DNA of 45,396 bases from IMG/VR virus record IMGVR_UViG_3300033148_007463, positions 1 through 45,396 of that record. One strand, written 5' to 3'. Positions 1-45,396 of the stretch are shown piece by piece. This DNA comes from a virus. The notes beneath the pieces were generated by a model. The model had not been told where the DNA came from. It did not search any database and saw only the letters and a list, made by a program, of their open reading frames with translations. Numbering within the stretch: position 1 is the stretch's first letter; each line of letters opens with the position of its first letter. The translations under genes and the position numbers were made by a program.

Positions 1-27
1 ATGGAATATTAATGCATGGAATATTAA
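1..27. repeat. Terminal direct repeat (27 bp), copy 1
   Basis: The first 27 bases are identical to the last 27 (45370-45396). The repeat is nine codons long, so the open frame entering from the right end stays in frame whether or not one copy is removed. This is the expected signature of a circular contig or of terminal redundancy. The sequence is itself part of a repetitive gene, so it could also mark an assembly break in a repeat. Confidence 0.85.
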
Positions 28-232
28 AGTATGGAATATTGATGCAGTGGATATTAATGCATTGAATATTGATGCATTGAATATTGATGCAGTGGATATT
101 AAAGCAGAGAATATTGATGCAGTGGATGTTATCTGTGAAAAAAGAATTAAAAAAAATAAAAATAATAAAACATTTTGTAGATTGTTTATTAAAGATAGAA
201 GTAAATTAGAAAGAAAGAATTGGGATTTATGA
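1..232 (+). CDS. Beta-helix repeat protein, C-terminal part (gene spans the contig junction)
   Basis: This is the 3' part of the gene that starts at 45236; reading is open from base 2 to the TGA at 230-232. It encodes short repeats of the form N-I-D-A-x or D-I-x-A-x (NIDAL, NIDAV, DIKAE), followed by a basic, Lys-rich tail of about 35 residues. Regular five-residue repeats with small and aliphatic residues in fixed positions suggest a right-handed beta-helix, as in pentapeptide-repeat or bactofilin-like proteins. An internal GTG at 47 could be mistaken for the start, but the repeats continue upstream of it. Function is unknown. Repeat number is uncertain because repeats assemble poorly. Confidence 0.7.
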   Translation, partial: WNINAWNIKVWNIDAVDINALNIDALNIDAVDIKAENIDAVDVICEKRIKKNKNNKTFCRLFIKDRSKLERKNWDL

Positions 233-239
233 TAAAATG
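222..239 (+). repeat. 18-bp start-site repeat GGGATTTATRATAAAATG, copy 3
   Basis: GGGATTTATGATAAAATG covers the end of the repeat-protein gene (its stop is inside) and the start codon of the next gene. The same 18 bp, with one base different, precede and include the start codons at 45121 and 45236. Three consecutive genes therefore share a stop-to-start cassette. Confidence 0.75.
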
Positions 240-377
240 GATAAAGCAACAAAAACAATAAATGTAAAAAAGATATTTAGAGAAATAAATAAGAAATATA
301 AAATGGAAAAAACAGACCAAGAATTATGTGATGAAATAGAAGAACAAGAAAGTAGAGATAGTGACCACGAAGCTTAA
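237..377 (+). CDS. Small hypothetical protein, 46 aa
   Basis: ATG at 237 lies five bases after the previous stop, inside the GGGATTTATRATAAAATG cassette shared by its neighbours. The predicted protein has a Lys-rich N-terminal half and an acidic C-terminal half ending in SDHEA, probably helical. I recognise no domain. It lies in a tightly packed run of plus-strand small genes, which supports it being real. The shared start cassette suggests it arose or is regulated together with the genes at 45121 and 45236. Confidence 0.5.
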   Translation: MDKATKTINVKKIFREINKKYKMEKTDQELCDEIEEQESRDSDHEA

Positions 378-378
378 A

Positions 379-404
379 GTTCGCATAATCAAGGTTGTAT
401 GAAC
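379..404 (+). promoter_or_regulatory. Dyad element GTTCGCATAA...GAAC, site A
   Basis: A 26-bp element starts GTTCGCATAA and ends ATGAAC, giving an outer GTTC/GAAC dyad. An element of the same length and ends occurs at 6416-6441. Related sequences precede the next genes (about 526-563 and 699-731). Its place just 2 bp before the ATG at 406 suggests an operator or a leader structure. Confidence 0.5.
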
Positions 405-405
405 A

Positions 406-546
406 ATGGAATATATTGAAGGACGAGATGAAAACATTATAGTTAAAGGCTATAAAGATGATGAAGGAATTGTGCACATAGAAGAAATTGAACAACATTT
501 TTGGATACTTCCTATAATAGTGGAGTTAGCACAAGAATCAAAATAA
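406..546 (+). CDS. Small hypothetical protein, 46 aa
   Basis: ATG at 406 follows the leader ATAATCAAGGTTGTA, which recurs almost unchanged before the ATG at 564. The protein is acidic, with a short beta-like N-terminus (IIVKGYKDDEGIVHIEE) and an amphipathic end. No domain is recognised. Its stop lies inside the leader repeat of the following gene, so the two genes are very tightly packed. Confidence 0.5.
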   Translation: MEYIEGRDENIIVKGYKDDEGIVHIEEIEQHFWILPIIVELAQESK

Positions 547-567
547 TCAAGGTTGTAAGAACTATGG
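543..567 (+). repeat. Duplicated leader, second copy (first at 385-409)
   Basis: The 25 bp ending in the start region of the 564 gene match 23 of 25 positions with 385-409, which end at the start of the 406 gene. The common core is ATAATCAAGGTTGTA. The duplication covers only the leader and start codon, not the coding sequences, which points to a functional 5' element. Confidence 0.7.
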
Positions 568-698
568 TAAAAGAAACAAGATGTCCAAAGTGCAAGAGCA
601 AAAACTTAAGTGATGGTGAAACTGATTTTGTTGCAATAAATGGAGTAGAAGAACTTATACAATTTTGTTATGATTGTCATAAAGAGTGGTTTGTATAA
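564..698 (+). CDS. Small zinc-ribbon protein, 44 aa
   Basis: Translation from the ATG at 564 gives a two-knuckle zinc ribbon: CPKC near the N-terminus and CYDC near the C-terminus (four cysteines, about 26 residues apart), with an aromatic-rich end (HKEWFV). The ATG is preferred over an upstream non-ATG start at 501 because the duplicated leader ends at this ATG. Such mini zinc ribbons are common in archaeal viruses and usually bind nucleic acid or protein. Target unknown. Confidence 0.65.
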   Translation: MVKETRCPKCKSKNLSDGETDFVAINGVEELIQFCYDCHKEWFV

Positions 699-792
699 AG
701 TTCGCACAAGAATAATTAGGAGTAGTTTAAACAAATGGAAAGTATAATGTATTATATGGTTAAATGGATATGTTGGGTATGGAATATTTAAA
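699..792 (+). promoter_or_regulatory. Leader with third GTTCGCA element
   Basis: The stretch after the zinc-ribbon gene begins with GTTCGCACAAGAAT, close to GTTAGCACAAGAAT at 526 and to GTTCGCATAA at 379 and 6416. It then holds an 18-codon ATG-to-TAA frame (735-791) ending one base before the ATG at 793. A leader peptide is possible but unproven. Confidence 0.4.
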
Positions 793-1092
793 ATGGAATG
801 TAAACCACATGAACATAAAATTGTAATAAATGAAGATGGATTGGCTATTTGTGAAAAGTGTGGTAGTTGTAGGGGTGCAATAATTAGGAGAACAAATGAA
901 AAAGAATTTAATTTAAGTGAGAAGATAACCTTTGTAAGAAAAGATGAAGATTGGATATTATTACCTTTAGACGTGAAAGAGTTTATTAATTTGTTGAAAG
1001 AATATGTTTCAAGTGAGCCACACATTGACAATGAAAGCACAACTTATATTTTAGATGAAATAGATAAATTGGCTGGAGAGAAGTTTAAATGA
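793..1092 (+). CDS. Cysteine-containing hypothetical protein, 99 aa
   Basis: The protein has a His/Cys-rich N-terminal third (CKPHEHK, then CEKCGSC at about residues 21-27), which could bind one zinc ion, followed by an acidic helical part ending in LDEIDKLAGEKFK. I do not recognise the family. Its stop overlaps the ATG of the following HNH gene (ATGA), so the two are translationally coupled. A nucleic-acid-binding role is only a guess from the zinc motif. Confidence 0.6.
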   Translation: MECKPHEHKIVINEDGLAICEKCGSCRGAIIRRTNEKEFNLSEKITFVRKDEDWILLPLDVKEFINLLKEYVSSEPHIDNESTTYILDEIDKLAGEKFK

Positions 1093-1733
1093 GATTAAAT
1101 CAAAAAAAAGTCCTTAGAGAATTAGTTGGAAAGATTTGTAAATGTGGTAATAAAAAAAATTATAGGGCTAAATTATGTAGAAAATGCTGGCTTAAATCTA
1201 ATAAATCTCAATCAAAAGATTTTATTCAAAAAAGAATTGGACATTTAAAAGGAAAAAATCATCATAATTGGAAGGGGGGAAAACCAATCTCTAAATGCAT
1301 AATCTGTGGAAAAGAATTTGAAGGATGGTATAATAATCAAAATAAATATTGTTCAAGAAAATGTTTTTCTATAGGGCAATCTAAAAATATTAAAGGAAAG
1401 AAAAATAGGTTTTGGAATGGTGGAGAGAAGAATTGGAAAAAGAAAGAAAATCTTTATTCAAGTTTAAAATGGAGAGAATTAAGACTTAAAATATTAAAAG
1501 AAGATAAAAAATGTTTAATTTGTGGAACAACAGAAAATCTTCATATTCATCATAAAAAAAGATATAAAGAAGGAGGGGAGAATATTAGAGAGAATTTAGT
1601 TACACTATGTTTATCTCATCATCAAAAGATTCACACTTTAGAAATATTTTATAAAAATAACCATTCCCCAAGAAAATTTAAAGACTTAATGAATGAAATT
1701 AAAAGAAAAGAACACAAAACAGAAAAAAGATAA
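1089..1733 (+). CDS. HNH endonuclease with accessory zinc fingers
   Basis: This 214-residue protein has three Cys-rich parts: CKCG/CRKC near residues 18-34, CIICGKEF with a second CSRKC knuckle in the middle, and a C-terminal HNH nuclease core (CLICG, then HIHHKK, an Asn-containing loop, and LSHHQKIH). HNH domains cut DNA with one metal ion. The KGGK/KGKNHHNWKGG pieces resemble NUMOD-type DNA-binding repeats of homing endonucleases. The ATG overlaps the previous stop. It is one of four HNH genes here, probably a free-standing mobile or packaging-related nuclease. Target site unknown. Confidence 0.85.
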   Translation: MRLNQKKVLRELVGKICKCGNKKNYRAKLCRKCWLKSNKSQSKDFIQKRIGHLKGKNHHNWKGGKPISKCIICGKEFEGWYNNQNKYCSRKCFSIGQSKNIKGKKNRFWNGGEKNWKKKENLYSSLKWRELRLKILKEDKKCLICGTTENLHIHHKKRYKEGGENIRENLVTLCLSHHQKIHTLEIFYKNNHSPRKFKDLMNEIKRKEHKTEKR

Positions 1734-1830
1734 AACTAAAAAATTAAAAAATTAAAAAATTAAAAGGTATTTTAGGAGATACCATACTCAAATTAACAAG
1801 TATACATGATAAATTAGAGGTTGAAAATGA

Positions 1831-2082
1831 ATGAACTACCGAGAAAAAGCGTTTAAATATCGCCCACTATGGTGTGGTGTTTGTCATATTCCAAAATTTT
1901 TAACAGTGCATCATAAAGACGGAAATCCAAAAAATAATAAATTAAATAATTTACAAATATTATGCACAAAACACCATAAAATAATTCATAATTTTAATCC
2001 ATCTAAAAGAAGAATAAATCAAAAGTATCAAAAGGGAACCCCTCATTATAAAAGAACAAAATGGAAGAAAAAGAAAAAATAA
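1831..2082 (+). CDS. Small HNH nuclease-like protein, 83 aa
   Basis: A compact HNH core is visible: CGVCH near residue 16, TVHHKDGNPKNNKLNNLQ, then LCTKHHKIIH. This matches the minimal HNH pattern (paired His, Asn, final His) with a zinc-like Cys pair on each side. The C-terminus is very basic and ends in a Lys run. The gene end overlaps the next gene by 22 bp. About 100 bp upstream hold only A-rich heptamer repeats (AAAAATT) and a 5-bp hairpin (GGTAT/ATACC). DNA nicking or cleavage is expected; the target is unknown. Confidence 0.75.
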   Translation: MNYREKAFKYRPLWCGVCHIPKFLTVHHKDGNPKNNKLNNLQILCTKHHKIIHNFNPSKRRINQKYQKGTPHYKRTKWKKKKK

Positions 2083-2480
2083 CTTATGAAGAACCACAAA
2101 AATTAACCCCAAATAATGTAGTATATTATTCAAATACTTATAAACAATTAAGGGCTTTAAATGCCGAAGGCAAATGGAAAACTTATGCAATTATGTTAAA
2201 AGCAAAGAGATTTCTAAAAGAAGGTTGCATAGATTATTCAAAAGAGAAAAAGTGTTACCTATGCAAGCCTATACCCCACTATAATCAAACCACTTATGAG
2301 TTAAGACCTATTGAAAATCATCAATTTTCTTGCACATGCCAGTTTTATAATAGGGTAGTAATTAAACAAAAGATACCTGGACTTTGTTGTAGTCACGTTC
2401 TTGCTTTAAAACTCATGCTGAAAATATGGAACTATAACAAAAGAAAAGACAAGGAAAAATACCCTGAGAACTATCAATAA
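2061..2480 (+). CDS. SWIM zinc-finger protein
   Basis: The C-terminal half has a SWIM motif: CTC (about residue 91) then CCSHVLAL, i.e. C-x-C-xn-C-x-H. SWIM fingers bind DNA or protein. The N-terminal half contains a separate CYLCKP and a stretch similar to SWIM proteins of AT-rich archaeal elements (YYSNTYKQLRALNAEGKWKTY). A second, shorter SWIM protein is encoded at 44701. The ATG at 2061 lies inside the previous gene, and the stop overlaps the next ATG (TAATG). A role in recombination or transcription is plausible but not shown. Confidence 0.75.
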   Translation: MEEKEKITYEEPQKLTPNNVVYYSNTYKQLRALNAEGKWKTYAIMLKAKRFLKEGCIDYSKEKKCYLCKPIPHYNQTTYELRPIENHQFSCTCQFYNRVVIKQKIPGLCCSHVLALKLMLKIWNYNKRKDKEKYPENYQ

Positions 2481-2620
2481 TGAAAATAAAATTAAAAGCT
2501 GAATTTGATTTGAAAAATCCTTTTGAAAAGAAAAGGTTAAAAGATGCAATTAGAACTATGTTTCGTAGTTGGGGTCAAAGATATAATTTAAAGAACATTA
2601 AATTAGAATTTGATAAATAA
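2480..2620 (+). CDS. Small basic hypothetical protein, 46 aa
   Basis: ATG at 2480 overlaps the stop of the SWIM gene by one base (TAATG), a typical coupled start. The protein is basic and amphipathic (MKIKLKAEFDLKNPFEKKRL; RTMFRSWGQRYNLK) with a beta-like N- and C-terminus. No known domain. The coupling is the main evidence for expression. Confidence 0.5.
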   Translation: MKIKLKAEFDLKNPFEKKRLKDAIRTMFRSWGQRYNLKNIKLEFDK

Positions 2621-2624
2621 CACA

Positions 2625-2660
2625 TAATTATTTATACCCTAATCTATTATATATATTGAA
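2625..2660 (+). promoter_or_regulatory. Candidate archaeal promoter for the 2687 gene
   Basis: Two TATA-like stretches (ATTATTTATA near 2626-2635 and ATTATATATA near 2646-2655) lie in the 66-bp gap. The second, centred near 2650, would start RNA about 11 bases before the ATG at 2687. It probably separates the early-type small genes from the candidate packaging gene. Confidence 0.45.
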
Positions 2661-2686
2661 TATCCATAAAGGAATTCCGATTTAAT

Positions 2687-3271
2687 ATGGTAAAAGGAAA
2701 AGTTGAAGAGTTGGGTGAGGAGGCCCAGAAGCGCGCAATCAAACTAAATGTTGAGGGACTTTCTCATTCAGCTGTCGCTGATAAGCTAAATGAAGAATTT
2801 AATTCTAATCTATCTACTGATAATGTGGCCACTTTTTTAAGAAGAAATAAAAACAAATCATTTCAAATAATGAAAGATACAAAAAACTTTGATCAAAAAA
2901 TGGCTCAAACTTATTTTAATACACTTAATCAAATGAACACTTTAAATTCTGAATTATGGAAATTTTTCTATGAGATTAAAAAAGAACCTGAACTTAAAGA
3001 TAAGATCATAAAATGCACTAAATGTGGTAGAAGGATGGTTTTCCAAATGCAAAGTTATGGATTGCTTTTAAAAACAGCAGAACAAATCCTAAAGTCAATA
3101 GATCATGTTGATAAAGTAATGGGTAGAATAAAAGATAAAAGTTTTACTGTGAATTATAATATTGTTGATATGTCTAAAAAGCTTCAAATTGCTATGCCTC
3201 AATTATTTCATAATGCTGAAAGGCAAGGAATAATAAGGATATTAAATAAAAAACGTTTGAAAGAGTTATAA
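2687..3271 (+). CDS. HTH protein, candidate small terminase subunit
   Basis: The 194-residue protein opens with a helix-turn-helix-like region (residues about 10-52: KRAIKLNVEGLSHSAVADKLNEEF, then NVATFLRRNK). A long helical central part, one CxxC pair (CTKCGRR, about residue 114) and a helical basic C-terminus follow. Size and layout (N-terminal DNA-binding HTH plus oligomerising helices) fit small terminase subunits, which recognise viral DNA and load the motor. The large subunit is at 21839, far away, so the assignment is tentative; a general regulator is the main alternative. It has its own TATA-like promoter. Confidence 0.45.
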   Translation: MVKGKVEELGEEAQKRAIKLNVEGLSHSAVADKLNEEFNSNLSTDNVATFLRRNKNKSFQIMKDTKNFDQKMAQTYFNTLNQMNTLNSELWKFFYEIKKEPELKDKIIKCTKCGRRMVFQMQSYGLLLKTAEQILKSIDHVDKVMGRIKDKSFTVNYNIVDMSKKLQIAMPQLFHNAERQGIIRILNKKRLKEL

Positions 3272-3438
3272 TGTCAGATGATAGTCTTGAAGAAAAACTT
3301 GAAAAAAACTTTGTTAAGAAAGCATTTTTTAATTTAGATAAAGTAGTTTGTCCTAACAAGGATTGCATAATAAGAGGAAGTTATTTTAAATGTTATGATT
3401 TAAAGTATGAGAAGTGTGCAATTTATAATACTAAATAG
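3271..3438 (+). CDS. Cys-rich small protein, 55 aa
   Basis: ATG at 3271 overlaps the TAA of the HTH gene. The protein has an acidic helical start (MSDDSLEEKLEKNF) and a zinc-like cluster, CPNKDC followed by CYDLKYEKC. Four spaced cysteines suggest one structural zinc. The 3' end overlaps the convergent AAA+ gene by 8 bp. Function unknown; coupling suggests it works with the HTH protein. Confidence 0.55.
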   Translation: MSDDSLEEKLEKNFVKKAFFNLDKVVCPNKDCIIRGSYFKCYDLKYEKCAIYNTK

Positions 3439-4351
3439 TTTTAGTTAATTCTCGCCCTTTACTTGAGATATGAATTAATCCTTTTCTTACTAAATCTTGC
3501 TCAATATCTAATTTTACATAATTTTCACTTCGTCGCAAGACAAGAGCAATATTCCTAACTCCTGCTTTTTCAACTTTCTTGAGATATTTAATATAATCTT
3601 CTTGTTCTTCAGATAAACCAGTTTTCCAATTAATCTTCATCATCCTGAACACTTTAACTAAATTTTCTTTATCTCTTTTTCCATACATATCCATGTATTT
3701 AATTAGCTTTTTTAAAATTCTAATATTAAGAGTGTAGTTTATCAAATAAGTGATACATTCATTATTTAAACCCATTTTTTTAAGGATTTTCTTAGTCATA
3801 TCTTGAGTTGGTTCATCAAATTCAATACGCATTAATCTGTCTTGAAGTGGTTTAGGCAAACCCTCAGGTTCAGTTGTTGTGCATATAAAAATCGCGTTTA
3901 AAGGCTTTTTTGTTCCATCAATATACAATTCTCCATATTCAATTACAGGATAAATAATCTCTGCAACATTATCTCTCATTCCATGAATTTCATCAATACA
4001 AACAACACAATTATCTTTTAAATTATTTAAAATCTCTAAAACCTTTAATTTACTTTGGTTTCCTGCCATATAAACAAATGGACGTTGGGTTTCAACTGCA
4101 ATCATCATAGCAGAGTAAGTTTTACCTGTTCCAGCATATCCACTAAATAAAAGATTAAGTATTTCACCTTTTTTTAATTTCTCTAAAACAAGTTTAATAA
4201 ATTCTTCTTGTTTAGATGAGTAAACTACATCTTCAAACTTAGGTTTATTTAGGATTTCACCAATCTTTTCAATTTCTTCACCTTGTTCCACTATACACCA
4301 ATTCTCTTTCCCAAAGTAATCTTTAATTAATGCTAATTTTCCTAACCCCAT
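3431..4351 (-). CDS. RuvB-like AAA+ ATPase
   Basis: The 306-residue protein carries a Walker A (GYAGTGKT, residues 71-78), Walker B (CVVCIDEIH, D120/E121), sensor 1 (ICTTTEPEG, about 158-160) and an arginine-finger-like LQDRLMRIEF (R172). The C-terminus forms a winged helix of RuvB type (NIALVLRRSENYVKLDIEQDL...KGLIHISSKGREL). RuvB drives Holliday-junction branch migration; archaea lack the bacterial RuvABC set, so a viral RuvB-like motor, perhaps paired with the nuclease at 17958, is plausible for recombination-dependent replication. A clamp-loader-like role is an alternative. It is the last gene of the minus operon, with a GAGGTTAAAATG start and a 16-bp repeat array upstream. Confidence 0.8.
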   Translation of the reverse strand: MGLGKLALIKDYFGKENWCIVEQGEEIEKIGEILNKPKFEDVVYSSKQEEFIKLVLEKLKKGEILNLLFSGYAGTGKTYSAMMIAVETQRPFVYMAGNQSKLKVLEILNNLKDNCVVCIDEIHGMRDNVAEIIYPVIEYGELYIDGTKKPLNAIFICTTTEPEGLPKPLQDRLMRIEFDEPTQDMTKKILKKMGLNNECITYLINYTLNIRILKKLIKYMDMYGKRDKENLVKVFRMMKINWKTGLSEEQEDYIKYLKKVEKAGVRNIALVLRRSENYVKLDIEQDLVRKGLIHISSKGRELTKTI

Positions 4352-4361
4352 TTTAACCTCT

Positions 4362-4435
4362 TATATTACTTTACTACTATATTACTTTACTACTATATTA
4401 CTTTACTACTATATTACTTTACTACTATATTACTT
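4362..4435. repeat. 16-bp tandem repeat array, about 4.6 copies
   Basis: TATATTACTTTACTAC is repeated at 4362, 4378, 4394 and 4410 with a partial fifth copy to 4435, all identical. It lies between the AAA+ start codon and the preceding minus-strand gene. Each unit contains a TATA-like core (TAATATAG on the minus strand). Perfect identity suggests recent expansion; it could be an iteron-type origin, an operator array or a slippage product. Confidence 0.95.
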
Positions 4436-4457
4436 AAAAATAAAAATAAATAAAAAT

Positions 4458-4742
4458 TTATTGATTGCAGTGTTTTTCTAACTCAATCTGATTATCTATG
4501 TATTGCTGTAAGATTTCAAAAAACTTTTTAGTGCCTTCTTTTTTGACATGAGTTAATAGTTCACTATGCAAACTTATTTCTTCTTCTTGTAGTTGTTTTA
4601 AATCATCTGCTTTAGTTTCTTCAAAACCTTCTTTTTGTGCAGTTTCACTTAAAACAATCTCATGTTCTATACATTCCTTTAATAAAAGCAAGTCTTTATA
4701 ACTTAATTTGCTTACTAAATCAAACATTTCTTCTTCTTCCAT
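4458..4742 (-). CDS. Acidic helical hypothetical protein, 94 aa
   Basis: A Glu-rich protein predicted to be almost all helix (LSYKDLLLLKECIEHEIVL; long heptad-like Leu/Glu runs), probably a small coiled coil. No cysteine pairs, membrane segment or recognised domain. It is the sixth gene of the minus-strand operon; its start lies next to the stop of the preceding gene. Function unknown. Confidence 0.6.
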   Translation of the reverse strand: MEEEEMFDLVSKLSYKDLLLLKECIEHEIVLSETAQKEGFEETKADDLKQLQEEEISLHSELLTHVKKEGTKKFFEILQQYIDNQIELEKHCNQ

Positions 4743-4743
4743 T

Positions 4744-4935
4744 TTAATGTTTTAAAGATAACATAGTGGCTTCTGCATATTCAAATAACCTTTGTTGAGG
4801 CACTAAAGCACAGGCATAAGCAGGGTTAATATTACCATTTCTTTCTGCAATTTCCCAAGCTTCATCACTATCTTTAGCTTCAATTTCAGAGAACAAAATC
4901 TCATCATAGAGTTGTTGAATTAATACAAATTTCAT
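4744..4935 (-). CDS. Small hypothetical protein, 63 aa
   Basis: The start is placed at the ATG at 4935, one base after the upstream gene's stop at 4937; a longer frame to 4998 would overlap that gene heavily. The protein reads MKFVLIQQLYDEILFSEIEA, then DSDEAWEIAERNG and a short Ala/Pro-rich part. The 'A-x-D-x-x-E-A-x-x-I-A' pattern is common in small phage proteins of unknown role. No function can be given. Confidence 0.6.
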   Translation of the reverse strand: MKFVLIQQLYDEILFSEIEAKDSDEAWEIAERNGNINPAYACALVPQQRLFEYAEATMLSLKH

Positions 4936-4936
4936 T

Positions 4937-5200
4937 TTAATTACAATTAACAGCATTAAACAATTCTGTTCCTCTAACACATTCCTCACAACCACCACAA
5001 GAACATTTATCTTCTTTTATATGCTCTTCAAAGTTTTCAATATCATCAGCGTCAGGCATTTCTTTAATTTTAATAGTTACTTCTATACTTCTATCTTTAT
5101 TAAAACCCCAATAACCTTCTTCACCATTCATATAACTTGTAATAAACTCAACACCATTATCTTTAAGTGCGTCTATTGTAGTGCTTAAATCAATTTCCAT
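4937..5200 (-). CDS. Acidic protein with C-terminal cysteine cluster, 87 aa
   Basis: Starts at the ATG at 5200 after a clear GGAGGTTAAAATG site. The first 60 residues look like alternating strands and helices (DRSIEVTIKIKEMPDADD). The end has a dense CSCGGCEEC cluster and one later Cys, which could bind zinc or an iron-sulfur cluster. I do not recognise the family. It belongs to the minus operon of small genes. Confidence 0.6.
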   Translation of the reverse strand: MEIDLSTTIDALKDNGVEFITSYMNGEEGYWGFNKDRSIEVTIKIKEMPDADDIENFEEHIKEDKCSCGGCEECVRGTELFNAVNCN

Positions 5201-5272
5201 TTTAACCTCCTTTCAATTTGGTTTTAAATTTAATGGCATAAAAATAAAAAATAAAAAAATAAATAAAAGGCT

Positions 5273-5383
5273 TTATGCCGTGTCTTTTTCTTCTTCTGCT
5301 TCTGTTTCTGTGTTGTCTTTCACTTCTTCAGAAGGCACATCAGCAGTTTCACTTTCTTTTTTTTCTTCTTGTTCTTCGCTCAT
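5273..5383 (-). CDS. Very acidic small protein, 36 aa
   Basis: A short frame preceded by a strong Shine-Dalgarno site (AAGGAGGTTTTAAAA before the ATG at 5383). About half the residues are Glu or Asp with scattered Ser/Thr, and there are no hydrophobic stretches, so it is probably disordered. Proteins like this may act as DNA mimics or scaffolds, but nothing here proves that. The ribosome-binding site is the main support. Confidence 0.5.
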   Translation of the reverse strand: MSEEQEEKKESETADVPSEEVKDNTETEAEEEKDTA

Positions 5384-5446
5384 TTTTTAAAACCTCCTTG
5401 TAATAATAATCGTTTAAAGCCACTCTAACAGCTTTTTTTAATCTTT

Positions 5447-5465
5447 GAGGGTTCTGATAACCCTC
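5447..5465 (-). terminator. Perfect 7-bp hairpin, possible attenuator or terminator
   Basis: GAGGGTT (5447-5453) and AACCCTC (5459-5465) form a perfect stem with a 5-base loop, downstream of the 5497 gene in the minus direction. On the minus strand it is followed by an A-rich rather than a T-rich stretch, so it is not a classic terminator; it may protect or process the mRNA between operon genes. Confidence 0.4.
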
Positions 5466-5496
5466 TCTTTATGTGTAAATAAAAAATAAAAATAAA

Positions 5497-5829
5497 TTAT
5501 TGAAGTTTGTTTAATTCTTCATCATTATACAAATCTTGCTCTATTAGGCAATACAATAAACATCTATCATATTTTTTCCTATCTTCCAACCTATCAGGCA
5601 ACATACCACTATCAAGAGTTTTAATGTCATTAACATTAAACCAATTAAGATAAATCTCCAAATCTGCAATACTAATAAAAGAGACAAAACCATCTACAAC
5701 CCTATGAAGTGAAACATTAAATTTATCACTATTAGTATAATCACTCTCTTTAAAATCTCTCAACACTTCTTTTTTTATATCACAGATTAATTGTGTTCTG
5801 TCTTTGTATGTTTTATGACTTAATACCAT
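5497..5829 (-). CDS. Hypothetical protein, 110 aa
   Basis: Starts one base after the stop of the upstream DUF4177-like gene and ends before a small hairpin. The sequence mixes helices and strands (DFKESDYTNSDKFNVSLHRV; VSFISIADLEIYLNWF), with a Tyr/Asp/Leu-rich C-terminus. No catalytic pattern, signal or membrane segment is seen. The Shine-Dalgarno of this gene (GGAGGTTAAAATG) lies at the end of the previous gene, so they are translated as a unit. Confidence 0.6.
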   Translation of the reverse strand: MVLSHKTYKDRTQLICDIKKEVLRDFKESDYTNSDKFNVSLHRVVDGFVSFISIADLEIYLNWFNVNDIKTLDSGMLPDRLEDRKKYDRCLLYCLIEQDLYNDEELNKLQ

Positions 5830-5830
5830 T

Positions 5831-5986
5831 TTAACCTCCTTTCACTCTCTTTTTAAATAAGATTTGTTGTTTTCCAAACACACCTGAATTCATAAAAGGC
5901 AGAAAACAAACAAACTCCCAACCATCTTTAAATTGTGTGTTTAATTCTATTTCAATCTCATTTGTTGCGATTATTTTGTATTTCAT
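5831..5986 (-). CDS. DUF4177-like small protein, 51 aa
   Basis: The protein reads MKYKIIATNEIEIELNTQ, then KDGWEFVCFLPF, then FGKQQILFKKRV. The order strand, 'GWE-V', glycine turn, strand, 'FKKR' matches the compact DUF4177 fold found in many phages and bacteria; its biochemical role is not established. It is the first gene of the minus operon: the long non-coding region and an inverted repeat (6000-6025) lie just upstream of the ATG at 5986. Confidence 0.65.
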   Translation of the reverse strand: MKYKIIATNEIEIELNTQFKDGWEFVCFLPFMNSGVFGKQQILFKKRVKGG

Positions 5987-5999
5987 TTTGAATATAAAT

Positions 6000-6025
6000 G
6001 GGTATGACTTGACGAAGTCACACCC
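6000..6025 (-). promoter_or_regulatory. 11-bp inverted repeat in the leader of the minus operon
   Basis: GGGTATGACTT (6000-6010), a four-base loop GACG, and AAGTCACACCC (6015-6025) pair at 10 of 11 positions. In minus-strand RNA the odd pair becomes G-U, so the stem is complete there. It lies 14 bp before the first start codon of the operon, so it may be an operator or a leader hairpin. Confidence 0.6.
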
Positions 6026-6312
6026 AAGCCAAATAATACAAGCATAAGATATGATTTCTTATACCTATTATTAAGCAGAAAGTAGTTTATAAACCTTTCT
6101 ATTATGTATTCTATACATAATATACCATATATACCTAATAGTAGGCATATAGTAAAGTATAGTGCAAAGAACATATTAGAACGCATATGATAGAACTCAC
6201 TAATTTCTCATGCTCTCCACACTACAACCACATAGCACATCATAGCCGACAGGCAATTAACATAACCATTAACAATCAGTTTCTTCCATTAACAATATCT
6301 TATCTTATATAA

Positions 6313-6356
6313 ATAAGTATTAGATAAGTATTGCATAAGTATTGCATAAGTATATC
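6313..6356. repeat. Four 11-bp iterons (ATAAGTATTGC type)
   Basis: ATAAGTAT starts at 6313, 6324, 6335 and 6346, an exact 11-bp spacing, about one helical turn. Consecutive units read ATAAGTATTAG, ATAAGTATTGC, ATAAGTATTGC and ATAAGTATATC. Helically phased copies are typical of initiator- or regulator-binding arrays. The element GTTCGCATAAGTA at 6416 shares the CATAAGTA part. Confidence 0.85.
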
Positions 6357-6415
6357 TTTTCATTAGGTACATGTATATTACTCAGTAATACTATGACAGG
6401 TTTTATGTGTAAATA

Positions 6416-6441
6416 GTTCGCATAAGTAGTATAGTACGAAC
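6416..6441 (+). promoter_or_regulatory. Dyad element GTTCGCATAA...CGAAC, site D
   Basis: This 26-bp element begins GTTCGCATAA and ends TACGAAC, so the outer five bases form GTTCG/CGAAC. It has the same length and the same ten starting bases as the element at 379-404. The two sites are the best evidence for a common DNA-binding regulator, of which the AbrB protein at 6620 is one candidate. Confidence 0.6.
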
Positions 6442-6585
6442 CTTTAGGTGGGGCTTGTAATCTTAAGTAATCCTAAATCCTTCTCTTAGTGACTCATAAA
6501 TATACGCCCTATTTTAGGTAAAAAAAGTAATAATATACCCCGAGATATAACATAATAAAATTCCATATTCTACCATATATTTACG

Positions 6586-6600
6586 AAACATTTATAAAGA
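6586..6600 (+). promoter_or_regulatory. Leaderless archaeal promoter for the AbrB gene
   Basis: CGAAACATTTATAAA contains a TATA box (TTTATAAA, centred near 6594) preceded by a purine-rich BRE-like stretch. The centre lies 26 bp from the ATG at 6620, the usual archaeal TATA-to-start distance, so the mRNA is predicted to be leaderless. Confidence 0.7.
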
Positions 6601-6619
6601 TGTAATATTTACATAAATA

Positions 6620-6823
6620 ATGGATTTAACAAAACAAATAGTAAAAATAAAAAGATTACAAGCAATAGGGTCAGTTAATCCTACAATGGCCATAATTATT
6701 CCTAAAAGATGGATAGATGAATTAGGATGGAATAGAGCAACAAATATAATTTTAGAATTTTTACCTCATAGAAAAATGATTATTCTCTCTGATGAAAAAG
6801 CTGGTAATATTAAGTCAAAGTGA
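6620..6823 (+). CDS. AbrB/SpoVT-family DNA-binding protein
   Basis: A 67-residue swapped-hairpin AbrB domain: an N-terminal basic strand (VKIKRLQAIGS), the IIIPKRWIDELGW core and a closing ILEFLPHRKMIILSD. AbrB proteins form dimers that bind DNA as regulators or antitoxins. The start is fixed by a TATA box 26 bp upstream. It is the first gene of the long plus-strand operon leading to the chaperonin and sugar genes. Overlap with a second small DNA-binding-like gene (6792) suggests a regulatory pair controlling the adjacent 600-bp region. Confidence 0.8.
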   Translation: MDLTKQIVKIKRLQAIGSVNPTMAIIIPKRWIDELGWNRATNIILEFLPHRKMIILSDEKAGNIKSK

Positions 6824-6944
6824 TATTGAATACGTGCAAGAGATTGCAAAGAGTGTAAGTAGTCCGCAGGCTAAGACAGGAAACTTTTCAAAAGGTTTGA
6901 GACAAATAATTAAAGATCATAAGGGAGGAAAAAATGGGACTTGA
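6792..6944 (+). CDS. Small ribbon-helix-helix-like protein, 50 aa
   Basis: An overlapping frame starts at the ATG at 6792 inside the AbrB gene and ends in the next gene. The protein has a short strand (MKKLVILSQSD), a helix (EYVQEIAKSV) and a second helix beginning NFSKGLRQIIKDHK. A strand followed by two helices, with the S-x-GLRxII pattern, resembles small ribbon-helix-helix regulators. No alignment could be run. The following gene's Shine-Dalgarno (AAGGGAGG) lies within it. Confidence 0.5.
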   Translation: MKKLVILSQSDIEYVQEIAKSVSSPQAKTGNFSKGLRQIIKDHKGGKNGT

Positions 6945-7188
6945 TAAACTTGAAAGAAGAACTGATGCAGAAACAAGTGAAATATGCTTACCAAGATTGC
7001 CAGCACCACACGTTGGTCTTGATAAGGACAGAAGTTTGCCACACAACTATATTCTTGTGAACAGTCAAGATCTTGCTACTGGTTTTGTAGATATATACAA
7101 ATGTAGTAGATGTGACAAGATTGATAAGAATTATAGGGGGCCAGATGAAAACTTTTACTTGCCTTCAAAAAATCACAAAGAGAAATAA
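6934..7188 (+). CDS. Hypothetical protein with one CxxC, 84 aa
   Basis: Preceded by a good ribosome site (AAGGGAGGAAAAAATG). The protein has a charged start, two 'LPxLPxPH' or 'SLPHNYI' pieces, and CSRCDK near residue 57. With nearby His residues (PHV, LPHNY) a single zinc site is possible. Family not recognised. It sits between small regulators and the chaperonin gene pair. Confidence 0.55.
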   Translation: MGLDKLERRTDAETSEICLPRLPAPHVGLDKDRSLPHNYILVNSQDLATGFVDIYKCSRCDKIDKNYRGPDENFYLPSKNHKEK

Positions 7189-7202
7189 CCATCAAAATAA
7201 AA

Positions 7203-7469
7203 ATGGAAAAAAAAGTTAAAGAATTATTTGAAGAAAATCCAACTGATGGAACATCTATTATGATGAAACAAATAATGGATTTTATTAAAGGGGAAAATAA
7301 TAATTCTACTTTTTTTGCTTTTGTAGTAAATCCAAATGGAGCAAATTGGTTTGCTAAGAATATTGATTTAAAACATCCAGAAACAATTAAAGGATTAGAT
7401 ATACTTTGGGAGGGAATTAAAAAGAGCTTTACTGATGAGCCATTAATTTTTAAAGATGGAAGAAAATAA
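7203..7469 (+). CDS. Hypothetical protein, 88 aa
   Basis: A soluble helical and strand protein: an N-terminal amphipathic helix (KKVKELFEENP), MMKQIMDFIKGENNN, then FFAFVVNPNGANWFAKNID and a C-terminal helix. No known domain or catalytic motif. Its last 14 bases overlap the start of the chaperonin gene, so it is likely co-translated with it and might be a cofactor, though that is inference only. Confidence 0.55.
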   Translation: MEKKVKELFEENPTDGTSIMMKQIMDFIKGENNNSTFFAFVVNPNGANWFAKNIDLKHPETIKGLDILWEGIKKSFTDEPLIFKDGRK

Positions 7470-8853
7470 ATATGCTCACATTCAAGCAGCAGTGAACTTT
7501 GCAGATTTAGTAAGGTCTACATTAGGGCCCAGGGGCATGAATAAAGCTGTAATAAATCAGGATACAGTCTTTACAAATGATGGTGCGACTATAATTGATA
7601 GATTACAAATAAATGATCCAATTGTAAATCTTTTTAAAGAATTGGCTAAGTCTCAAGATGAATTAATTGGTGATGGAACAAGCACAGCAGTAATTCTTGC
7701 AGGACAATTACTTGATAATGCTCTAACACTTTTAAACAGAGGAATTCATCCAACAACAGTAATTAATGGATATTCAATTAGTAAAGTAGAATGTATGAAA
7801 AAATTAAACGAATTAAAAGAAACAGGAGAAAAAGAAAAAATCATTGAAACTGCTTTTGGAAGTAAAATTACTCCAGATATAATGTCTATTTTAAAGAAAC
7901 TAATTAATGAAGTAAAAGATTTTGAAAAATTAAGAATTCATAAAATGGCTGGAGATCCTAAAGACTCAAAACTATTTTCTGGTTATATTTTTGATGGATT
8001 TACCATAAACGAAAGAATGAAAGATGAAGTTTCTGGAAAAATTGCAGTATTAGATTATAGGACAAACATTGAAGCAAGTGATATGAAGATCTCTCAAGTT
8101 GATGAACTTAAAAAAATAAATGAATATGAACGAGCTTACAAAAAAGAAATTATAGATAAATTAGTCGAAAATAAAATTGATTGTCTTTTTTATACAGATA
8201 CAAACCCAGAATTTGAAACTTACTTAACTGAGAAAGGTATCACTGGAATAGTGGTCTTTCAAAGAGATGCTTTAGATGGTATATGTGAAGCTTTGAAAAT
8301 TCAGGCCACTTCTGACATAAAAAATATCTTTTCAACAGAAGGACACATTAAATTCAAAAAACCAAGAAGCATTTATATTGATGGAGATTCTGAAACACTT
8401 ATTTTAAAAGGGCCAACTAAACAAACAACCGATGAAATAGAAAGAGCAGTTCATGATGTAATTTCTTTACTTAAACATGAAATAGATCAAGTTGTCGGTG
8501 CCGGCGCAGTTGAAATTGAGTTAGCAAAAAGATTAAGAGAATTAGCAGAAACTATTGGAGGAAAAGAACAGCTCGCTATTGAAAAATTTGCAGAAGCATT
8601 AGAATCTATACCCTTAATCATAGCAGAAAATTGTGGATTAGATGCTATCCAAATTTTAACAGTCTTAAAAACCATGCATAAAGATAATCCAAATATTGGA
8701 GTAGATATGATGAAAGGAGTATCTGATGCAAAAGATAGAGGGTTAGTAGAACCTGTCTTAGTAAAAATTCATGCAATAAACTCTGCAACTAATGTAGCAA
8801 ATTTAATATTAAAAACAGATAAATTACTTATTGGAGAAGCTAAAAAAGAATGA
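7456..8853 (+). CDS. Group II chaperonin (thermosome-type), compact viral form
   Basis: The 465-residue protein matches thermosome/CCT subunits throughout: STLGPRGMNK (21-30), TNDGATIIDRL (40-50) and the nucleotide-binding GDGTSTAVI (72-80). A shortened apical domain lies in the middle, then GAGAVEIELAKRLRE (348-362), GGKEQLAIEKFAEALE, PLIIAENCGLDAIQIL and a C-terminal strand. Thermosomes are about 540 residues; this one lacks about 20 N-terminal residues and some apical sequence. The usual GGGA motif reads GAGA. Group II chaperonins form double rings with a built-in lid and fold proteins with ATP. A virus-borne copy might fold capsid or tail proteins or replace host rings. Confidence 0.93.
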   Translation: MEENKYAHIQAAVNFADLVRSTLGPRGMNKAVINQDTVFTNDGATIIDRLQINDPIVNLFKELAKSQDELIGDGTSTAVILAGQLLDNALTLLNRGIHPTTVINGYSISKVECMKKLNELKETGEKEKIIETAFGSKITPDIMSILKKLINEVKDFEKLRIHKMAGDPKDSKLFSGYIFDGFTINERMKDEVSGKIAVLDYRTNIEASDMKISQVDELKKINEYERAYKKEIIDKLVENKIDCLFYTDTNPEFETYLTEKGITGIVVFQRDALDGICEALKIQATSDIKNIFSTEGHIKFKKPRSIYIDGDSETLILKGPTKQTTDEIERAVHDVISLLKHEIDQVVGAGAVEIELAKRLRELAETIGGKEQLAIEKFAEALESIPLIIAENCGLDAIQILTVLKTMHKDNPNIGVDMMKGVSDAKDRGLVEPVLVKIHAINSATNVANLILKTDKLLIGEAKKE

Positions 8854-9071
8854 AGATAAAGAAAGTTAAACAAGTAATAGAAGCAAGGTCTCAAGGATCA
8901 AATGAGGCAATTTTATTATTAGAATTTTTAGAATTATTGAAAGCATTAAAAATTCCCTTAGCATTAGTCACAGAGTATAATAAAAGAGGAATTTATGTTG
9001 GATTAGATTATAATTATAAACAACTTAAAGAAAAATTAAAAAAATTTAGAGGTAAAAAATTATTAGGATGA
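8850..9071 (+). CDS. Small basic hypothetical protein, 73 aa
   Basis: The start overlaps the chaperonin stop (ATGA) and the end overlaps the following HNH gene the same way. It has a basic N-terminus, a Leu-rich helix (AILLLEFLELLKALKIPLAL) and a basic C-terminal helix (KQLKEKLKKFRGKK). The Leu-rich helix is rather short and flanked by charges, so it is more likely a packing helix than a membrane segment. Function unknown; coupling suggests expression with the chaperonin. Confidence 0.6.
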   Translation: MKIKKVKQVIEARSQGSNEAILLLEFLELLKALKIPLALVTEYNKRGIYVGLDYNYKQLKEKLKKFRGKKLLG

Positions 9072-9472
9072 AAGATACAAAATTCAAAAAAGGACATAAA
9101 CCCTGGAACAAAGGAATTCCTTGCTCAGATAAAACAAAGGAAAAAATAAAGGCAAAAAATAAAGGAAAAAATATGTCTCCAAAAACAGAATTTAAGAAAG
9201 GACAAATACCTTGGAATAAAGGGAAAAGATATTCACAGATTGAAGGAAAGAAACATTGGAATTGGAAGGGGGGGATTACAAGATATAGGCAAATAATTAT
9301 ACGAGAAGGTATAGAAATGTCTTGTCAAAAGTGTGGTTCTAAAAGAAAAATTCAAATTCATCATAAAGATAAAAATAGAAGTAATAATAATATAAGTAAT
9401 TTACAAGTTCTTTGTTCAGTTTGTCACGCAAATCTACATAAGAATTGGGAGGGAAGATGGGGGAAAAAATAG
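9068..9472 (+). CDS. HNH endonuclease with KGHKPWNKG repeats
   Basis: The N-terminal half carries two copies of a FKKGHKPWNKG-like motif (residues about 6-16 and 39-49), typical of NUMOD3-type DNA-binding repeats of homing endonucleases, plus HWNWKGG. The C-terminal half is an HNH core: CQKCG, IQIHHKDKN, NNISNLQVLC, CHANLH. It overlaps both neighbours by a few bases, so it fits seamlessly into the operon. It closely resembles the other HNH proteins at 1089 and 17515 and probably spread within the genome. Target unknown. Confidence 0.88.
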   Translation: MKDTKFKKGHKPWNKGIPCSDKTKEKIKAKNKGKNMSPKTEFKKGQIPWNKGKRYSQIEGKKHWNWKGGITRYRQIIIREGIEMSCQKCGSKRKIQIHHKDKNRSNNNISNLQVLCSVCHANLHKNWEGRWGKK

Positions 9473-10401
9473 TTTGTTTAATCACAGGAATTTCAGGATT
9501 TGTAGGAAGTCATTTGGCTGAGTATTGTTTATCTAAGGAAGCCGAGGTTCATGGCACAATTAGATGGAGAAGTGATGTTAATAATTTAAAAGAAATTAAT
9601 CATTTACAATTGCATGAATGTGATTTAACAGATGCTTATTCTATTAGAGACATAATTAAAGAAGTTAAACCAGATTTAATTTTTCATTTAGCTGCGCAAT
9701 CTTATGTTAAAGCGAGTTGGACAAATCCTGCCCAAACATTAACTAATAATATAATTGGAGAATTAAATTTACTTGAAGCAGTAAGAAATACAGATTATAG
9801 CCCAAGAATAATGATTGCTGGTTCTTCTGAAGAATATGGTCATACTGAGACTTCACTAAACGAAGATTCCCCCTTGAAACCACTCTCTCCCTATGGAGTG
9901 TCTAAAGTCACTCAGGATCTTCTTGCTCAACAATATGAGAGATCATATGGATTGGATATTGTGGTAACACGAGCATTCAATCACACTGGCCCAAGAAGAG
10001 GGGATGTTTTTGTTTGTTCTTCTTTTGCGAAGCAGATTGCAGAAATAGAAAAAGGAAAACTTCCAGTAATTTATGTAGGAAACTTAGACGCAGAAAGAGA
10101 TTTTACAGATGTTCGAGATGTTGTTAGAGCTTATTGGTTAGCTTTAGAAAAAGGTGAAAAAGGAGAAGTATATAACATCTGTTCTGAGAAAACTTACCCA
10201 ATAAAGAATATACTGAAAAAGATGCTTTTAATGAGTAAAGTTAAAATTGAAGTAAGGAAAGATCCTAAAAGAATGCGTCCAAGCGATTTAAAAGTTTTAG
10301 TTGGAGATTGTTCAAAATTTAAGGAAAAAACAGGATGGAAACCTTCTATAAAAATAGAACAAACTCTTGAAGATTTATTAAATTATTGGAGAGAAAAATG
10401 A
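9457..10401 (+). CDS. NAD(P)-dependent nucleotide-sugar epimerase/dehydratase (SDR), GDP-deoxymannose-type
   Basis: An extended short-chain dehydrogenase of 314 residues: nucleotide loop GISGFVG (11-17), HLAAQSYVKASW (78-88), Ser-Ser-Glu at 123-125 and the catalytic Tyr146/Lys150 (YGVSK). The later NHTGPRRGDVF and VGNLDAERDFTDVRDVVRAY resemble GDP-mannose 4,6-dehydratase and GDP-4-keto-6-deoxymannose reductase. ATG 9457 is chosen over TTG 9445 because GGGAGGGA precedes it. It likely makes or reduces a 6-deoxy-hexose nucleotide in the cytoplasm, opening the sugar operon. Exact substrate cannot be told. Confidence 0.88.
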   Translation: MGEKIVCLITGISGFVGSHLAEYCLSKEAEVHGTIRWRSDVNNLKEINHLQLHECDLTDAYSIRDIIKEVKPDLIFHLAAQSYVKASWTNPAQTLTNNIIGELNLLEAVRNTDYSPRIMIAGSSEEYGHTETSLNEDSPLKPLSPYGVSKVTQDLLAQQYERSYGLDIVVTRAFNHTGPRRGDVFVCSSFAKQIAEIEKGKLPVIYVGNLDAERDFTDVRDVVRAYWLALEKGEKGEVYNICSEKTYPIKNILKKMLLMSKVKIEVRKDPKRMRPSDLKVLVGDCSKFKEKTGWKPSIKIEQTLEDLLNYWREK

Positions 10402-10898
10402 AATTTTCAGATGCAGTTGCAAAAAGATTAAAACAAGAAGTAGATGTTGTATTTGGGATTACAGGTGGAGCAGTTGTTAATTTACTTGATTCAATTCATA
10501 AGTTTGGACCTAAATTAGTAAATATGCACCATGAACAAGCATGCGCTTTTGCGGCAGATGCTTATGCAAGATTAAAAGGATTTGGAGTGTGTATTGGAAC
10601 TTCTGGTCCTGGAGCAACAAATTTAATCACTGGAACTTGTTGTTCTTGGTTTGACTCTATTCCTGTTTTGACTATTGCTGGACAAGTGCCAACATCTCAT
10701 TTAAAACAAACAGATGTTAGACAAAATGGTTTTCAAGAAACAGACACAGTCACATTATTTAGAAGCATAACTAAGCGTGCAAAATATTTGCAATGTATGG
10801 AAGATTTGAATAATTTAATTAAAATAGCGAAAGTGTATAGACCTGGACCCACTTTCTTGGAGTTTTGTGATGACACCCAAAGAACTACAATTAACTGA
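10398..10898 (+). CDS. TPP enzyme, N-terminal (PYR) part, acetolactate-synthase-like
   Basis: The 166-residue product is the pyrimidine-binding domain of a thiamine-diphosphate enzyme: VVFGITGGAVVNLLD, the catalytic Glu46 in HHEQACAFAADAYAR, GTSGPGATNLITG, and a GFQETDTV segment as in acetolactate synthases. It stops where the normal protein would go on into the central domain. The next gene supplies the rest in the +1 frame, overlapping by 29 bp. So the enzyme is either two subunits or frameshifted. Start ATG 10398 overlaps the preceding stop (ATGA). It probably forms a C-C bond or decarboxylates a 2-keto acid in the sugar pathway. Confidence 0.85.
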   Translation: MKFSDAVAKRLKQEVDVVFGITGGAVVNLLDSIHKFGPKLVNMHHEQACAFAADAYARLKGFGVCIGTSGPGATNLITGTCCSWFDSIPVLTIAGQVPTSHLKQTDVRQNGFQETDTVTLFRSITKRAKYLQCMEDLNNLIKIAKVYRPGPTFLEFCDDTQRTTIN

Positions 10899-11952
10899 AT
10901 TAATAAAAGAAGCAAAGAAACCAATCCTAATAATTGGAAATGGTTGTAGAAATAAGAAGATAGTTGAACAACTTGATATGCCTACATTTCTTACTTGGGG
11001 CGCGATGGATGTTTTACCTGATGACCATAAATTAAATTTAAGAGATTTTGGTATTACTTCTAATCGAGCAGCTAATTTTATTCTAAAAGAAGCAGATTTA
11101 ATTATTGCATTAGGCACCCGACTTGATACTCATGAAGTAATGGGAAAATGGAGAACAGGCAAATTAGTGAGTGTAGATATTGATGAAGCAGAAATCCATT
11201 CAGATGCAGATTTGAAAATTTGTATGGATGCTAATAAATTAGTAAATACTATTTTTCCACCAGTTTGGAAAGATTGGCTCAAAAAATGTAAAGAAGTGCT
11301 TTCTTGGTATAAAAATGATACTTTTCCTTATCTCTTCCTGGAAGAATTATCTGAGAAAGCAAAAAATGACGCAGTAATAATTACTGATGCTGGACAAACT
11401 TTAACATGGACTATGCAATCTTGGAAAGTAAAAGAAGGACAAAGACTTTTTTCAGCATTTAATCACTCTCCTATGGGATATGCTTTACCGGCAAGTATTG
11501 GAGCTTGTTTTGCAAAGCCAAATTCTCAGATAATAGCAATTACTGGTGATGGAGGATTTCAAATGAATTTACAAGAATTACAAACAATTAAAGGATATGG
11601 ATTGCCTATTAAAATTTTTGTATTTGATAATAATGGTTATGGAATGATTAAACAAACTATCGCAGATTGGCCTAAGTTTTTGGAAAAAGGCGTAGCTTGT
11701 GAACCTTATATGGAAAATTTAGAGAAAGTTGCAACTTGTTTTGGATTTGGTTATATTGAAATAGAACAGGGAATGAATTATCACCAAGCTTTAGATATGA
11801 TGTTAAAATCTAAATCTCCTTATATTGCCCGGGTTCGAATCACAGACCCTACGAAAATTCAACCTAAACTAAAATTTGGAGATGAGATGACTGACTTAAC
11901 ACCAAAACTAACTCAAGATGAAAAAGATAAAATTATCCAAGCGCTCAAATAG
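10870..11952 (+). CDS. TPP enzyme, central and PP domains (partner of 10398)
   Basis: This 360-residue product continues the acetolactate-synthase-like enzyme: central domain (KKPILIIGNGCRNK, ADLIIALGTRLD) and the diphosphate-binding domain with ITDAGQTLTW, SPMGYALPASIGACF and the GDGGFQMN...FDNNGYG metal/ThDP motif. The ATG at 10870 has a GGAG seven bases upstream (10859-10862), so independent initiation is realistic. Two-gene TPP decarboxylases exist (for example sulfopyruvate decarboxylase), but the split there is between PYR and PP domains without a long middle. Both halves are needed for an active site. Substrate unknown. Confidence 0.85.
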   Translation: MTPKELQLTELIKEAKKPILIIGNGCRNKKIVEQLDMPTFLTWGAMDVLPDDHKLNLRDFGITSNRAANFILKEADLIIALGTRLDTHEVMGKWRTGKLVSVDIDEAEIHSDADLKICMDANKLVNTIFPPVWKDWLKKCKEVLSWYKNDTFPYLFLEELSEKAKNDAVIITDAGQTLTWTMQSWKVKEGQRLFSAFNHSPMGYALPASIGACFAKPNSQIIAITGDGGFQMNLQELQTIKGYGLPIKIFVFDNNGYGMIKQTIADWPKFLEKGVACEPYMENLEKVATCFGFGYIEIEQGMNYHQALDMMLKSKSPYIARVRITDPTKIQPKLKFGDEMTDLTPKLTQDEKDKIIQALK

Positions 11953-12892
11953 ATTAATTGGGCAAGGAATGTTTCAAATAAAAGCAAAAGCTAAAGACCC
12001 AGGACTTTTACATTTTGAAATTGGAGATTCTTGTTTTAATGCACCTAAAAAAGTAAAGCAGGCTTGTATCAAAGCAATTAAGCAAAATCATACTCATTAT
12101 ACAGACCCTTTAGGATTACCAGAATTAAGAAAAGATATTGCTTTGAAACATCAAACTCAACCAGAGAATGTTGCAGTTGTTCCAGCTAATTTTGGAATTT
12201 TTGCTATTTTATCAGTTCTTTGCAATAAGGGAGATAGGATAAATTATCCTATTCCAGGATTTCCAACATATAAGGCAGTTTCAAATTATTTAGGATTAAA
12301 GTATTCTAAAAGTGCAAAAGTTAAAATAATTAATTTCCCAAATAATCCTACTGGAAAAACTTTTTGTGATGAAGAAGGAGAGATTTTAATAATTGATAAA
12401 GCTTATGAAAATCTTAATTATAATTCTTCTTCAAGAAGTTTTACGTATGGCACTAAAATAGAAATACATTCTTTTTCAAAAACTCATGCAATGAGTGGAT
12501 TTAGATTAGGATACATTATTGCACCAAAAGAAATAATTGAAAAGATTGGATTACTTATTGAAACAACTTATTCTTGTCTTCCTGAGTTTATACAATATGC
12601 AGGAATTGAAGCTTTGAAGATTGATGAATATAAAATCAAAGAGCTTAGAGAAAAAAGAGACTTAATGTATGATATTTTAAAAGAACATTATGAAGTGGAA
12701 AAACCAGAGGGGGGAATTTATATTTGGTGTAGATTAAAGAAATCAACTGTTTCTGGAAATGAAGAATTTGAAAGACTTTTGAAAAAAGGGATAGTTGTTT
12801 GTCCTGGAGAAGTCTTTGGAGATAAAAATTATGTTCGTTTTTGCTTTGCGAAGCCAATAGAAGATATTGAAAAATTAGGAGAATTACTATGA
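11918..12892 (+). CDS. PLP-dependent class I/II aminotransferase, compact
   Basis: Fold-type I aminotransferase of 324 residues: substrate loop FEIGDSCFNAP, PGFPTY, FPNNPTG (Asn), LIIDKAYENL (Asp), the PLP lysine in HSFSKTHAMSGFRLGY, and the C-terminal carboxylate-binding Arg in YVRFCFA. Usual length is near 390; about 60 residues are missing from the large domain around KYSKSAKVKIINFP and after NNPTGKTF, yet all catalytic residues remain. It overlaps the TPP gene by 35 bp. Likely adds an amino group to a keto-sugar side product or keto acid made by the neighbours. Confidence 0.85.
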   Translation: MKKIKLSKRSNRLIGQGMFQIKAKAKDPGLLHFEIGDSCFNAPKKVKQACIKAIKQNHTHYTDPLGLPELRKDIALKHQTQPENVAVVPANFGIFAILSVLCNKGDRINYPIPGFPTYKAVSNYLGLKYSKSAKVKIINFPNNPTGKTFCDEEGEILIIDKAYENLNYNSSSRSFTYGTKIEIHSFSKTHAMSGFRLGYIIAPKEIIEKIGLLIETTYSCLPEFIQYAGIEALKIDEYKIKELREKRDLMYDILKEHYEVEKPEGGIYIWCRLKKSTVSGNEEFERLLKKGIVVCPGEVFGDKNYVRFCFAKPIEDIEKLGELL

Positions 12893-13545
12893 GGGTTACA
12901 ATCGTTTATACAGAATCAAATGCACAAATGAAAAGATGTTTAGATAGTTTGAAAAAGTTTTCTCCAGAATTATCAGTTGATTTGTTGAAGGTTGAAAACC
13001 CAAGTGATAAAACAGACCCTTTTATTGAATACAATAAATACTTTAAAACTATGAAAGATGATATTATAATTTGGCATCCAGATATGATTGCTACTGAAAA
13101 TTGGTATCAAAATTTAAAAAAATATTGGAATAATTTTGATGTTATTGGATTGAAATTAATTTATCCAAATAAATTAGTTCATCATTTTGGTGGTGCAATA
13201 AGAGTGAATGGGGTTGGATTTCACCCACATCAATACGCTTTGAATATTGGATTAACAAAACCACAAGAGTGCGCATTTGTAACAGGACCAGGAACAATTA
13301 TAAAGAAGAATGTATTGGATAAAATAGGTGGATATGATCTGCAATTCATTAAAGGATTTTATGGAGATGCTGATTGGTGTCTTAGAGCAAGAAAAGCCGG
13401 CTTCAAAGTTGGTGTAGTGCCGGTTGAAATAATCCATGAAGAACGACAAGGTGAAAGAACTCAAAGACAATCTCAAGAATATCAAATAAAACATCATAAA
13501 ATATTTGTATCTAAACATATGGAATATCTATCAAAATGCAAATAA
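12889..13545 (+). CDS. Family 2-type glycosyltransferase
   Basis: GT-A-like protein of 218 residues: MRVTIVYTESNAQ start, a DIIIWHPDM segment in the place of the DxD motif, TGPGTIIKKNVLDKIGGYD, and the GFYGDADWCLRARKAGFKVGVVPVEIIHEE region typical of rhamnosyl-type GT2 enzymes, where ED/GD-W is in the acceptor site. It overlaps the aminotransferase stop (ATGA). Probably transfers a nucleotide-activated sugar in the cytoplasm. Sugar and acceptor cannot be read from sequence. Confidence 0.8.
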   Translation: MRVTIVYTESNAQMKRCLDSLKKFSPELSVDLLKVENPSDKTDPFIEYNKYFKTMKDDIIIWHPDMIATENWYQNLKKYWNNFDVIGLKLIYPNKLVHHFGGAIRVNGVGFHPHQYALNIGLTKPQECAFVTGPGTIIKKNVLDKIGGYDLQFIKGFYGDADWCLRARKAGFKVGVVPVEIIHEERQGERTQRQSQEYQIKHHKIFVSKHMEYLSKCK

Positions 13546-14411
13546 GCGAACAATTTAATTATGTTGAACTCTTCTTGACATTTAGATGTAATTTTGATTG
13601 TGATTATTGTATTAATGGAAATATAGAGAGAAAAGTAAAAGAGTTAAACTCAGACCAGTGGGCAAAGGCAATTAATTCTTATGATTGGAAAATGCCAGTA
13701 ACTTTAGGCGGAGGAGAGCCAACACTTCACGAAGAATTTTATGAATTACTTGATAAAATAAAACCTGAAGTTAATATAGAATTATTAACAAATTTAACTT
13801 TTGATCCAATAGAATTTATTAAAAAAGTTAAACCTTCAAGATTTACAAAAAAAGAGAATGCTTATAAATCAATTAGGGCAAGCTATCATCCTGCAAAACA
13901 TAATCCTATTACATTAGTTAATAATGCAAAAGTCTTACAAGACAATGGTTTTAAGGTAGGATTATTTGGATTAAATCATCCAGACAACATGAAAGCAAAT
14001 ATGGAGATGGCAGAATTATCAAGAATAAATGGTATCTATTTTTTCATAAAAGATTATCTTGGAGAAAAAGAAGGCCACAAATTTGGGTTCTTGAAGTATC
14101 CATATGCAGTAGATGGTAAATCAAAAATAGCGCTATGCAGAACCAAGAATATCCAAATTGGGCCTGATGGAAATATCTACAAATGTCATAGGGATTTGTA
14201 TAAAGGAAGACATACGCTTGGAAATATTATAGATACTCCACAAATTAAACAGAGATTTAGAAAATGTATAACTTATGGACAATGTAATCCTTGTGATGTT
14301 AAATTAAGAACTAATAGATTTTTAGACACAGGAGATTGTAATGTAGAGATTGTTCCTCAAACAAGTAAAGAAATAAAAAATAAGATGAAAATTTTAGGAA
14401 GAAAACCATGA
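13536..14411 (+). CDS. Radical SAM enzyme with SPASM-like C-terminus
   Basis: CNFDCDYC gives the CxxxCxxC motif (Cys18, 22, 25) that binds the 4Fe-4S cluster and SAM; LGGGEPT follows as the SAM-binding GGE motif. The C-terminal part has CRTKNIQIGPDGNIYKC, then further cysteines (CITYGQCNPC), as in SPASM-type auxiliary cluster domains. Radical SAM enzymes do difficult C-H chemistry on sugars, peptides or lipids. It overlaps the GT2 gene by 10 bp and the next by 4. Together with a second radical SAM at 16425 it suggests unusual modification of the glycan or of a linked group. Confidence 0.88.
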   Translation: MQISEQFNYVELFLTFRCNFDCDYCINGNIERKVKELNSDQWAKAINSYDWKMPVTLGGGEPTLHEEFYELLDKIKPEVNIELLTNLTFDPIEFIKKVKPSRFTKKENAYKSIRASYHPAKHNPITLVNNAKVLQDNGFKVGLFGLNHPDNMKANMEMAELSRINGIYFFIKDYLGEKEGHKFGFLKYPYAVDGKSKIALCRTKNIQIGPDGNIYKCHRDLYKGRHTLGNIIDTPQIKQRFRKCITYGQCNPCDVKLRTNRFLDTGDCNVEIVPQTSKEIKNKMKILGRKP

Positions 14412-15094
14412 AATTACTAACAATTTGTTCAACAAGAATTAGACCAGAATTAGCAAGAAAGATGGTTGATTCATTTAATAAAACAAAAAGTGAAGGAACA
14501 GAAATAATCTTTTATGTTTGGGATGAAGATCCAAAAGTAGAAAAATATAAGGAATTATTAAAAGATGAAAATGTTATTTATGGAAAGAAAAGATTTATGG
14601 GAGAGGTTTTGAATTATGTTACAAGCCTTTATCCAGACGTTCCATATTTCCAAAATATTAATGATGATCATGAATATTTAATTGAAGGTTGGGATAAATT
14701 AATGTTAGAACCACTTGAAAAAAATAAGGGTTGGGGGATTTCTTATTGTCGTGGTGTAGATGCAAAGCATAATCCAAATGCAGAAGTTATGTCTGGAAAG
14801 ATTGTGAGGGCACTTGGATATTATCTTTATCCAAAATTTAGGCAATTTGGATGTGAACCTTTTATTACAGAACTTGGAGAACATTTTAATTTCTTTTTTT
14901 ATATTGAAGGAAATGTAATTGCTCACAATTGCGTAAATATTGGAAAAATGGAACCTGACGCAAATTATCACTTTATTTATGGAGAAGATACACCTCATGG
15001 ATTGAATGTAATGAATGAATGGAAACATACTAAAAAAGAAGAAGATTTGAATAAAATTAAAGGGGCTATGATTAAAGATGGATTTACGTTTTAA
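14408..15094 (+). CDS. Putative GT-A glycosyltransferase
   Basis: A 228-residue protein starting MKLLTICSTRIRPELARKMVDSF, as in GT-A enzymes that begin with a nucleotide-binding strand; INDDHEYL supplies an acidic motif in the place of DxD, and GWDKLMLEPL follows. The C-terminus has NIGKMEPDANYHF and a short helical tail. It is related to the GT2 superfamily rather than to Rossmann GT-B enzymes. Its 5' end overlaps the radical SAM gene (ATGA); its 3' end overlaps the DUF2061 gene. Donor and acceptor unknown. Confidence 0.65.
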   Translation: MKLLTICSTRIRPELARKMVDSFNKTKSEGTEIIFYVWDEDPKVEKYKELLKDENVIYGKKRFMGEVLNYVTSLYPDVPYFQNINDDHEYLIEGWDKLMLEPLEKNKGWGISYCRGVDAKHNPNAEVMSGKIVRALGYYLYPKFRQFGCEPFITELGEHFNFFFYIEGNVIAHNCVNIGKMEPDANYHFIYGEDTPHGLNVMNEWKHTKKEEDLNKIKGAMIKDGFTF

Positions 15095-15455
15095 AAGTGT
15101 GCTTAAAAGTTTAATTTGGAGAATGTGTGGAATTATAATCTTAGCAGCAGTAACTTACTTTTACACACGATCGTGGATTACTACCAGCTTAGTAACAGTA
15201 ATTCACCATGTAATTTTTCTTTTTGTGTTTTATTTTCATGAGAGGATTTGGTTTAAATTTAAGAACCCAATAGGAATAAAAAGAAAATTAGCAAAGATGT
15301 TTACGTATGAAACTCTTTGTGGAAACATAATTTTGGGAATAATAACTTATTTAATAACAGGAAGTTGGAAAGTTATGACTGCAATCACCTTAACTTATAT
15401 TGGAATTAAACATATCGCTTATGTGATTAATGAATTTATATGGAAAACACAGTAG
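15078..15455 (+). CDS. DUF2061 membrane protein
   Basis: About 125 residues with four hydrophobic segments arranged as two similar halves: LKSLIWRMCGIIILAAVTYF...HERIWFKF and FTYETLCGNIILGIITYL...NEFIW. DUF2061 is such a duplicated small membrane domain often found beside sulfate- or sugar-transfer genes. The 5' end overlaps the glycosyltransferase and the 3' end overlaps the cytidylyltransferase, so it is probably a membrane partner of one of them. Molecular role is not established for the family. Confidence 0.78.
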   Translation: MDLRFKSVLKSLIWRMCGIIILAAVTYFYTRSWITTSLVTVIHHVIFLFVFYFHERIWFKFKNPIGIKRKLAKMFTYETLCGNIILGIITYLITGSWKVMTAITLTYIGIKHIAYVINEFIWKTQ

Positions 15456-15814
15456 TCTATGCTTATGTAGTTGCAGATTTATTGCACACAGGACATATTT
15501 TATATTTAGAAAATGCAAAAGCATTAGGAGATAAATTAATAGTTGGTGTCCTTACAGATGAAGCAACTATGGAGAAAAAACTAAAACCAATTCTTTCTTT
15601 TAGTGAAAGAATGAGATTAATTAAAGCACTTAAATGTGTTGATTGTGTTGTTGCCCAGACAGAATATTCACCAGAAAGAAATATTAAAACAATAAATCCA
15701 GATATTATTGTTGAAAGCGAAAGTCACGAGGTAAATACTGATAAAAGAATAATTATTTTCCCTTATTATCCAGAACAAAGTTCAACTAAAATTAAAGAGA
15801 AACTTAAAAAATGA
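15440..15814 (+). CDS. Cytidylyltransferase-like nucleotidyltransferase
   Basis: 124 residues with the small nucleotidyltransferase signature: VADLLHTGHILYLENAKALGD (HxGH, residues about 16-19), LIVGVLTDEATMEKK, PILSFSERMRLIKALKCVDCVV, and a late SSTKIKEKL where family members have the ISST(T)xI motif. Relatives are glycerol-3-phosphate, ethanolamine-phosphate and phosphonate cytidylyltransferases, and archaeal FAD synthase. Next to LicD it probably makes a CDP- or CMP-activated alcohol or phosphonate for transfer to a glycan. Substrate not known. Confidence 0.82.
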   Translation: MENTVVYAYVVADLLHTGHILYLENAKALGDKLIVGVLTDEATMEKKLKPILSFSERMRLIKALKCVDCVVAQTEYSPERNIKTINPDIIVESESHEVNTDKRIIIFPYYPEQSSTKIKEKLKK

Positions 15815-16428
15815 AAGATACATTAATTAAATTTGTAGAAATTTGTGATAAATTAGAAATACAATATTTTTTACACTTAGGAACTTGTTTAGGTTTATAT
15901 AGAGATGGGAACTTTTTTCCTAATGATGATTTAGACGTTGGAGTAATTTGTAATAAAGAAAAATTAAAGGAATTATTTAAAACAATTAAAGAAGCAAAAT
16001 TTAGGGAAGGAGATGTTTTCATAAATCCTGGATGTGAATTAAATTATCATTGGTGGAGTGAAGATAATGTTCTTTTAGATATACATTTTCAATTTTTAAA
16101 AGAAGAAGAGAAATTCTTAGAATCTTTTGGGACGGTAAGAGTTTGGGATAGAGAATTTTTCATTCCTTATCCTGTTTGGGATTATCTTGAATTAGAATAT
16201 AATAAATTGATTGGAGAAAGGGGAGGAGATTGGAGAAAAAAATCTCAAGAAAAAAGCAGACCTCTTGCGAAAGCAAATGAAATGTCTCCTAAAAAATCAC
16301 TAAAAATGGACATAGAAGAATATTATAATCATAAAGGAATAAGATATGAATGGGATAATGTAAAAAATCTTTATACTGATGAAACAGGAAAAATGCTATT
16401 AAAACCAAAAGGAGAAGTTACTAAATGA
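15811..16428 (+). CDS. LicD-family phosphotransferase
   Basis: The N-terminal core LHLGTCLGLYRDGNFFPNDDLDVGV (residues about 22-45) matches LicD/fukutin-type proteins: GT-x-LG-x-R-G-F-P-DD-D-D, a polymerase-beta-like metal site. These transfer phosphocholine or similar phospho groups from a CDP or CMP donor onto glycans. A WWSEDNVLLDIHF strand adds a third acidic residue. It overlaps the cytidylyltransferase stop (ATGA), so donor synthesis and transfer are coupled. Length (205) is typical. Group transferred is unknown. Confidence 0.85.
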   Translation: MKDTLIKFVEICDKLEIQYFLHLGTCLGLYRDGNFFPNDDLDVGVICNKEKLKELFKTIKEAKFREGDVFINPGCELNYHWWSEDNVLLDIHFQFLKEEEKFLESFGTVRVWDREFFIPYPVWDYLELEYNKLIGERGGDWRKKSQEKSRPLAKANEMSPKKSLKMDIEEYYNHKGIRYEWDNVKNLYTDETGKMLLKPKGEVTK

Positions 16429-17513
16429 AAAAAATAGATTCAGATTATAGAATGGATGATACCAAATTACTTTGGCACATGGATAGAGTTAAAAAGATTT
16501 TTAAAGGAGAAAAGATAGCGCCAATTATGATAGATATGGGGATAACTAAAGCTTGTAATATTAGATGTGTTTATTGTTATAGATTAAATCAAGAACCAAG
16601 TGAGGAATATATTGAACGAGATGCTTTACTTGATTTGGTTAGCACAGCAAAAGACATTGGATTAAAAGCTATTGGGTTTGTTGGAGATGGGGAACCGACT
16701 GTTAATCCTCATATGCATGAAGCATTAGAAAAAGCAACTTGTGATATGGCAATTTCTACAAATGGGATTTTGCTTGATACTGATGAAAAGAGGATAAATG
16801 TTTTAAAGAACTGCACATGGATGAGATTTAATCTTTCTGCAGGAACAAAAGAAGGTTATAAAAAAATTCACAGTGTAGATAAATTTGAAGTAGTTTGTGA
16901 GAATATAAAAGAAATGGTTAGACTAAAAAAGTTTCATGGATATAAATGTGAGATAGGATTACAAAGTGTTTATGTTCCAGGCCTTATGGATAAAGAAATG
17001 ATTGAAGAAGCCAAATTAGCAGTTAAATTAGGTGTAGATTATTTTGTAATAAAACAATGTTCTCTACCTGATGAAAATAAAAGAGTTGGAGATATTGGAT
17101 TTAATGTTGATGAGTATGATTCTGAAAAAGTAAAAGAAGTTTTAGAAACTTGTGAAAATTTTTCTACTGAAAATACAAAAATAATACCTAAATGGAATTT
17201 AATGCAACAGAAAGGAAAAAGGCCTTATGATGGCTGCCCTGGAATTCCATTACTTTTACAAATCTCTGGAAATGGTGATGTTTATCCTTGTGGCCAGATG
17301 TTTCAAAAAGAAAAATATAAAGATTATTTTATTGGGAATATCCATGATACACCTTTTAGGGAGATGATTAAAACAGATCGTTATTGGGAAGTAATGGAAA
17401 AGATGAAAACTTTTGATGTTCATAAAGATTGCACAGGCGCATGCAGGCAAGATAAAATTAATGAATTTTGTTATAATTATCTAAATAAACCTCGCGGGAT
17501 TAACTTTATTTAA
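16425..17513 (+). CDS. Radical SAM/SPASM enzyme
   Basis: CNIRCVYC (Cys44, 48, 51) binds the radical SAM cluster; FVGDGEPT is the GGE-like motif; AISTNGILL and LSAGTKEGYKKIH follow the usual barrel order. The C-terminus (GCPGIPLLLQISGNGDVYPCGQMF, then CTGACR and C) is a SPASM-type domain with auxiliary cluster cysteines. Length 362. It overlaps the LicD stop. The 'DGEP' instead of 'GGEP' is a mild variant. Acts on an unknown substrate in the same glycan pathway, or on a ribosomal peptide, which I could not find nearby. Confidence 0.88.
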   Translation: MKKIDSDYRMDDTKLLWHMDRVKKIFKGEKIAPIMIDMGITKACNIRCVYCYRLNQEPSEEYIERDALLDLVSTAKDIGLKAIGFVGDGEPTVNPHMHEALEKATCDMAISTNGILLDTDEKRINVLKNCTWMRFNLSAGTKEGYKKIHSVDKFEVVCENIKEMVRLKKFHGYKCEIGLQSVYVPGLMDKEMIEEAKLAVKLGVDYFVIKQCSLPDENKRVGDIGFNVDEYDSEKVKEVLETCENFSTENTKIIPKWNLMQQKGKRPYDGCPGIPLLLQISGNGDVYPCGQMFQKEKYKDYFIGNIHDTPFREMIKTDRYWEVMEKMKTFDVHKDCTGACRQDKINEFCYNYLNKPRGINFI

Positions 17514-17514
17514 A

Positions 17515-17961
17515 ATGAGAAGAAATAGTTTTTTACAAAAGGGAATGCATATAGGGAAAGAGACTGAATTCAAGAAAGGACATAAACCTTGGACAACCGG
17601 AAAAACAAAGAAAGATTACCCCCAATTAACTAATAAAAGCAGATTAGGACAACATAATTCTAAAGAATCTGAAGAAAAAAGAATTAAGAGTTTGAAAAAC
17701 ACAGTAAAGAAAAGAGGTTATAGAACTGAAGAAAATAGTAGGGCAAGATTATCTGTTGAAATCAAATTATGGAGATTAGCAGTTTTTGAAAGAGATAAAT
17801 TTACTTGTCAAAAATGTGGAAAAAAAGGAGTTTATATTGAAGCGCACCATATTAAGAATTGGGCAAAATTTCCTAAATTAAGATTTAAAATTTCTAATGG
17901 AAAAACCTTATGTAAAAGTTGTCATAAAAAGACAGATAATTATAAAGGGAGAGGAAGATGA
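17515..17961 (+). CDS. HNH endonuclease with KGHKPWTTG motif
   Basis: The N-terminus has FKKGHKPWTTGK, similar to the NUMOD3-like repeats of the 9068 protein; the C-terminus is an HNH core with CQKCGKKGVYIEAHHIKNW, NGKTLCKSCHKK. The start follows the preceding stop by one base and the end overlaps the next nuclease gene. It interrupts the sugar operon without disturbing it, as the other HNH genes do. Confidence 0.87.
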   Translation: MRRNSFLQKGMHIGKETEFKKGHKPWTTGKTKKDYPQLTNKSRLGQHNSKESEEKRIKSLKNTVKKRGYRTEENSRARLSVEIKLWRLAVFERDKFTCQKCGKKGVYIEAHHIKNWAKFPKLRFKISNGKTLCKSCHKKTDNYKGRGR

Positions 17962-18557
17962 TAAACAAAAAAAAGCAAGGCAAAAGAAATAAACAAGCTG
18001 GAGCTCGTTTTGAATTAAAAGTCAGAAAAGATTTAGAAAGTAAAGGCTGGATTGTTTCTAAGTGGATGAATAATGTTGAATGGCAAGAACATCGAATGAT
18101 TGGATATACTCAAACAATAACTTTTGAAATGAATAAAAAACCTTCTAAGAAATATGAAGTTCCAAAAGGAGTGATAATGACAGAAGAGGGCCCAAAGGCA
18201 GGAAAATTAATCCCAGCAAAACATAAATTTAGAGGAATAGGAATACCTATGGCAATTGGAACAGGATTTCCAGATTTTATTGCTTTTGTAAATTATTCAA
18301 ATGTGGAAGAAAATGAGTTGACTTATCCAATGGTTTTGAGAGCAAAAGCAACTGTGGATGAAAAAGAAGTTATTAGTTTTTCAGAAAAAAATGTTGAGAT
18401 TATAGGAGTTGAAGTAAAATCTAATGGATACCTCGATAAAAAAGAAAAAGAAAAATGCAAATGGTTATTAGATAATAATATATTTAGTAAGATATTAATA
18501 GCTAAGAAAGGGAAAAGGAGAGGAGAAATAATTTATGAAGAATGGAAGGCTATATAA
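17958..18557 (+). CDS. PD-(D/E)XK nuclease, Holliday-junction-resolvase or VRR-NUC-like
   Basis: The N-terminal basic part KKKQGKRNKQAGARFELKVRKDLESKGW resembles archaeal Hjc (Glu in the first helix); later GTGFPDFIAF supplies the Asp and VIGVEVKSNGYL the E-x-K motif, in the right order for a PD-(D/E)XK site. The extra segment between helix and FPDF is about 70 residues. Hjc cuts four-way junctions; VRR-NUC relatives cut flaps. With the RuvB-like ATPase it could resolve viral recombination intermediates or trim packaged DNA. Overlaps HNH and cold-shock genes. Confidence 0.7.
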   Translation: MINKKKQGKRNKQAGARFELKVRKDLESKGWIVSKWMNNVEWQEHRMIGYTQTITFEMNKKPSKKYEVPKGVIMTEEGPKAGKLIPAKHKFRGIGIPMAIGTGFPDFIAFVNYSNVEENELTYPMVLRAKATVDEKEVISFSEKNVEIIGVEVKSNGYLDKKEKEKCKWLLDNNIFSKILIAKKGKRRGEIIYEEWKAI

Positions 18558-18739
18558 AATTTTATAATCCTATGAAGGGATTTGGATTTATTAAAGGTGA
18601 AGAGAAAGATTATTTTTTTCACATGACTGATGTAGATAAAGAAGATCTGAATTCAATCGATAAAGAAGTAAAAGTAGAGTTTGAAACAGAAGCACATCCT
18701 AAAGGAGAAAAAGCAGTAAATATAAAAATAATAAGATGA
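18542..18739 (+). CDS. Cold-shock domain protein
   Basis: A 65-residue single cold-shock domain: GYIKFYNPMKGFGFIKGEE (RNP1 KGFGFI) and DYFFHMTDV (RNP2-like), followed by DKEVKVEFETEAHPKGEKAVNIKII. Such OB-fold proteins bind single-stranded RNA or DNA and act as RNA chaperones. The start overlaps the nuclease gene by 16 bp and its stop overlaps the next glycosyltransferase. CspA proteins are common in bacteria and less so in archaea, so this may be acquired. Confidence 0.9.
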   Translation: MEGYIKFYNPMKGFGFIKGEEKDYFFHMTDVDKEDLNSIDKEVKVEFETEAHPKGEKAVNIKIIR

Positions 18740-19842
18740 AAATAATATTTAATGGAGATTGTTTTAGCCCAACAGGAATCTCAACAGCAAATAGAGAAAT
18801 AGTAAAAGCCTTAGTTAAAGCTGGTGCAGAAGTTCAATGCACTGATGTTTGGCAAGATAAATATGATTGTAATAAAGGATTAGAATATTTAAATAAACCA
18901 ATAAATGCAAATTCTCCTGGAATTAAAACTATATTTGCTTCTTATCCTAATGTCTGGCATGGAGGACATGGTGAATTAATCGCACACCCAATCCATGAAG
19001 GCACAAGAATATTCCCAAATTGGATACCAGCAATCAATCAATGTAAGAAAGCTTTTGTTTGTTCAGAAGCAAATAGAAATTTATACAAATGGAATGATAT
19101 TGTAATTCCTATTAAAGTAATTAATTATGGAACAAATCCAGAAATTTATAAACCATTAGAATTAAATAAAATGAGTCTGGGGAAACTTGCAGATGAAGCA
19201 GGGCTCTTTGGTAAGGATAAAAAATTTACATTTCTTTCAGTTAATTCCTGGAGTGGTGAAGCCGGAGACAGAAAAGGAACAGATTTACTTCTGAAAGCTT
19301 TTGATGAAGAATTTAAGCCAGGCGAAGCAAAATTAATTATGAAGATAGGAACTTTTTGGCAAGATAAAAGAGATTACAAACAATTAGCAGAAAAACTATT
19401 GGGCCATAAAAATCCAGATATTATATTTGATACTGAATATAAAAGTGAAGAGGACTTAGTAAAATTTTATCAAGAAGCAGATTGTTTTGTGGCGCCTACA
19501 AAGGGAGAAGGTTTTGGTATGACTTTAATAAATGCTTTAGCTTGTGGATTACCTTTGATTGTTACTAAAGATGTAAATTCAGGCCACATGGATTTTTGTA
19601 AGGGCAGAGAGAGTGTTTTGTGGATTGATGCACCGGAAGTAGAACAGGGAGATCCACGATTTTATTGGGCAGGAAATATGTTAGCAAAACCAGATTTCAA
19701 TTCAATTAAAAAACAAATGAGATATGCTTTTGAACATCCTGAATTGAAAGAGAAAGCGCTAATAGATTCAGAATTTATTAGAAAGAATTTTACTTGGGAT
19801 ATTACAGCTAAAAAAATATTGGAGTATCTAAATGAACCCTGA
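18736..19842 (+). CDS. GT-B (family 4-like) glycosyltransferase
   Basis: 368 residues: N-terminal Rossmann part beginning MKIIFNGDCFSPTGISTANR, then a C-terminal nucleotide-sugar domain with FTFLSVNSWSGEAGDRKGTDLLLKAF and the E-x7-E-like APTKGEGFGMTLINALACGLPLIVT motif. Retaining GT4 enzymes of this type build cell-surface glycans. Start overlaps the cold-shock gene (ATGA); end overlaps the methyltransferase gene. Sugar unknown. Confidence 0.88.
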   Translation: MKIIFNGDCFSPTGISTANREIVKALVKAGAEVQCTDVWQDKYDCNKGLEYLNKPINANSPGIKTIFASYPNVWHGGHGELIAHPIHEGTRIFPNWIPAINQCKKAFVCSEANRNLYKWNDIVIPIKVINYGTNPEIYKPLELNKMSLGKLADEAGLFGKDKKFTFLSVNSWSGEAGDRKGTDLLLKAFDEEFKPGEAKLIMKIGTFWQDKRDYKQLAEKLLGHKNPDIIFDTEYKSEEDLVKFYQEADCFVAPTKGEGFGMTLINALACGLPLIVTKDVNSGHMDFCKGRESVLWIDAPEVEQGDPRFYWAGNMLAKPDFNSIKKQMRYAFEHPELKEKALIDSEFIRKNFTWDITAKKILEYLNEP

Positions 19843-20527
19843 ACAATTAAAAGAAATGAATAGCATCCAATGGTGGCACACTATGCCTTTAGATGGAGTT
19901 ATGACTCCTGGAAGAGATTTTACTCAAGATAAATTAATTGCTATCAAAATGCCTAAAGATTTATCTGGGAAAAAAGTTATTGATGTAGGTGCTTGGGATG
20001 GTTTCTTTTCTTTTGAAGCTGAAAGAAGAAATGCCAAATCTGTTTTAGCAGTAGACACAGTAATGTGGAAAGAACACCCAACCTTTAATGTGCAAAAAAA
20101 TAGAAAGGTAATGCATACAGGAAAAAAAGGATTTAATTTTGCTCATAAAATTCTTAAATCTAAAGTAAATTCTGAGGAAATAGAAGTAATGGATTTAAGA
20201 ACAACAAATTCTATTTATGGAAAATTTGATTTAGTTTTATGTTTAGGAATACTTTATCATATGGAAGACCCTTTAGGAATGTGCAAGGTAATGTATGATA
20301 TTTGTAAAAAAGGTGGATTGTTAATCCTTGAAACCCACATAGATATGAATAAGATAGATTATCCTGTTATGGCTTTTTATCCAGGAAAGGAATGTAATAA
20401 TGATGCTGGAACTTGGTGGGGGCCTAACGCTCGATGTGTAGAAGCTATGCTAAAAGTTGCAGGATTTAGTGAGGTTCAAAGAGTTTTTGAAAATAAAAAT
20501 AGGGTGGTGTTCCATGCAAGAAAATGA
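19832..20527 (+). CDS. CmoB-like SAM-dependent methyltransferase
   Basis: 231 residues: WWHTMPLDGVMTPGRD, then motif I VIDVGAWDGFFSFEAERRNAKSVLAVD and FDLVLCLGILYHMEDPL. This matches the Methyltransf_9/DUF1698 group related to CmoB, which in bacteria carboxymethylates tRNA. In sugar clusters such proteins usually modify glycans. The 'GAWDG' loop replaces the usual GxGxG, a known variant. It overlaps the GT4 gene. Whether it uses SAM or carboxy-SAM cannot be told. Confidence 0.82.
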   Translation: MNPEQLKEMNSIQWWHTMPLDGVMTPGRDFTQDKLIAIKMPKDLSGKKVIDVGAWDGFFSFEAERRNAKSVLAVDTVMWKEHPTFNVQKNRKVMHTGKKGFNFAHKILKSKVNSEEIEVMDLRTTNSIYGKFDLVLCLGILYHMEDPLGMCKVMYDICKKGGLLILETHIDMNKIDYPVMAFYPGKECNNDAGTWWGPNARCVEAMLKVAGFSEVQRVFENKNRVVFHARK

Positions 20528-20601
20528 AATGTAAAAAATGTGGGGTTTTTTTAGGAAAGAATCATGATTGTAAAAAAGTTAAGCATGGAGGGAATTTTTG
20601 A
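20524..20601 (+). CDS. Tiny zinc-knuckle protein, 25 aa
   Basis: ATG at 20524 overlaps the methyltransferase stop (ATGA). The product, MKCKKCGVFLGKNHDCKKV and six more residues, has CKKC plus a His and Cys (H14, C16), a possible zinc knuckle. Its last codons carry the ribosome site (GGAGGGA) of the next gene. Possibly real, possibly a coupling ORF. Confidence 0.4.
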   Translation: MKCKKCGVFLGKNHDCKKVKHGGNF

Positions 20602-20603
20602 AA

Positions 20604-21839
20604 ATGCCAGAAGATAAAATCCGTATTCTTTCGTTTGGAGATAATCCAAAAATGAGCACAGGGTATGGTTGTGTCTGGGATAACCTTTTAACCAGATGGG
20701 CTAAACTTAAACCTAACTGGGAGTTTATGCACGTTGGTTGGCAGAATACTGACAGGCCACACAAAAGAGCAGAAGGATATACAATGCTTCCACGATCAAA
20801 AAATGGTTGGGGATTTGATATAGTTGCAAATTATTTAATGAAGCACAAACCAGACATTTTGATTACCTTAGCAGATATAGGAAAACAATCAGGATTTATT
20901 CCAGGAGTTAATAATGCAAGAAAATCTGGTTGGAAAGGAAAATGGATTATGTATTCTCCTATTGATTGTCATCAGTGGGCATTGCATTGGGATGAAATAC
21001 TAATGGCTTCTGATGTGAATGTGGCTATGTCTAATTTTGGTGGAGAACTATTTAAAAGTAGAAATGTTCCAAATGTAAAAATAATTCCTCATGGTGTTGA
21101 TATAAATAAATATAAACCTCTTGAAGATAGAGAACAATTAAGAACCAGATTTGGAATTAATAATAAATTTGTTTTAGGGTTTGTTGGCAGAAATCAAGTA
21201 AGAAAGATGATAGCTTATATGATGAGAGGTTTTGCTAATTTTGCTAAAGGAAAAGATGATGTAGTTCTTTTATTACATACAGATAATATGCCCCCCGGTG
21301 GTGAAGGCAGGGGTTGGGCAATAGATGGCCTTGTTTATAAATATGAAAAAGAAACTGGACAGTGTTTATTTGAAAGCGAAAAAGTAAGGCTTACTGAAAC
21401 TAACATGGATGTTTTAACAAGACAAGGAATTCAACCAGAAAATCTAAATGACATTTATAATTTGATGAATATGCTTGTTTATGCTACAGGGGGAGAAGGT
21501 TTTGGACTTCCAGCAATTGAATGTCAAAGTGCAGGGGTTCCTATTTTAATGTCTGACAACTCAACAGGGCCAGAATTAGCAGGGAAATCTGGAGAGTTAA
21601 TAGATATGCTTAGAGATAAATATGGAAGGATTGTTGGGATAATAGGAACTAATGGTGTAGAAAATCTGGTGCCTGATGATAGACACATAACTTTGCTCTT
21701 AGAAAAATATTATGCTGATTGGAAGGGAGATAAAGAAACATTAAAAGAGATGTCAAAGAAAAGTAGAGAATTTGCATTAACTTATGATTGGGACATTATC
21801 GCTAAACAATGGCTTAAATTATTTGAAGAAAATGTATAA
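20604..21839 (+). CDS. GT-B glycosyltransferase (family 4-like), second copy
   Basis: About 411 residues. A Rossmann start (IRILSFGDNPKMSTGYGCVW) leads to a C-terminal domain with VLGFVGRNQVRKM and the YATGGEGFGLPAIECQSAGVPILMS donor site (E-x7-E). Between them PPGGEGRGWAIDGL is an insertion. It ends by overlapping the terminase start (TAATG). It is the fourth glycosyltransferase of the cassette. ATG 20604 is preferred to TTG 20598 because of the GGAGGGA spacing, but both are possible. Confidence 0.87.
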   Translation: MPEDKIRILSFGDNPKMSTGYGCVWDNLLTRWAKLKPNWEFMHVGWQNTDRPHKRAEGYTMLPRSKNGWGFDIVANYLMKHKPDILITLADIGKQSGFIPGVNNARKSGWKGKWIMYSPIDCHQWALHWDEILMASDVNVAMSNFGGELFKSRNVPNVKIIPHGVDINKYKPLEDREQLRTRFGINNKFVLGFVGRNQVRKMIAYMMRGFANFAKGKDDVVLLLHTDNMPPGGEGRGWAIDGLVYKYEKETGQCLFESEKVRLTETNMDVLTRQGIQPENLNDIYNLMNMLVYATGGEGFGLPAIECQSAGVPILMSDNSTGPELAGKSGELIDMLRDKYGRIVGIIGTNGVENLVPDDRHITLLLEKYYADWKGDKETLKEMSKKSREFALTYDWDIIAKQWLKLFEENV

Positions 21840-23239
21840 TGAAATCTATAGAAGAATGTTTAAAGGGAACGAACTATAAGGTTGAACAATTTTTAGCTGA
21901 ATGTTATTTAGATTATCTCTTTTTTGCAAAGCATGTTTTAGGATTTGATATTGCTGATTATCATAGGGAATGGTATGAGTTAGCTGAAAAATATTCAAGA
22001 CTTTGTATTGAAGCTTTTAGGGGAAGTGGAAAAACCTATTTTTTTTCAGGATACTTTCTTTGGAAAGCGATCTTTCAAGGGCCAAGAGAAACATTAATAG
22101 TTTCATTTAGAGAAGGGCAAGCAAAGAAAGTTTTAAAGATAGTTAGAAATATGATTTTAGATAATGAATTTCTTAAACAATTTGCACCTGACTCAAGAGA
22201 ACAAATTTGGAGAGCAACAGAATTAGAATTAAATAATGGAAGTTTATTTTTATGTAAACCTTATAATGAAGGGATTAGAACCTGGCATCCAGATGATATT
22301 TTATTAGATGAGATTGGGGAGTATGAAGATAAGTCTATTTATTGGACAGCAGTTTTAGGTGCAATCCATGTTAAGATGGGAAGGGTTATTGCTATAGGAA
22401 CTCCAAAGAGTGGAAGTGATTTACTTGCAGAATTAAAAGAGAATGAGGAATATTTTTATAATGAGTATCCAGTAGAGAAAGATGGAAAACCTTTATGGCC
22501 TCAGAAATATTCTATGTTAAACTATGATACAGATACCCTGTCAAGTATTCCTAAGATAAAAAGAGATTTAGGAGAATTACCATTTATGCAGGAGTATATG
22601 TTAATCCCATTAAGCTCTGCAAATTCTTTATTCCCAATTGAATTAACCCATCAGGCATTAGCAAATAAAGAAGGCTTTTTACCTTTTGGCAGAAAAGATG
22701 AAAGATATTATATTGGATATGATATTGCGAGAACTCCTAAAGGAGATTATACGGTGATGACAGTTATTGGAGTAAATGCTAATGGAAAAAGATTAGTCAA
22801 AGGATTAAGATTTAGAGATACATTTGAAGAACAATTAAAAAAGTTTAGAAGATTGTATAACGATTTTAAACCAGTAAAATGTTTAGTAGATGGGACAGGA
22901 ATAGGAGATCAACAATCAAGAGATATAGAATTGGAATTTGCAGGAATAGAAATTGTAAAATTTACTTATGAGATAAAATTAAATATGCTTACAGATTTAA
23001 GAAGGGAATTTGAGAACTTAAATCTCTCGCTTCCTAATGCTCATGATGTAGCCTATGCTTTTACTCAACAATTAATAAAAGAACTTAGTGAGATCGCTTT
23101 GAAAACAGATTTAAGGGTTGGGCAAACAACAAGACAGAAATTTCATTCAGGGAAATATGATGATTGTGCAATTTCACTTGCGCTTGCGAATAGAGCTTCC
23201 CAAGATTTGTATGGTAAGGTTAGTATTCGAGGAATATAG
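21839..23239 (+). CDS. Terminase large subunit
   Basis: 466 residues. Walker A RGSGKT (61-66), Walker B ILLDEIGE (DE at 157-158), coupling motif IGTPKSG, then an RNase-H-type nuclease with GYDIAR (D295), LVDGTG (D351) and KYDDCAIS (D441/442). This is the ATP-driven motor and headful or site nuclease that packs viral DNA into the prohead through the portal. It starts the packaging and structural region, at the last base of the glycosyltransferase gene. Very sure. Confidence 0.96.
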   Translation: MKSIEECLKGTNYKVEQFLAECYLDYLFFAKHVLGFDIADYHREWYELAEKYSRLCIEAFRGSGKTYFFSGYFLWKAIFQGPRETLIVSFREGQAKKVLKIVRNMILDNEFLKQFAPDSREQIWRATELELNNGSLFLCKPYNEGIRTWHPDDILLDEIGEYEDKSIYWTAVLGAIHVKMGRVIAIGTPKSGSDLLAELKENEEYFYNEYPVEKDGKPLWPQKYSMLNYDTDTLSSIPKIKRDLGELPFMQEYMLIPLSSANSLFPIELTHQALANKEGFLPFGRKDERYYIGYDIARTPKGDYTVMTVIGVNANGKRLVKGLRFRDTFEEQLKKFRRLYNDFKPVKCLVDGTGIGDQQSRDIELEFAGIEIVKFTYEIKLNMLTDLRREFENLNLSLPNAHDVAYAFTQQLIKELSEIALKTDLRVGQTTRQKFHSGKYDDCAISLALANRASQDLYGKVSIRGI

Positions 23240-23250
23240 AAATATTTATA

Positions 23251-23262
23251 AGGATATATCCT
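23251..23262. terminator. 12-bp palindrome between convergent genes
   Basis: AGGATATATCCT is a perfect palindrome in the 30-bp gap between the terminase (plus) and the small minus-strand gene. Its convergent position suggests a terminator or a protein-binding site, but no T-run is attached. Confidence 0.35.
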
Positions 23263-23269
23263 AATAAAT

Positions 23270-23521
23270 TTATGAATTATTATCTTTGTAAGTCTTGCCA
23301 CGTAGACACCCATCTAAAATTTTAATTGTTAAATTTCCTTGAGAGGCGTCTAAAGAACCATCTCTCCATCTTATTAAAATAGTTTTATAGAATTTTTCAA
23401 TTAGTTTGCTTTTGATTATCTTTTTTTCTTTACAGAATACTTTAAAATCATCTTTTATTCTTTTATCGATTTTTAAAGTTTCTGCAATATCATTAGGATA
23501 ATTGTATTTTCCTATTTTCAT
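23270..23521 (-). CDS. Small hypothetical protein after the portal, 83 aa
   Basis: Starts overlapping the portal stop (ATGA) on the minus strand. Basic helical protein with KIDKRIKDDFKVFCKEKKIIKSKLIEKFYKTIL, a pattern like ribbon-helix-helix or small helical DNA-binding proteins, followed by a Gly/Asp-rich end. No clear family. As the only companion of the portal on this strand it may be a small virion or regulatory protein. Confidence 0.55.
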   Translation of the reverse strand: MKIGKYNYPNDIAETLKIDKRIKDDFKVFCKEKKIIKSKLIEKFYKTILIRWRDGSLDASQGNLTIKILDGCLRGKTYKDNNS

Positions 23522-25170
23522 GGTGAGATTTTAATAAAATTACGTAATTTTTCTGTTTTAAATTGTTCAGAATCAATTCCTTGTTTTTTCATTTGTGTTT
23601 TATATTTCCAAATTCCATCAGAGAAGTATAAAACAAACTCTTCAGGGGTTTCAATATATAAAACTTTTCCTTTATCAAAATTATTTAATCCAACATGATG
23701 TTCTACAACAGAAACAAAATTTCCAAAAGAAATATCAATAGAATCCATAAAAGATTTGTGAATAGATTTTAATTTATTGTCAATTTTATCTTTTGGCCTT
23801 TGATCAATTCCTTGTTCTCTTTTTTTATCTTTAGCTTCATTAATTCCTTTATCACTTCCAATTGGTTTTGCCATAGTTCCTTTTGGGATTTTTGGGTCCA
23901 TACCAATTCTCTCTCTTGCTTCTTCAATAGTGATTGCCCCAATTTCTGTTAAGATTCTAATAATTTCAGCTTCCCTCATTTCATCAATCTTATAAGAACG
24001 TTTGAAAGTTTTTTTAACATTAAATAAACTCCATAAATCTTTGTTAAGGGTAAACTCCCAATTTTTTTGAATAAATGCAATCCTCTTATAATAACCAGTT
24101 TCATGCTTTCCAACATTTTGAGCAGTAGTATCTTTTTGTTGAGTTACATAATGAACTCTGCTTGGGGGAACACCTAACCCAACAAAAATATTTATAGTGA
24201 AGTGTTCGATTAACTTTGCAAATTCCATATCTTTATTGAATTTGTTTATTTGTTCTGCTTCAACATTCCCTGTTAGAACAAGAGCCTTATACTTTTCATC
24301 TTTCTTTTTTAAATCTCTTAACTCTTTTTTAAGAAGTTTATAATTTCTTCCCCCCGGATTTTCATTAAGCATTTTAAAAAGGAAGTAAGGTATCCCATCG
24401 TTTTCAAAATATTTTCCAGCAAATTCCTTAGCAAAAATTAGTGTTCCAATATCTGAAAGTAATGGTTCTAATCTTGAATACCCATAAGGTTGGCCACCTA
24501 TACTATTTGTTTTCAAATGGATTATATCTTCTGGTTTATATACTCTTTCTTCTCCTTTAACTTTTTGTTGGTATGATGCAATTTGTCCTGTTTTATCAAA
24601 ATTGATTTTAACTGTAGAAGCTTTTAAAACTTGTAAATCATTTGGGACTTCCATATCTTCCCACTCTTGTTTAAGTAATTTAACAATTTCTCCCTTCTTC
24701 ATTTTAACTTTAAATTTTTTAGCAAGATAATTTGTTAAATTTTCCATAATACTTTTTATTTTCTTTTTATCAACTTTTAATTTAAGGATATATCCGTTCC
24801 CTGTTACAAGGGCGTCCCATCCCGCGTCAGTAAAAATCTGATAATAGTTTGCTTTTATTTCAAATTTCTTAGCTTTATCTAAAGCGCTTTTATTATTTTT
24901 ATTTGATTTTACATCTTTTCCTTGGGGGGTTAAGGCAGTGAATCTCCAGTAGTCTGCAGCTATATCTTCCATTTGCGCAAGAAAACAAGCATTAGCTTCT
25001 GGGCAATGTTTAACAACAGAATATAATGTTTCAATATTGGCACTTATTTCAGAAGAAAATATATCTTTTGATATGCCCCCCCACGTTGCATGTGGAACAT
25101 ACTCAACATCCAACCCTCTAATATGAGCAGTTTTTGTAATTTTTGGCTTATTTTTTTCTTTTTTTTGCAT
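23518..25170 (-). CDS. Portal protein (HK97/SPP1-type)
   Basis: 550 residues. Conserved portal features: SGI-like early part, YQIFTDAGWDALVTGNGYILKLK, EDIIHLKTNSIGGQPYGYSRLEPLLSDI, a stem ENDGIPYFLFKM, GNVEAEQINKFNKDMEF, and GLGVPPSRVHYVTQ near the C-terminal third. Portals form the 12-mer DNA channel at a head vertex. This one lies on the minus strand between terminase and protease, whereas its neighbours are on the plus strand; that is unusual for a head module. A TATA box at 25191-25200 (minus) centred 26-27 bp from the ATG predicts a leaderless transcript. Confidence 0.9.
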   Translation of the reverse strand: MQKKEKNKPKITKTAHIRGLDVEYVPHATWGGISKDIFSSEISANIETLYSVVKHCPEANACFLAQMEDIAADYWRFTALTPQGKDVKSNKNNKSALDKAKKFEIKANYYQIFTDAGWDALVTGNGYILKLKVDKKKIKSIMENLTNYLAKKFKVKMKKGEIVKLLKQEWEDMEVPNDLQVLKASTVKINFDKTGQIASYQQKVKGEERVYKPEDIIHLKTNSIGGQPYGYSRLEPLLSDIGTLIFAKEFAGKYFENDGIPYFLFKMLNENPGGRNYKLLKKELRDLKKKDEKYKALVLTGNVEAEQINKFNKDMEFAKLIEHFTINIFVGLGVPPSRVHYVTQQKDTTAQNVGKHETGYYKRIAFIQKNWEFTLNKDLWSLFNVKKTFKRSYKIDEMREAEIIRILTEIGAITIEEARERIGMDPKIPKGTMAKPIGSDKGINEAKDKKREQGIDQRPKDKIDNKLKSIHKSFMDSIDISFGNFVSVVEHHVGLNNFDKGKVLYIETPEEFVLYFSDGIWKYKTQMKKQGIDSEQFKTEKLRNFIKISP

Positions 25171-25290
25171 ATTTTAACTAAGATAACAGGATTTATATAT
25201 TTTGTGTTTACTTTACATAAAATTATTTTTTTACATAAAAAAAGCATATGGTTTATTAATCCTAATTCCTTATATATTTTGGAGTATATA
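25171..25290. promoter_or_regulatory. Divergent promoter region between portal and protease
   Basis: On the minus strand ATATATAAAT (25191-25200) is a TATA box placed for a leaderless portal mRNA. On the plus strand TTATATATT (25270-25278) lies too close to the ATG at 25291 for that start, and TTTATTAAT near 25249 is a better-spaced candidate. The rest is T-rich without genes. Confidence 0.5.
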
Positions 25291-25848
25291 ATGCCAAAGA
25301 AATTAGATGAGATCCATAATTCTATTAAAAGTAAACTTAAAGGTAAAATTAATCCACGAACTAAAAAACCTTATACTGAATCTGAGATTTGGGCCATAGC
25401 ACAGGCTCAATACAAAAAAACAAAATCCTTTTCTGTTTATGCTACATATTCAAAACACTGGGAAGGAGAGGGCCCAGTAATTAAAAAAGCAGGTAAAACA
25501 ATAGAAAAAGGAAATCAAAGATTTGTTGAGGTGATTGTTTCAGGTTTAGAAACAGATAGAGAAAATGAGAGAATGTCTCAAGATGCAATAACAGATATGA
25601 TTACTCAGTTCAAATCAGGAACCATTCCTTTTTTCTTTGATCATGGGATTGATGAATTTGGAAACCAAACATATCCCTGGAAAGGAATTGGTGGTGTATG
25701 GGTTGATGCAAAACAAGAGGGAGCCCATTTAAAAGGGGTTGTAAGATTAAATCAAGCTCACCCAGATCACGAACAATTTTGGAATTATTTAAAAGCAGAT
25801 ATGCCTGTGGGGTTTAGCGTCGCAGGAGTATCAGGAGAATTAGAATGA
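25291..25848 (+). CDS. Prohead protease, catalytic part
   Basis: 185 residues. After a basic N-terminus (KKLDEIHNSIKSKLKGK) comes the phage protease core: EVIVSGLETDRENERMS, TIPFFFDHG (catalytic His), GVWVDAKQEGAHLKGVVRL and MPVGFSVAG (catalytic Ser). HK97-type proteases cut scaffold and capsid protein during maturation. The normal C-terminal strands of the family are not here but at the start of the next ORF (WEVSACGIPMYPKA), in the -1 frame. The start at 25291 is chosen over upstream frames because the upstream part is T-rich and hydrophobic. Confidence 0.82.
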   Translation: MPKKLDEIHNSIKSKLKGKINPRTKKPYTESEIWAIAQAQYKKTKSFSVYATYSKHWEGEGPVIKKAGKTIEKGNQRFVEVIVSGLETDRENERMSQDAITDMITQFKSGTIPFFFDHGIDEFGNQTYPWKGIGGVWVDAKQEGAHLKGVVRLNQAHPDHEQFWNYLKADMPVGFSVAGVSGELE

Positions 25849-26387
25849 ATGATCCATTAGGTTTAGCAAAAGTATGGAAGAAAATTAATATTTGGGAAGT
25901 ATCAGCTTGCGGTATTCCTATGTATCCTAAAGCTCACAAATCATTTTCACTTGTTAAAGCCCTTCAGGAAACTGAAGATTTAGTTAGTGATGAATTAAAT
26001 GTTGAGGAAAAACCGATGGAAGATTCTGAAGAAAAAACAGAAGATTCCGAATCTGAAAGCGAAGAGACTTCCGAAGCTACTGAAGAGAAATCTGAAGAAG
26101 CTAAAGAAGAAACTCCAGCAGAAGCACCTGCAGAAGAGGCTAAACCTGAAGAGAAACCTGAGGGAGAAGCTGAAAAATCTGCTAAAATTCTTCAAGATGC
26201 AATTGTGAAGGGATTCAAAACTGCAATCAAAGAAGCTCAAACTGATAGAGGACTTGTTGCACCTGCAAAAAGTATCCAAGAACAGATGAGTGAAGAATTA
26301 AAGAAAAAGAGTATTGGTGAACTTGCTGTTATGAGTGGTTTATTCCAGAAGCCCCCAATAGTGGGAAGCTCTTTGGAGATGAAATAA
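25845..26387 (+). CDS. Protease C-terminal strand fused to acidic scaffold
   Basis: The first 35 residues (INIWEVSACGIPMYPKAHKSF) match the end of prohead proteases. Then follows a long Glu/Ser/Ala/Pro-rich disordered stretch (about residues 45-110) and a helical C-terminus (AKILQDAIVKGFKTAIKEAQ), as in scaffolding proteins that precede the capsid gene. ATG overlaps the preceding stop (ATGA) with GGAG eight bases upstream, so coupled re-initiation would give a separate scaffold. A -1 frameshift would give protease-scaffold fusion, the arrangement of several phages. Confidence 0.72.
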   Translation: MNDPLGLAKVWKKINIWEVSACGIPMYPKAHKSFSLVKALQETEDLVSDELNVEEKPMEDSEEKTEDSESESEETSEATEEKSEEAKEETPAEAPAEEAKPEEKPEGEAEKSAKILQDAIVKGFKTAIKEAQTDRGLVAPAKSIQEQMSEELKKKSIGELAVMSGLFQKPPIVGSSLEMK

Positions 26388-27352
26388 TGGTAGACATTAT
26401 GAAAGCACTTAATGAAGCAACTAATGCTGAGGGTTTATATGTTGTTCCAACTGAGTTTAGTAGGAGACTTTTAGAATTAGTGCAAGCTAAAGTTGTTGTT
26501 ATGAACGATTGTGATGTTCGACAAATGAATAGCTTGACACAATATGTTCCAAAAGTCACTGATGGATCTACGGCCTATTGGGTTGGAGAAATGGCGACTA
26601 TTACTGCAAGCACACCTAAGTTTGGTAGGATAACACTTACTGCAAAGAAGGTTGCTGCATTAACAGAAGTATCTTCTGAGTTATTGGAAGATAATAATGT
26701 TGGAGTTGCTGACTTCTTAGTAGAGCAAATGGCTACAGATGTTGCTTTGGCAATAGATTCAGAAATTATAACAGGCTCAGGAACAAACTTCACTGGTTTA
26801 AGAGTTACTGCTTCTATGCTTAATGCTGTAGATAGTCAGGGTAACACTGGATTAACCCATGCAGATGGAACAGGTAGTGTATTGACTGGTTCAACAATCA
26901 AGGTAGCCGCTATTCAAGCAGCAGTTACTGAGGTTTTGAAAGACAATCATGATCAACCTGATGTATCTTATTGGAATCCAAAAACTCTTGGACAAGTTCA
27001 GCAATTGACAGATAGTAGTGGAAGACCTATCCTTAATATGGAAACTTATGGAAGCCCATTATTGAGAGATGGTGTTACTGCAACTCTATTAGGAACTAAA
27101 GTTAAGACAACTACACAGTTGCCTTTAACTTTGTCTTATGGAACTGCTGCTGCTCAATCTGCAAGTTGTGCTGATGCTATTGTAGCAAGAAGTAAGATGT
27201 TTGGAATTGTTGGTCAAAGGCGTGGTTTCTTGTGGAAACAAGACTACAAGATTGAAGAAGACAAATACAAATATCAAACAACTACAAGACTGGCTTTCGC
27301 AATTAAGTATGCAAATGCTTATTGTATGATTCGTGCAATCTCAGATAGTTAA
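26387..27352 (+). CDS. Major capsid protein (HK97 fold)
   Basis: 321 residues with the usual order: an N-arm, VVPTEFSRRLLELVQ, spine helix and E-loop region (YWVGEMATITASTPKFGRITLTAKKVAALTEVSSELLED), the VADFLVEQMATDVALAIDSEIITGSG helix, and P-domain and A-domain segments (YWNPKTLGQVQQLTDSSGRPIL; then AIVARSKMFGIVGQRRGF). Hundreds of copies form the head. No separate delta domain is obvious, consistent with the separate scaffold. It directly follows the scaffold with a one-base overlap and is followed by a T-rich terminator. Confidence 0.95.
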   Translation: MVDIMKALNEATNAEGLYVVPTEFSRRLLELVQAKVVVMNDCDVRQMNSLTQYVPKVTDGSTAYWVGEMATITASTPKFGRITLTAKKVAALTEVSSELLEDNNVGVADFLVEQMATDVALAIDSEIITGSGTNFTGLRVTASMLNAVDSQGNTGLTHADGTGSVLTGSTIKVAAIQAAVTEVLKDNHDQPDVSYWNPKTLGQVQQLTDSSGRPILNMETYGSPLLRDGVTATLLGTKVKTTTQLPLTLSYGTAAAQSASCADAIVARSKMFGIVGQRRGFLWKQDYKIEEDKYKYQTTTRLAFAIKYANAYCMIRAISDS

Positions 27353-27356
27353 ACCT

Positions 27357-27386
27357 AATTTTTATTTTTTATTTTTTTTAATTTAA
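27357..27386 (+). terminator. T-rich terminator after the capsid gene
   Basis: The 27353-27403 gap is mostly T with interrupting A (TTTTTATTTTTTATTTTTTT), the typical archaeal oligo-T terminator. It would end most capsid transcripts and reduce expression of downstream connector and tail genes. The 14 bp ATTTTATCGAAGAT (27387-27400) at the right edge recur before the ATG at 30781. Confidence 0.65.
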
Positions 27387-27403
27387 ATTTTATCGAAGAT
27401 AAG

Positions 27404-28204
27404 ATGACATTTATAACACCATTAGAACTCTGGAAGAGTTTAGGAAAAAACTCATATACTAAAGTTAGAAATGAAACTGTAGACACAGGAAATGGAGTAA
27501 ATTCTGCTTTTTCATTAGACCACGAAAATATTATTTCTGGTTCTGATACAATTTATACAGATTCAACTGCTGATTCAACTTATACTATTGATTTAGACGA
27601 TGGAGAATTAACCTTAACTGCAAGTTCTGATTCTGTTATTACTGCAGATTATTCTTATGCTGATGTTCCCGATTCTCATGTTCAAGAAGTCTTAAAAAGA
27701 GCAGACGAATATTTAACTGAATCTGTTGGAAGACCCTTTGCTACAACTTCAGAAACTGAATATATAGATGTAGAAGATGCTGCGCAAGATGAATACTTCC
27801 TTTCCTATTATCCAGTTACTACAATTAGTTCTTTGCAAGTAAATACTAAAAGTAGTTTAGGAGATACTCCTGCATGGAGTTCAAGAACACAAGGATTAGG
27901 AAATGACTTCATAGCAAATTCAGATGATAGAAAAGTTGGAAGATTTAGATGGATAGATAATTTCCCAACATCAAAAGGAAAAGACAGAATTAAAGTAACG
28001 TATATCCATGGATATACTTCAACACCTGAAAGGGTTAAGGAGTTAGCAACCTTATTGGCCCAAAGACAATTAATTCAATCTACTATGTATCAAACTATCT
28101 TTAAAGGAAGAGATGATTCTTCACCGATCAATCTGGACGTAGTCGATAAGAGAATAGAAGAATTAACTCTTAAATTGAAAAAGATGGATATAGAAAAACC
28201 ATAA
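27404..28204 (+). CDS. Head-tail connector (adaptor) protein
   Basis: 266 residues. A beta-rich N-terminal half (NAFSLDHENIIS type repeats, TVDTGNGVNSAFSL) followed by HVQEVLKRADEYLTESVGRPF and RIKVTYIHGYTSTPERVKELATLLAQRQLI, which resemble gp6/gp15-type connector adaptors that sit below the portal. The extra N-terminal domain looks like those in some haloviral and other archaeal connectors. Placement after the capsid gene fits. Confident on role, less on exact family. Confidence 0.72.
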   Translation: MTFITPLELWKSLGKNSYTKVRNETVDTGNGVNSAFSLDHENIISGSDTIYTDSTADSTYTIDLDDGELTLTASSDSVITADYSYADVPDSHVQEVLKRADEYLTESVGRPFATTSETEYIDVEDAAQDEYFLSYYPVTTISSLQVNTKSSLGDTPAWSSRTQGLGNDFIANSDDRKVGRFRWIDNFPTSKGKDRIKVTYIHGYTSTPERVKELATLLAQRQLIQSTMYQTIFKGRDDSSPINLDVVDKRIEELTLKLKKMDIEKP

Positions 28205-28205
28205 A

Positions 28206-30434
28206 ATGAAAAAAAATATATTAGTTATTTGGGGAATTATTTTAATTGCTTTAATAGTTTTAGTTATGGCTGCTGATTTCACTCCTCAAGGAAATATCAA
28301 TTTAAGAGAAAGATATAATATTACTTATGTTACTGATATAAATCCTGAAGGAACACCTTTGACAATTGGAGCAAACATGACTATTCTTGATAAGATAACT
28401 TTTAGACTTGGAGAGATTATTGATAATCTTGTTGATGGATGGATAAGAATTACAGGAAATCTGAATGTGACAGGGAATGTAACAGCAGAGCATCTTGAGG
28501 GAAATTTGTCTTGGGATTATTTAGATACTTATCCTGTTGCATGTCCTGAAGGAACTTATTTAACCGAGCTTGGGGATTCAGTTATTTGCACATCTATTTC
28601 TGCAGCAGATCATGATAATTTAACAGTAGGAAATCTAACTGCAGGGCAATTATTTTATGGGGATACGAGAGGAGATTTTAATGAAACAAATGTTAGTAGA
28701 CCATTTACAAGTAGAAATGATATTTCAGTTACTGTATGTTCTTCTGGGTGTGATTATCCAACAATTCAAGATGCAGTGGATCAAATCCCTTACATTTTAA
28801 GACATGAATATGATATAGAAATAGGTGCAGGAACTTATGAGGAAGATGTTTATATTCCACCAATAATTAATTCACAGACTCATTCAACAGAAGGAAGTTG
28901 CTGTGCGGTTGATATAAGTGGAACTGCAACTATTGATGATGTAAAAGTAAAATCATTTCATGTTACCAGTGCCATTGGAACTTGGGTTTTACAAATTCAT
29001 CACATGAATATTTATGGGACAGAACCTCGTTCAGATGAATCTGTATCTCTTTCAATTTATGGTAGTAATTCAGTTTTAGTTAGGCATTTAAATATGACAA
29101 ATAGGAGTGTAAATTACCCAATTATGTTTTATTCAAGTAATGGTGGTGCACATACGATTAATTTTGATGAAACTAAAAATGGATTTTATGTAAAAGGAAC
29201 CTCTGCTGTATATTTAGGGGATTATTATGGTGATGGAAAATTGTATGGTTCTGTTGATGGAGTTATTGTAAAAGCTGGTAAAGGGACATTAACACATATC
29301 CAAAATAATCAGGTAATAAGAGGGGGAGAACTTATGAGTGGGGTAGGGGTTGTTAGTGAATATAATAATGTAACAACAAAAAATACTTATTATAAAATGG
29401 ATATTTTAGATGGAGAGGTAAATATTACAGGAGATTTAATCTCAGATACAATTCATGAAGTTTCAAAAGAATCTTTACTTTTTGATATGAATTTTAATAC
29501 TGAGAATACAAATGGAAATAATGTTTTAGATGGATCAACTAAGAATAATCATGGAGTAAATAGTGGAGCAACTCTCAATACAACTGGGAGTTTTAATGGG
29601 GGGGCATATTATGACTTTGATGGAGATAATGACGAAATAGATTTACAAAATAAAATAATTAATACCTCTAAAGACTATACAATTAGTTTATGGTTATATA
29701 AAAACGAAAGAGCAGATGATGTTTATTTTATTCAAGGGCAAGAGGGACAAAATTTTAATTATGTAGATATAGCAATTAAAGGATATACATCTGATGATAA
29801 AATATATGTTCTTGTTGGAAATGGATTAGGAGGTTACTTTTTAAATGATAAAGTAGGTATTACTACAATCCAAGAATGGCATCATATTTTGGTAACAAAA
29901 AATGGGACTACCTATACTGTTTATGTAGATAGTGTTCGTAAAGGGTCGCTGGAATCAACAGGAACTTTAAATCAAGGAGATAGAAGTAATTTGGGTCAAA
30001 CTTTAACAGGAGGTGGTGATTTTAATGGTTCTTTAGATGATATAAAAATTTATAATAGGCGATTAAGTCAGGCAGAAATAAGTGCATTATATCTTCAAAG
30101 AGTAGAATCTGCAGATTCTTATGTTTCTCAAAAATATATTCAAGTTGATACAAGTGGAAATGTGAATATAACTTCAGGAAACCTAACCCTCACACAAAAA
30201 ATAACCTTCGCTCTCGGAGAAATAATAGATAACCTGGTCGATGGATGGATCACAATCACAGGGAATTTAAATGTTACAGGAAATGTAACAACAGGAGGAG
30301 ATTCTTTTATCCAATTAGAAATGAACACAACAGGATTAACTTGCAATGAAGCAAATGCAGGAGCAATTTATTATAATAATGATACAAATAAACATTATGG
30401 TTGTAATGTTACAGCTTGGCAGGAGTTATACTAA
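28206..30434 (+). CDS. Large secreted beta-helix/LamG surface protein with internal duplication
   Basis: 742 residues starting with a signal or anchor segment (NILVIWGIILIALIVLVMAAD). Then a first ITGNLNVTGNVTAEH motif, a pectate-lyase-like region (CDYPTIQDAVDQIPY, GAGTYEEDVYI), a LamG-like concanavalin domain (TISLWLYKNERAD, WHHILVTKNGTTYTVYVDS, GSLDDIKIYNRRLSQAEISALY), and a second copy of the first motif near the C-terminus (DKITF/QKITF, GEIIDNLVDGW). Many N-X-S/T sites. It resembles DPANN surface proteins and may be a spike, adhesin or surface cover rather than a normal tail protein. Function not certain. Confidence 0.7.
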   Translation: MKKNILVIWGIILIALIVLVMAADFTPQGNINLRERYNITYVTDINPEGTPLTIGANMTILDKITFRLGEIIDNLVDGWIRITGNLNVTGNVTAEHLEGNLSWDYLDTYPVACPEGTYLTELGDSVICTSISAADHDNLTVGNLTAGQLFYGDTRGDFNETNVSRPFTSRNDISVTVCSSGCDYPTIQDAVDQIPYILRHEYDIEIGAGTYEEDVYIPPIINSQTHSTEGSCCAVDISGTATIDDVKVKSFHVTSAIGTWVLQIHHMNIYGTEPRSDESVSLSIYGSNSVLVRHLNMTNRSVNYPIMFYSSNGGAHTINFDETKNGFYVKGTSAVYLGDYYGDGKLYGSVDGVIVKAGKGTLTHIQNNQVIRGGELMSGVGVVSEYNNVTTKNTYYKMDILDGEVNITGDLISDTIHEVSKESLLFDMNFNTENTNGNNVLDGSTKNNHGVNSGATLNTTGSFNGGAYYDFDGDNDEIDLQNKIINTSKDYTISLWLYKNERADDVYFIQGQEGQNFNYVDIAIKGYTSDDKIYVLVGNGLGGYFLNDKVGITTIQEWHHILVTKNGTTYTVYVDSVRKGSLESTGTLNQGDRSNLGQTLTGGGDFNGSLDDIKIYNRRLSQAEISALYLQRVESADSYVSQKYIQVDTSGNVNITSGNLTLTQKITFALGEIIDNLVDGWITITGNLNVTGNVTTGGDSFIQLEMNTTGLTCNEANAGAIYYNNDTNKHYGCNVTAWQELY

Positions 30435-30757
30435 TGACAGATAAAAAAACAATCGGAATAAGTAGTTTGATCGCGATAGGGTTAGTTTTAGCTTCAATGA
30501 TTGGACCAACATATTTTGATACTCCTAAATTTTATTGTGAGGCTGAAAGCAGTATTATGGAATGTCCTGGAGAATTAAGTGGAGGATTAGGAACCAGATG
30601 TTATTTGAATGAAGAAAAAACGAGTTGGGATTATTGCAGTTCTGGTTGGATAGAGATAACCAATGACATGATTATTCAAGAGGAACCAACAAATCAAATA
30701 CCTTCTGGATTAATAAAATATAGTTGTGATCAAAAGGAATGTATTAGGATTAAATAG
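30434..30757 (+). CDS. Small membrane-anchored Cys-rich protein, 107 aa
   Basis: Begins with a charged stretch then a hydrophobic helix (IGISSLIAIGLVLASMIGP, residues about 7-25). The outer part has eight cysteines (FYCEAESS, CPGE, RCYLNEE, YCSSGW, SCDQKEC), probably paired by disulfides. The ATG at 30434 overlaps the previous stop (TAATG). Probably displayed on the cell or virion surface with the preceding gene product. Function unknown. Confidence 0.6.
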   Translation: MTDKKTIGISSLIAIGLVLASMIGPTYFDTPKFYCEAESSIMECPGELSGGLGTRCYLNEEKTSWDYCSSGWIEITNDMIIQEEPTNQIPSGLIKYSCDQKECIRIK

Positions 30758-30780
30758 CCGAAGGCAAGATTTTATCGAAG

Positions 30781-31464
30781 ATGAAAACATATAATGGAAC
30801 TGGTGGAAATTGTAATGGTAGTTCTGGAGATTCAAACAGAGTTCTAACTTTATTAAACACAAAAAAAACAATACAAGATGGAATGTTAGTTTATGTTAGT
30901 GGATTGGCTTTAGCTCTTAATATTGAATATACTGTTTCTCATAAAGTTACAGGAACAGAAATTACTTTTTTAAATGGTTTATGGGATGATATGACTATTG
31001 TGGTTAGTTATGATGAAACTGGAGGAGGAAATTTAACTGATAATAGTTCATTATTTTCAGCAAGTTATGATGCACTTGAAGATTTCTTAAAAAATAATAT
31101 TTCTGACCCAAAAAACAGACATAAAGTAAATTGGATTCATGCAAGTTTTCCAAATATAAATGCTATGTCTTTTGAGGGCTATCCTTTTATTACATTAAAA
31201 GTTAATTTGAATGAAACAAATCCTGCATTTGATAGAACTAAATCTCAAAAGAACTTTAGAGCAATTATTACAATTTATTCAGACCAACCAACAGAAATAG
31301 AAACTATTTGTGATAAGATTGGAGAATTATTCAGAGATGAAAATAAACTAACAGATTTTGATGCAAGAGATTTATCTTCTTCTCCTATTAGTTGGACATT
31401 AGATCAAAAAGGAAAGAAAGTTTTATTTAGGGAAATAAATTTAGACTTGAGGGTGAGAATATGA
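30781..31464 (+). CDS. Tail terminator or completion protein
   Basis: 227 residues. The start has an unusual N-terminal extension (TGGNCNGSSGDSNR; ITFLNGLWDD) and the rest looks like tail terminators: ASYDALEDFLKNNISDPKNRHKVNWIHASFPN, ITLKVNLNETNPAF, NFRAIITIYSDQPTEIETICDKIGELF. Its position after the connector and surface genes and before the gp10-like gene fits the head-tail joining set. The 14 bp leader ATTTTATCGAAGAT lies just before the ATG, as before the connector gene. Confidence 0.6.
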   Translation: MKTYNGTGGNCNGSSGDSNRVLTLLNTKKTIQDGMLVYVSGLALALNIEYTVSHKVTGTEITFLNGLWDDMTIVVSYDETGGGNLTDNSSLFSASYDALEDFLKNNISDPKNRHKVNWIHASFPNINAMSFEGYPFITLKVNLNETNPAFDRTKSQKNFRAIITIYSDQPTEIETICDKIGELFRDENKLTDFDARDLSSSPISWTLDQKGKKVLFREINLDLRVRI

Positions 31465-31616
31465 AAAAGGAAAAAGATACAAAAGATACAAAAGTTGATG
31501 ACATCACTGGTGACATTGAAGATGACATTTTTGATGCAGATGAAGTTATTGAAGAAGTAAAAGAAAGAGTAGAAGATAAAACAAGACATGCAACCTTTTA
31601 TCCAAGAACAAGATGA
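31461..31616 (+). CDS. Small acidic protein, 51 aa
   Basis: Overlaps the preceding stop (ATGA) and the next start (ATGA). Rich in Lys, Asp and Glu: DITGDIEDDIFDADEVIEEVKERVEDK, then a basic tail ATFYPRTR. It is probably a disordered or coiled structural accessory in the head-tail region. No family recognised. Confidence 0.5.
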   Translation: MKKEKDTKDTKVDDITGDIEDDIFDADEVIEEVKERVEDKTRHATFYPRTR

Positions 31617-32032
31617 GATTAAGAATAAATCAAAGAGTATTGAAAGACATAGCAAGGATTAGAGCAAAGCTACAAATAGCAGCGCAAGACATTAAAACAG
31701 ATACTCAAAATAAAATACAAGAAGTAGGAATGTTAGGATTTAATTTTGCTTATAATTTAGCACCAGAATTTACAGGTGCATTAAAACAAGCAATGAGATT
31801 TGAAATGCCAAGTATGAATGAATTTTTGATTATTTCATCTCAACCAGTAGGGGATCCAATTCCAACTCATGTATTATTTGATTTAGGATTATATCCAAAT
31901 CCAAGAGTAGCAAGTAGTTTAGGCTTTATGAAAAAAACTGCATTATTTTTACAACAAGAATTTGCACAAAGATTAGGTTTAGTAATTCACCGTGATATTG
32001 AAAAGATAGGTAAACAGGGAGGTATAAAATAA
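31613..32032 (+). CDS. HK97 gp10-like tail completion protein
   Basis: 139 residues: a helical start (QRVLKDIARIRAKLQIAAQDIKTDT), then APEFTGALKQAMRFEMP, and GFMKKTALFLQQEFAQRL at the end, as in the gp10/gpFII-like proteins that join head and tail. The acidic gene overlaps its start. The order connector, terminator, gp10-like, tube fits tailed phages. Confidence 0.75.
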   Translation: MRLRINQRVLKDIARIRAKLQIAAQDIKTDTQNKIQEVGMLGFNFAYNLAPEFTGALKQAMRFEMPSMNEFLIISSQPVGDPIPTHVLFDLGLYPNPRVASSLGFMKKTALFLQQEFAQRLGLVIHRDIEKIGKQGGIK

Positions 32033-32033
32033 A

Positions 32034-32611
32034 ATGGCTGATGCATTAACAAAAAATCAAGGTTGGTTTGACCATACTTATATTGAAGTCGTTTCTGAAG
32101 GTGGAACTGCTGTTCAAATGAGAACTAAAACCACAAGTTTAAATGTTACTGGTGGAAATTTCGATATGGAAAGTAATGAAACTTTTGGTGGAGCAATAAA
32201 AAGATATGGTGCAAGAGAAGACTTTGAAATTGGTTTTGAAGGAATAGTTAGAAGTCATCAAGATTTTGATTGGATATTTCATGGAGCAACACAAACAGAT
32301 ACAAGTATTACAAGTAGTTCTGTATTAGATTATAGAGTTACTTTGCTTTGGACTGATGAAAGTGGTATTACTGCAGCATCTCAAGCAATTGCTACTGCGA
32401 GTGAAGCATATAGAGAATACTATGCAGAATGTAATTTAGTTAGTTTAGAAAAATCACAAAATGTTGGCGAAAATATTACTTTACTGCTACTCTTACATTT
32501 AAAACAGCATTTGAAGATAATAGTGGAACTATAAACTTCAAGCAAGAAGTTTGTGGAACTGATAGTGCTTTAAGTGCTGCAAGTTCGTATACGTCTACGA
32601 CCAAATGGTGA
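32034..32611 (+). CDS. Major tail tube protein, reading frame interrupted near 32480
   Basis: The uninterrupted frame runs 32034-32534 with a tail-tube start (HTYIEVVSEGGTAVQM, TSLNVTGGNFDMES, FEIGFEGIVRSHQDFDWIFHGA). Its last 23 residues become a Leu-rich nonsense tail. In the -1 frame from the TTT at 32480-32482 the protein continues naturally (FTATLTFKTAFEDNSGTINF, ending SSYTSTTKW at the stop 32609-32611). Adding one T to the TTT run would give the seamless NITFTATL. So the true product is probably about 192 residues. Either a real mutation or a sequencing or assembly indel. Confidence 0.75.
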
Positions 32612-32615
32612 TTTG

Positions 32616-32791
32616 ATGGAAGAATTTGTTGAGAACATAAAAGATTTGAGAACGACTAATTTTAAAGTCACAAAAATTCCAGTCTGGGCTCTCAAGAAAT
32701 TCAAAATTCTTTAAGTAAAGACATAGACAACCTACAGAAACAGATTGATAACTTAAAAGAAAAAAATAAATCAACAACATTCGGAGAATGA
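32616..32791 (+). CDS. Small coiled-coil protein, frame interrupted near 32690
   Basis: An ATG frame 32616-32714 (MEEFVENIKDLRTTNF, then KVTKIPVWALKKFK) ends early, while the -1 frame from about 32690 continues as a coiled coil (QEIQNSLSKDIDNLQKQIDNLKEKN) to a TGA at 32789-32791 that overlaps the next ATG. A single protein of about 58 residues would result from a -1 shift. A TAA at about 32660 in the -1 frame means the shift must lie after it. No clear slippery heptamer is present, so a base-call error is as likely as programmed frameshift. Confidence 0.45.
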
Positions 32792-33072
32792 GCAAACTAT
32801 CAAACCTTTTAGGAAAGTCCAAGACTTTTAAGATTGGAGATTTAGATTTGGAATTAAAGCCACTTCGATTTGAGCACATGGATTTGCTTGCAAAGTTAGA
32901 TAATCCAGAAACTCGAATAGAGGGAATGAGAGAAATAATTAAAATTACTCTCAAAGAAGCAGTTCCAGATGCAACAGATGAGGAAATAGAAAAATTAGGA
33001 ATAACTTATCTTATGCAAATCTCAAATGCAATCGCAAAAGTAAACGGATTAAATGAAACCAAAAAAGATTAA
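32788..33072 (+). CDS. Tail assembly chaperone, first ORF (G-like)
   Basis: 94 residues with a short N-terminal strand part (FKIGDLDLELKPLRFEHMDLLAKL) and helices (EGMREIIKITLKEAVPDATDEEIEKLGITY), as in tail assembly chaperones. It precedes the second small ORF and the tape measure, the standard chaperone position. Overlaps the coiled-coil gene stop (ATGA). Confidence 0.65.
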   Translation: MSKLSNLLGKSKTFKIGDLDLELKPLRFEHMDLLAKLDNPETRIEGMREIIKITLKEAVPDATDEEIEKLGITYLMQISNAIAKVNGLNETKKD

Positions 33073-33250
33073 AGATTTAATGTCTCAAGGAAATCTTGAT
33101 GATAAAATAGTGACAATTATAGATAGGCTCATGTTGTTTAGACATCAACCTTATTCTGAAATATTAAAAATGCCAATACCTCTAATAGAAAAAATTATGA
33201 AAAGAATAGATAAACAAATTGAAAGGGAGAATAAAGCATTTAAGAAATAA
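33053..33250 (+). CDS. Tail assembly chaperone, second ORF (T-like) in the +1 frame
   Basis: 65 residues, basic and helical (IIDRLMLFRHQPYSEILKMP; KIMKRIDKQIERENKAFKK). It overlaps the preceding ORF by 20 bp in the +1 (or -2) frame. Across the overlap lies the run CCAAAAAAGATT (A6 at 33061-33066). Tailed phages make gpG and gpGT by frameshifting at this place; here either an ATG re-start at 33053 or a shift on the A6 run could produce it. The one-base overlap with the tape measure start supports coupling. Confidence 0.6.
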   Translation: MKPKKIKDLMSQGNLDDKIVTIIDRLMLFRHQPYSEILKMPIPLIEKIMKRIDKQIERENKAFKK

Positions 33251-34473
33251 TGGCAACTGAAGATATAATTATTCGTGGAAGAGCAGAAATGGATGAGATA
33301 GATAAAGCGTTAGCTATCACTGGGCAATCTCTTAATCAATTCAACAAACAATTAAACAAAAACTTTATGCAGATTAATAAGAATAGGCAGGTAGTAGATA
33401 AATTTACAAATAATTTAGTTGATGTTGGACAGGCAGCAAAAAAAGCAGCAATTATGGGAAGACGTTTCAAAATGGAATGGCTTTCTATTATGTTTGCGGG
33501 AATGGCGCTTGATAGAGCATTTGGTGGATTAATAAGAACTCAAATGCAATTATTTGGTGTAACAGATATGATGAGTAGTGCTTGGACAATAGTTTTATTG
33601 CCTATAATGGAATTACTTACCCCTATTCTCTATAAATTAATTGATGCATTTATGAATTTATCTCCTGGAATGAAGTTAGCAGTAGGTGCTGGAATTTTAT
33701 TTTTGGCTGTTGCTGGAAAAATTATGTTAGTTGTTGGACAAATATTTTTGGGGATAATGGGATTTAAATTATTATTTCCCGTAGCTTTTAAGGCTATGGC
33801 TGGGGGCGCAGGGGCATTTCTCGCAGCATTAGCACCAATAGTTTTAGTAATTGGAGTGATAATTGCTTTGGCGACAGCCATCTATCTTGCTTGGAAAACT
33901 AATTTTATGAATATAAGGTCAAACATTAAAGCATTTGCCGAATCAGTAAAGAATGTTTTTAGGGGATTTATACAGATGATTAAAGGTGTATTAAATATAA
34001 TCAAAGGAATTTTTACAGGAGATTTTGAATTAATTAAGAAAGGAATTGTTCAAACTTTTAAGGGGTTGGCTATGCTTCTTTTGAATATCTTTAGGGTATT
34101 AGGAAATGGAATTGTTATAATTTTTAAAGGAGTTGTTAAATTAATTTGGAATGTTTTTAAGGTTGTTGTAGATGCTATTCTTTGGGCAGCAGATAAAGCA
34201 CATAAATTCTTTGGTGGGAAAGGAATTAAGTTTCGTATGCCAAAATTTCAAACAGGTGGATTAGTAACTCAAACAGGCCCAGCAATATTACATAGAGGTG
34301 AAAGAGTAATACCAAAAAACAGAGTAAATAGAGAAGGAATAACCTTTTCTCCAACAGTTGTAATGACTGCCTCAATAAATAATGATATGGATGTAAGAAT
34401 ATTGGCAGAAAATTTAAATAGATATTGGAGCCGTGATTTTGAAAGATTACTAAAAGGGAGGGGAAGTTATTAA
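33250..34473 (+). CDS. Tape measure protein (short)
   Basis: 407 residues: helical N-terminus (LNQFNKQLNKNFMQINKNRQVVDK), a strongly hydrophobic centre with several membrane-like helices (WTIVLLPIMELLTPILYKLI; LAVGAGILFLAVAGKIMLVV; GVIIALATAIYLAW), repeated amphipathic helices with 'IKG', and a soluble C-terminus (GGLVTQTGPAILHRGERVIP). The hydrophobic core and position are typical. At about 1.5 angstrom per residue a tail of roughly 60 nm is expected (siphovirus, short). Confidence 0.85.
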   Translation: MATEDIIIRGRAEMDEIDKALAITGQSLNQFNKQLNKNFMQINKNRQVVDKFTNNLVDVGQAAKKAAIMGRRFKMEWLSIMFAGMALDRAFGGLIRTQMQLFGVTDMMSSAWTIVLLPIMELLTPILYKLIDAFMNLSPGMKLAVGAGILFLAVAGKIMLVVGQIFLGIMGFKLLFPVAFKAMAGGAGAFLAALAPIVLVIGVIIALATAIYLAWKTNFMNIRSNIKAFAESVKNVFRGFIQMIKGVLNIIKGIFTGDFELIKKGIVQTFKGLAMLLLNIFRVLGNGIVIIFKGVVKLIWNVFKVVVDAILWAADKAHKFFGGKGIKFRMPKFQTGGLVTQTGPAILHRGERVIPKNRVNREGITFSPTVVMTASINNDMDVRILAENLNRYWSRDFERLLKGRGSY

Positions 34474-34970
34474 TGGCAATTAGTTTAAATATGACAATAC
34501 CTGCAAGTAGTTGGTATCAAAATACAGGGTCTCAAACAATTACAATTCATGGGGCAAATAATTTTATAATGAATACTAAAAAGAGTTTAATAAAAATTCA
34601 AGTGCCTCAAAGTGCTGCGACTATTGCTTCTAATCCAACAGACCAAGCTAAAAATTATGTAAAAGATTTAAAAAGAGTGGAAGATACAATGAAAATAAGG
34701 GGTTGGTTAATTGATACTACGAATTCTTCTGCATGGGAACAAGCTTGGCAATTAAGAGGAATGTGTGCGTCTGGAGGACCAATAACAGAATTAATCGTAG
34801 ATAATCTTACTTTTAGTTCAGCAACTCAAACTGCATTTTTAGAAGAAGTAAATTTTGTTGTAAATCCAACAAGGACTCTACAATTAGATATAGCAGATAC
34901 ATCTTCTGCAAGTATGAATACTGCAAGAGTAGAAGTGGATTTAGCATTTTATTTGGGGGATGAGAGATAA
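34473..34970 (+). CDS. Distal tail or baseplate protein
   Basis: 165 residues, beta-rich (WYQNTGSQTITIHGANNFIMNTKKSLIKIQV; MKIRGWLIDTTNS). A short DxxNY pattern and position right after the tape measure and before a large hub protein fit a distal tail (Dit-like) adaptor. The ORF starts at the last base of the tape measure. No sequence signature fixes the family, so the call is by order. Confidence 0.5.
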   Translation: MAISLNMTIPASSWYQNTGSQTITIHGANNFIMNTKKSLIKIQVPQSAATIASNPTDQAKNYVKDLKRVEDTMKIRGWLIDTTNSSAWEQAWQLRGMCASGGPITELIVDNLTFSSATQTAFLEEVNFVVNPTRTLQLDIADTSSASMNTARVEVDLAFYLGDER

Positions 34971-37435
34971 TGGCAGCTTCTGGTGTAGCAAATAAAAATA
35001 CTTTTTGGGTTAATAACGCTGGAACATGGGTAGAGTTTAATCACTATGATTATTTTGAAGTAAAGAAAAAACAAAATCAAATTAGTGAATTTGAAGTAAA
35101 AGTATTTGATATTTCAACAGCACAAAAAGCTTATTTCAAAGAACAAAGTGAAGTTTTATTTTTTGCAGGAACTACAATGATTCTAAAAGGAAGAATCCAA
35201 AACATTGAATATGCCTCTGCGTTTGAAACTATTGCGAGAGGTTATGGGATGGAATCTAAACTTCTTGATAAACAATTTATTAAAGCTGGTGATAATCGTG
35301 TTCAATATACAAACGAAAGTGCTCAAACCGTTGCTCAAGAAATAAATGGAGACATTTTAACTACTGCAAGTTCTGGTTTATGGGATACAGATTTTGGGAA
35401 TGTAAATCTAAGATTTGAACATGCAAATAGACTCAATGCCTTAGGTAAATTAGCTGAAGCTATTGATTATAATTGGTGGGTAAGTCAAACTTCCTCTGAT
35501 GATTATGATACAGATTATATTCATTTAGATAGCAATCAAGGAGAAACTTCTTCTCAAAAAACTTATAATTTAACAAGTAGTATGATAAAAAGTAAACAAG
35601 AAAAAGATATAACTAACTTAGTAAATTATGTTTATGCCCTCGGTTACGGAGATGGGATTAATCAGATTTCAACAAGTTGTTATGCTGCCTCTACTCAAAG
35701 CAGTTTTGTTGATACTAATATAAATGCTACCACAACCTCTATTTTAGTTGCTGATGGCTCTGTATTTGATGCTACAGGCTCTGTTAGAATAGCAAAAGAA
35801 ATAATAACTTATGCAGGGATTAATTCAGATACATTAACAGGTTGCACAAGAGGAGTTGGAACTACTGCAAAAGCTCATAATAGAAATTGTTATATTGAAC
35901 AACATTATACTACTGATTCTGCTCAAACTGGGTCCTCTATTCAAACCTATGGTTTAATGGACCATACTTTAATTGATAAAACTATAATTGATGAAGAAAC
36001 CCTTGAAGTCATTGCTTCTGGATATTTGTCTGATAGAAAGACCCCTATTTTAAGAATTACAATTACTCCAGACGAACCTTTAGCTGACGCAAGTCTAAAT
36101 ATTGGAGATAATGTAACTATCACAGATAGTGAAAGCGATATAGATGATTCTTATAGGATTGTTGGACAAACTTATAGAAGTGATTATGGAAATTTAACTT
36201 TACAAACAGAAGTAAGCAATAAAAGTTTAGAATTTATTGAACAGATGAATAAATCTAAACAAGATGCAGAAGCTATGGCTAAATATATGCAAGGTGCAAC
36301 TAATATTTATGCAATTCATGAATCAGAAAATCTTGATGTAAATACTCCTTTAGATATGAGATTTTACATTCCAAATGAAGCAGTGGCAATTAATTCTGTT
36401 AAACTAAATTTTAAACAAAAAGGTTGGAGAAGTTATGGAGATTATCAAATTGAGGAACAAGATTTATTAAATCCTTTTACTGTAATTTCTATTGGAGAAG
36501 ATGAATCTGAAAGTTTAATAAATGTATCTCAATCTGGAACTCCAACTTCTGCAACAGATAGTTCACTAACTGATACTAATTCGTCTTTTGGAACTTCAAG
36601 TGAATATGATGGATATTGTGTTAAAATCACTGGTGGAACAGGAATAGACCAATTAAAAGTTATTGAAACTCATAGTGATACAGTTCTTTATTTAACTTCT
36701 TCACAATTTTTTGATACAATTCCAGACACTACAAGTAATTATGCAATTGTAATGCCTTACACTTCATCTCAAACAGATTTAGATTTAACAAGTGAAGTAG
36801 ATGCGATTGGGATAGGCAAATGGGCAAATATAAAATTTGAAAATGCAGGTGGGATAGAAACATATGATAATTATGAAGATTTAACAGTAAATACAAATAA
36901 GTGGACTACTGCATCAAGCCATCAAGATGCTTGTGATAGTAGTGGAGTAGATGAAACTGCAGATTATATTCGGGCTTGGGCTCATAAACCAGCAACTGGG
37001 GGTGCTGAAGCATATAGACATAATTGTTCAGTGGCCACAAAAAATCTTCCAAACTTAGAAGATATGGAACAAATTCAATTTAGGATGGTTACTGTAGATG
37101 CCCCAGGAGGGTCCTATCCACCAGATGGATATGAACTAACAATTTTTGGAAATGTTGTATGGAATAGTGTAGTAGGAGTTGATGATGATATTGTTTTTAA
37201 AGCAATTAAAAAAAGTGATGGAGATTGGGATATATATCAAGATGATGTATTTGATCAAACTATAACCCCAACAGATAATATCATAAAAGTAAAAACACAA
37301 AAAGATGATGTAGACACAAAATCTGTTTTAGAACAGCAATTTGAAATTAGAATTTATGAAGTAGGGCTTGGAGGTAGAGCAAGAATGAGAATTGAAGCAG
37401 ATGCCTACGTCCAGACGTTCCTTGAAAGTAAGTAA
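34970..37435 (+). CDS. Tail hub/tip protein with C-terminal beta domain
   Basis: 821 residues. Residues 1-400 resemble the baseplate hub (gp27/Tal-like): FEVKKKQNQISEFEVKVFDIS, GRIQNIEYASAFETIARGYGME, QTVAQEINGDIL, then a QGETSSQKTYNLTSSMIKSKQEKD region, and NIGDNVTITDSESDIDDSYRIVGQTYRSDY. From about 430 on, a lectin-like beta part (FYIPNEAVAINSVKLNFKQKGW) and a second C-terminal beta domain follow, with Cys pairs (DYIRAWAHKP...HNCSV). It probably penetrates or binds the host surface. Catalytic domain not found. Confidence 0.7.
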   Translation: MAASGVANKNTFWVNNAGTWVEFNHYDYFEVKKKQNQISEFEVKVFDISTAQKAYFKEQSEVLFFAGTTMILKGRIQNIEYASAFETIARGYGMESKLLDKQFIKAGDNRVQYTNESAQTVAQEINGDILTTASSGLWDTDFGNVNLRFEHANRLNALGKLAEAIDYNWWVSQTSSDDYDTDYIHLDSNQGETSSQKTYNLTSSMIKSKQEKDITNLVNYVYALGYGDGINQISTSCYAASTQSSFVDTNINATTTSILVADGSVFDATGSVRIAKEIITYAGINSDTLTGCTRGVGTTAKAHNRNCYIEQHYTTDSAQTGSSIQTYGLMDHTLIDKTIIDEETLEVIASGYLSDRKTPILRITITPDEPLADASLNIGDNVTITDSESDIDDSYRIVGQTYRSDYGNLTLQTEVSNKSLEFIEQMNKSKQDAEAMAKYMQGATNIYAIHESENLDVNTPLDMRFYIPNEAVAINSVKLNFKQKGWRSYGDYQIEEQDLLNPFTVISIGEDESESLINVSQSGTPTSATDSSLTDTNSSFGTSSEYDGYCVKITGGTGIDQLKVIETHSDTVLYLTSSQFFDTIPDTTSNYAIVMPYTSSQTDLDLTSEVDAIGIGKWANIKFENAGGIETYDNYEDLTVNTNKWTTASSHQDACDSSGVDETADYIRAWAHKPATGGAEAYRHNCSVATKNLPNLEDMEQIQFRMVTVDAPGGSYPPDGYELTIFGNVVWNSVVGVDDDIVFKAIKKSDGDWDIYQDDVFDQTITPTDNIIKVKTQKDDVDTKSVLEQQFEIRIYEVGLGGRARMRIEADAYVQTFLESK

Positions 37436-37467
37436 CAATAAATAAATAGAATATTCATAGAATCAAA

Positions 37468-37647
37468 ATGATAAAAAAATATATTAAAAAACATTGGGAT
37501 AGTGGATTTGATTTTTTCCTCGCCGTAGGGCAAGGAATAATCTTCACATTTAGCATGATAGGAATAGGAATCAAAACCTATGAAGGAATTAAAAAAATAA
37601 GAGAAAGAAAAGCAAAAGAAAAAAGAGGTGTCATAATATTAAAATGA
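37468..37647 (+). CDS. Single-membrane-span small protein, 59 aa
   Basis: One hydrophobic helix (FFLAVGQGIIFTFSMIGIGI, about residues 16-36) between basic ends (MIKKYIKKHW; KKIRERKAKEKR). ATG at 37468; the TGA overlaps the next start (ATGA). With the next two genes it forms a run of membrane proteins after the tail tip, possibly lysis or entry factors. Confidence 0.55.
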   Translation: MIKKYIKKHWDSGFDFFLAVGQGIIFTFSMIGIGIKTYEGIKKIRERKAKEKRGVIILK

Positions 37648-37838
37648 ATAACGGACTTGATATCACGGAAGAACAATTCATGAAAATGAATTCAAAAGAA
37701 AGAGATTTAATTACTTTTAGAAATCTAACTCACATTAGAAAAAAACTTAAAGACTATTCATTTCATAGAAAGATACAATATACGTGGCTATTTGTATTAA
37801 CTATAGCTTTAGGATTTAGAAAGTTTTTACCTTTATGA
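37644..37838 (+). CDS. Small membrane protein, 64 aa
   Basis: A soluble charged first half (MNSKERDLITFRNLTHIRKKLKDYSFHRK) and one C-terminal hydrophobic segment (YTWLFVLTIALGF) ending in RKFLPL. Overlaps both neighbours by 4 bp. Not a known holin family. The three-gene membrane run and position after tail genes suggest lysis or membrane interaction. Confidence 0.5.
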   Translation: MNNGLDITEEQFMKMNSKERDLITFRNLTHIRKKLKDYSFHRKIQYTWLFVLTIALGFRKFLPL

Positions 37839-38026
37839 TGGCATATAAATTAAGTATAGGTGTGTTGAAATCTGTGAAGAACACAGCAATCGTAATGGGA
37901 ATTCCTGCATTAGTTCTTTTGTTGGACAATTGGACTCAATGGATTCCAGAAGAATATCATAAGATTGCTTTGCCGATTATTGGATTGATAGCATACTTTA
38001 TCAAGAATTACATTCAAAATAAATAA
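37835..38026 (+). CDS. Holin-like two-span membrane protein, 63 aa
   Basis: Two hydrophobic helices (TAIVMGIPALVLLLDNW and IALPIIGLIAYFIKNYI) with a short turn WIPEEYHK, as in small phage holins. ATG at 37835 or 37838 (MM). No endolysin is found near it, which is not surprising for an archaeal virus whose envelope is not peptidoglycan. Role remains inference. Confidence 0.5.
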   Translation: MMAYKLSIGVLKSVKNTAIVMGIPALVLLLDNWTQWIPEEYHKIALPIIGLIAYFIKNYIQNK

Positions 38027-38039
38027 TCAGGAGGTTAAA

Positions 38040-38306
38040 ATGGATGTTGAAAAACTTTTAGCAGAGGTAAGTCGCTCTGACTGGGGTGGGCACCCTGTTA
38101 GCTCTTTAAGGCCTCATTTAGTTGAGCTTTATAGTTTAATTAAATGGTTCTTTGAGAAGACTACAAATGAATATTTAGGACAGAATGAATCAAGTGTTTT
38201 GAAAAGTATCAAAACAGATAATGTTCCAAAAGTGTTTAGAGAAGTCTTACTTAAAGCTGAACAAGCTGGCAAAAACAGGCCAAATGTAATTAAAGCATTA
38301 GAATAA
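38040..38306 (+). CDS. Hypothetical soluble protein, 88 aa
   Basis: Strong ribosome site CAGGAGGTTAAAATG. Helical protein (MDVEKLLAEVSRSDWGG; ELYSLIKWFFEKTTNEYLG; VPKVFREVLLKAEQAGKN). No domain known. Sits between the membrane gene run and a promoter. Confidence 0.6.
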   Translation: MDVEKLLAEVSRSDWGGHPVSSLRPHLVELYSLIKWFFEKTTNEYLGQNESSVLKSIKTDNVPKVFREVLLKAEQAGKNRPNVIKALE

Positions 38307-38319
38307 TTTTATGTAAAAA

Positions 38320-38400
38320 AATAAGATTATTTATATAGTTTGAAGTGTATATTAAATTGTGTAGTGAGGTGTCTGGTTCTCCTGCACTTTAAATACGTAA
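38320..38400 (+). promoter_or_regulatory. Promoter region for the late surface genes
   Basis: Two TATA boxes: TTTATATAG (38330-38338) would give a leader of about 50 nt, and CTTTAAATA (38388-38396), centred about 26 bp before the ATG at 38419, would give a leaderless mRNA from the second of two in-frame ATGs (38413/38419). The start of the next protein may thus be MGKHRG. Confidence 0.55.
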
Positions 38401-38412
38401 AATCAAAAGACA

Positions 38413-38664
38413 ATGGTAATGGGTAAACATCGCGGAGATAGAGAATACGAAAAGTTTGTTGAAACACAAGGTGGCTTGACAGCGATTCGAGTTTCTTCTG
38501 TAAATTCGTTAGTGCCTAAAGATTTTGATTCTATGGTTTTAACTTATTCAGGTTCAAATGTTACTACAATTAAATATTATGTTGGGGGCGTAACAGGAAC
38601 GTTAGTAGCCACATTAACACTAACATATTCTGATTCAAACGTTACTTCAATAGTTAGAACTTAA
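38413..38664 (+). CDS. Small beta-rich protein, 83 aa
   Basis: Basic start (GKHRGDREYEKFVETQGG) followed by repeated strand pairs with a 'YSGSNVT' or 'YSDSNVT' motif repeated twice (SMVLTYSGSNVTTIKYY, TLTLTYSDSNVTSIV). Resembles the small beta proteins (often carrying such pairs) found beside phage tail fibres. It contains two N-V-T sequons. Probably a virion accessory. Confidence 0.5.
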   Translation: MVMGKHRGDREYEKFVETQGGLTAIRVSSVNSLVPKDFDSMVLTYSGSNVTTIKYYVGGVTGTLVATLTLTYSDSNVTSIVRT

Positions 38665-38685
38665 ATTAAATTATAGGAGGTTAAA

Positions 38686-39135
38686 ATGGAAGAAAACATT
38701 GGTTTACAGGGCACATTTAGAGTATCTGTATTAGGAAAAGATAATGAAGTGAAAGCTGATTTTGGTGTTCCTAACACAGTTATGAATGCTGGAAAAGCAG
38801 TAGTTTCTGGATTAATGCTAAGTGATGTCGGTGAAGATGCATTTGATTATATAGCAATTGGAACAGATGCAACAGCACCAAACGCAACTCAGACAGCTTT
38901 AATTGCTGAGGTTTATCGTTCTGCAGGAACAGGATCGCAAGAAACTACAACTGTTACAGATGATACTGCAAGATTGACTACAAGCATAGCGATTACTTCA
39001 AGTGTAAGTATTCAAGAAGCAGCTGTTTTTAACAGTTCAAGTGCAGGAGATATGTTAGCAAGATCTACTTTTAGTGCAGTCTCTGTCAATAATGGAGACA
39101 CCATCAACATAGGTTATGATAATGTTGTGAGTTGA
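38686..39135 (+). CDS. Tail fibre-like or virion structural protein, 149 aa
   Basis: Strong ribosome site TAGGAGGTTAAAATG. All-beta protein with IAIGTDATAPNATQTALIAEVYR, the 'AIGTGATAP...T.L..EV.R' pattern known from phage fibre-associated structural proteins, then repeated strands ending in INIGYDNVVS. Followed by a large LamG protein. Probably part of the tail fibre or baseplate. Confidence 0.6.
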   Translation: MEENIGLQGTFRVSVLGKDNEVKADFGVPNTVMNAGKAVVSGLMLSDVGEDAFDYIAIGTDATAPNATQTALIAEVYRSAGTGSQETTTVTDDTARLTTSIAITSSVSIQEAAVFNSSSAGDMLARSTFSAVSVNNGDTINIGYDNVVS

Positions 39136-39149
39136 TTCCATGTTCTCAA

Positions 39150-41123
39150 ATGAGAATTTACTGGGAAAGCTTAAAAAAATGGGGATTAAAAATAGGAATA
39201 CCTGTGGGTATTTCTGGTTTTGCTCTTCTATTTTACTATCTTATTTTTATTGAAGCAATAATAGTTAGTGGATACTCTGGAGACATGGTTTGTTCAGGAA
39301 CACCTGAAGATCCTTGTTTTGCTTATATTAATTTTACTGTAAAAGAGGATATATTTCTTTATCCTGTTGGTTATGATCCTTGGGGAAGGGATACTCCTTT
39401 TTCTACAGATAAAGGATTGAAGTCCTGGAAGATGTATCGAAGTTGGGGTAAGGGCTGGAGAGAAATAAAACTTGATAAAACCTGCACAGGAACTTGGTGT
39501 GGGGCTCCAAACAATCTTGGAGTAAAATATTCTTTTGTTTTTAGAGAAGGGAGAGATTACCAAATTAAAATTGAAGCCTTAAAAAATAATCCTAATGAGG
39601 ATATTAAGTGGGGATTTGGACCTGTAGACCCAACTTGGTATGGAAAAGATTGGGTTTCAGAAGCTCTTTTAACAAATGTGACAGCAGAAACAGGAGTTTC
39701 TAATTTTACTCACTTAAATATTTCAACAACAGCACCTTATGATGATTTACTTTTTTATCTTAGTTTTGATGGTGATGCAGAAGATACAAAACTAACTACT
39801 CATTATGATTTTGGAAGTCTTAAACTTGATGGAACTGGTGTAGATGATGCCGTGGTTAATTCTTCTACTTGCTTACCTAATTTTGGAGATTGTTTACAAT
39901 TAGATGGAACAGGAGATTATGTTTCTTTAGGGGATACAAATGTATTTGATGTTGATTTTACAGAAACTAATATTTCAATTAGTACATGGATTTATACAAG
40001 AGAGGAAGATGATTATTTACCTATATTTATTTCAAATGATAATGATGGGGTTTATTTGGGATATTGGTTAGCAACTTGGGAAGCAACAAATAGTGTTTGG
40101 TTAAGTGTTGGTGATGGGACAGGAACTGGTTCAGCAGATAGGAGAGGAATTCTTAGTGATACTGCTATAAGTCCAGACCAGTGGTATCATGTTGTAGGAA
40201 TTATTAGAAATGTTACTGATATGGATATTTATATTAATGGTAATTTAGATGGAGAAACTGAAACTGGAACTGCAACTACTATTGATTATAGTGTGGTGAG
40301 ATATCCTGTTATTGGAAGAACAAGACATTCTACTTTAGATGATGAATGGAATGGTATGATTGATGAATTTATGATTTTTAATAAAAGTTTATCAGCAACA
40401 GAAGTTTCTGATATTTATAATAATCAATCAGCAAGATTTGTTGGAACTGGTAAACAAGAATTAAACAACCAATCTTATTTAGATTTGACAGGAGATTATG
40501 TAAATGTTACAACAACATTTGATAATAATTTTAGAAGTAATGTTAGCTTGTTTTTACAATATTATAGTGGTGGAAGTTGGACTTCAACATCTGCTCAAAA
40601 TATAACTTCTGGAGTAAATGCAAGTTTTGATATTGGTTCTGATTTTACAAACTTAACTTTAAACTATTCTTTAATAGCTGGAAATGTATCAAATCCTTTT
40701 TACACTCCAATTATTTTTGGAGATATAAATATTTGGAATCATACAATAGGGGTTGGGGAAGCAGATATAGATTACTCAGTGGCTGTTCCTTTAGATTTAA
40801 TTAGATTTGGAAATTGTTCTCCTGATTTTGAAAATGCAGATTCTCGTCCTATTGGACAAGATGTAATAGTTGGAGCAATAAATGCTACAAATACCGGTGG
40901 AGCCACAGGAGATTTCACGATAAATTTAACAGGGGCTTTAAATCCTGGTTGGACAATTTGGGCATCTAATGATAGTTTAGTGCATAATATTACTCTAACT
41001 ACAACTGCACAAACAATTTGGTCTGATGTTACTGCAGGAACTACTAAAAAAATATGGTTAGCAGGGAATTGTTCATTTATTTCAGCAAATCCTGGACAAA
41101 GTATTTCCATGTGGGTGGCATAA
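39150..41123 (+). CDS. Membrane-anchored LamG surface protein
   Basis: The ATG at 39150 gives MRIYWESLKKWGLKIG and then one hydrophobic segment (FALLFYYLIFIEAIIVSG), an N-terminal anchor or signal. The outer part has a Cys-containing beta domain (CSGTPEDPC; CTGTWC), a LamG-like domain (LSFDGDAED, ISTWIYTREEDD, QWYHVVGIIRNVTDMDIYINGNLDG, DEFMIFNKSLSATEVSDIY) and a C-terminal beta region. More than a dozen N-X-S/T sites. Like the 28206 protein it looks like a DPANN-style surface protein; either a virion spike or a host-surface modifier. Confidence 0.68.
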   Translation: MRIYWESLKKWGLKIGIPVGISGFALLFYYLIFIEAIIVSGYSGDMVCSGTPEDPCFAYINFTVKEDIFLYPVGYDPWGRDTPFSTDKGLKSWKMYRSWGKGWREIKLDKTCTGTWCGAPNNLGVKYSFVFREGRDYQIKIEALKNNPNEDIKWGFGPVDPTWYGKDWVSEALLTNVTAETGVSNFTHLNISTTAPYDDLLFYLSFDGDAEDTKLTTHYDFGSLKLDGTGVDDAVVNSSTCLPNFGDCLQLDGTGDYVSLGDTNVFDVDFTETNISISTWIYTREEDDYLPIFISNDNDGVYLGYWLATWEATNSVWLSVGDGTGTGSADRRGILSDTAISPDQWYHVVGIIRNVTDMDIYINGNLDGETETGTATTIDYSVVRYPVIGRTRHSTLDDEWNGMIDEFMIFNKSLSATEVSDIYNNQSARFVGTGKQELNNQSYLDLTGDYVNVTTTFDNNFRSNVSLFLQYYSGGSWTSTSAQNITSGVNASFDIGSDFTNLTLNYSLIAGNVSNPFYTPIIFGDINIWNHTIGVGEADIDYSVAVPLDLIRFGNCSPDFENADSRPIGQDVIVGAINATNTGGATGDFTINLTGALNPGWTIWASNDSLVHNITLTTTAQTIWSDVTAGTTKKIWLAGNCSFISANPGQSISMWVA

Positions 41124-42521
41124 ATGGCAATACCCTTATACGTAGAAATTGTAAAGGCGTTAAGTGATACCCTCTCACTTTCTGACACCGTTTCTATTTC
41201 TACAGTTGTAAACATATCAGAAACAGACACTCTCAGTTTATCCGATTCAGTGTCGATAGATTCAATCTTAGAAGAAGGCATCTCAGTTTCAGAAACCCTA
41301 AATATTTCGGATTCTGTCTTAACTTCGGCAAATTATTTGGAGGAAATTTTGGAAACAGATACCATTTCTTTAACTGATAGTGTTTCAATAGATTCAACAG
41401 CGTTTTATCCAATCTCTCAAACAGACACTCTCTCAATCACAGATTCTGTTTCAAAGAGAGTTATAGCTACAATTTCTGTGACTGAAACTTTAAGTTTTAC
41501 TGATAGTGTATCATTAGATGCTATTTTAATTGAAGAAAAAACAATCGCAGAAACACTTTCAATCACAGATTCAGTTTCAATAAATGCTATAATTGGAAAG
41601 AGTATTACTGAAACATTAACTATCACAGACACTGTTACAACATATAAACCAGTCACTTATGGAATTAGTGAATCAGATACTATAAATTTAAGTGACAGTG
41701 TTGGTGCCAGTGTTCCTATATTAGAAGACAAATATATTACAGAAACTTTAACAATAACTGACACAATTACATTAGCAGTCGCCGAAGGCAAAGGAACAAT
41801 ATTAAAATTTAATCCATTTACAGGCACTTTACAATATTTAAAAGACTTAACACTAATCGATTCAGATGTTTTGCCAATTTTAAATAATGTTTACTTTCTT
41901 GGAAACAAAGATTTGAGGTTTAAAGGATTTTTTTCAAACGCACAAATTGGAGATTCAACAAACTATCTTGATATTTCAGACACAGGGGCATTAACTTTAA
42001 AAGGCACAGCAAGAATTTGGAAAGAAATACAATTTTATTCAACTTCTTTTGCTCCAGGACAGTCAGGAGCTACAGAAACTTTATTAGGAAATTATGATGG
42101 TTGGGCATATTCAATTAATGATGAGATGGTAGCAAGTCTTGAAATCCCAGATGATTGGGATAGTTCTACTGATTTAAAAGTCAGGATTTACTGGTATATT
42201 GATGAAGCATATTCAGCGAATAATGGAGAAGTCAGATGGCAGATTGAGTGGAGTGCAACCCCTACAGATGAAACAGAAGCTGTTGATGCACCTACTCATA
42301 CAGGAACAATAGATTTTGGAGATGTAAACATACCAGCAAATGCAAAATATTTGACAAGAACATCACAAGGAACAATATCTTCTGCTTCATTAAGTGAAGG
42401 AGATTTGCTGGGCCTAAAATTAAAGAGAATTGCATTAAATGATGGAAATGACCCAACTGCAGAACCAGTTGTAATTAACTTAGAAATTGAGTTTCTTGCA
42501 AATAAATTAGGTGAACAATAA
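41124..42521 (+). CDS. Repeat fibre protein with 'ETLSITDSVS' repeats and C-terminal beta domain
   Basis: 465 residues. About ten imperfect repeats (residues about 13-215) of the form T/S-E/D-T-L-S-I-T/S-D-S/T-V, spaced about 20 residues. Next is a LKFNPFTGTLQYLKDLTLIDSD-like linker, a segment with NAQIGDSTNYLDISD, then a C-terminal jelly-roll-like domain (YDGWAYSINDEMVASLEIPDDWD...WQIEWSATPTDETE) reminiscent of phage fibre heads. The repeats form a shaft and the end binds the receptor. Repeat number can change by recombination. No membrane segment. Confidence 0.72.
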   Translation: MAIPLYVEIVKALSDTLSLSDTVSISTVVNISETDTLSLSDSVSIDSILEEGISVSETLNISDSVLTSANYLEEILETDTISLTDSVSIDSTAFYPISQTDTLSITDSVSKRVIATISVTETLSFTDSVSLDAILIEEKTIAETLSITDSVSINAIIGKSITETLTITDTVTTYKPVTYGISESDTINLSDSVGASVPILEDKYITETLTITDTITLAVAEGKGTILKFNPFTGTLQYLKDLTLIDSDVLPILNNVYFLGNKDLRFKGFFSNAQIGDSTNYLDISDTGALTLKGTARIWKEIQFYSTSFAPGQSGATETLLGNYDGWAYSINDEMVASLEIPDDWDSSTDLKVRIYWYIDEAYSANNGEVRWQIEWSATPTDETEAVDAPTHTGTIDFGDVNIPANAKYLTRTSQGTISSASLSEGDLLGLKLKRIALNDGNDPTAEPVVINLEIEFLANKLGEQ

Positions 42522-42628
42522 AACTTAAATACCTTAAAGTATTCAAGAATATATGATAATATTAATTAATATTTCTAAATTAAATTCTGCACACCTAACT
42601 AAGTGTAAAGAGCCAAAGGAGGAAAAAA
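42522..42628 (+). promoter_or_regulatory. Promoter and leader of the 42629 gene
   Basis: ACTTAAATA (42523-42532) is a TATA box giving a predicted start about 70 bp before the ATG at 42629. A GAATATATGA follows as second candidate. The leader ends with the ribosome site AAAGGAGGAAAAAA. The next gene is thus likely transcribed separately from the fibre genes. Confidence 0.55.
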
Positions 42629-43204
42629 ATGCAACCTAATTATAATAAAGCAAACTGGATTCAATGGGTAACTGCGGTTTTAGTGATTTTAGCATTAGTT
42701 TTTGCTTACACAGCGAATACAAATGTTAAAGATATTGAAGTAACTCCAAAAATTTCTTGTCCTGAGATAGATGTTTCTGATATGACTATAACTTGCCCAG
42801 AGATAACAATTCCAGAAATGAAAGACTTGGACAATCAAAAGATTAAAGAGCTTCATCAAAAAGTTTATGAAAAAGAGATAGTATCGATAGAAAAGGACGC
42901 ACTTGAAGCAGTTGAAGAAGAAGTCAATGATGAAGACATTAAAGATTTCTTAATTGAAATGGGATATGATATTGATGAGATTAGAGATTTTGAAATTGAT
43001 GAGGATGAAACTAATATAGAGATTGTCAATCTTGGTTTAGATGACGAAGATGACAGAGAAGCAATTGTTTCTTTAGAAATCAAAGTCAAATATACTGAAG
43101 AAGTTGGCTACGCCGCAAGGCAAAAAATCATTTTGATTGGAACAGGAAGATTCTACATTGATGAAGATCCAAAAGCTGAGTTAATTTATTCCATTCCGGC
43201 CTAA
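42629..43204 (+). CDS. Membrane-anchored acidic protein, 191 aa
   Basis: A hydrophobic N-terminal helix (WIQWVTAVLVILALVFAYTA, about residues 11-30) is followed by two CPEI motifs with conserved spacing (SCPEIDVSDMTITCPEITIPEM). A long Glu/Asp-rich helical region (EEEVNDEDIKDFLIEMGYDIDEIRDFEIDEDE) and a C-terminal beta part complete it. This layout, with a CPE repeat after the membrane helix, is known in DPANN-type secreted proteins. No function. Possibly displayed on the surface. Confidence 0.6.
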   Translation: MQPNYNKANWIQWVTAVLVILALVFAYTANTNVKDIEVTPKISCPEIDVSDMTITCPEITIPEMKDLDNQKIKELHQKVYEKEIVSIEKDALEAVEEEVNDEDIKDFLIEMGYDIDEIRDFEIDEDETNIEIVNLGLDDEDDREAIVSLEIKVKYTEEVGYAARQKIILIGTGRFYIDEDPKAELIYSIPA

Positions 43205-43276
43205 ACCGAAAAGTTTTTATATTTCTTTTTTTTTATATTTCTGTGAGCTTCTGTTCATGCATTTGCTCACACTTAT
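43205..43276 (+). promoter_or_regulatory. tRNA promoter and 7-bp leader hairpin
   Basis: TTTTTATATTTC and TTTTATATTT are TATA-like boxes in a T-rich stretch that may also terminate the upstream gene. TGTGAGC (43242-43248) pairs perfectly with GCTCACA (43265-43271), ending five bases before the tRNA, so the primary transcript would start with a hairpin next to the processing site. Confidence 0.5.
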
Positions 43277-43350
43277 AGCAATGTGGTGCAGCCTGGTAAA
43301 CACGCTGGCCCCATAAGCCAGAGATCATTGGTTCAAATCCAATCATTGCT
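43277..43350 (+). tRNA. tRNA with CAU anticodon (Met, or Ile2)
   Basis: A complete 74-base cloverleaf. Acceptor AGCAATG/CATTGCT is a perfect 7 bp; D stem GTG/CAC with loop AGCCTGGTAA; anticodon stem CTGGC/GCCAG perfect, loop CCCATAA with anticodon CAT (43312-43314) and an unusual C at position 33; variable AGATC; T stem ATTGG/CCAAT with loop TTCAAAT. CCA is not encoded (A follows). It lacks the GGG/CCC anticodon stem of initiator tRNAs, so it is elongator Met or an Ile2 needing agmatidine. Confidence 0.95.
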
Positions 43351-43362
43351 ATTTTATACAAA

Positions 43363-43373
43363 ACTTTAAATAC
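43363..43373 (+). promoter_or_regulatory. Leaderless promoter for the 43394 gene
   Basis: ACTTTAAATAC contains TTTAAATA (43365-43372), centred 26 bp before the ATG at 43394, the exact archaeal leaderless spacing. Same spacing as at 6594/6620 and 44078/44104. Confidence 0.65.
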
Positions 43374-43393
43374 TTTGTTTTTCTAAAAATTTA

Positions 43394-43531
43394 ATGCATG
43401 AACAAAATAATTTTAAATGTGATATGGAATGGGCGTTTGCTGACCCCTTAGCTCTAATGATGATTGATGAAGTGTCTAAGGTTTTTGGTAATTCAGAGAT
43501 TTCTATTGCGCAGAGGGATGAAAGCATGTAG
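43394..43531 (+). CDS. Small hypothetical protein, 45 aa
   Basis: Start set by a TATA box exactly 26 bp upstream. MHEQNNFKCDMEWAFADPLALMM and a helical end. One Cys, no domain. Probably a small early protein; the precise TATA spacing is the strongest support. A TAG stop at 43529-43531. Confidence 0.5.
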   Translation: MHEQNNFKCDMEWAFADPLALMMIDEVSKVFGNSEISIAQRDESM

Positions 43532-43551
43532 CTTTTATATTTTTTTAAAGA

Positions 43552-43869
43552 ATGAATAACTATAATCCTAATCAAAGAACTAATAAAAAAAGTGTGAATT
43601 TATGTGTAAAGAAAAGAGAAAAACCAAATCGATTAAGAAATTCCCCAACTTTTTGTTTTAGAGCCACTCAACTTTCTCCAAGCGCAATACAATATTTAAT
43701 TAATTTAAAAAGATTTAAGAAGCAAGGAAGATTTATCAATGATGCAATTAATGCTTATTATTTTTACATAACAAATCCTAAATTTTATTTTAGACAATTA
43801 ATTGAATTAAATTTTGGATTGATTAGGCATATCCTTAGGAAAGTTGGAAGAAAAAAATGTTTGAAATAA
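43552..43869 (+). CDS. Basic helical protein, 105 aa
   Basis: Very basic N-terminus (NQRTNKKSVNLCVKKREKPNRLR), then FCFRATQLSPSAIQYLINLKRFKKQGRFINDAINAYYFYITN. The 'LSPSAIQYLINLKRFKKQGRFINDAI' part looks like a ribbon-helix-helix (strand then two helices), followed by further helices and a basic end. Candidate DNA-binding regulator. It overlaps the next start by 13 bp. Confidence 0.55.
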   Translation: MNNYNPNQRTNKKSVNLCVKKREKPNRLRNSPTFCFRATQLSPSAIQYLINLKRFKKQGRFINDAINAYYFYITNPKFYFRQLIELNFGLIRHILRKVGRKKCLK

Positions 43870-44024
43870 AGAAAGGAATTTGTGAGATTTGTAGAGAAGA
43901 AAAATTATTAAATAAAAAAGGTTTATGTATTTATTGTTCAAGAGGGTATTCAAAAGGTTTAGGAACTGAGATAAAATCAAGAACCGGAAAAGTAGATGAA
44001 AATTGCTGGATGAGAGGAAAATAA
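43857..44024 (+). CDS. Small zinc-finger protein, 55 aa
   Basis: CEICREEK (C9, C12) and CIYCSRG (C24, C27) form a treble-clef-like zinc knuckle pair, followed by basic residues and CWMRGK. ATG at 43857 overlaps the preceding gene. Such proteins are common in archaeal viruses, usually of unknown target. Confidence 0.6.
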   Translation: MFEIKKGICEICREEKLLNKKGLCIYCSRGYSKGLGTEIKSRTGKVDENCWMRGK

Positions 44025-44049
44025 TTTAGGAAATTTTAGGAAAAAAGCA

Positions 44050-44083
44050 ATTTATATACTCTATTATACAAATCTTTAAATAC
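44050..44083 (+). promoter_or_regulatory. Tandem TATA boxes before the 44104 gene
   Basis: TTTATATA (44051-44058) and TTTAAATA (44075-44082); the latter is centred 26 bp before the ATG at 44104, predicting a leaderless transcript. The first may give a short-leader transcript. A T-rich tail precedes the ATG. Confidence 0.6.
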
Positions 44084-44103
44084 TATTATTACTACTATTT
44101 TTT

Positions 44104-44229
44104 ATGAAAAGAATAATTAAACACAAATGCAAAGAATGTGGATATGAATGGAAAGGATATAAAGAAAAACCAAAAGAATGTCCAGAATGTAAATCAAGAA
44201 AATGGAAAAAAGGAGGTAAAAATGGATAA
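44104..44229 (+). CDS. Zinc-ribbon protein, 41 aa
   Basis: MKRIIKHKCKECGYEWKG and CPECKSRKWKK form a classic two-knuckle zinc ribbon (C9, C12, C26, C29), probably nucleic-acid binding. Its 3' end carries the ribosome site (GGAGGTAAAA) of the next gene, whose ATG lies inside the last codons (44222). Confidence 0.65.
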   Translation: MKRIIKHKCKECGYEWKGYKEKPKECPECKSRKWKKGGKNG

Positions 44230-44698
44230 TTTACAAGGAACTGTTGAGTTAATAAGCAAAAAGAATAATGCTGTTCAGATTAATGGTGTTTGGTATACTT
44301 TAGGTCCTTTAGTAAAGATGACTTACGTTAAGAAAGGAGCTTGTGAATATAGGGCTGAAAAGAATCCTGATCCACAAGGAAATCCTTTGGTTGTTTTTGT
44401 TAAATCACTTGTAACTGCTCAAGGAACTATTCAAAACCCTGCTGGAAAACCGCCTGCAGTAGCTGAAAGTGAGATGAACAGAATGTCTGCTTTAAAGTTT
44501 GCTGGAAATGTTTATATGGGAACTGGCCAGGAAGATGATGCTAAAAGACTTGCTGAAGAAGCTCATGAATATTTGCAGAAAGGTTTGTGGATAACTACAG
44601 AAAAAGCTGGTATTGGAAAACCTGTTCAAGCACCAACTTCTGTGCCTGTAGAAAGTGTCACAACACAACCACAACAACAGTATGATGATGCTTATTGA
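44222..44698 (+). CDS. Putative OB-fold/ssDNA-binding-like protein, 158 aa
   Basis: ATG 44222 (MDNLQGTVELISKKNNAV) with GGAGGTAAAA before it; an upstream frame from 44138 is the zinc-ribbon gene's shadow. The first 80 residues alternate strands (LQGTVELISKKNNAVQINGVWYTL; LVVFVKSLVTAQGTI) like a small OB-fold. The C-terminus is a disordered Pro/Gln-rich tail ending in QQQYDDAY, similar in spirit to acidic SSB tails, but lacking the usual DDDIPF. It could be a single-strand-binding protein; not certain. Confidence 0.5.
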   Translation: MDNLQGTVELISKKNNAVQINGVWYTLGPLVKMTYVKKGACEYRAEKNPDPQGNPLVVFVKSLVTAQGTIQNPAGKPPAVAESEMNRMSALKFAGNVYMGTGQEDDAKRLAEEAHEYLQKGLWITTEKAGIGKPVQAPTSVPVESVTTQPQQQYDDAY

Positions 44699-44700
44699 GA

Positions 44701-44952
44701 ATGAGAAAATTCTTGTTTAAAAAAGCAAATTACTTGCTGAAAGTAACAAAGATACTTTCCGAAACAGATTATTCAATTTCTTTTCAAGTAGGAAAGTATC
44801 ATGTAACCTTAAAGTATCAAAATCATAAACTAATTGCTTTATGTGAGTGCAAAGCTGGTTCATTAAATCAACCATGCTCTCATATATTGGCAGCAATAAC
44901 AAAATTAACAAAATTAACAAAATTAACAAAATTAACAAAATTAACAAAATAA
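44701..44952 (+). CDS. SWIM zinc-finger protein with TKL repeat tail
   Basis: 83 residues from the ATG at 44701. The motif CECKAGSLNQPCSHILAA is a SWIM (C-x-C-xn-C-x-H), preceded by a beta part (YSISFQVGKYHVTLKYQNHK). The tail is five TKL units made by 9-bp repeats (see repeat entry). A longer SWIM protein is at 2061; the two likely share a DNA-binding role. The stop TAA is directly followed by the tRNA-like gene. Confidence 0.7.
   Translation: MRKFLFKKANYLLKVTKILSETDYSISFQVGKYHVTLKYQNHKLIALCECKAGSLNQPCSHILAAITKLTKLTKLTKLTKLTK
44899..44949 (+). repeat. 9-bp in-frame tandem repeat (ACAAAATTA x5 plus a partial)
   Basis: Five identical ACAAAATTA units and ACAAAA encode Thr-Lys-Leu repeats at the C-terminus of the SWIM gene, ending at the TAA. 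Identical copies suggest recent slippage; the number may vary. Repeats run up to one codon before the tRNA-like element. Confidence 0.95.
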
Positions 44953-45033
44953 GGCAGAGTCGGTAGGAGGACAAGCACTTATCGTGGAGGGGAGCATGCT
45001 AAGGCTCTTGCAGGTTCGAATCCTGCCTCTGTC
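44953..45033 (+). tRNA. tRNA-like gene with an abnormal 5'/anticodon part
   Basis: Acceptor GGCAGAG (44953-44959) pairs with CTCTGTC (45027-45033) at all 7 positions with one G-U, and GCAGG-TTCGAAT-CCTGC (45010-45026) is a perfect T arm. The 50-base middle gives no normal D arm or anticodon arm. The best helix is GGGAGC/GCTCTT (44990-44995 / 45004-45009) with an 8-base loop ATGCTAAG, either an expanded anticodon arm or a type II variable arm. Total length 81 resembles Ser/Leu tRNAs. Anticodon cannot be assigned. Could contain an intron, be degenerate, or be a tRNA mimic. Confidence 0.6.
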
Positions 45034-45110
45034 ATCTGCTTTGAGTTAGGAGCGTGAAGCAGCACTAATACCTAAACTCTCAAACGCTGACACCCCGGAA
45101 AGACGGGGAT
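45034..45110 (+). ncRNA. Candidate structured RNA after the tRNA-like element
   Basis: Three helices can be drawn: CTGCTT (45036-45041) with AAGCAG; TTGAG-TTAGG with CCTAA...CTCAA (about 45043-45084, 10 bp with a three-base bulge); and CCCCG-GAAAGA-CGGGG (about 45093-45108). The first two compete. There is no ORF here and the region is more GC-rich than the surrounding DNA, typical of non-coding RNA. No known family recognised. Confidence 0.45.
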
Positions 45111-45123
45111 TTATAATAAAATG
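45106..45123 (+). repeat. 18-bp start-site repeat GGGATTTATRATAAAATG, copy 1
   Basis: Covers the end of the GC-rich hairpin and the ATG at 45121. Identical at all 18 positions to 45221-45238, one mismatch to 222-239. Confidence 0.8.
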
Positions 45124-45231
45124 GAAGATAAACAAATTAGAGAAGAATTAGAGAAATGGCAAGAAGAGATTCAAAACAAAGAATTTGATGAATTAGTCAG
45201 AGCTATCAAATCTAAATTAAGGGATTTATAA
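45121..45231 (+). CDS. Small helical protein, 36 aa
   Basis: ATG at 45121 at the end of the 18-bp repeat. MEDKQIREELEKWQEEIQNK and EFDELVRAIKSKLRDL form a predicted amphipathic helix pair. Its last codons and stop are themselves inside the second copy of the repeat. Function unknown. Confidence 0.5.
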   Translation: MEDKQIREELEKWQEEIQNKEFDELVRAIKSKLRDL

Positions 45232-45238
45232 TAAAATG
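45221..45238 (+). repeat. 18-bp start-site repeat, copy 2
   Basis: GGGATTTATAATAAAATG contains the end and stop of the 36-aa gene and the ATG of the repeat protein. Together with 45106-45123 and 222-239 it marks three successive genes. Confidence 0.8.
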
Positions 45239-45396
45239 AAAACAATAAATGGAAATTTAATACTGAAAAAGGATACAACTTTTAATGAAGATTTAAAAGT
45301 AGAAGGAAATATTATAGGAAATTTTAATTTAATAGTAAAGGGGAATATTAATGCAGGGAATATTAAAGTATGGAATATTAATGCATGGAATATTAA
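45236..45396 (+). CDS. Beta-helix repeat protein, N-terminal part (continues at position 1)
   Basis: The ATG at 45236 opens MKTINGNLILKKDTTFNEDL, KVEGNIIGNFNLIVKGN, then NINAGNIKVWNINAWNI and on into the left end of the window in frame. With one copy of the 27-bp terminal repeat counted, the full protein is about 120 residues. The opening part resembles bactofilin-like beta helices, which form filaments; the NINAW repeats are like those of small phage and DPANN proteins of unknown function. Confidence 0.7.
   Translation, partial: MKTINGNLILKKDTTFNEDLKVEGNIIGNFNLIVKGNINAGNIKVWNINAWNI
45370..45396. repeat. Terminal direct repeat (27 bp), copy 2
   Basis: Identical to bases 1-27; see the first copy. 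The gene crossing it is in frame, supporting circular closure. Confidence 0.85.

Follow-up and report, generated by a model that had tools for sequence, protein, structure and literature searches.

Organization of the chaperonin locus

The window (the whole 45,396-base stretch of viral DNA that was analysed) is the genome of a tailed virus, with genes for terminase, portal, HK97 capsid, head-tail adaptor and tape-measure proteins at 21.8-34.5 kb, and it contains a single chaperonin gene. The features that concern us are as follows:

6584-6598, + strand: predicted BRE-TATA archaeal promoter (CGAAACATTTATAAA), upstream of the AbrB-like gene
6620-6823, + strand: AbrB/MazE-like putative DNA-binding regulator of 67 aa, with a conserved place ahead of the chaperonin in 14 genomes, the window among them
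6934-7188, + strand: small ORF between the regulator and the chaperonin (ORF only)
7203-7469, + strand: 88-aa ORF that shares 14 nt with the start of the chaperonin gene (ORF only)
7456-8853, + strand: compact group II chaperonin of 465 aa (PF00118, E 3e-97; AlphaFold pLDDT 89.4)
9445-21839, + strand: glycan/sugar-nucleotide cassette with HNH genes
21839-23239, + strand: terminase large subunit (phrog_38, E 3.8e-42)
23518-25170, - strand: portal protein (PF04860, E 1.5e-23)
26387-27352, + strand: HK97-fold major capsid protein (PF05065, E 2.8e-38)
33250-34473, + strand: tape-measure-like protein (PHROGs tape-measure families, best E 4e-15)

In a gene-by-gene comparison with six related records, the terminase, portal, capsid, adaptor and chaperonin genes occur in every one of the six, and their general order is the same. 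The glycan cassette between the chaperonin and the terminase (a 4,6-dehydratase-like protein, a split TPP enzyme, an aminotransferase, a radical SAM protein, LicD and glycosyltransferases) is variable in content among genomes. Its acetolactate-synthase-like TPP enzyme (10386-11952) consists of two overlapping ORFs, a split also seen in G007, G011 and L012. HNH-type or HNH-like ORFs are scattered over the window (1089-1733, 1831-2082, 9068-9472 and 17515-17961) and are patchy in relatives; they are possible homing elements. The portal gene is on the strand opposite to the terminase in the window and its two close relatives G010 and G006, whereas the two genes share a strand in G007, G009 and G011, a difference that we read as an inversion inside the virus lineage.

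The AbrB/MazE-like gene is usually the nearest conserved gene upstream of the chaperonin. Pfam matches it weakly (E 0.013), and its model has a swapped-hairpin topology; the best-scoring folds, all short of significance, are those of MazE, C68 of pSSVx and AbrB-like proteins. The element CGAAACATTTATAAA upstream of it has one exact match in the window, with 0.02 expected by chance, and in about 11 of these 14 genomes a similar element precedes the regulator gene; a promoter of this BRE-TATA type indicates an archaeal host. The two ORFs between regulator and chaperonin have no relative in the six compared genomes. The arrangement suggests that the AbrB-like gene and the chaperonin are on one transcript, and of the early operon proposed in an earlier note on this DNA, the archaeal promoter and the regulator are found upstream, while early timing is conjectural.

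Other parts of the window include a RuvB-like AAA+ protein (3431-4351), common to four of the six compared records, which has a RuvB C-terminal winged helix and scores under the NCBIfam RuvB cut-off; this bacterial-type family is kept in the lineage even though the host appears archaeal. A predicted tRNA-Thr(CGT) of 82 nt (44953-45034) has a long variable arm, unusual for Thr, and may be a misassignment. The window ends (1-131 and 45342-45396) lie in one short tandem repeat, with 27 bp exactly shared, and because both ends are within the same repeat the sequence could be that of an almost complete or a circularly permuted genome.

Features of the compact chaperonin

The chaperonin gene is a complete ORF with an ATG start. 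Its open frame of 468 aa leaves no room for an upstream start, and the start position is essentially identical in the full-length relatives; together these rule out a missed upstream start. PF00118 places the protein, over its full length, in the Cpn60/TCP-1 family (E 3.1e-97; 326.7 bits, where the cut-off is 34.3; profile positions 2-486 of 490), and the scores with curated NCBIfam thermosome models fall under their cut-offs (305.9 vs 671.1 bits for TIGR02339, 292.1 vs 450 for NF041082, and 276.9 vs 400 for NF041083). Among solved folds, the AlphaFold model (mean pLDDT 89.4) is closest to group II chaperonins of the thermosome/CCT type from archaea and eukaryotes (e.g. 9rwp, Z 38.6, rmsd 2.7 over 456 residues). 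The earlier note had described a virus-encoded compact group II chaperonin, a 465-residue thermosome-type subunit with LGPRGMN, NDGAT and GDGT motifs, and the ORF, the family match, the motifs, the viral window and its synteny all bear this out. The elements within the gene are:

7522-7542, + strand: LGPRGMN nucleotide-binding loop, residues 23-29 (LGPxGMN invariant in 15 viral relatives)
7576-7590, + strand: NDGAT motif, residues 41-45 (N41, D42 and G43 invariant in 44 of 44 aligned sequences)
7669-7680, + strand: GDGT P-loop-like motif, residues 72-75 (D73, G74 and T75 invariant in 44 of 44)
8059-8169, + strand: apical helical protrusion (built-in lid), residues ~202-238 (37 vs 41 residues; helix 215-238 in the model)
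8455-8457, + strand: catalytic Asp D334 of ERAxxD (invariant in 44 of 44; role from PMC5473854)
8497-8508, + strand: GAGA, the GGGA equivalent, residues 348-351 (GAG invariant in the compact family)

The ATP-site alignment comprises 15 compact viral and 29 other sequences, and the motifs LGPxG, NDG and DGT together with both catalytic aspartates (D42 and D334) are invariant across viral and cellular members; D42 is the counterpart of catalytic Asp73 in human CCT5 (PMC5473854). The GAGA noted earlier in place of GGGA is present, but 13 of the roughly 73 cellular thermosomes sampled (about a fifth) have GAGA or GAGS as well, and we therefore reject it as a special feature of the viral protein.

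Several parts of the subunit are shortened. The first intermediate segment has shrunk most (about 68 residues vs 87 in cellular thermosomes), and the apical domain has 83 residues vs 92, so that the earlier description of a reduced apical part is correct as far as it goes but misses the larger reduction in the intermediate domain. The lid region is a constant 37 residues in all 15 compact members (cellular 41) and retains its helix (215-238) in the model; the built-in lid of a group II chaperonin is thus kept. Residues before LGPxG number 22 (median) in the compact form vs 42 in cellular proteins, and the N-terminal tail is lost in all members, in agreement with the short N-terminus reported before.

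Loss of equatorial interface residues had been named in the earlier note as a finding that would refute its reading; we find that the ATP site, the lid, the stem-loop hairpin and the C-terminal strand region are kept (the interface elements in sequence or model), and that the N-terminal inter-subunit strand of archaeal thermosomes is missing: against most archaeal chains the model begins to align only at their residue 16-20. The stem-loop has lost two residues as well as its DxxGD motif. In archaeal rings the N- and C-terminal strands both join the neighbour's stem-loop, whereas human CCT5 forms active homo-rings with an inter-subunit sheet from the C-terminal strand alone (PMC5473854), and a ring is thus possible despite loss of the N-terminal strand. 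Ring stability may differ, since both that strand and DxxGD are absent.

The chaperonin is under purifying selection, with a dN/dS of 0.10 between the window and its nearest relative, at 87% identity (dS is close to saturation). Identity to cellular thermosomes is highest in the equatorial domain (43-44%) and about 18% in the apical domain, and the equatorial N part shows a charge shift of about 7 units. At an equatorial identity of 50-60%, apical identity is 40% for viral pairs vs 56% for cellular pairs (pairs not independent), and the apical domain thus diverges faster than in cellular thermosomes. This would be expected if the clients are different, although it could reflect relaxed constraint instead of adaptation.

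Relatives, phylogeny and host

Group II chaperonins are carried by at least 83 IMG/VR contigs, with the compact form in about 15 (45-87% identity) and about 60 other viral contigs encoding proteins that are mostly 26-32% identical to the window protein. The gene had been called rare in viruses, and this is true of a reference phage collection, where 50,697 records gave no full-length chaperonin relative, but viral examples are documented both in IMG/VR and in the literature: thermosomes occur in 18 marine Group II virus genomes (clade 1, Nishimura et al. 2017, PMC5332604), and group II chaperonins in further predicted archaeal viruses (PMC8276007). Among cellular matches listed by tblastn the best have 29-34% identity, and in 371 genomes of the Nanoarchaeota/Woesearchaeota phylum identity is at most 39%; the compact form is absent from these 371 genomes and from the cellular-genome matches listed, beyond which a closer cellular relative may exist.

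The phylogeny against DPANN and other archaeal thermosomes proposed in the earlier note recovers the compact proteins as a monophyletic, virus-only clade with full support in two trees and a stem of at least 1.7 substitutions per site. The trees were built without bacterial group III chaperonin sequences, and the best sequence and fold matches of the window protein are group II chaperonins. Where the clade attaches varies by tree: at the midpoint root in one and beside Nanoarchaeota-type sequences in others, including the more careful tree, in which the split from 22 other rows has 93/99 support. The two are separate in the trees, but joining the clade with the marine viral thermosomes gives a p-AU of 0.585 and is not rejected, nor is a viral origin common to both. 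Because of the long branch and biased composition we do not claim a placement. Other viral thermosomes branch with Thermoplasmatota or inside Woesearchaeota/Pacearchaeota, and from these several positions viruses probably acquired thermosomes more than once.

The window protein shares its fold, ATP-site motifs and built-in lid with the archaeal thermosome and CCT/TRiC, but is only about 35% identical to them, is about 80 residues shorter, and lacks both the N-terminal tail and the GGM-rich C-terminal tail. Like the thermosomes of marine Group II viruses it is a group II chaperonin encoded by an archaeal tailed virus, whereas the sampled marine-type viral proteins are mostly longer, 26-32% identical, and group with Thermoplasmatota. 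Viral contigs L017, L018, L019 and L074, some of them from a metagenome in which there is also a compact chaperonin, encode group II chaperonins too (L019 and L074 also share a fibre-like domain with the window), but theirs are full-sized and nest within DPANN archaea, in Woesearchaeota/Pacearchaeota (L018 scores 630 bits against NF041082), and were apparently captured separately from the marine and compact ones. The GroEL-like chaperonins of phages EL and AR9 are likewise virus-owned, and that of EL has ATPase and anti-aggregation activity (PMC7185714); unlike the window protein these are Group I-like, and the window protein has a Foldseek TM of only about 0.6 to the AR9 model.

How regularly the compact gene accompanies its virus can be judged from a capsid-alignment search, which gave 41 loci. 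Among records that belong to this capsid family and reach at least 30 kb, all ten carry the chaperonin (nine retrieved with a full capsid match, plus the window), and it therefore looks like a core gene of one archaeal tailed-virus lineage. The distance between chaperonin and capsid is 9 to 19.5 kb, and in the shorter chaperonin-free records the sequence ahead of the capsid gene spans less than about 18 kb; with so little upstream sequence, these are mostly uninformative.

For the host, terminase searches of about 1,400 archaeal genomes from six phyla gave distant matches only (26-33% identity), among them one 8.4-kb contig in a Nanoarchaeota-phylum genome that also has a portal at 36%. A LamG-domain fibre-like protein (39132-41123) has 54% identity over 165 residues with L019, the contig whose own thermosome nests in Woesearchaeota, and this likeness is a weak hint of a DPANN host.

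Proposed function and its alternatives

We consider it likely that the product of the gene is a functional group II chaperonin, owned by the virus, that forms a homo-oligomeric ring and is specialised for viral proteins; within this reading, the intact gene, fold, active-site residues, lid, purifying selection, core-gene status and faster apical divergence come from the computed results, and ring formation, ATPase activity, substrates and timing are the parts that we infer. Transcription would probably start from the archaeal promoter upstream of the AbrB-like regulator, and the subunits would probably assemble as a homo-oligomeric double ring. Each subunit would bind and hydrolyse ATP at its conserved site in the equatorial domain and could close the chamber with its helical protrusion. 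The clients, folded or kept from aggregating, would most likely be viral capsid, portal, tail or large fibre proteins, and the apical domain, compact and quick to evolve, would be adapted to them.

A different use of the same subunit would be to enter the host thermosome, giving mixed rings with a substrate range shifted to viral proteins. Archaeal chaperonin rings are often hetero-oligomeric, 351 of the 371 DPANN genomes searched have a thermosome, and the equatorial domain is the part of the viral protein best conserved relative to cellular ones. However, overall identity is about 35%, the N-terminal strand is gone, the stem-loop is changed and the charge of the equatorial N part is shifted, and we regard mixed rings as unlikely. 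Slightly less likely still is a simplified holdase that blocks aggregation without folding in a closed chamber, as proposed for the phage EL chaperonin, which acts without encapsulation (PMC7185714). Shortening of the intermediate domain, apical domain and lid is consistent with such a role, but the lid is kept at constant length in 15 of 15 members and the catalytic Asp is invariant. That the chaperonin is an auxiliary gene for general host proteostasis during infection, with no specific viral clients, seems very improbable: it adjoins a large auxiliary cassette, but the cassette varies by genome while the chaperonin is constant, and a divergent virus-only clade is not a recent host copy. The possibility that the contig is chimeric or misclassified and the gene is host DNA can be dismissed even though the sugar-metabolism genes look cellular, because independent assemblies from several metagenomes have the same gene order with virus hallmark genes, the region is viral and syntenic in the six related genomes, and the compact form is in none of the 371 cellular genomes nor the cellular matches listed.

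Within the reading of a virus-owned homo-oligomeric chaperonin we also put forward, more tentatively, that the compact clade is a long-established and exclusively viral branch that has come to serve virion assembly as a dedicated chaperonin, in viruses whose hosts are uncultured and possibly DPANN archaea, and whose ring would do without the N-terminal strand and whose apical domain would have co-evolved with its clients. Group II chaperonins in archaeal viruses are already known; what would be new is a separate compact virus-only branch, and we found no description in open papers of such a clade as a lineage core gene. As a core gene, a viral chaperonin points to a viral folding need that is unmet by host machines, and the combination of a constant active site with a fast-changing substrate domain provides a natural test of which parts are essential and which govern the choice of clients. 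The compact chaperonin is, in addition, the mark of an archaeal tailed-virus lineage that is as yet undescribed.

Follow-up and report, generated by a model that had tools for sequence, protein, structure and literature searches.

An exchangeable cassette of ThDP, radical SAM and LicD-family genes next to the terminase of a tailed virus with probable DPANN hosts

Gene content of the island

We analyzed a 45,396-nucleotide stretch of viral DNA (the window), which probably belongs to a tailed virus with DPANN archaea as its host; no near-identical phage DNA was found for it. Positions 9445-21839 hold a co-directional run of glycan-related enzyme genes, all on the + strand and with catalytic motifs largely intact. 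The run spans 12.4 of 45.4 kb (27%), in agreement with the one quarter of the genome estimated in an initial annotation, and it lies directly ahead of the terminase, as also described there: the last cassette gene overlaps the gene for the terminase large subunit (TerL; 21839..23239, +; Terminase_6N/6C) by 1 nt. Given the ORF starts adopted in this analysis, overlaps occur at 15 of the 17 junctions; the overlap is 4 bp in only six of them, not in nearly all as initially stated, and 1 to 35 bp in the remainder. TerL forms the right edge of the island. Its left edge is a thermosome-like group II chaperonin of 465 aa (7456..8853, +; Pfam Cpn60_TCP1, E 3e-97), which occupies the equal position in seven related loci (L020, L021, L022, L103, L115, L105, and L005). 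The island between these two genes is modular and swappable.

Several genes do not belong to the pathway proper. A homing-type HNH endonuclease (9068..9472, +; Pfam HNH_3 and HNH) is an insert outside the pathway, and the genes resembling it in relatives are placed at differing sites. A second HNH insert (17515..17961, +; Pfam HNH) has an 80% identical copy at the equal place in locus L115. It is followed by p199 (17958..18557, +), a nuclease-like protein with a PD-(D/E)XK-like VEVK motif seen by eye and no match in a Pfam scan; homologs in L020, L021, L006, L111, and L105 mark it as a lineage gene that is not cassette specific. Next is a cold-shock domain protein (18542..18739, +; Pfam CSD). 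The initial gene list omitted the second HNH gene, p199, and the cold-shock gene; the enzymes that it named are present.

The first enzyme, annotated initially as an SDR epimerase, is indeed an SDR (9445..10401, +; Pfam GDP_Man_Dehyd, 304 bits), of the GDP-mannose dehydratase or 4-keto-6-deoxyhexose reductase type. Its top PDB match is 2pk3, a GDP-6-deoxy-D-lyxo-4-hexulose reductase, followed by 7us5, a GDP-heptose 4,6-dehydratase, and the GxxGxxG, YxxxK, and SSEEYG motifs are present. Two ORFs then encode the split ThDP enzyme reported earlier, a predicted YerE/acetolactate-synthase-like carboligase. The N-terminal (PYR) subunit, TPPN (10386..10898, +; TPP_enzyme_N, E 2e-32), has its catalytic Glu in HHEQA. 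TPPC (10867..11952, +; TPP_enzyme_M and _C), which starts at GTG 10867 or ATG 10870, supplies the central and PP domains and the GDG-x-NN motif (GDGG...NN), so that all three ThDP domains are found across the two subunits. The top PDB match of TPPC is 8rph, the YerE-like ketone carboligase JanthE, above all acetolactate synthases (139.8 bits versus 131.5 for AHAS I). For an unsplit form in L115 the order is reversed (E. coli AHAS I, 239.5; JanthE, 226.8). The acceptor-carboxylate Arg of the AHAS DDR motif (R377 in Arabidopsis) is absent: GTRLDTH aligns with GARFDDR of AHAS I in the window enzyme, and the same position reads GTRLDTH in L103 and GTKLDTH in L115.

The split is shared with L103, a locus of another virus (G008), while the L115 form has 550 aa and a longer linker. 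We rejected sequencing error as the source, since the domain-boundary split and a similar overlap recur in L103 at 72-74% identity with both halves maintained, and since an unsplit, longer-linker form exists in L115. A programmed frameshift is unneeded because the second ORF opens with ATG in both the window and L103. The gene that follows encodes, as initially annotated, a PLP aminotransferase, here assigned to class I/II (11918..12892, +; Pfam Aminotran_1_2, E 2e-30), with the lysine motif SFSKTHAMSGFRLG read in the sequence.

Both proteins initially described as radical SAM/SPASM enzymes are radical SAM proteins, but only one has a Pfam SPASM match. rSAM1 (13536..14411, +; Pfam Radical_SAM) carries CX3CX2C and a conserved C-terminal cysteine set (C201/217/244/250/253/268); a Pfam SPASM domain was sought in it without a match. 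rSAM2 (16425..17513, +; Pfam Radical_SAM and SPASM) has CX3CX2C and a SPASM-type C-terminal domain, with cysteines conserved over 18 sequences. Searching its AlphaFold model (pLDDT 87.9) with Foldseek returned DesII as the top matches (E 2e-15, 16-17% identity) and BlsE within the top 20. DesII was not recovered by sequence, and PDB profile matches were of the NifB type only (E about 1e-4); the resemblance of the predicted structure to DesII is thus at the level of fold. The sequence models closest to rSAM2 include the peptide and cofactor maturases W_rSAM, MoaA, and AhbC. A cellular origin was considered and rejected: in one scan of a genome collection, the only clear relative was a Nitrospirae MAG locus that carries rSAM1, rSAM2, and a split transketolase (38%), and no other rSAM2 match exceeded 33%.

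The three genes between the radical SAM genes that had been read as DUF2061 and a cytidylyltransferase coupled to LicD are all borne out. The DUF2061 membrane protein (15078..15455, +; Pfam DUF2061) has two TM-like segments and appears as a partner of the cytidylyltransferase, to which it is fused in three viral proteins (L180, L182, and L194). The cytidylyltransferase (15440..15814, +; CTP_transf_like; 124 aa) is of the TagD/ECT/Fom1-CyT type, with HxGH and SSTK motifs. The best PDB matches of its profile are 5x3d, 5x9q, the ethanolamine-phosphate cytidylyltransferase 3elb, and TagD, and it matches the Fom1 cytidylyltransferase domain. The predicted LicD-family phosphotransferase (15811..16428, +) scores 29.8 bits against a curated Pfam cut-off of 22.6 and has an acidic motif with D39/D40/D42 invariant. 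The adjacent cytidylyltransferase is consistent with a LicD transfer of phospho-alcohol from a CDP-activated donor, and together the three predicted proteins should add a phospho-substituent.

The four glycosyltransferases counted initially are also found. GTA1 (12889..13545, +) is GT-A family-2-like, with a weak match to Glyco_tranf_2_3 (E 4e-4) that is below the cut-off, and it adjoins rSAM1 in relatives too. GTA2 (14408..15094, +) matches no Pfam family; its model (AlphaFold pLDDT 94.4) has a GT-A fold, with the WrtF fucosyltransferase (E 1e-9) and SpsA among its Foldseek matches, and DDH is invariant. Two GT4 enzymes belong to a conserved base layer. GT4a (18736..19842, +; Pfam Glycos_transf_1), in which the second Glu of EX7E reads as Asn, occurs in nearly all TerL relatives, and GT4b (20598..21839, +; Pfam Glyco_trans_1_4), with an EX7E motif, adjoins TerL in them. 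Between the two lies a SAM methyltransferase (19832..20527, +; Methyltransf_9) found in most TerL relatives. Its earlier designation as CmoB-like is a weak one: NCBIfam TIGR04290 outscores CmoB (88.9 versus 68.6 bits), both being below cut-off.

Co-occurrence and exchange of modules

We compared the island with related loci. A ThDP enzyme is present in 26 of 28 loci with rSAM2, the two exceptions being truncated contigs (26/26 untruncated). It was found in none of the 18 viral loci that have the cytidylyltransferase without rSAM2, and in none of three same-lineage cassettes lacking the close rSAM2 family. The loci counted are related by descent (L157-L160 are near-identical), so that these counts represent non-independent events. 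By Pfam, the ThDP enzymes beside the radical SAM pair are of three kinds: YerE/acetolactate-synthase-like, split transketolase, and an E1-like alpha/beta pair. Besides the window, the aminotransferase occurs in these loci only in L103 and L115, alongside the YerE-like version.

The rSAM1/rSAM2/ThDP and cytidylyltransferase/DUF2061/LicD modules each occur without the other. The cassette comprises at least three layers; the initial view of a glycan biosynthesis and decoration cassette holds, but not that of one self-contained pathway to one activated group. An unrelated mosaic, or catalytic residues dead in most members, had been named as outcomes that would speak against a working system. Neither was found: the catalytic motifs that we examined are present, and a search for the same gene order, proposed in the initial annotation, recovered it in L103, where the full order is collinear at 55-74% amino acid identity (LicD, 39%), a recurrence that exceeds chance. 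Compared with G001, the flanks are 82-90% identical, while the cassette genes are 39-65% identical or missing and the cassette center differs. The cassette is therefore exchanged wholesale between close relatives, which suggests that viruses trade such sugar cassettes between strains.

Proposed chemistry, acceptor, and alternatives

We consider it somewhat probable that the island is a serotype-like, exchangeable cassette for a C2-branched and phospho-decorated glycan in a DPANN-associated tailed virus. We infer substrates, step order, acceptor, and role as follows. In a base layer, whose genes travel with the terminase, GT4a, the methyltransferase, and GT4b would start or cap the glycan. In a branching layer, the SDR and/or rSAM2, with its DesII-like predicted fold, would introduce a ketone into a nucleotide sugar or into a residue of the glycan; the split, YerE-like ThDP enzyme would decarboxylate pyruvate and couple the two-carbon unit to this ketone; and the aminotransferase could convert the acetyl branch to an aminoethyl branch. 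Among the viral genes, none was recognized as a ketoreductase for the branch. rSAM1 may perform an additional radical step, and GTA1 and GTA2 may install the sugar. In a phospho layer, the cytidylyltransferase and its membrane partner DUF2061 would make a CDP-activated small alcohol or polyol, from which LicD would transfer the phospho-group. Exactly three ThDP superfamilies are described in a review (PMC12247030) as ketone-accepting, branched-sugar formation included: decarboxylase/YerE, alphaKADH2, and, as a proposal only, transketolase. The ThDP kinds beside the radical SAM genes are these same three, which supports the branching reading. In kibdelomycin, C2 branches are transaminated (PMC12247030); the restriction of the aminotransferase to the YerE-like version thus supports it as well. 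More tentatively, and at somewhat less than even confidence, we propose that a conserved two-rSAM core readies the ketosugar and that three unrelated ThDP carboligases are plugged in interchangeably, varying the C2 branch much like antigen switching, in DPANN-archaeal and unrelated tailed viruses, with DUF2061 as the dedicated membrane partner of a LicD-feeding cytidylyltransferase.

The product most likely coats proteins of the virion or of the host surface. Also in favor of the glycan reading, two LamG surface proteins each contain 24 N-glycosylation sequons, more than the 11.2 and 7.9 expected (0/500 shuffles). We sought a flippase, lipid-carrier transferase, and polymerase among the cassette genes and recognized none; delivery would therefore be host dependent or cytoplasmic. 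A possible alternative, which we rate below the preceding proposals, is that the same chemistry acts on the host cell surface, remodeling the archaeal envelope to exclude other viruses while the virion is not coated. An exclusion role has been proposed for surface-glycan genes of some phages, the cytidylyltransferase is coupled to a membrane protein, and the N-terminal hydrophobic segment of the LamG proteins could allow display on the host. Against this, in every close relative the island lies beside genes for terminase and head proteins, the cassette proteins other than DUF2061 look soluble, and the membrane-delivery enzymes named above were not recognized.

One linear CDP-amino-alcohol pathway, a phosphate counterpart to the AEP/phosphonate route, would have the ThDP enzyme decarboxylate a phosphorylated 2-oxoacid, the aminotransferase form phosphoethanolamine or similar, the cytidylyltransferase make the CDP form, and LicD transfer it. 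The Fom1 and ethanolamine-phosphate cytidylyltransferase matches fit this order, and all four enzymes occur together in the window, L103, and L115. Yet the window cytidylyltransferase is nearer to those of transketolase-type cassettes without an aminotransferase (65-72%) than to those of ThDP/aminotransferase cassettes (53-55%). Moreover, L105 combines a ThDP enzyme and both radical SAM genes without cytidylyltransferase or LicD, the 18 cytidylyltransferase loci noted above lack ThDP, and PEP mutase is absent in 15 related viruses, which also led us to reject a phosphonate pathway despite the Fom1 resemblance. We regard this pathway as unlikely. It is very improbable that the radical SAM/SPASM proteins serve in peptide maturation (RiPP) and that the glycosyltransferases form a separate island: the maturases among the nearest sequence models would suit that role, but no short precursor ORF was recognized among the conserved genes, the rSAM genes interleave with glycosyltransferases, the nearest structural neighbor is DesII, and the ThDP link would be meaningless. 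A role in hypermodifying the bases of virion DNA, by addition of sugars and phospho-groups, has precedent, as some phages apply glycosyltransferases, radical SAM, and PLP enzymes to bases, but it is the least credible reading, given that a Pfam scan of window proteins turned up no base-activating enzyme, whether thymidylate-synthase-like, TET/JBP, base kinase, or other, and that the cassette enzymes are of nucleotide-sugar, CDP-alcohol, and LicD types.

Relation to known systems

In the literature searched, we found no description of this enzyme combination in archaeal viruses or DPANN, in keeping with the initial annotation. The closest chemistry is that of ThDP ketosugar-branching pathways, YerE-type and other: yersiniose, avilamycin (AviB1/B2), kibdelomycin, and miharamycin with its split transketolase. 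The viral cassettes resemble them in the three ThDP superfamilies, the split transketolases, and the nearby SDR, glycosyltransferase, and methyltransferase genes; JanthE is the nearest solved structure to TPPC, and the avilamycin cluster has a radical SAM enzyme, AviX12. The known clusters are of bacterial O-antigens or antibiotics, whereas in viruses the three types substitute beside one conserved radical SAM pair, and the viral transketolases and E1-like enzymes consist of two short subunits. The module ties all three superfamilies to one partner set, offers a testable function for virus-enriched radical SAM families, and suggests viral synthesis of the branched, phospho-decorated sugars that are otherwise known in those bacterial products. 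Glycan coats are thereby suggested as a layer of recognition or escape in DPANN viruses.

rSAM2 shares with DesII and BlsE the predicted fold, a CX3CX2C motif for the cluster, and auxiliary cysteines near the C terminus; identity is only 16-17%, and the resemblance was not recovered by sequence search. As in LicC/LicD phosphocholine and FKRP/FKTN ribitol-phosphate transfer, a cytidylyltransferase stands beside a LicD-family transferase; in the viral cassettes it is of TagD/ECT/Fom1 type, with DUF2061 as a coupled or fused partner, and the LicD protein is highly divergent. The fusion provides a first functional lead for DUF2061.

In the Campylobacter phages CP220/CPt10, an interchangeable radical SAM gene block was assigned a proposed metabolic role by its authors (PMC2853527). 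These tailed phages swap the block as a unit, as the identity profiles of the window against G001 and G008 show for its cassette. They differ in their bacterial host, in having five radical SAM genes and a glycine amidinotransferase that the window cassette lacks, and in the absence of annotated LicD, cytidylyltransferase, and GT4 pair. Glycosyltransferase-like genes and a ThDP-fold protein lie a few kb from the block, and one protein is distantly related to rSAM2 (27% over 207 residues).

Gene content and proposed working of the cassette

Searches against Pfam and NCBIfam bore out the cassette enzymes listed in the initial annotation. Its description of nearly all genes as joined by 4-bp overlaps held only in part: 15 of the 17 junctions overlap, and just 6 of these by 4 bp. 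On the plus strand, the cassette begins with an SDR gene (9445-10401), followed by the N (10386-10898) and M/C (10867-11952) subunits of a thiamine (ThDP) enzyme, an aminotransferase (11918-12892), the GT-A-type glycosyltransferase GTA1 (12889-13545), and the radical SAM protein rSAM1 (13536-14411). Next come GTA2 (14408-15094), DUF2061 (15078-15455), a cytidylyltransferase (CyT; 15440-15814), LicD (15811-16428), and a second radical SAM protein, rSAM2 (16425-17513). Beyond an HNH gene, the nuclease-like p199 (17958-18557), and a cold-shock domain gene (18542-18739), the GT4 glycosyltransferase GT4a (18736-19842), a methyltransferase (19832-20527), and the second GT4 enzyme, GT4b (20598-21839), lead up to the terminase large subunit gene, TerL, which starts at 21839.

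GTA2 matched no Pfam family; its predicted model (pLDDT 94.4) has a GT-A fold and matches WrtF and SpsA. The SDR, both subunits of the ThDP enzyme, rSAM1, rSAM2, CyT, GT4b, and the methyltransferase have intact catalytic motifs, as do the aminotransferase and LicD, for which they were read directly from the sequence. In GT4a, the second Glu of the EX7E motif is replaced by Asn.

We propose that the SDR and/or rSAM2 would produce a ketosugar, to which the ThDP enzyme would add a C2 unit. The branched sugar would be elaborated by the aminotransferase and methyltransferases and attached by GTA1/GTA2 to a glycan begun or capped by GT4a/GT4b, while CyT and LicD would add a phospho-substituent. The cassette proteins except DUF2061 appear soluble, and none of the cassette genes was recognised as encoding a flippase or lipid-carrier transferase, which suggests that the glycan would either be assembled in the cytoplasm on proteins or depend on host carriers.

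Radical SAM proteins and their ThDP partners

Profile scans recovered 16 (rSAM2), 21 (rSAM1), and 26 (CyT) viral loci and one clear cellular locus, L023. An rSAM2 relative occurs in 28 loci, and 26 of these have a ThDP enzyme, mostly within 2 kb; the exceptions (L104 and L007) are both truncated contigs. Among viral CyT loci lacking rSAM2, 0 of 18 have a ThDP enzyme (Fisher p 7e-11, for loci that are non-independent, L157-L160 being near-identical). A ThDP enzyme was also absent from three cassettes of the same lineage in which the close rSAM2 family is missing and from the loci with only rSAM1 (L162, which is truncated, L167, and L169). The ThDP partner came in three versions: YerE/acetolactate-synthase-like in the window, L103, L115, and L156-L160; a split transketolase in L020, L022, L111, L112, L102, L109, L113, L116, L161, L168, and L023, with its C half seen in L154; and an E1-like pair in L105, L106, L110, L114, L150, L163, L165, and L166. 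L023 (Nitrospirae MAG JAGVOT010000107.1) carries rSAM1, two rSAM2 paralogs, a split transketolase, and SDR, GT, and membrane-protein genes, and is a possible bacterial counterpart of the radical SAM-ThDP module.

A 2025 review names exactly three ThDP superfamilies with ketone acceptors: decarboxylases (YerE-like), alphaKADH2 (E1-type), and transketolases, the last being split-gene enzymes with a proposed role (PMC12247030). According to older papers, two mechanisms that form two-carbon branches were known, AviB1/AviB2 and YerE (PMC4425429); the avilamycin cluster also encodes a radical SAM epimerase, AviX12 (PMC8234114), and JanthE (pdb 8rph) is a YerE-like ketone carboligase (PMC12188165). 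With the window's M/C subunit, JanthE scored above every acetolactate synthase. Acetolactate synthases bind their acceptor through the Arg of a DDR motif, a position at which the window enzyme has His (TH). The predicted structure of rSAM2 is nearest to DesII, with BlsE also ranking high; a sequence relation to DesII was undetectable. Within the TerL lineage, the aminotransferase is restricted to the YerE-like version (window, L103, and L115), a pairing that would fit the acetyl-branch transamination stated for kibdelomycin (PMC12247030).

Bacterial ThDP sugar branching is already known. Swappable radical SAM modules have precedents in phages, namely Campylobacter phages CP220/CPt10 (PMC2853527), in which the module has a ThDP-fold gene a few kb away. 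What is new is that viruses couple a single radical SAM pair to three interchangeable ThDP families, the link between DUF2061 and CyT and, probably, the presence of the radical SAM-ThDP module in DPANN viruses. A search of the open-access literature turned up no description of these features. There is a substantial chance that the cassette is more than a variation on known systems.

The CyT module and the swappable island

CyT resembles TagD, ethanolamine-phosphate cytidylyltransferase, and the cytidylyltransferase domain of Fom1. DUF2061 adjoins it in many viral loci, both with and without the radical SAM-ThDP module, and the two form a single polypeptide in three viral proteins (L180, 9620-10396, 258 aa; L182, 9623-10390, 255 aa; L194, 9599-10417, 272 aa). 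Most CyT loci of this type also have LicD-like genes. In this way DUF2061, a membrane protein, is tied to CDP-activation. Within the literature searched, DUF2061 is named in four papers, once in each.

Glycan genes lie upstream of TerL in all seven viruses that share it (69-90% identity). GT4b adjoins TerL in all seven, GT4a and the methyltransferase are present in most, and content varies farther upstream, as far as the chaperonin gene. Between the window and the related virus G001, the flanks are 82-90% identical (chaperonin 87, SDR 89, TerL 90) versus 39-65% for cassette genes; G001 lacks the window's ThDP enzyme, aminotransferase, and DUF2061 genes and has a split transketolase and small methyltransferases instead. 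The entire cassette is collinear in G008 (locus L103) at 55-74% identity (LicD 39%), in a virus more distant overall (TerL 61%). The same slot holds unrelated glycan genes in L021, L005, and L006. This swap pattern is like that of capsule and O-antigen loci.

HNH endonuclease genes lie at 1089-1733, 1831-2082, 9068-9472, and 17515-17961; part of them share an N-terminal repeat (KFKKGHKPWNKG-like), and their positions differ among relatives. These endonucleases may drive cassette mobility. The chaperonin (7456-8853) is a viral group II protein of 465 aa, its position kept in most relatives. Cellular thermosome subunits are longer (~540-570 aa) and ~29-36% identical to it; annotated phage records gave short partial matches only.

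Possible glycan targets and virus identity

Two LamG proteins (28206-30434 and 39132-41123) have an N-terminal hydrophobic segment and 24 N-X-S/T sequons each, versus 11.2 and 7.9 in shuffles (0/500), a ~2-3-fold excess from which the virus plausibly has surface glycoproteins. The protein at 28206-30434 had no homolog in G001 or G008, which makes it a variable surface or adhesion protein. Both the virion and the host surface are possible glycan targets. A Ser/Thr-rich protein (41124-42521; 24% S+T) with imperfect repeats SETDTLSLSDSVSI and no Pfam family is a candidate O-glycosylation acceptor or fibre.

The window, a 45,396-base IMG/VR virus record, encodes a TerL, portal, and HK97-type capsid of tailed-virus type. 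Both of its ends fall within a single 15-nt tandem repeat. L135, a 9.9-kb contig from the bin of a DPANN genome (the phylum being that of a Woesearchaeota MAG), runs collinear first with window positions 37.6-44.9 kb and next with 2.0-3.2 kb (59-81% amino-acid identity over most genes); the genome is thus probably circularly closed. By the same evidence, a close relative is associated with DPANN archaea, with the caveat that MAG binning is no proof of host. Using the 20-kb structural region as query, matches with E of ~1e-7 or better were listed for 17/371 genomes of that phylum versus 0/200 Thermoproteota, a contrast to which composition may contribute.

In the window, L004, and L010, the portal gene (window 23518-25170, minus strand) runs opposite to the terminase and capsid genes; where other relatives have a portal match, it is co-directional with them. 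This inversion of a core head gene is clade-specific. An AT-rich tandem array of TATATTACTTTACTAC units (4362-4441) sits where the coding strand switches, upstream of the gene for a RuvB-like ATPase, and is a possible origin or regulatory region.

What the first reader, a model, noticed from the sequence alone, without database searches (positions are those of the whole stretch)
28206..41123. Virion region with host-style, membrane-anchored glycoproteins
Proteins at 28206, 30434 and 39150 start with signal or anchor helices and carry LamG/beta-helix domains with many N-X-S/T sites, a style known from DPANN cell surfaces. Such leaders are not normal for cytoplasmically assembled tails. They may decorate the infected cell, block superinfection or be extruded spikes, and could be targets of the viral glycan genes.
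Basis: partly seen in the sequence, partly recalled or inferred. Interest (0 to 1): 0.7.

Follow-up and report, generated by a model that had tools for sequence, protein, structure and literature searches.

The report
Viral surface glycoproteins inside tail operon
A tailed virus of an uncultured, probably archaeal host carries, in the middle of its tail-building genes, genes for proteins that look exported and sugar-coated; they belong to two undescribed families that recur at fixed places in dozens of related viruses, so they look like a common but unstudied tool these viruses use at the cell surface.

Summary
The core observation holds for two of the three proteins. 28206 (signal peptide, LamG, 24 N-X-S/T sites, 11.4 expected) and 39150 (N-terminal anchor, LamG, 24 sites, 8.2 expected) look like exported N-glycoproteins; signal-less tail proteins beside them are at chance. 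30434 has an anchor but no LamG and no sequon. "Host-style" is not supported. After its membrane helix 39150 carries an undescribed ~127-residue beta-sandwich module found on 29 IMG/VR contigs, but in 84,980 GTDB species only as one fragment in a chimeric contig. It has no Pfam, PHROG or PDB relative and a conserved cytosolic tail. 28206 belongs to a second family (signal peptide + "DFTPQGNINLR") that follows the head-tail adaptor gene in 12 contigs. Both sit inside head/tail operons at recurrent slots, with N-glycosylation sites about 2-fold enriched. A relative whose contig ends overlap (G012) lacks them but keeps the sugar genes, so they are accessory. Best reading: late-made, virus-specific glycoproteins displayed on the infected cell, plausibly masking receptors against superinfection or progeny re-adsorption. 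The exported topology is well supported by sequence; the function is inferred. A virion-borne role is not excluded.

The parts
28206..30434 (+). Secreted glycoprotein: signal peptide (residues 1-22), 'DFTPQGNINLR' leader family, weak beta-helix region, LamG (29619-30083), 24 sequons, 8 Cys
30434..30757 (+). Small (107 aa) N-terminally anchored Cys-rich protein; no sequons; relatives beside 28206-like or other secreted genes, or beside the tail terminator gene, in other viruses
39150..39194 (+). Conserved cytosolic N-terminal tail of the anchored glycoprotein (MRIYWESLKKW...)
   Evidence: mean commonest-residue frequency 0.74 over residues 1-12 in 23 homologues
39195..39263 (+). Transmembrane signal-anchor helix, probably uncleaved
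   Evidence: hydropathy; alignment
39264..39644 (+). Virus-specific ~127-residue beta-sandwich module with two conserved Cys pairs
39645..41123 (+). Variable ectodomain: LamG (39903-40409) plus C-terminal domain; 23 of the protein's 24 sequons lie here
27404..28204 (+). Head-tail adaptor (phrog_442), upstream border of slot A
   Evidence: adaptor homologues upstream of 28206-like genes
30781..31464 (+). Putative tail terminator (residues 88-227) with an extra 87-residue N-terminal domain, downstream border of slot A
33250..34473 (+). Tape measure protein
   Evidence: phrog_991 E 3.9e-15
34970..37435 (+). Tail-tip/hub-like protein; slot B lies just upstream of the hub
   Evidence: phrog_4311 E 7.3e-26 (named minor head protein) and gene position; role inferred
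38686..39135 (+). Signal-less fibre-like protein directly upstream of the anchored glycoprotein (slot C)
   Evidence: phrog_5417 E 2.3e-19, phrog_4176 tail fiber E 1.3e-7; same neighbourhood in G001, L072, L076
41124..42521 (+). Signal-less repeat fibre-like protein downstream (slot C), no Cys, sequons at chance
9445..21839 (+). Viral glycan-synthesis cluster (sugar-nucleotide, glycosyltransferase-like, LicD, CTP_transf, radical SAM genes)
   Evidence: mostly kept in G012 without the glycoproteins

Best explanation
28206 and 39150 are late-operon, virus-specific glycoproteins exported by the host Sec pathway and shown on, or released from, the infected cell. 39150 is held by an uncleaved N-terminal anchor: cytosolic tail, one membrane helix, beta-sandwich stalk, then an exchangeable LamG-type lectin head. 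28206 is signal-peptide secreted and in other viruses its family is often made from the gene next to the anchored one, so the two may form a pair. Both are probably N-glycosylated by the host. Their heads resemble those of tail fibres, so they most likely occupy or mask surface glycans, giving superinfection exclusion and stopping progeny from re-adsorbing to the producing cell or its debris. Shown by sequence: leaders, topology signature, sequon excess, virus-specific families, recurrent operon slots, head exchange. Inferred: late expression, display on the cell, glycosylation, receptor masking.
For: Leaders and topology. N-X-S/T 815 vs 351 expected (2.32x) in module proteins and 2.19x in other large SP/TM proteins, against 1.2x in signal-less ones; Q/D/K/E/G-X-S/T are at 0.80-1.03x. 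Conserved Cys pairs in the module, with Cys75 and Cys80 lost together in L079; four neighbouring signal-less proteins have no Cys at all. Module on 29 viral contigs, with only one fragment on a chimeric contig in 84,980 genomes. Accessory: absent from G012, whose contig ends overlap by about 137 bases; 28206+30434 are absent from the same slot in G001, whose capsid and terminase are about 90% identical. Between the window and G001 the N-terminal 170 residues of 39150 are 84% identical and the ectodomain that follows is not similar. LamG, MAM, DUF2341 and beta-helix heads in related proteins.
Against: Tight embedding in head-tail genes at recurrent slots, and a conserved cytosolic tail, also fit a virion or assembly role. 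In slot-B viruses L050, L066 and L068 no signal-less fibre gene was seen in the part of the tail operon downstream of the tape measure. No expression, proteomic or infection data. The haloarchaeal tailed virus HFTV1 showed no superinfection exclusion at adsorption (PMC9973310).
Confidence: 0.42

Rival explanations
1. They are virion components: the anchored protein's cytosolic tail docks a neck or tail-tip protein at the membrane, and the virion leaves carrying externally made glycoprotein spikes that serve as adhesins.
For: Conserved synteny: 28206-like genes follow the head-tail adaptor in 12 contigs with little or no spacer; module genes lie just after the tape measure and one small gene in 7 contigs, before an annotated hub gene in four of them. 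Cytosolic tail conserved above the membrane helix (0.74 vs 0.55). Tailed haloarchaeal virus HRTV-DL1 has glycostained structural proteins and a nine-sequon attachment protein (PMC10384203).
Against: Export before assembly has no precedent known to me in tailed viruses. The genes are absent from G012, and the window virus already has signal-less fibre-like proteins (38686, 41124).
Confidence: 0.25
2. They act at exit: late membrane-anchored and secreted proteins that weaken or remodel the S-layer so that virions can leave.
For: Structural operon position, membrane anchor, glycan-binding and beta-helix domains.
Against: No recognised hydrolase or holin-like domain; head domains vary and are lectin-like; no known lysis relative.
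Confidence: 0.1
3. They are adhesins that change contacts of the infected cell with other cells, for example a symbiotic archaeon with its host.
For: Lectin-like heads and wholesale head exchange.
Against: Host and its lifestyle unknown; nothing here separates this from masking.
Confidence: 0.1
4. They are recently captured host surface genes (morons) with host function.
For: Accessory and variable; LamG and beta-helix domains also occur in cellular proteins (LamG control genomes).
Against: The anchored module is virus-specific in the collections searched, recurs at the same slots in divergent viruses, and has no Pfam relative.
Confidence: 0.06
5. The hydrophobic N-termini are not export signals; these are ordinary cytosolic tail spikes and the sequons are chance.
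For: Some siphovirus tail proteins, such as the tape measure here, have hydrophobic segments.
Against: N-specific sequon excess concentrated in leader-bearing proteins; even Cys counts in the three leader proteins; the LamG-like stretch in the signal-less tail-tip protein of G007 goes with sequons at chance.
Confidence: 0.04

Closest known systems
ConA1/ConA2 lectin proteins of Thermococcales spindle-shaped viruses (PMC12934983, preprint)
   Same: Virus-encoded proteins with predicted transmembrane helices and ConA-like lectin domains that are gained, lost and replaced between relatives
   Different: Spindle-shaped viruses, not head-tailed ones; those proteins are conserved core genes. Here the proteins are accessory, carry their own N-terminal module and lie inside head/tail operons. 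No direct sequence comparison was made
Phage-encoded superinfection-exclusion or surface-conversion proteins (for example T5 Llp, phi80 Cor; from memory)
   Same: Virus-encoded, exported, act at the producing cell's surface, accessory
   Different: Those are small and bacterial; no homology tested or seen
HRTV-DL1 ORF24 attachment protein (PMC10384203)
   Same: Archaeal tailed virus, suggested host-attachment protein with nine sequons, possible glycoprotein
   Different: Only 9 sequons against 24 here and up to 81 in homologues; whether it has a leader was not examined
Laminin_G_3 (PF13385) domain proteins, also reported in magroviruses (PMC10160649)
   Same: LamG domains in archaeal virus genomes
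   Different: In the passages read, the magrovirus paper names the domain only; anchor, module and operon slot are not described there

Membership tests
Sec-exported N-glycoproteins | N-terminal signal peptide or signal anchor | tested here: met
   hydropathy and alignment; a dedicated predictor was not available
Sec-exported N-glycoproteins | Excess of N-X-S/T over composition, specific to N | tested here: met
   28206, 39150 and homologues; not met by 30434 (0 sequons)
Sec-exported N-glycoproteins | Glycan actually attached | not testable with these tools
   needs glycoproteomics
Laminin_G_3 (PF13385) | Score above Pfam gathering threshold | tested here: met
   76 and 87.9 bits vs 27.6
Pectinesterase-type beta-helix in 28206 | Score above Pfam gathering threshold | tested here: not met
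   21.3 bits vs 27
DPANN/host surface proteins | Module shared with cellular genomes | tested here: not met
   only a piece of one chimeric contig in 84,980 genomes; pattern search, so divergent relatives could be missed, and 28206 itself was not searched there
DPANN/host surface proteins | Virus infects a DPANN archaeon | not tested
   no host genome or CRISPR spacer link was obtained
Superinfection-exclusion proteins | Expression blocks adsorption or entry of related virus | not testable with these tools
   experiment needed
Virion structural proteins | Present in purified virions | not testable with these tools
   no isolate
Virion structural proteins | Present in all complete relatives (core) | tested here: not met
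   absent from G012, whose contig ends overlap; IMG/VR itself classes it linear
Immunoglobulin-like/cupredoxin-like folds (module) | Clear structural match | tested here: inconclusive
   AF2 pLDDT 90.9; best VIA Z 6.8 (4pi0_A, rmsd 2.6, 94 aligned); Foldseek no E <= 0.001

The most novel reading that the evidence does not exclude
Some tailed archaeal viruses build part of their tail or neck from a membrane-anchored glycoprotein that is first exported and glycosylated and then docked to the virion through its conserved cytosolic tail, so that assembly or exit passes through the cell membrane.
Probability: 0.15. Interest if true: 0.88.

Novelty: new variant of a known kind. Interest (0 to 1): 0.6.

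Why it matters
Two undescribed families of exported glycoproteins, one of them virus-specific as far as could be searched, sit at fixed places in the head-tail operons of many uncultured tailed viruses. They make it testable whether tailed archaeal viruses coat their host cells with lectin-like proteins. If they proved to be in virions, the rule that tailed virions are built wholly in the cytoplasm would need revision. The module profile (A3) can serve as a marker for finding more such viruses.

Tried and rejected
Host capture: genome-contig scans with the module gave one piece, which lies on a chimeric contig of a PVC bacterium. The 742-aa 28206 protein as a viral-contig query found nothing; only its leader alignment did. 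Module in INPHARED phages: none; Pfam, PHROGs, PDB sequence: no convincing relative. Fold searches: only generic beta-sandwich matches, best Z 6.8 to a particulate methane monooxygenase chain, then Ig-type domains. Full-length AF2 of 39150 was uninformative (pLDDT 40.7). Invertible-segment explanation for the antisense portal gene: no long, well-matched flanking inverted repeat. Literature searches found no description of these families; most subscription papers and bioRxiv are not in the library.
Full report
What the window is. The window is itself a virus record (G000, 45,396 bases) encoding a head-tailed virus: a terminase-like protein at 21839 (its relatives were fetched), a portal-like protein at 23518 on the minus strand, a major capsid protein at 26387 (matches to annotated phage major capsid proteins), head-tail adaptor at 27404 (phrog_442), a putative tail terminator at 30781, tape measure at 33250 (phrog_991), tail-tip/hub-like protein at 34970, and fibre-like proteins at 38686 and 41124. 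Its nearest relatives are other IMG/VR contigs, recovered with the terminase, the capsid protein and the tape measure. A chaperonin of the TCP-1/Cpn60 family and the N-glycoprotein style suggest an archaeal host, but neither an archaeal nor a DPANN host is proven here.

Checking the observation. 28206 begins with a classical signal peptide ending MAA|DFTPQG and carries LamG (E 4.7e-21) and a weak beta-helix (Pectinesterase below cut-off; phrog_1627 E 2e-19). 39150 begins with a basic tail and one membrane helix and carries LamG (E 9.8e-25). 30434 has a membrane helix but no LamG and no N-X-S/T. Sequons: 24 vs 11.4 expected in 28206, 24 vs 8.2 in 39150, none of 5000 shuffles as high in either; seven signal-less neighbours are at chance. 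Cys counts agree with export: 8, 6 and 8 in the three leader proteins, none in 27404, 33250, 38686 and 41124. The reversed motif is also high in 28206 (19) but not in 39150 (3), so 39150 is the cleaner case.

The anchored module. The first ~170 residues of 39150 are 84% identical in G001 and 74% in G006, while what follows differs. The soluble part (A2) gave 29 viral contigs in one scan. In 84,980 GTDB genomes two scans gave one hit, 44 residues long, on a PVC-bacterium contig (translation-factor, proline-tRNA ligase-like and other cellular proteins by my reading of the translations) where the piece runs out of frame into unrelated sequence, i.e. an assembly chimera. Both scans depend on short conserved peptides, so divergent cellular relatives could be missed. 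The module has no convincing Pfam, PHROG or PDB sequence relative and none in 50,697 phage records. AlphaFold2 gives a confident beta-strand fold (mean pLDDT 90.9); fold searches give only generic Ig-like and similar sandwich resemblances. Four Cys are invariant or nearly so, and L079 has lost Cys75 and Cys80 together, as expected of a disulphide pair. Across 23 homologues the cytosolic tail is as conserved as the module (0.74 and 0.70) and more than the membrane helix (0.55); conservation stops abruptly after the module (0.18).

The heads. Beyond the module, homologues of up to 2143 residues carry LamG, MAM or DUF2341 domains, or nothing recognised. Sequons over all module proteins: 815 observed, 351 expected, reversed motif 357. 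The excess is specific to N: Q, D, K, E and G in the same position give 0.80-1.03. Other large leader-bearing proteins in these contigs have 2.19x, signal-less ones 1.18-1.23x. LamG by itself is not the cause: the G007 tail-tip protein has an N-terminal stretch similar to the LamG of 28206, no leader, and 11 sequons against 13.3 expected.

The secreted partner. The 28206 leader (signal peptide + DFTPQGNINLR) was found on 17 viral contigs. In the window and eleven further contigs (L060, L061, L074, L089, L090, L091, L093, L094, L096, L097, L101) the gene follows a head-tail adaptor homologue, overlapping it by up to 16 bases or separated by fewer than 40. In L060, L061, L063/L065 and L074 the next gene is the module gene; in L060, L063/L065 and L074 that is followed by the terminator homologue. 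L063 and L065 are near-identical and count as one.

Slots. Module genes lie in slot A (adaptor to terminator: G006, L059, L060, L061, L063/L065, L064, L074), slot B (after the tape measure and one 100-160-residue protein: L050, L056, L058, L066, L067, L068, L069, and a second copy in L059; a hub-type gene follows in L050, L058, L066, L068), or slot C (after a 38686-type fibre-like gene: window, G001, L072, L076, and before a 41124-like gene in window, L072 and L076). In L072 and L076 one further gene lies between. Other module contigs were too short or too divergent to place. The slots hold other host-interaction genes too: G005 has a polysaccharide-deacetylase domain (E 3.6e-15) fused to the terminator, without leader and with sequons at chance. 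In G006 the module is a 186-residue gene of its own, followed by a separate signal-peptide beta-helix gene.

Accessory status. G001, whose capsid and terminase proteins are about 90% identical to the window's, has nothing between adaptor and terminator. G012 (45,894 bases) has contig ends that overlap by about 137 bases, so it is probably complete although IMG/VR classes it linear; it has no module by profile search, no sequon-rich leader protein, and a signal-less 565-residue protein near slot C. G012 keeps most of the window's glycan-synthesis genes, so that cluster is not maintained only for these glycoproteins.

Mechanism. Shown by sequence: leaders, N-specific sequon excess, a virus-specific module, recurrent operon slots, head exchange, dispensability. 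Inferred: late expression (from operon position), host glycosylation, display at the cell surface, and receptor masking. Late timing suits keeping progeny from re-adsorbing to the producing cell or to debris, and excluding competitors; lectin-type heads that change between close relatives suit a target that changes with host glycans. The main doubt is the tight, conserved embedding in tail genes and the conserved cytosolic tail, which would also suit a docked virion spike; three slot-B viruses (L050, L066, L068) show no signal-less fibre gene downstream of the tape measure. HFTV1, an archaeal tailed virus tested for it, showed no superinfection exclusion at adsorption (PMC9973310), so the function cannot be assumed. 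HRTV-DL1 has glycostained structural proteins (PMC10384203), so N-glycans on tailed archaeal virions are not excluded.

Known relatives in kind. Transmembrane ConA-type lectin proteins that are rapidly exchanged are reported for Thermococcales spindle-shaped viruses (PMC12934983), and Laminin_G_3 domains for magroviruses (PMC10160649). I found no report of the module or of the DFTPQGNINLR leader family in the literature available. I therefore class this as a new variant of a known kind (virus-encoded exported surface proteins), with undescribed families and an unusual genomic position.

Limits. Leaders were judged by hydropathy and alignment, not by a trained predictor. All sequences are metagenomic contigs. 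Cellular genomes were searched only twice, only for the module, and only by short patterns; contigs under 3 kb are not held there. The sequon test shows an excess of the motif, not glycosylation itself. Homologues share ancestry, so their sequon excesses are not independent.

Noticed in passing
23270-25170: The portal-like gene is on the minus strand in the window, G001 and G007 but on the plus strand in G002-G006, G011, G012 and G014; no long flanking inverted repeat explains it. In G007 a 38686-like plus 41124-like fibre pair sits antisense beside it.
   Followed up: partly
7456-8853: Virus-encoded TCP-1/Cpn60 family chaperonin (465 aa, E 3e-97), conserved in G001, G006, G007, G012 and G014.
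   Followed up: partly
9445-21839: Large glycan-synthesis cluster (GDP-mannose dehydratase, ThDP enzyme split over two genes, aminotransferase, DUF2061 membrane protein, LicD, cytidylyltransferase, radical SAM/SPASM); mostly conserved in G012.
   Followed up: partly
L005:7614-9221: Tail terminator fused to a polysaccharide deacetylase domain without a signal peptide, possibly a virion-borne neck enzyme.
   Followed up: partly
window 1089, 1831, 9068, 17515; G006 16043-18304; G012 32269: HNH-like small genes recur at many places in relatives; in G006 the terminase frame is interrupted by an insertion carrying one.
   Followed up: no
42629-43204: 191-aa protein with an N-terminal membrane helix and no sequons at the end of the tail module; relatives in G001 (35%) and L050 (29%), function unknown.
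   Followed up: no
L054 about 9850-10345: GTDB contig JADFSZ010000022 of a PVC-bacterium MAG appears chimeric: a piece of the viral module joined out of frame.
   Followed up: yes
window ends 1-160 and 45236-45396: Both ends carry the same AATATTAATGCA-type repeat, with a 27-base exact terminal repeat, so the record may be a circular genome broken in a repeat.
   Followed up: partly
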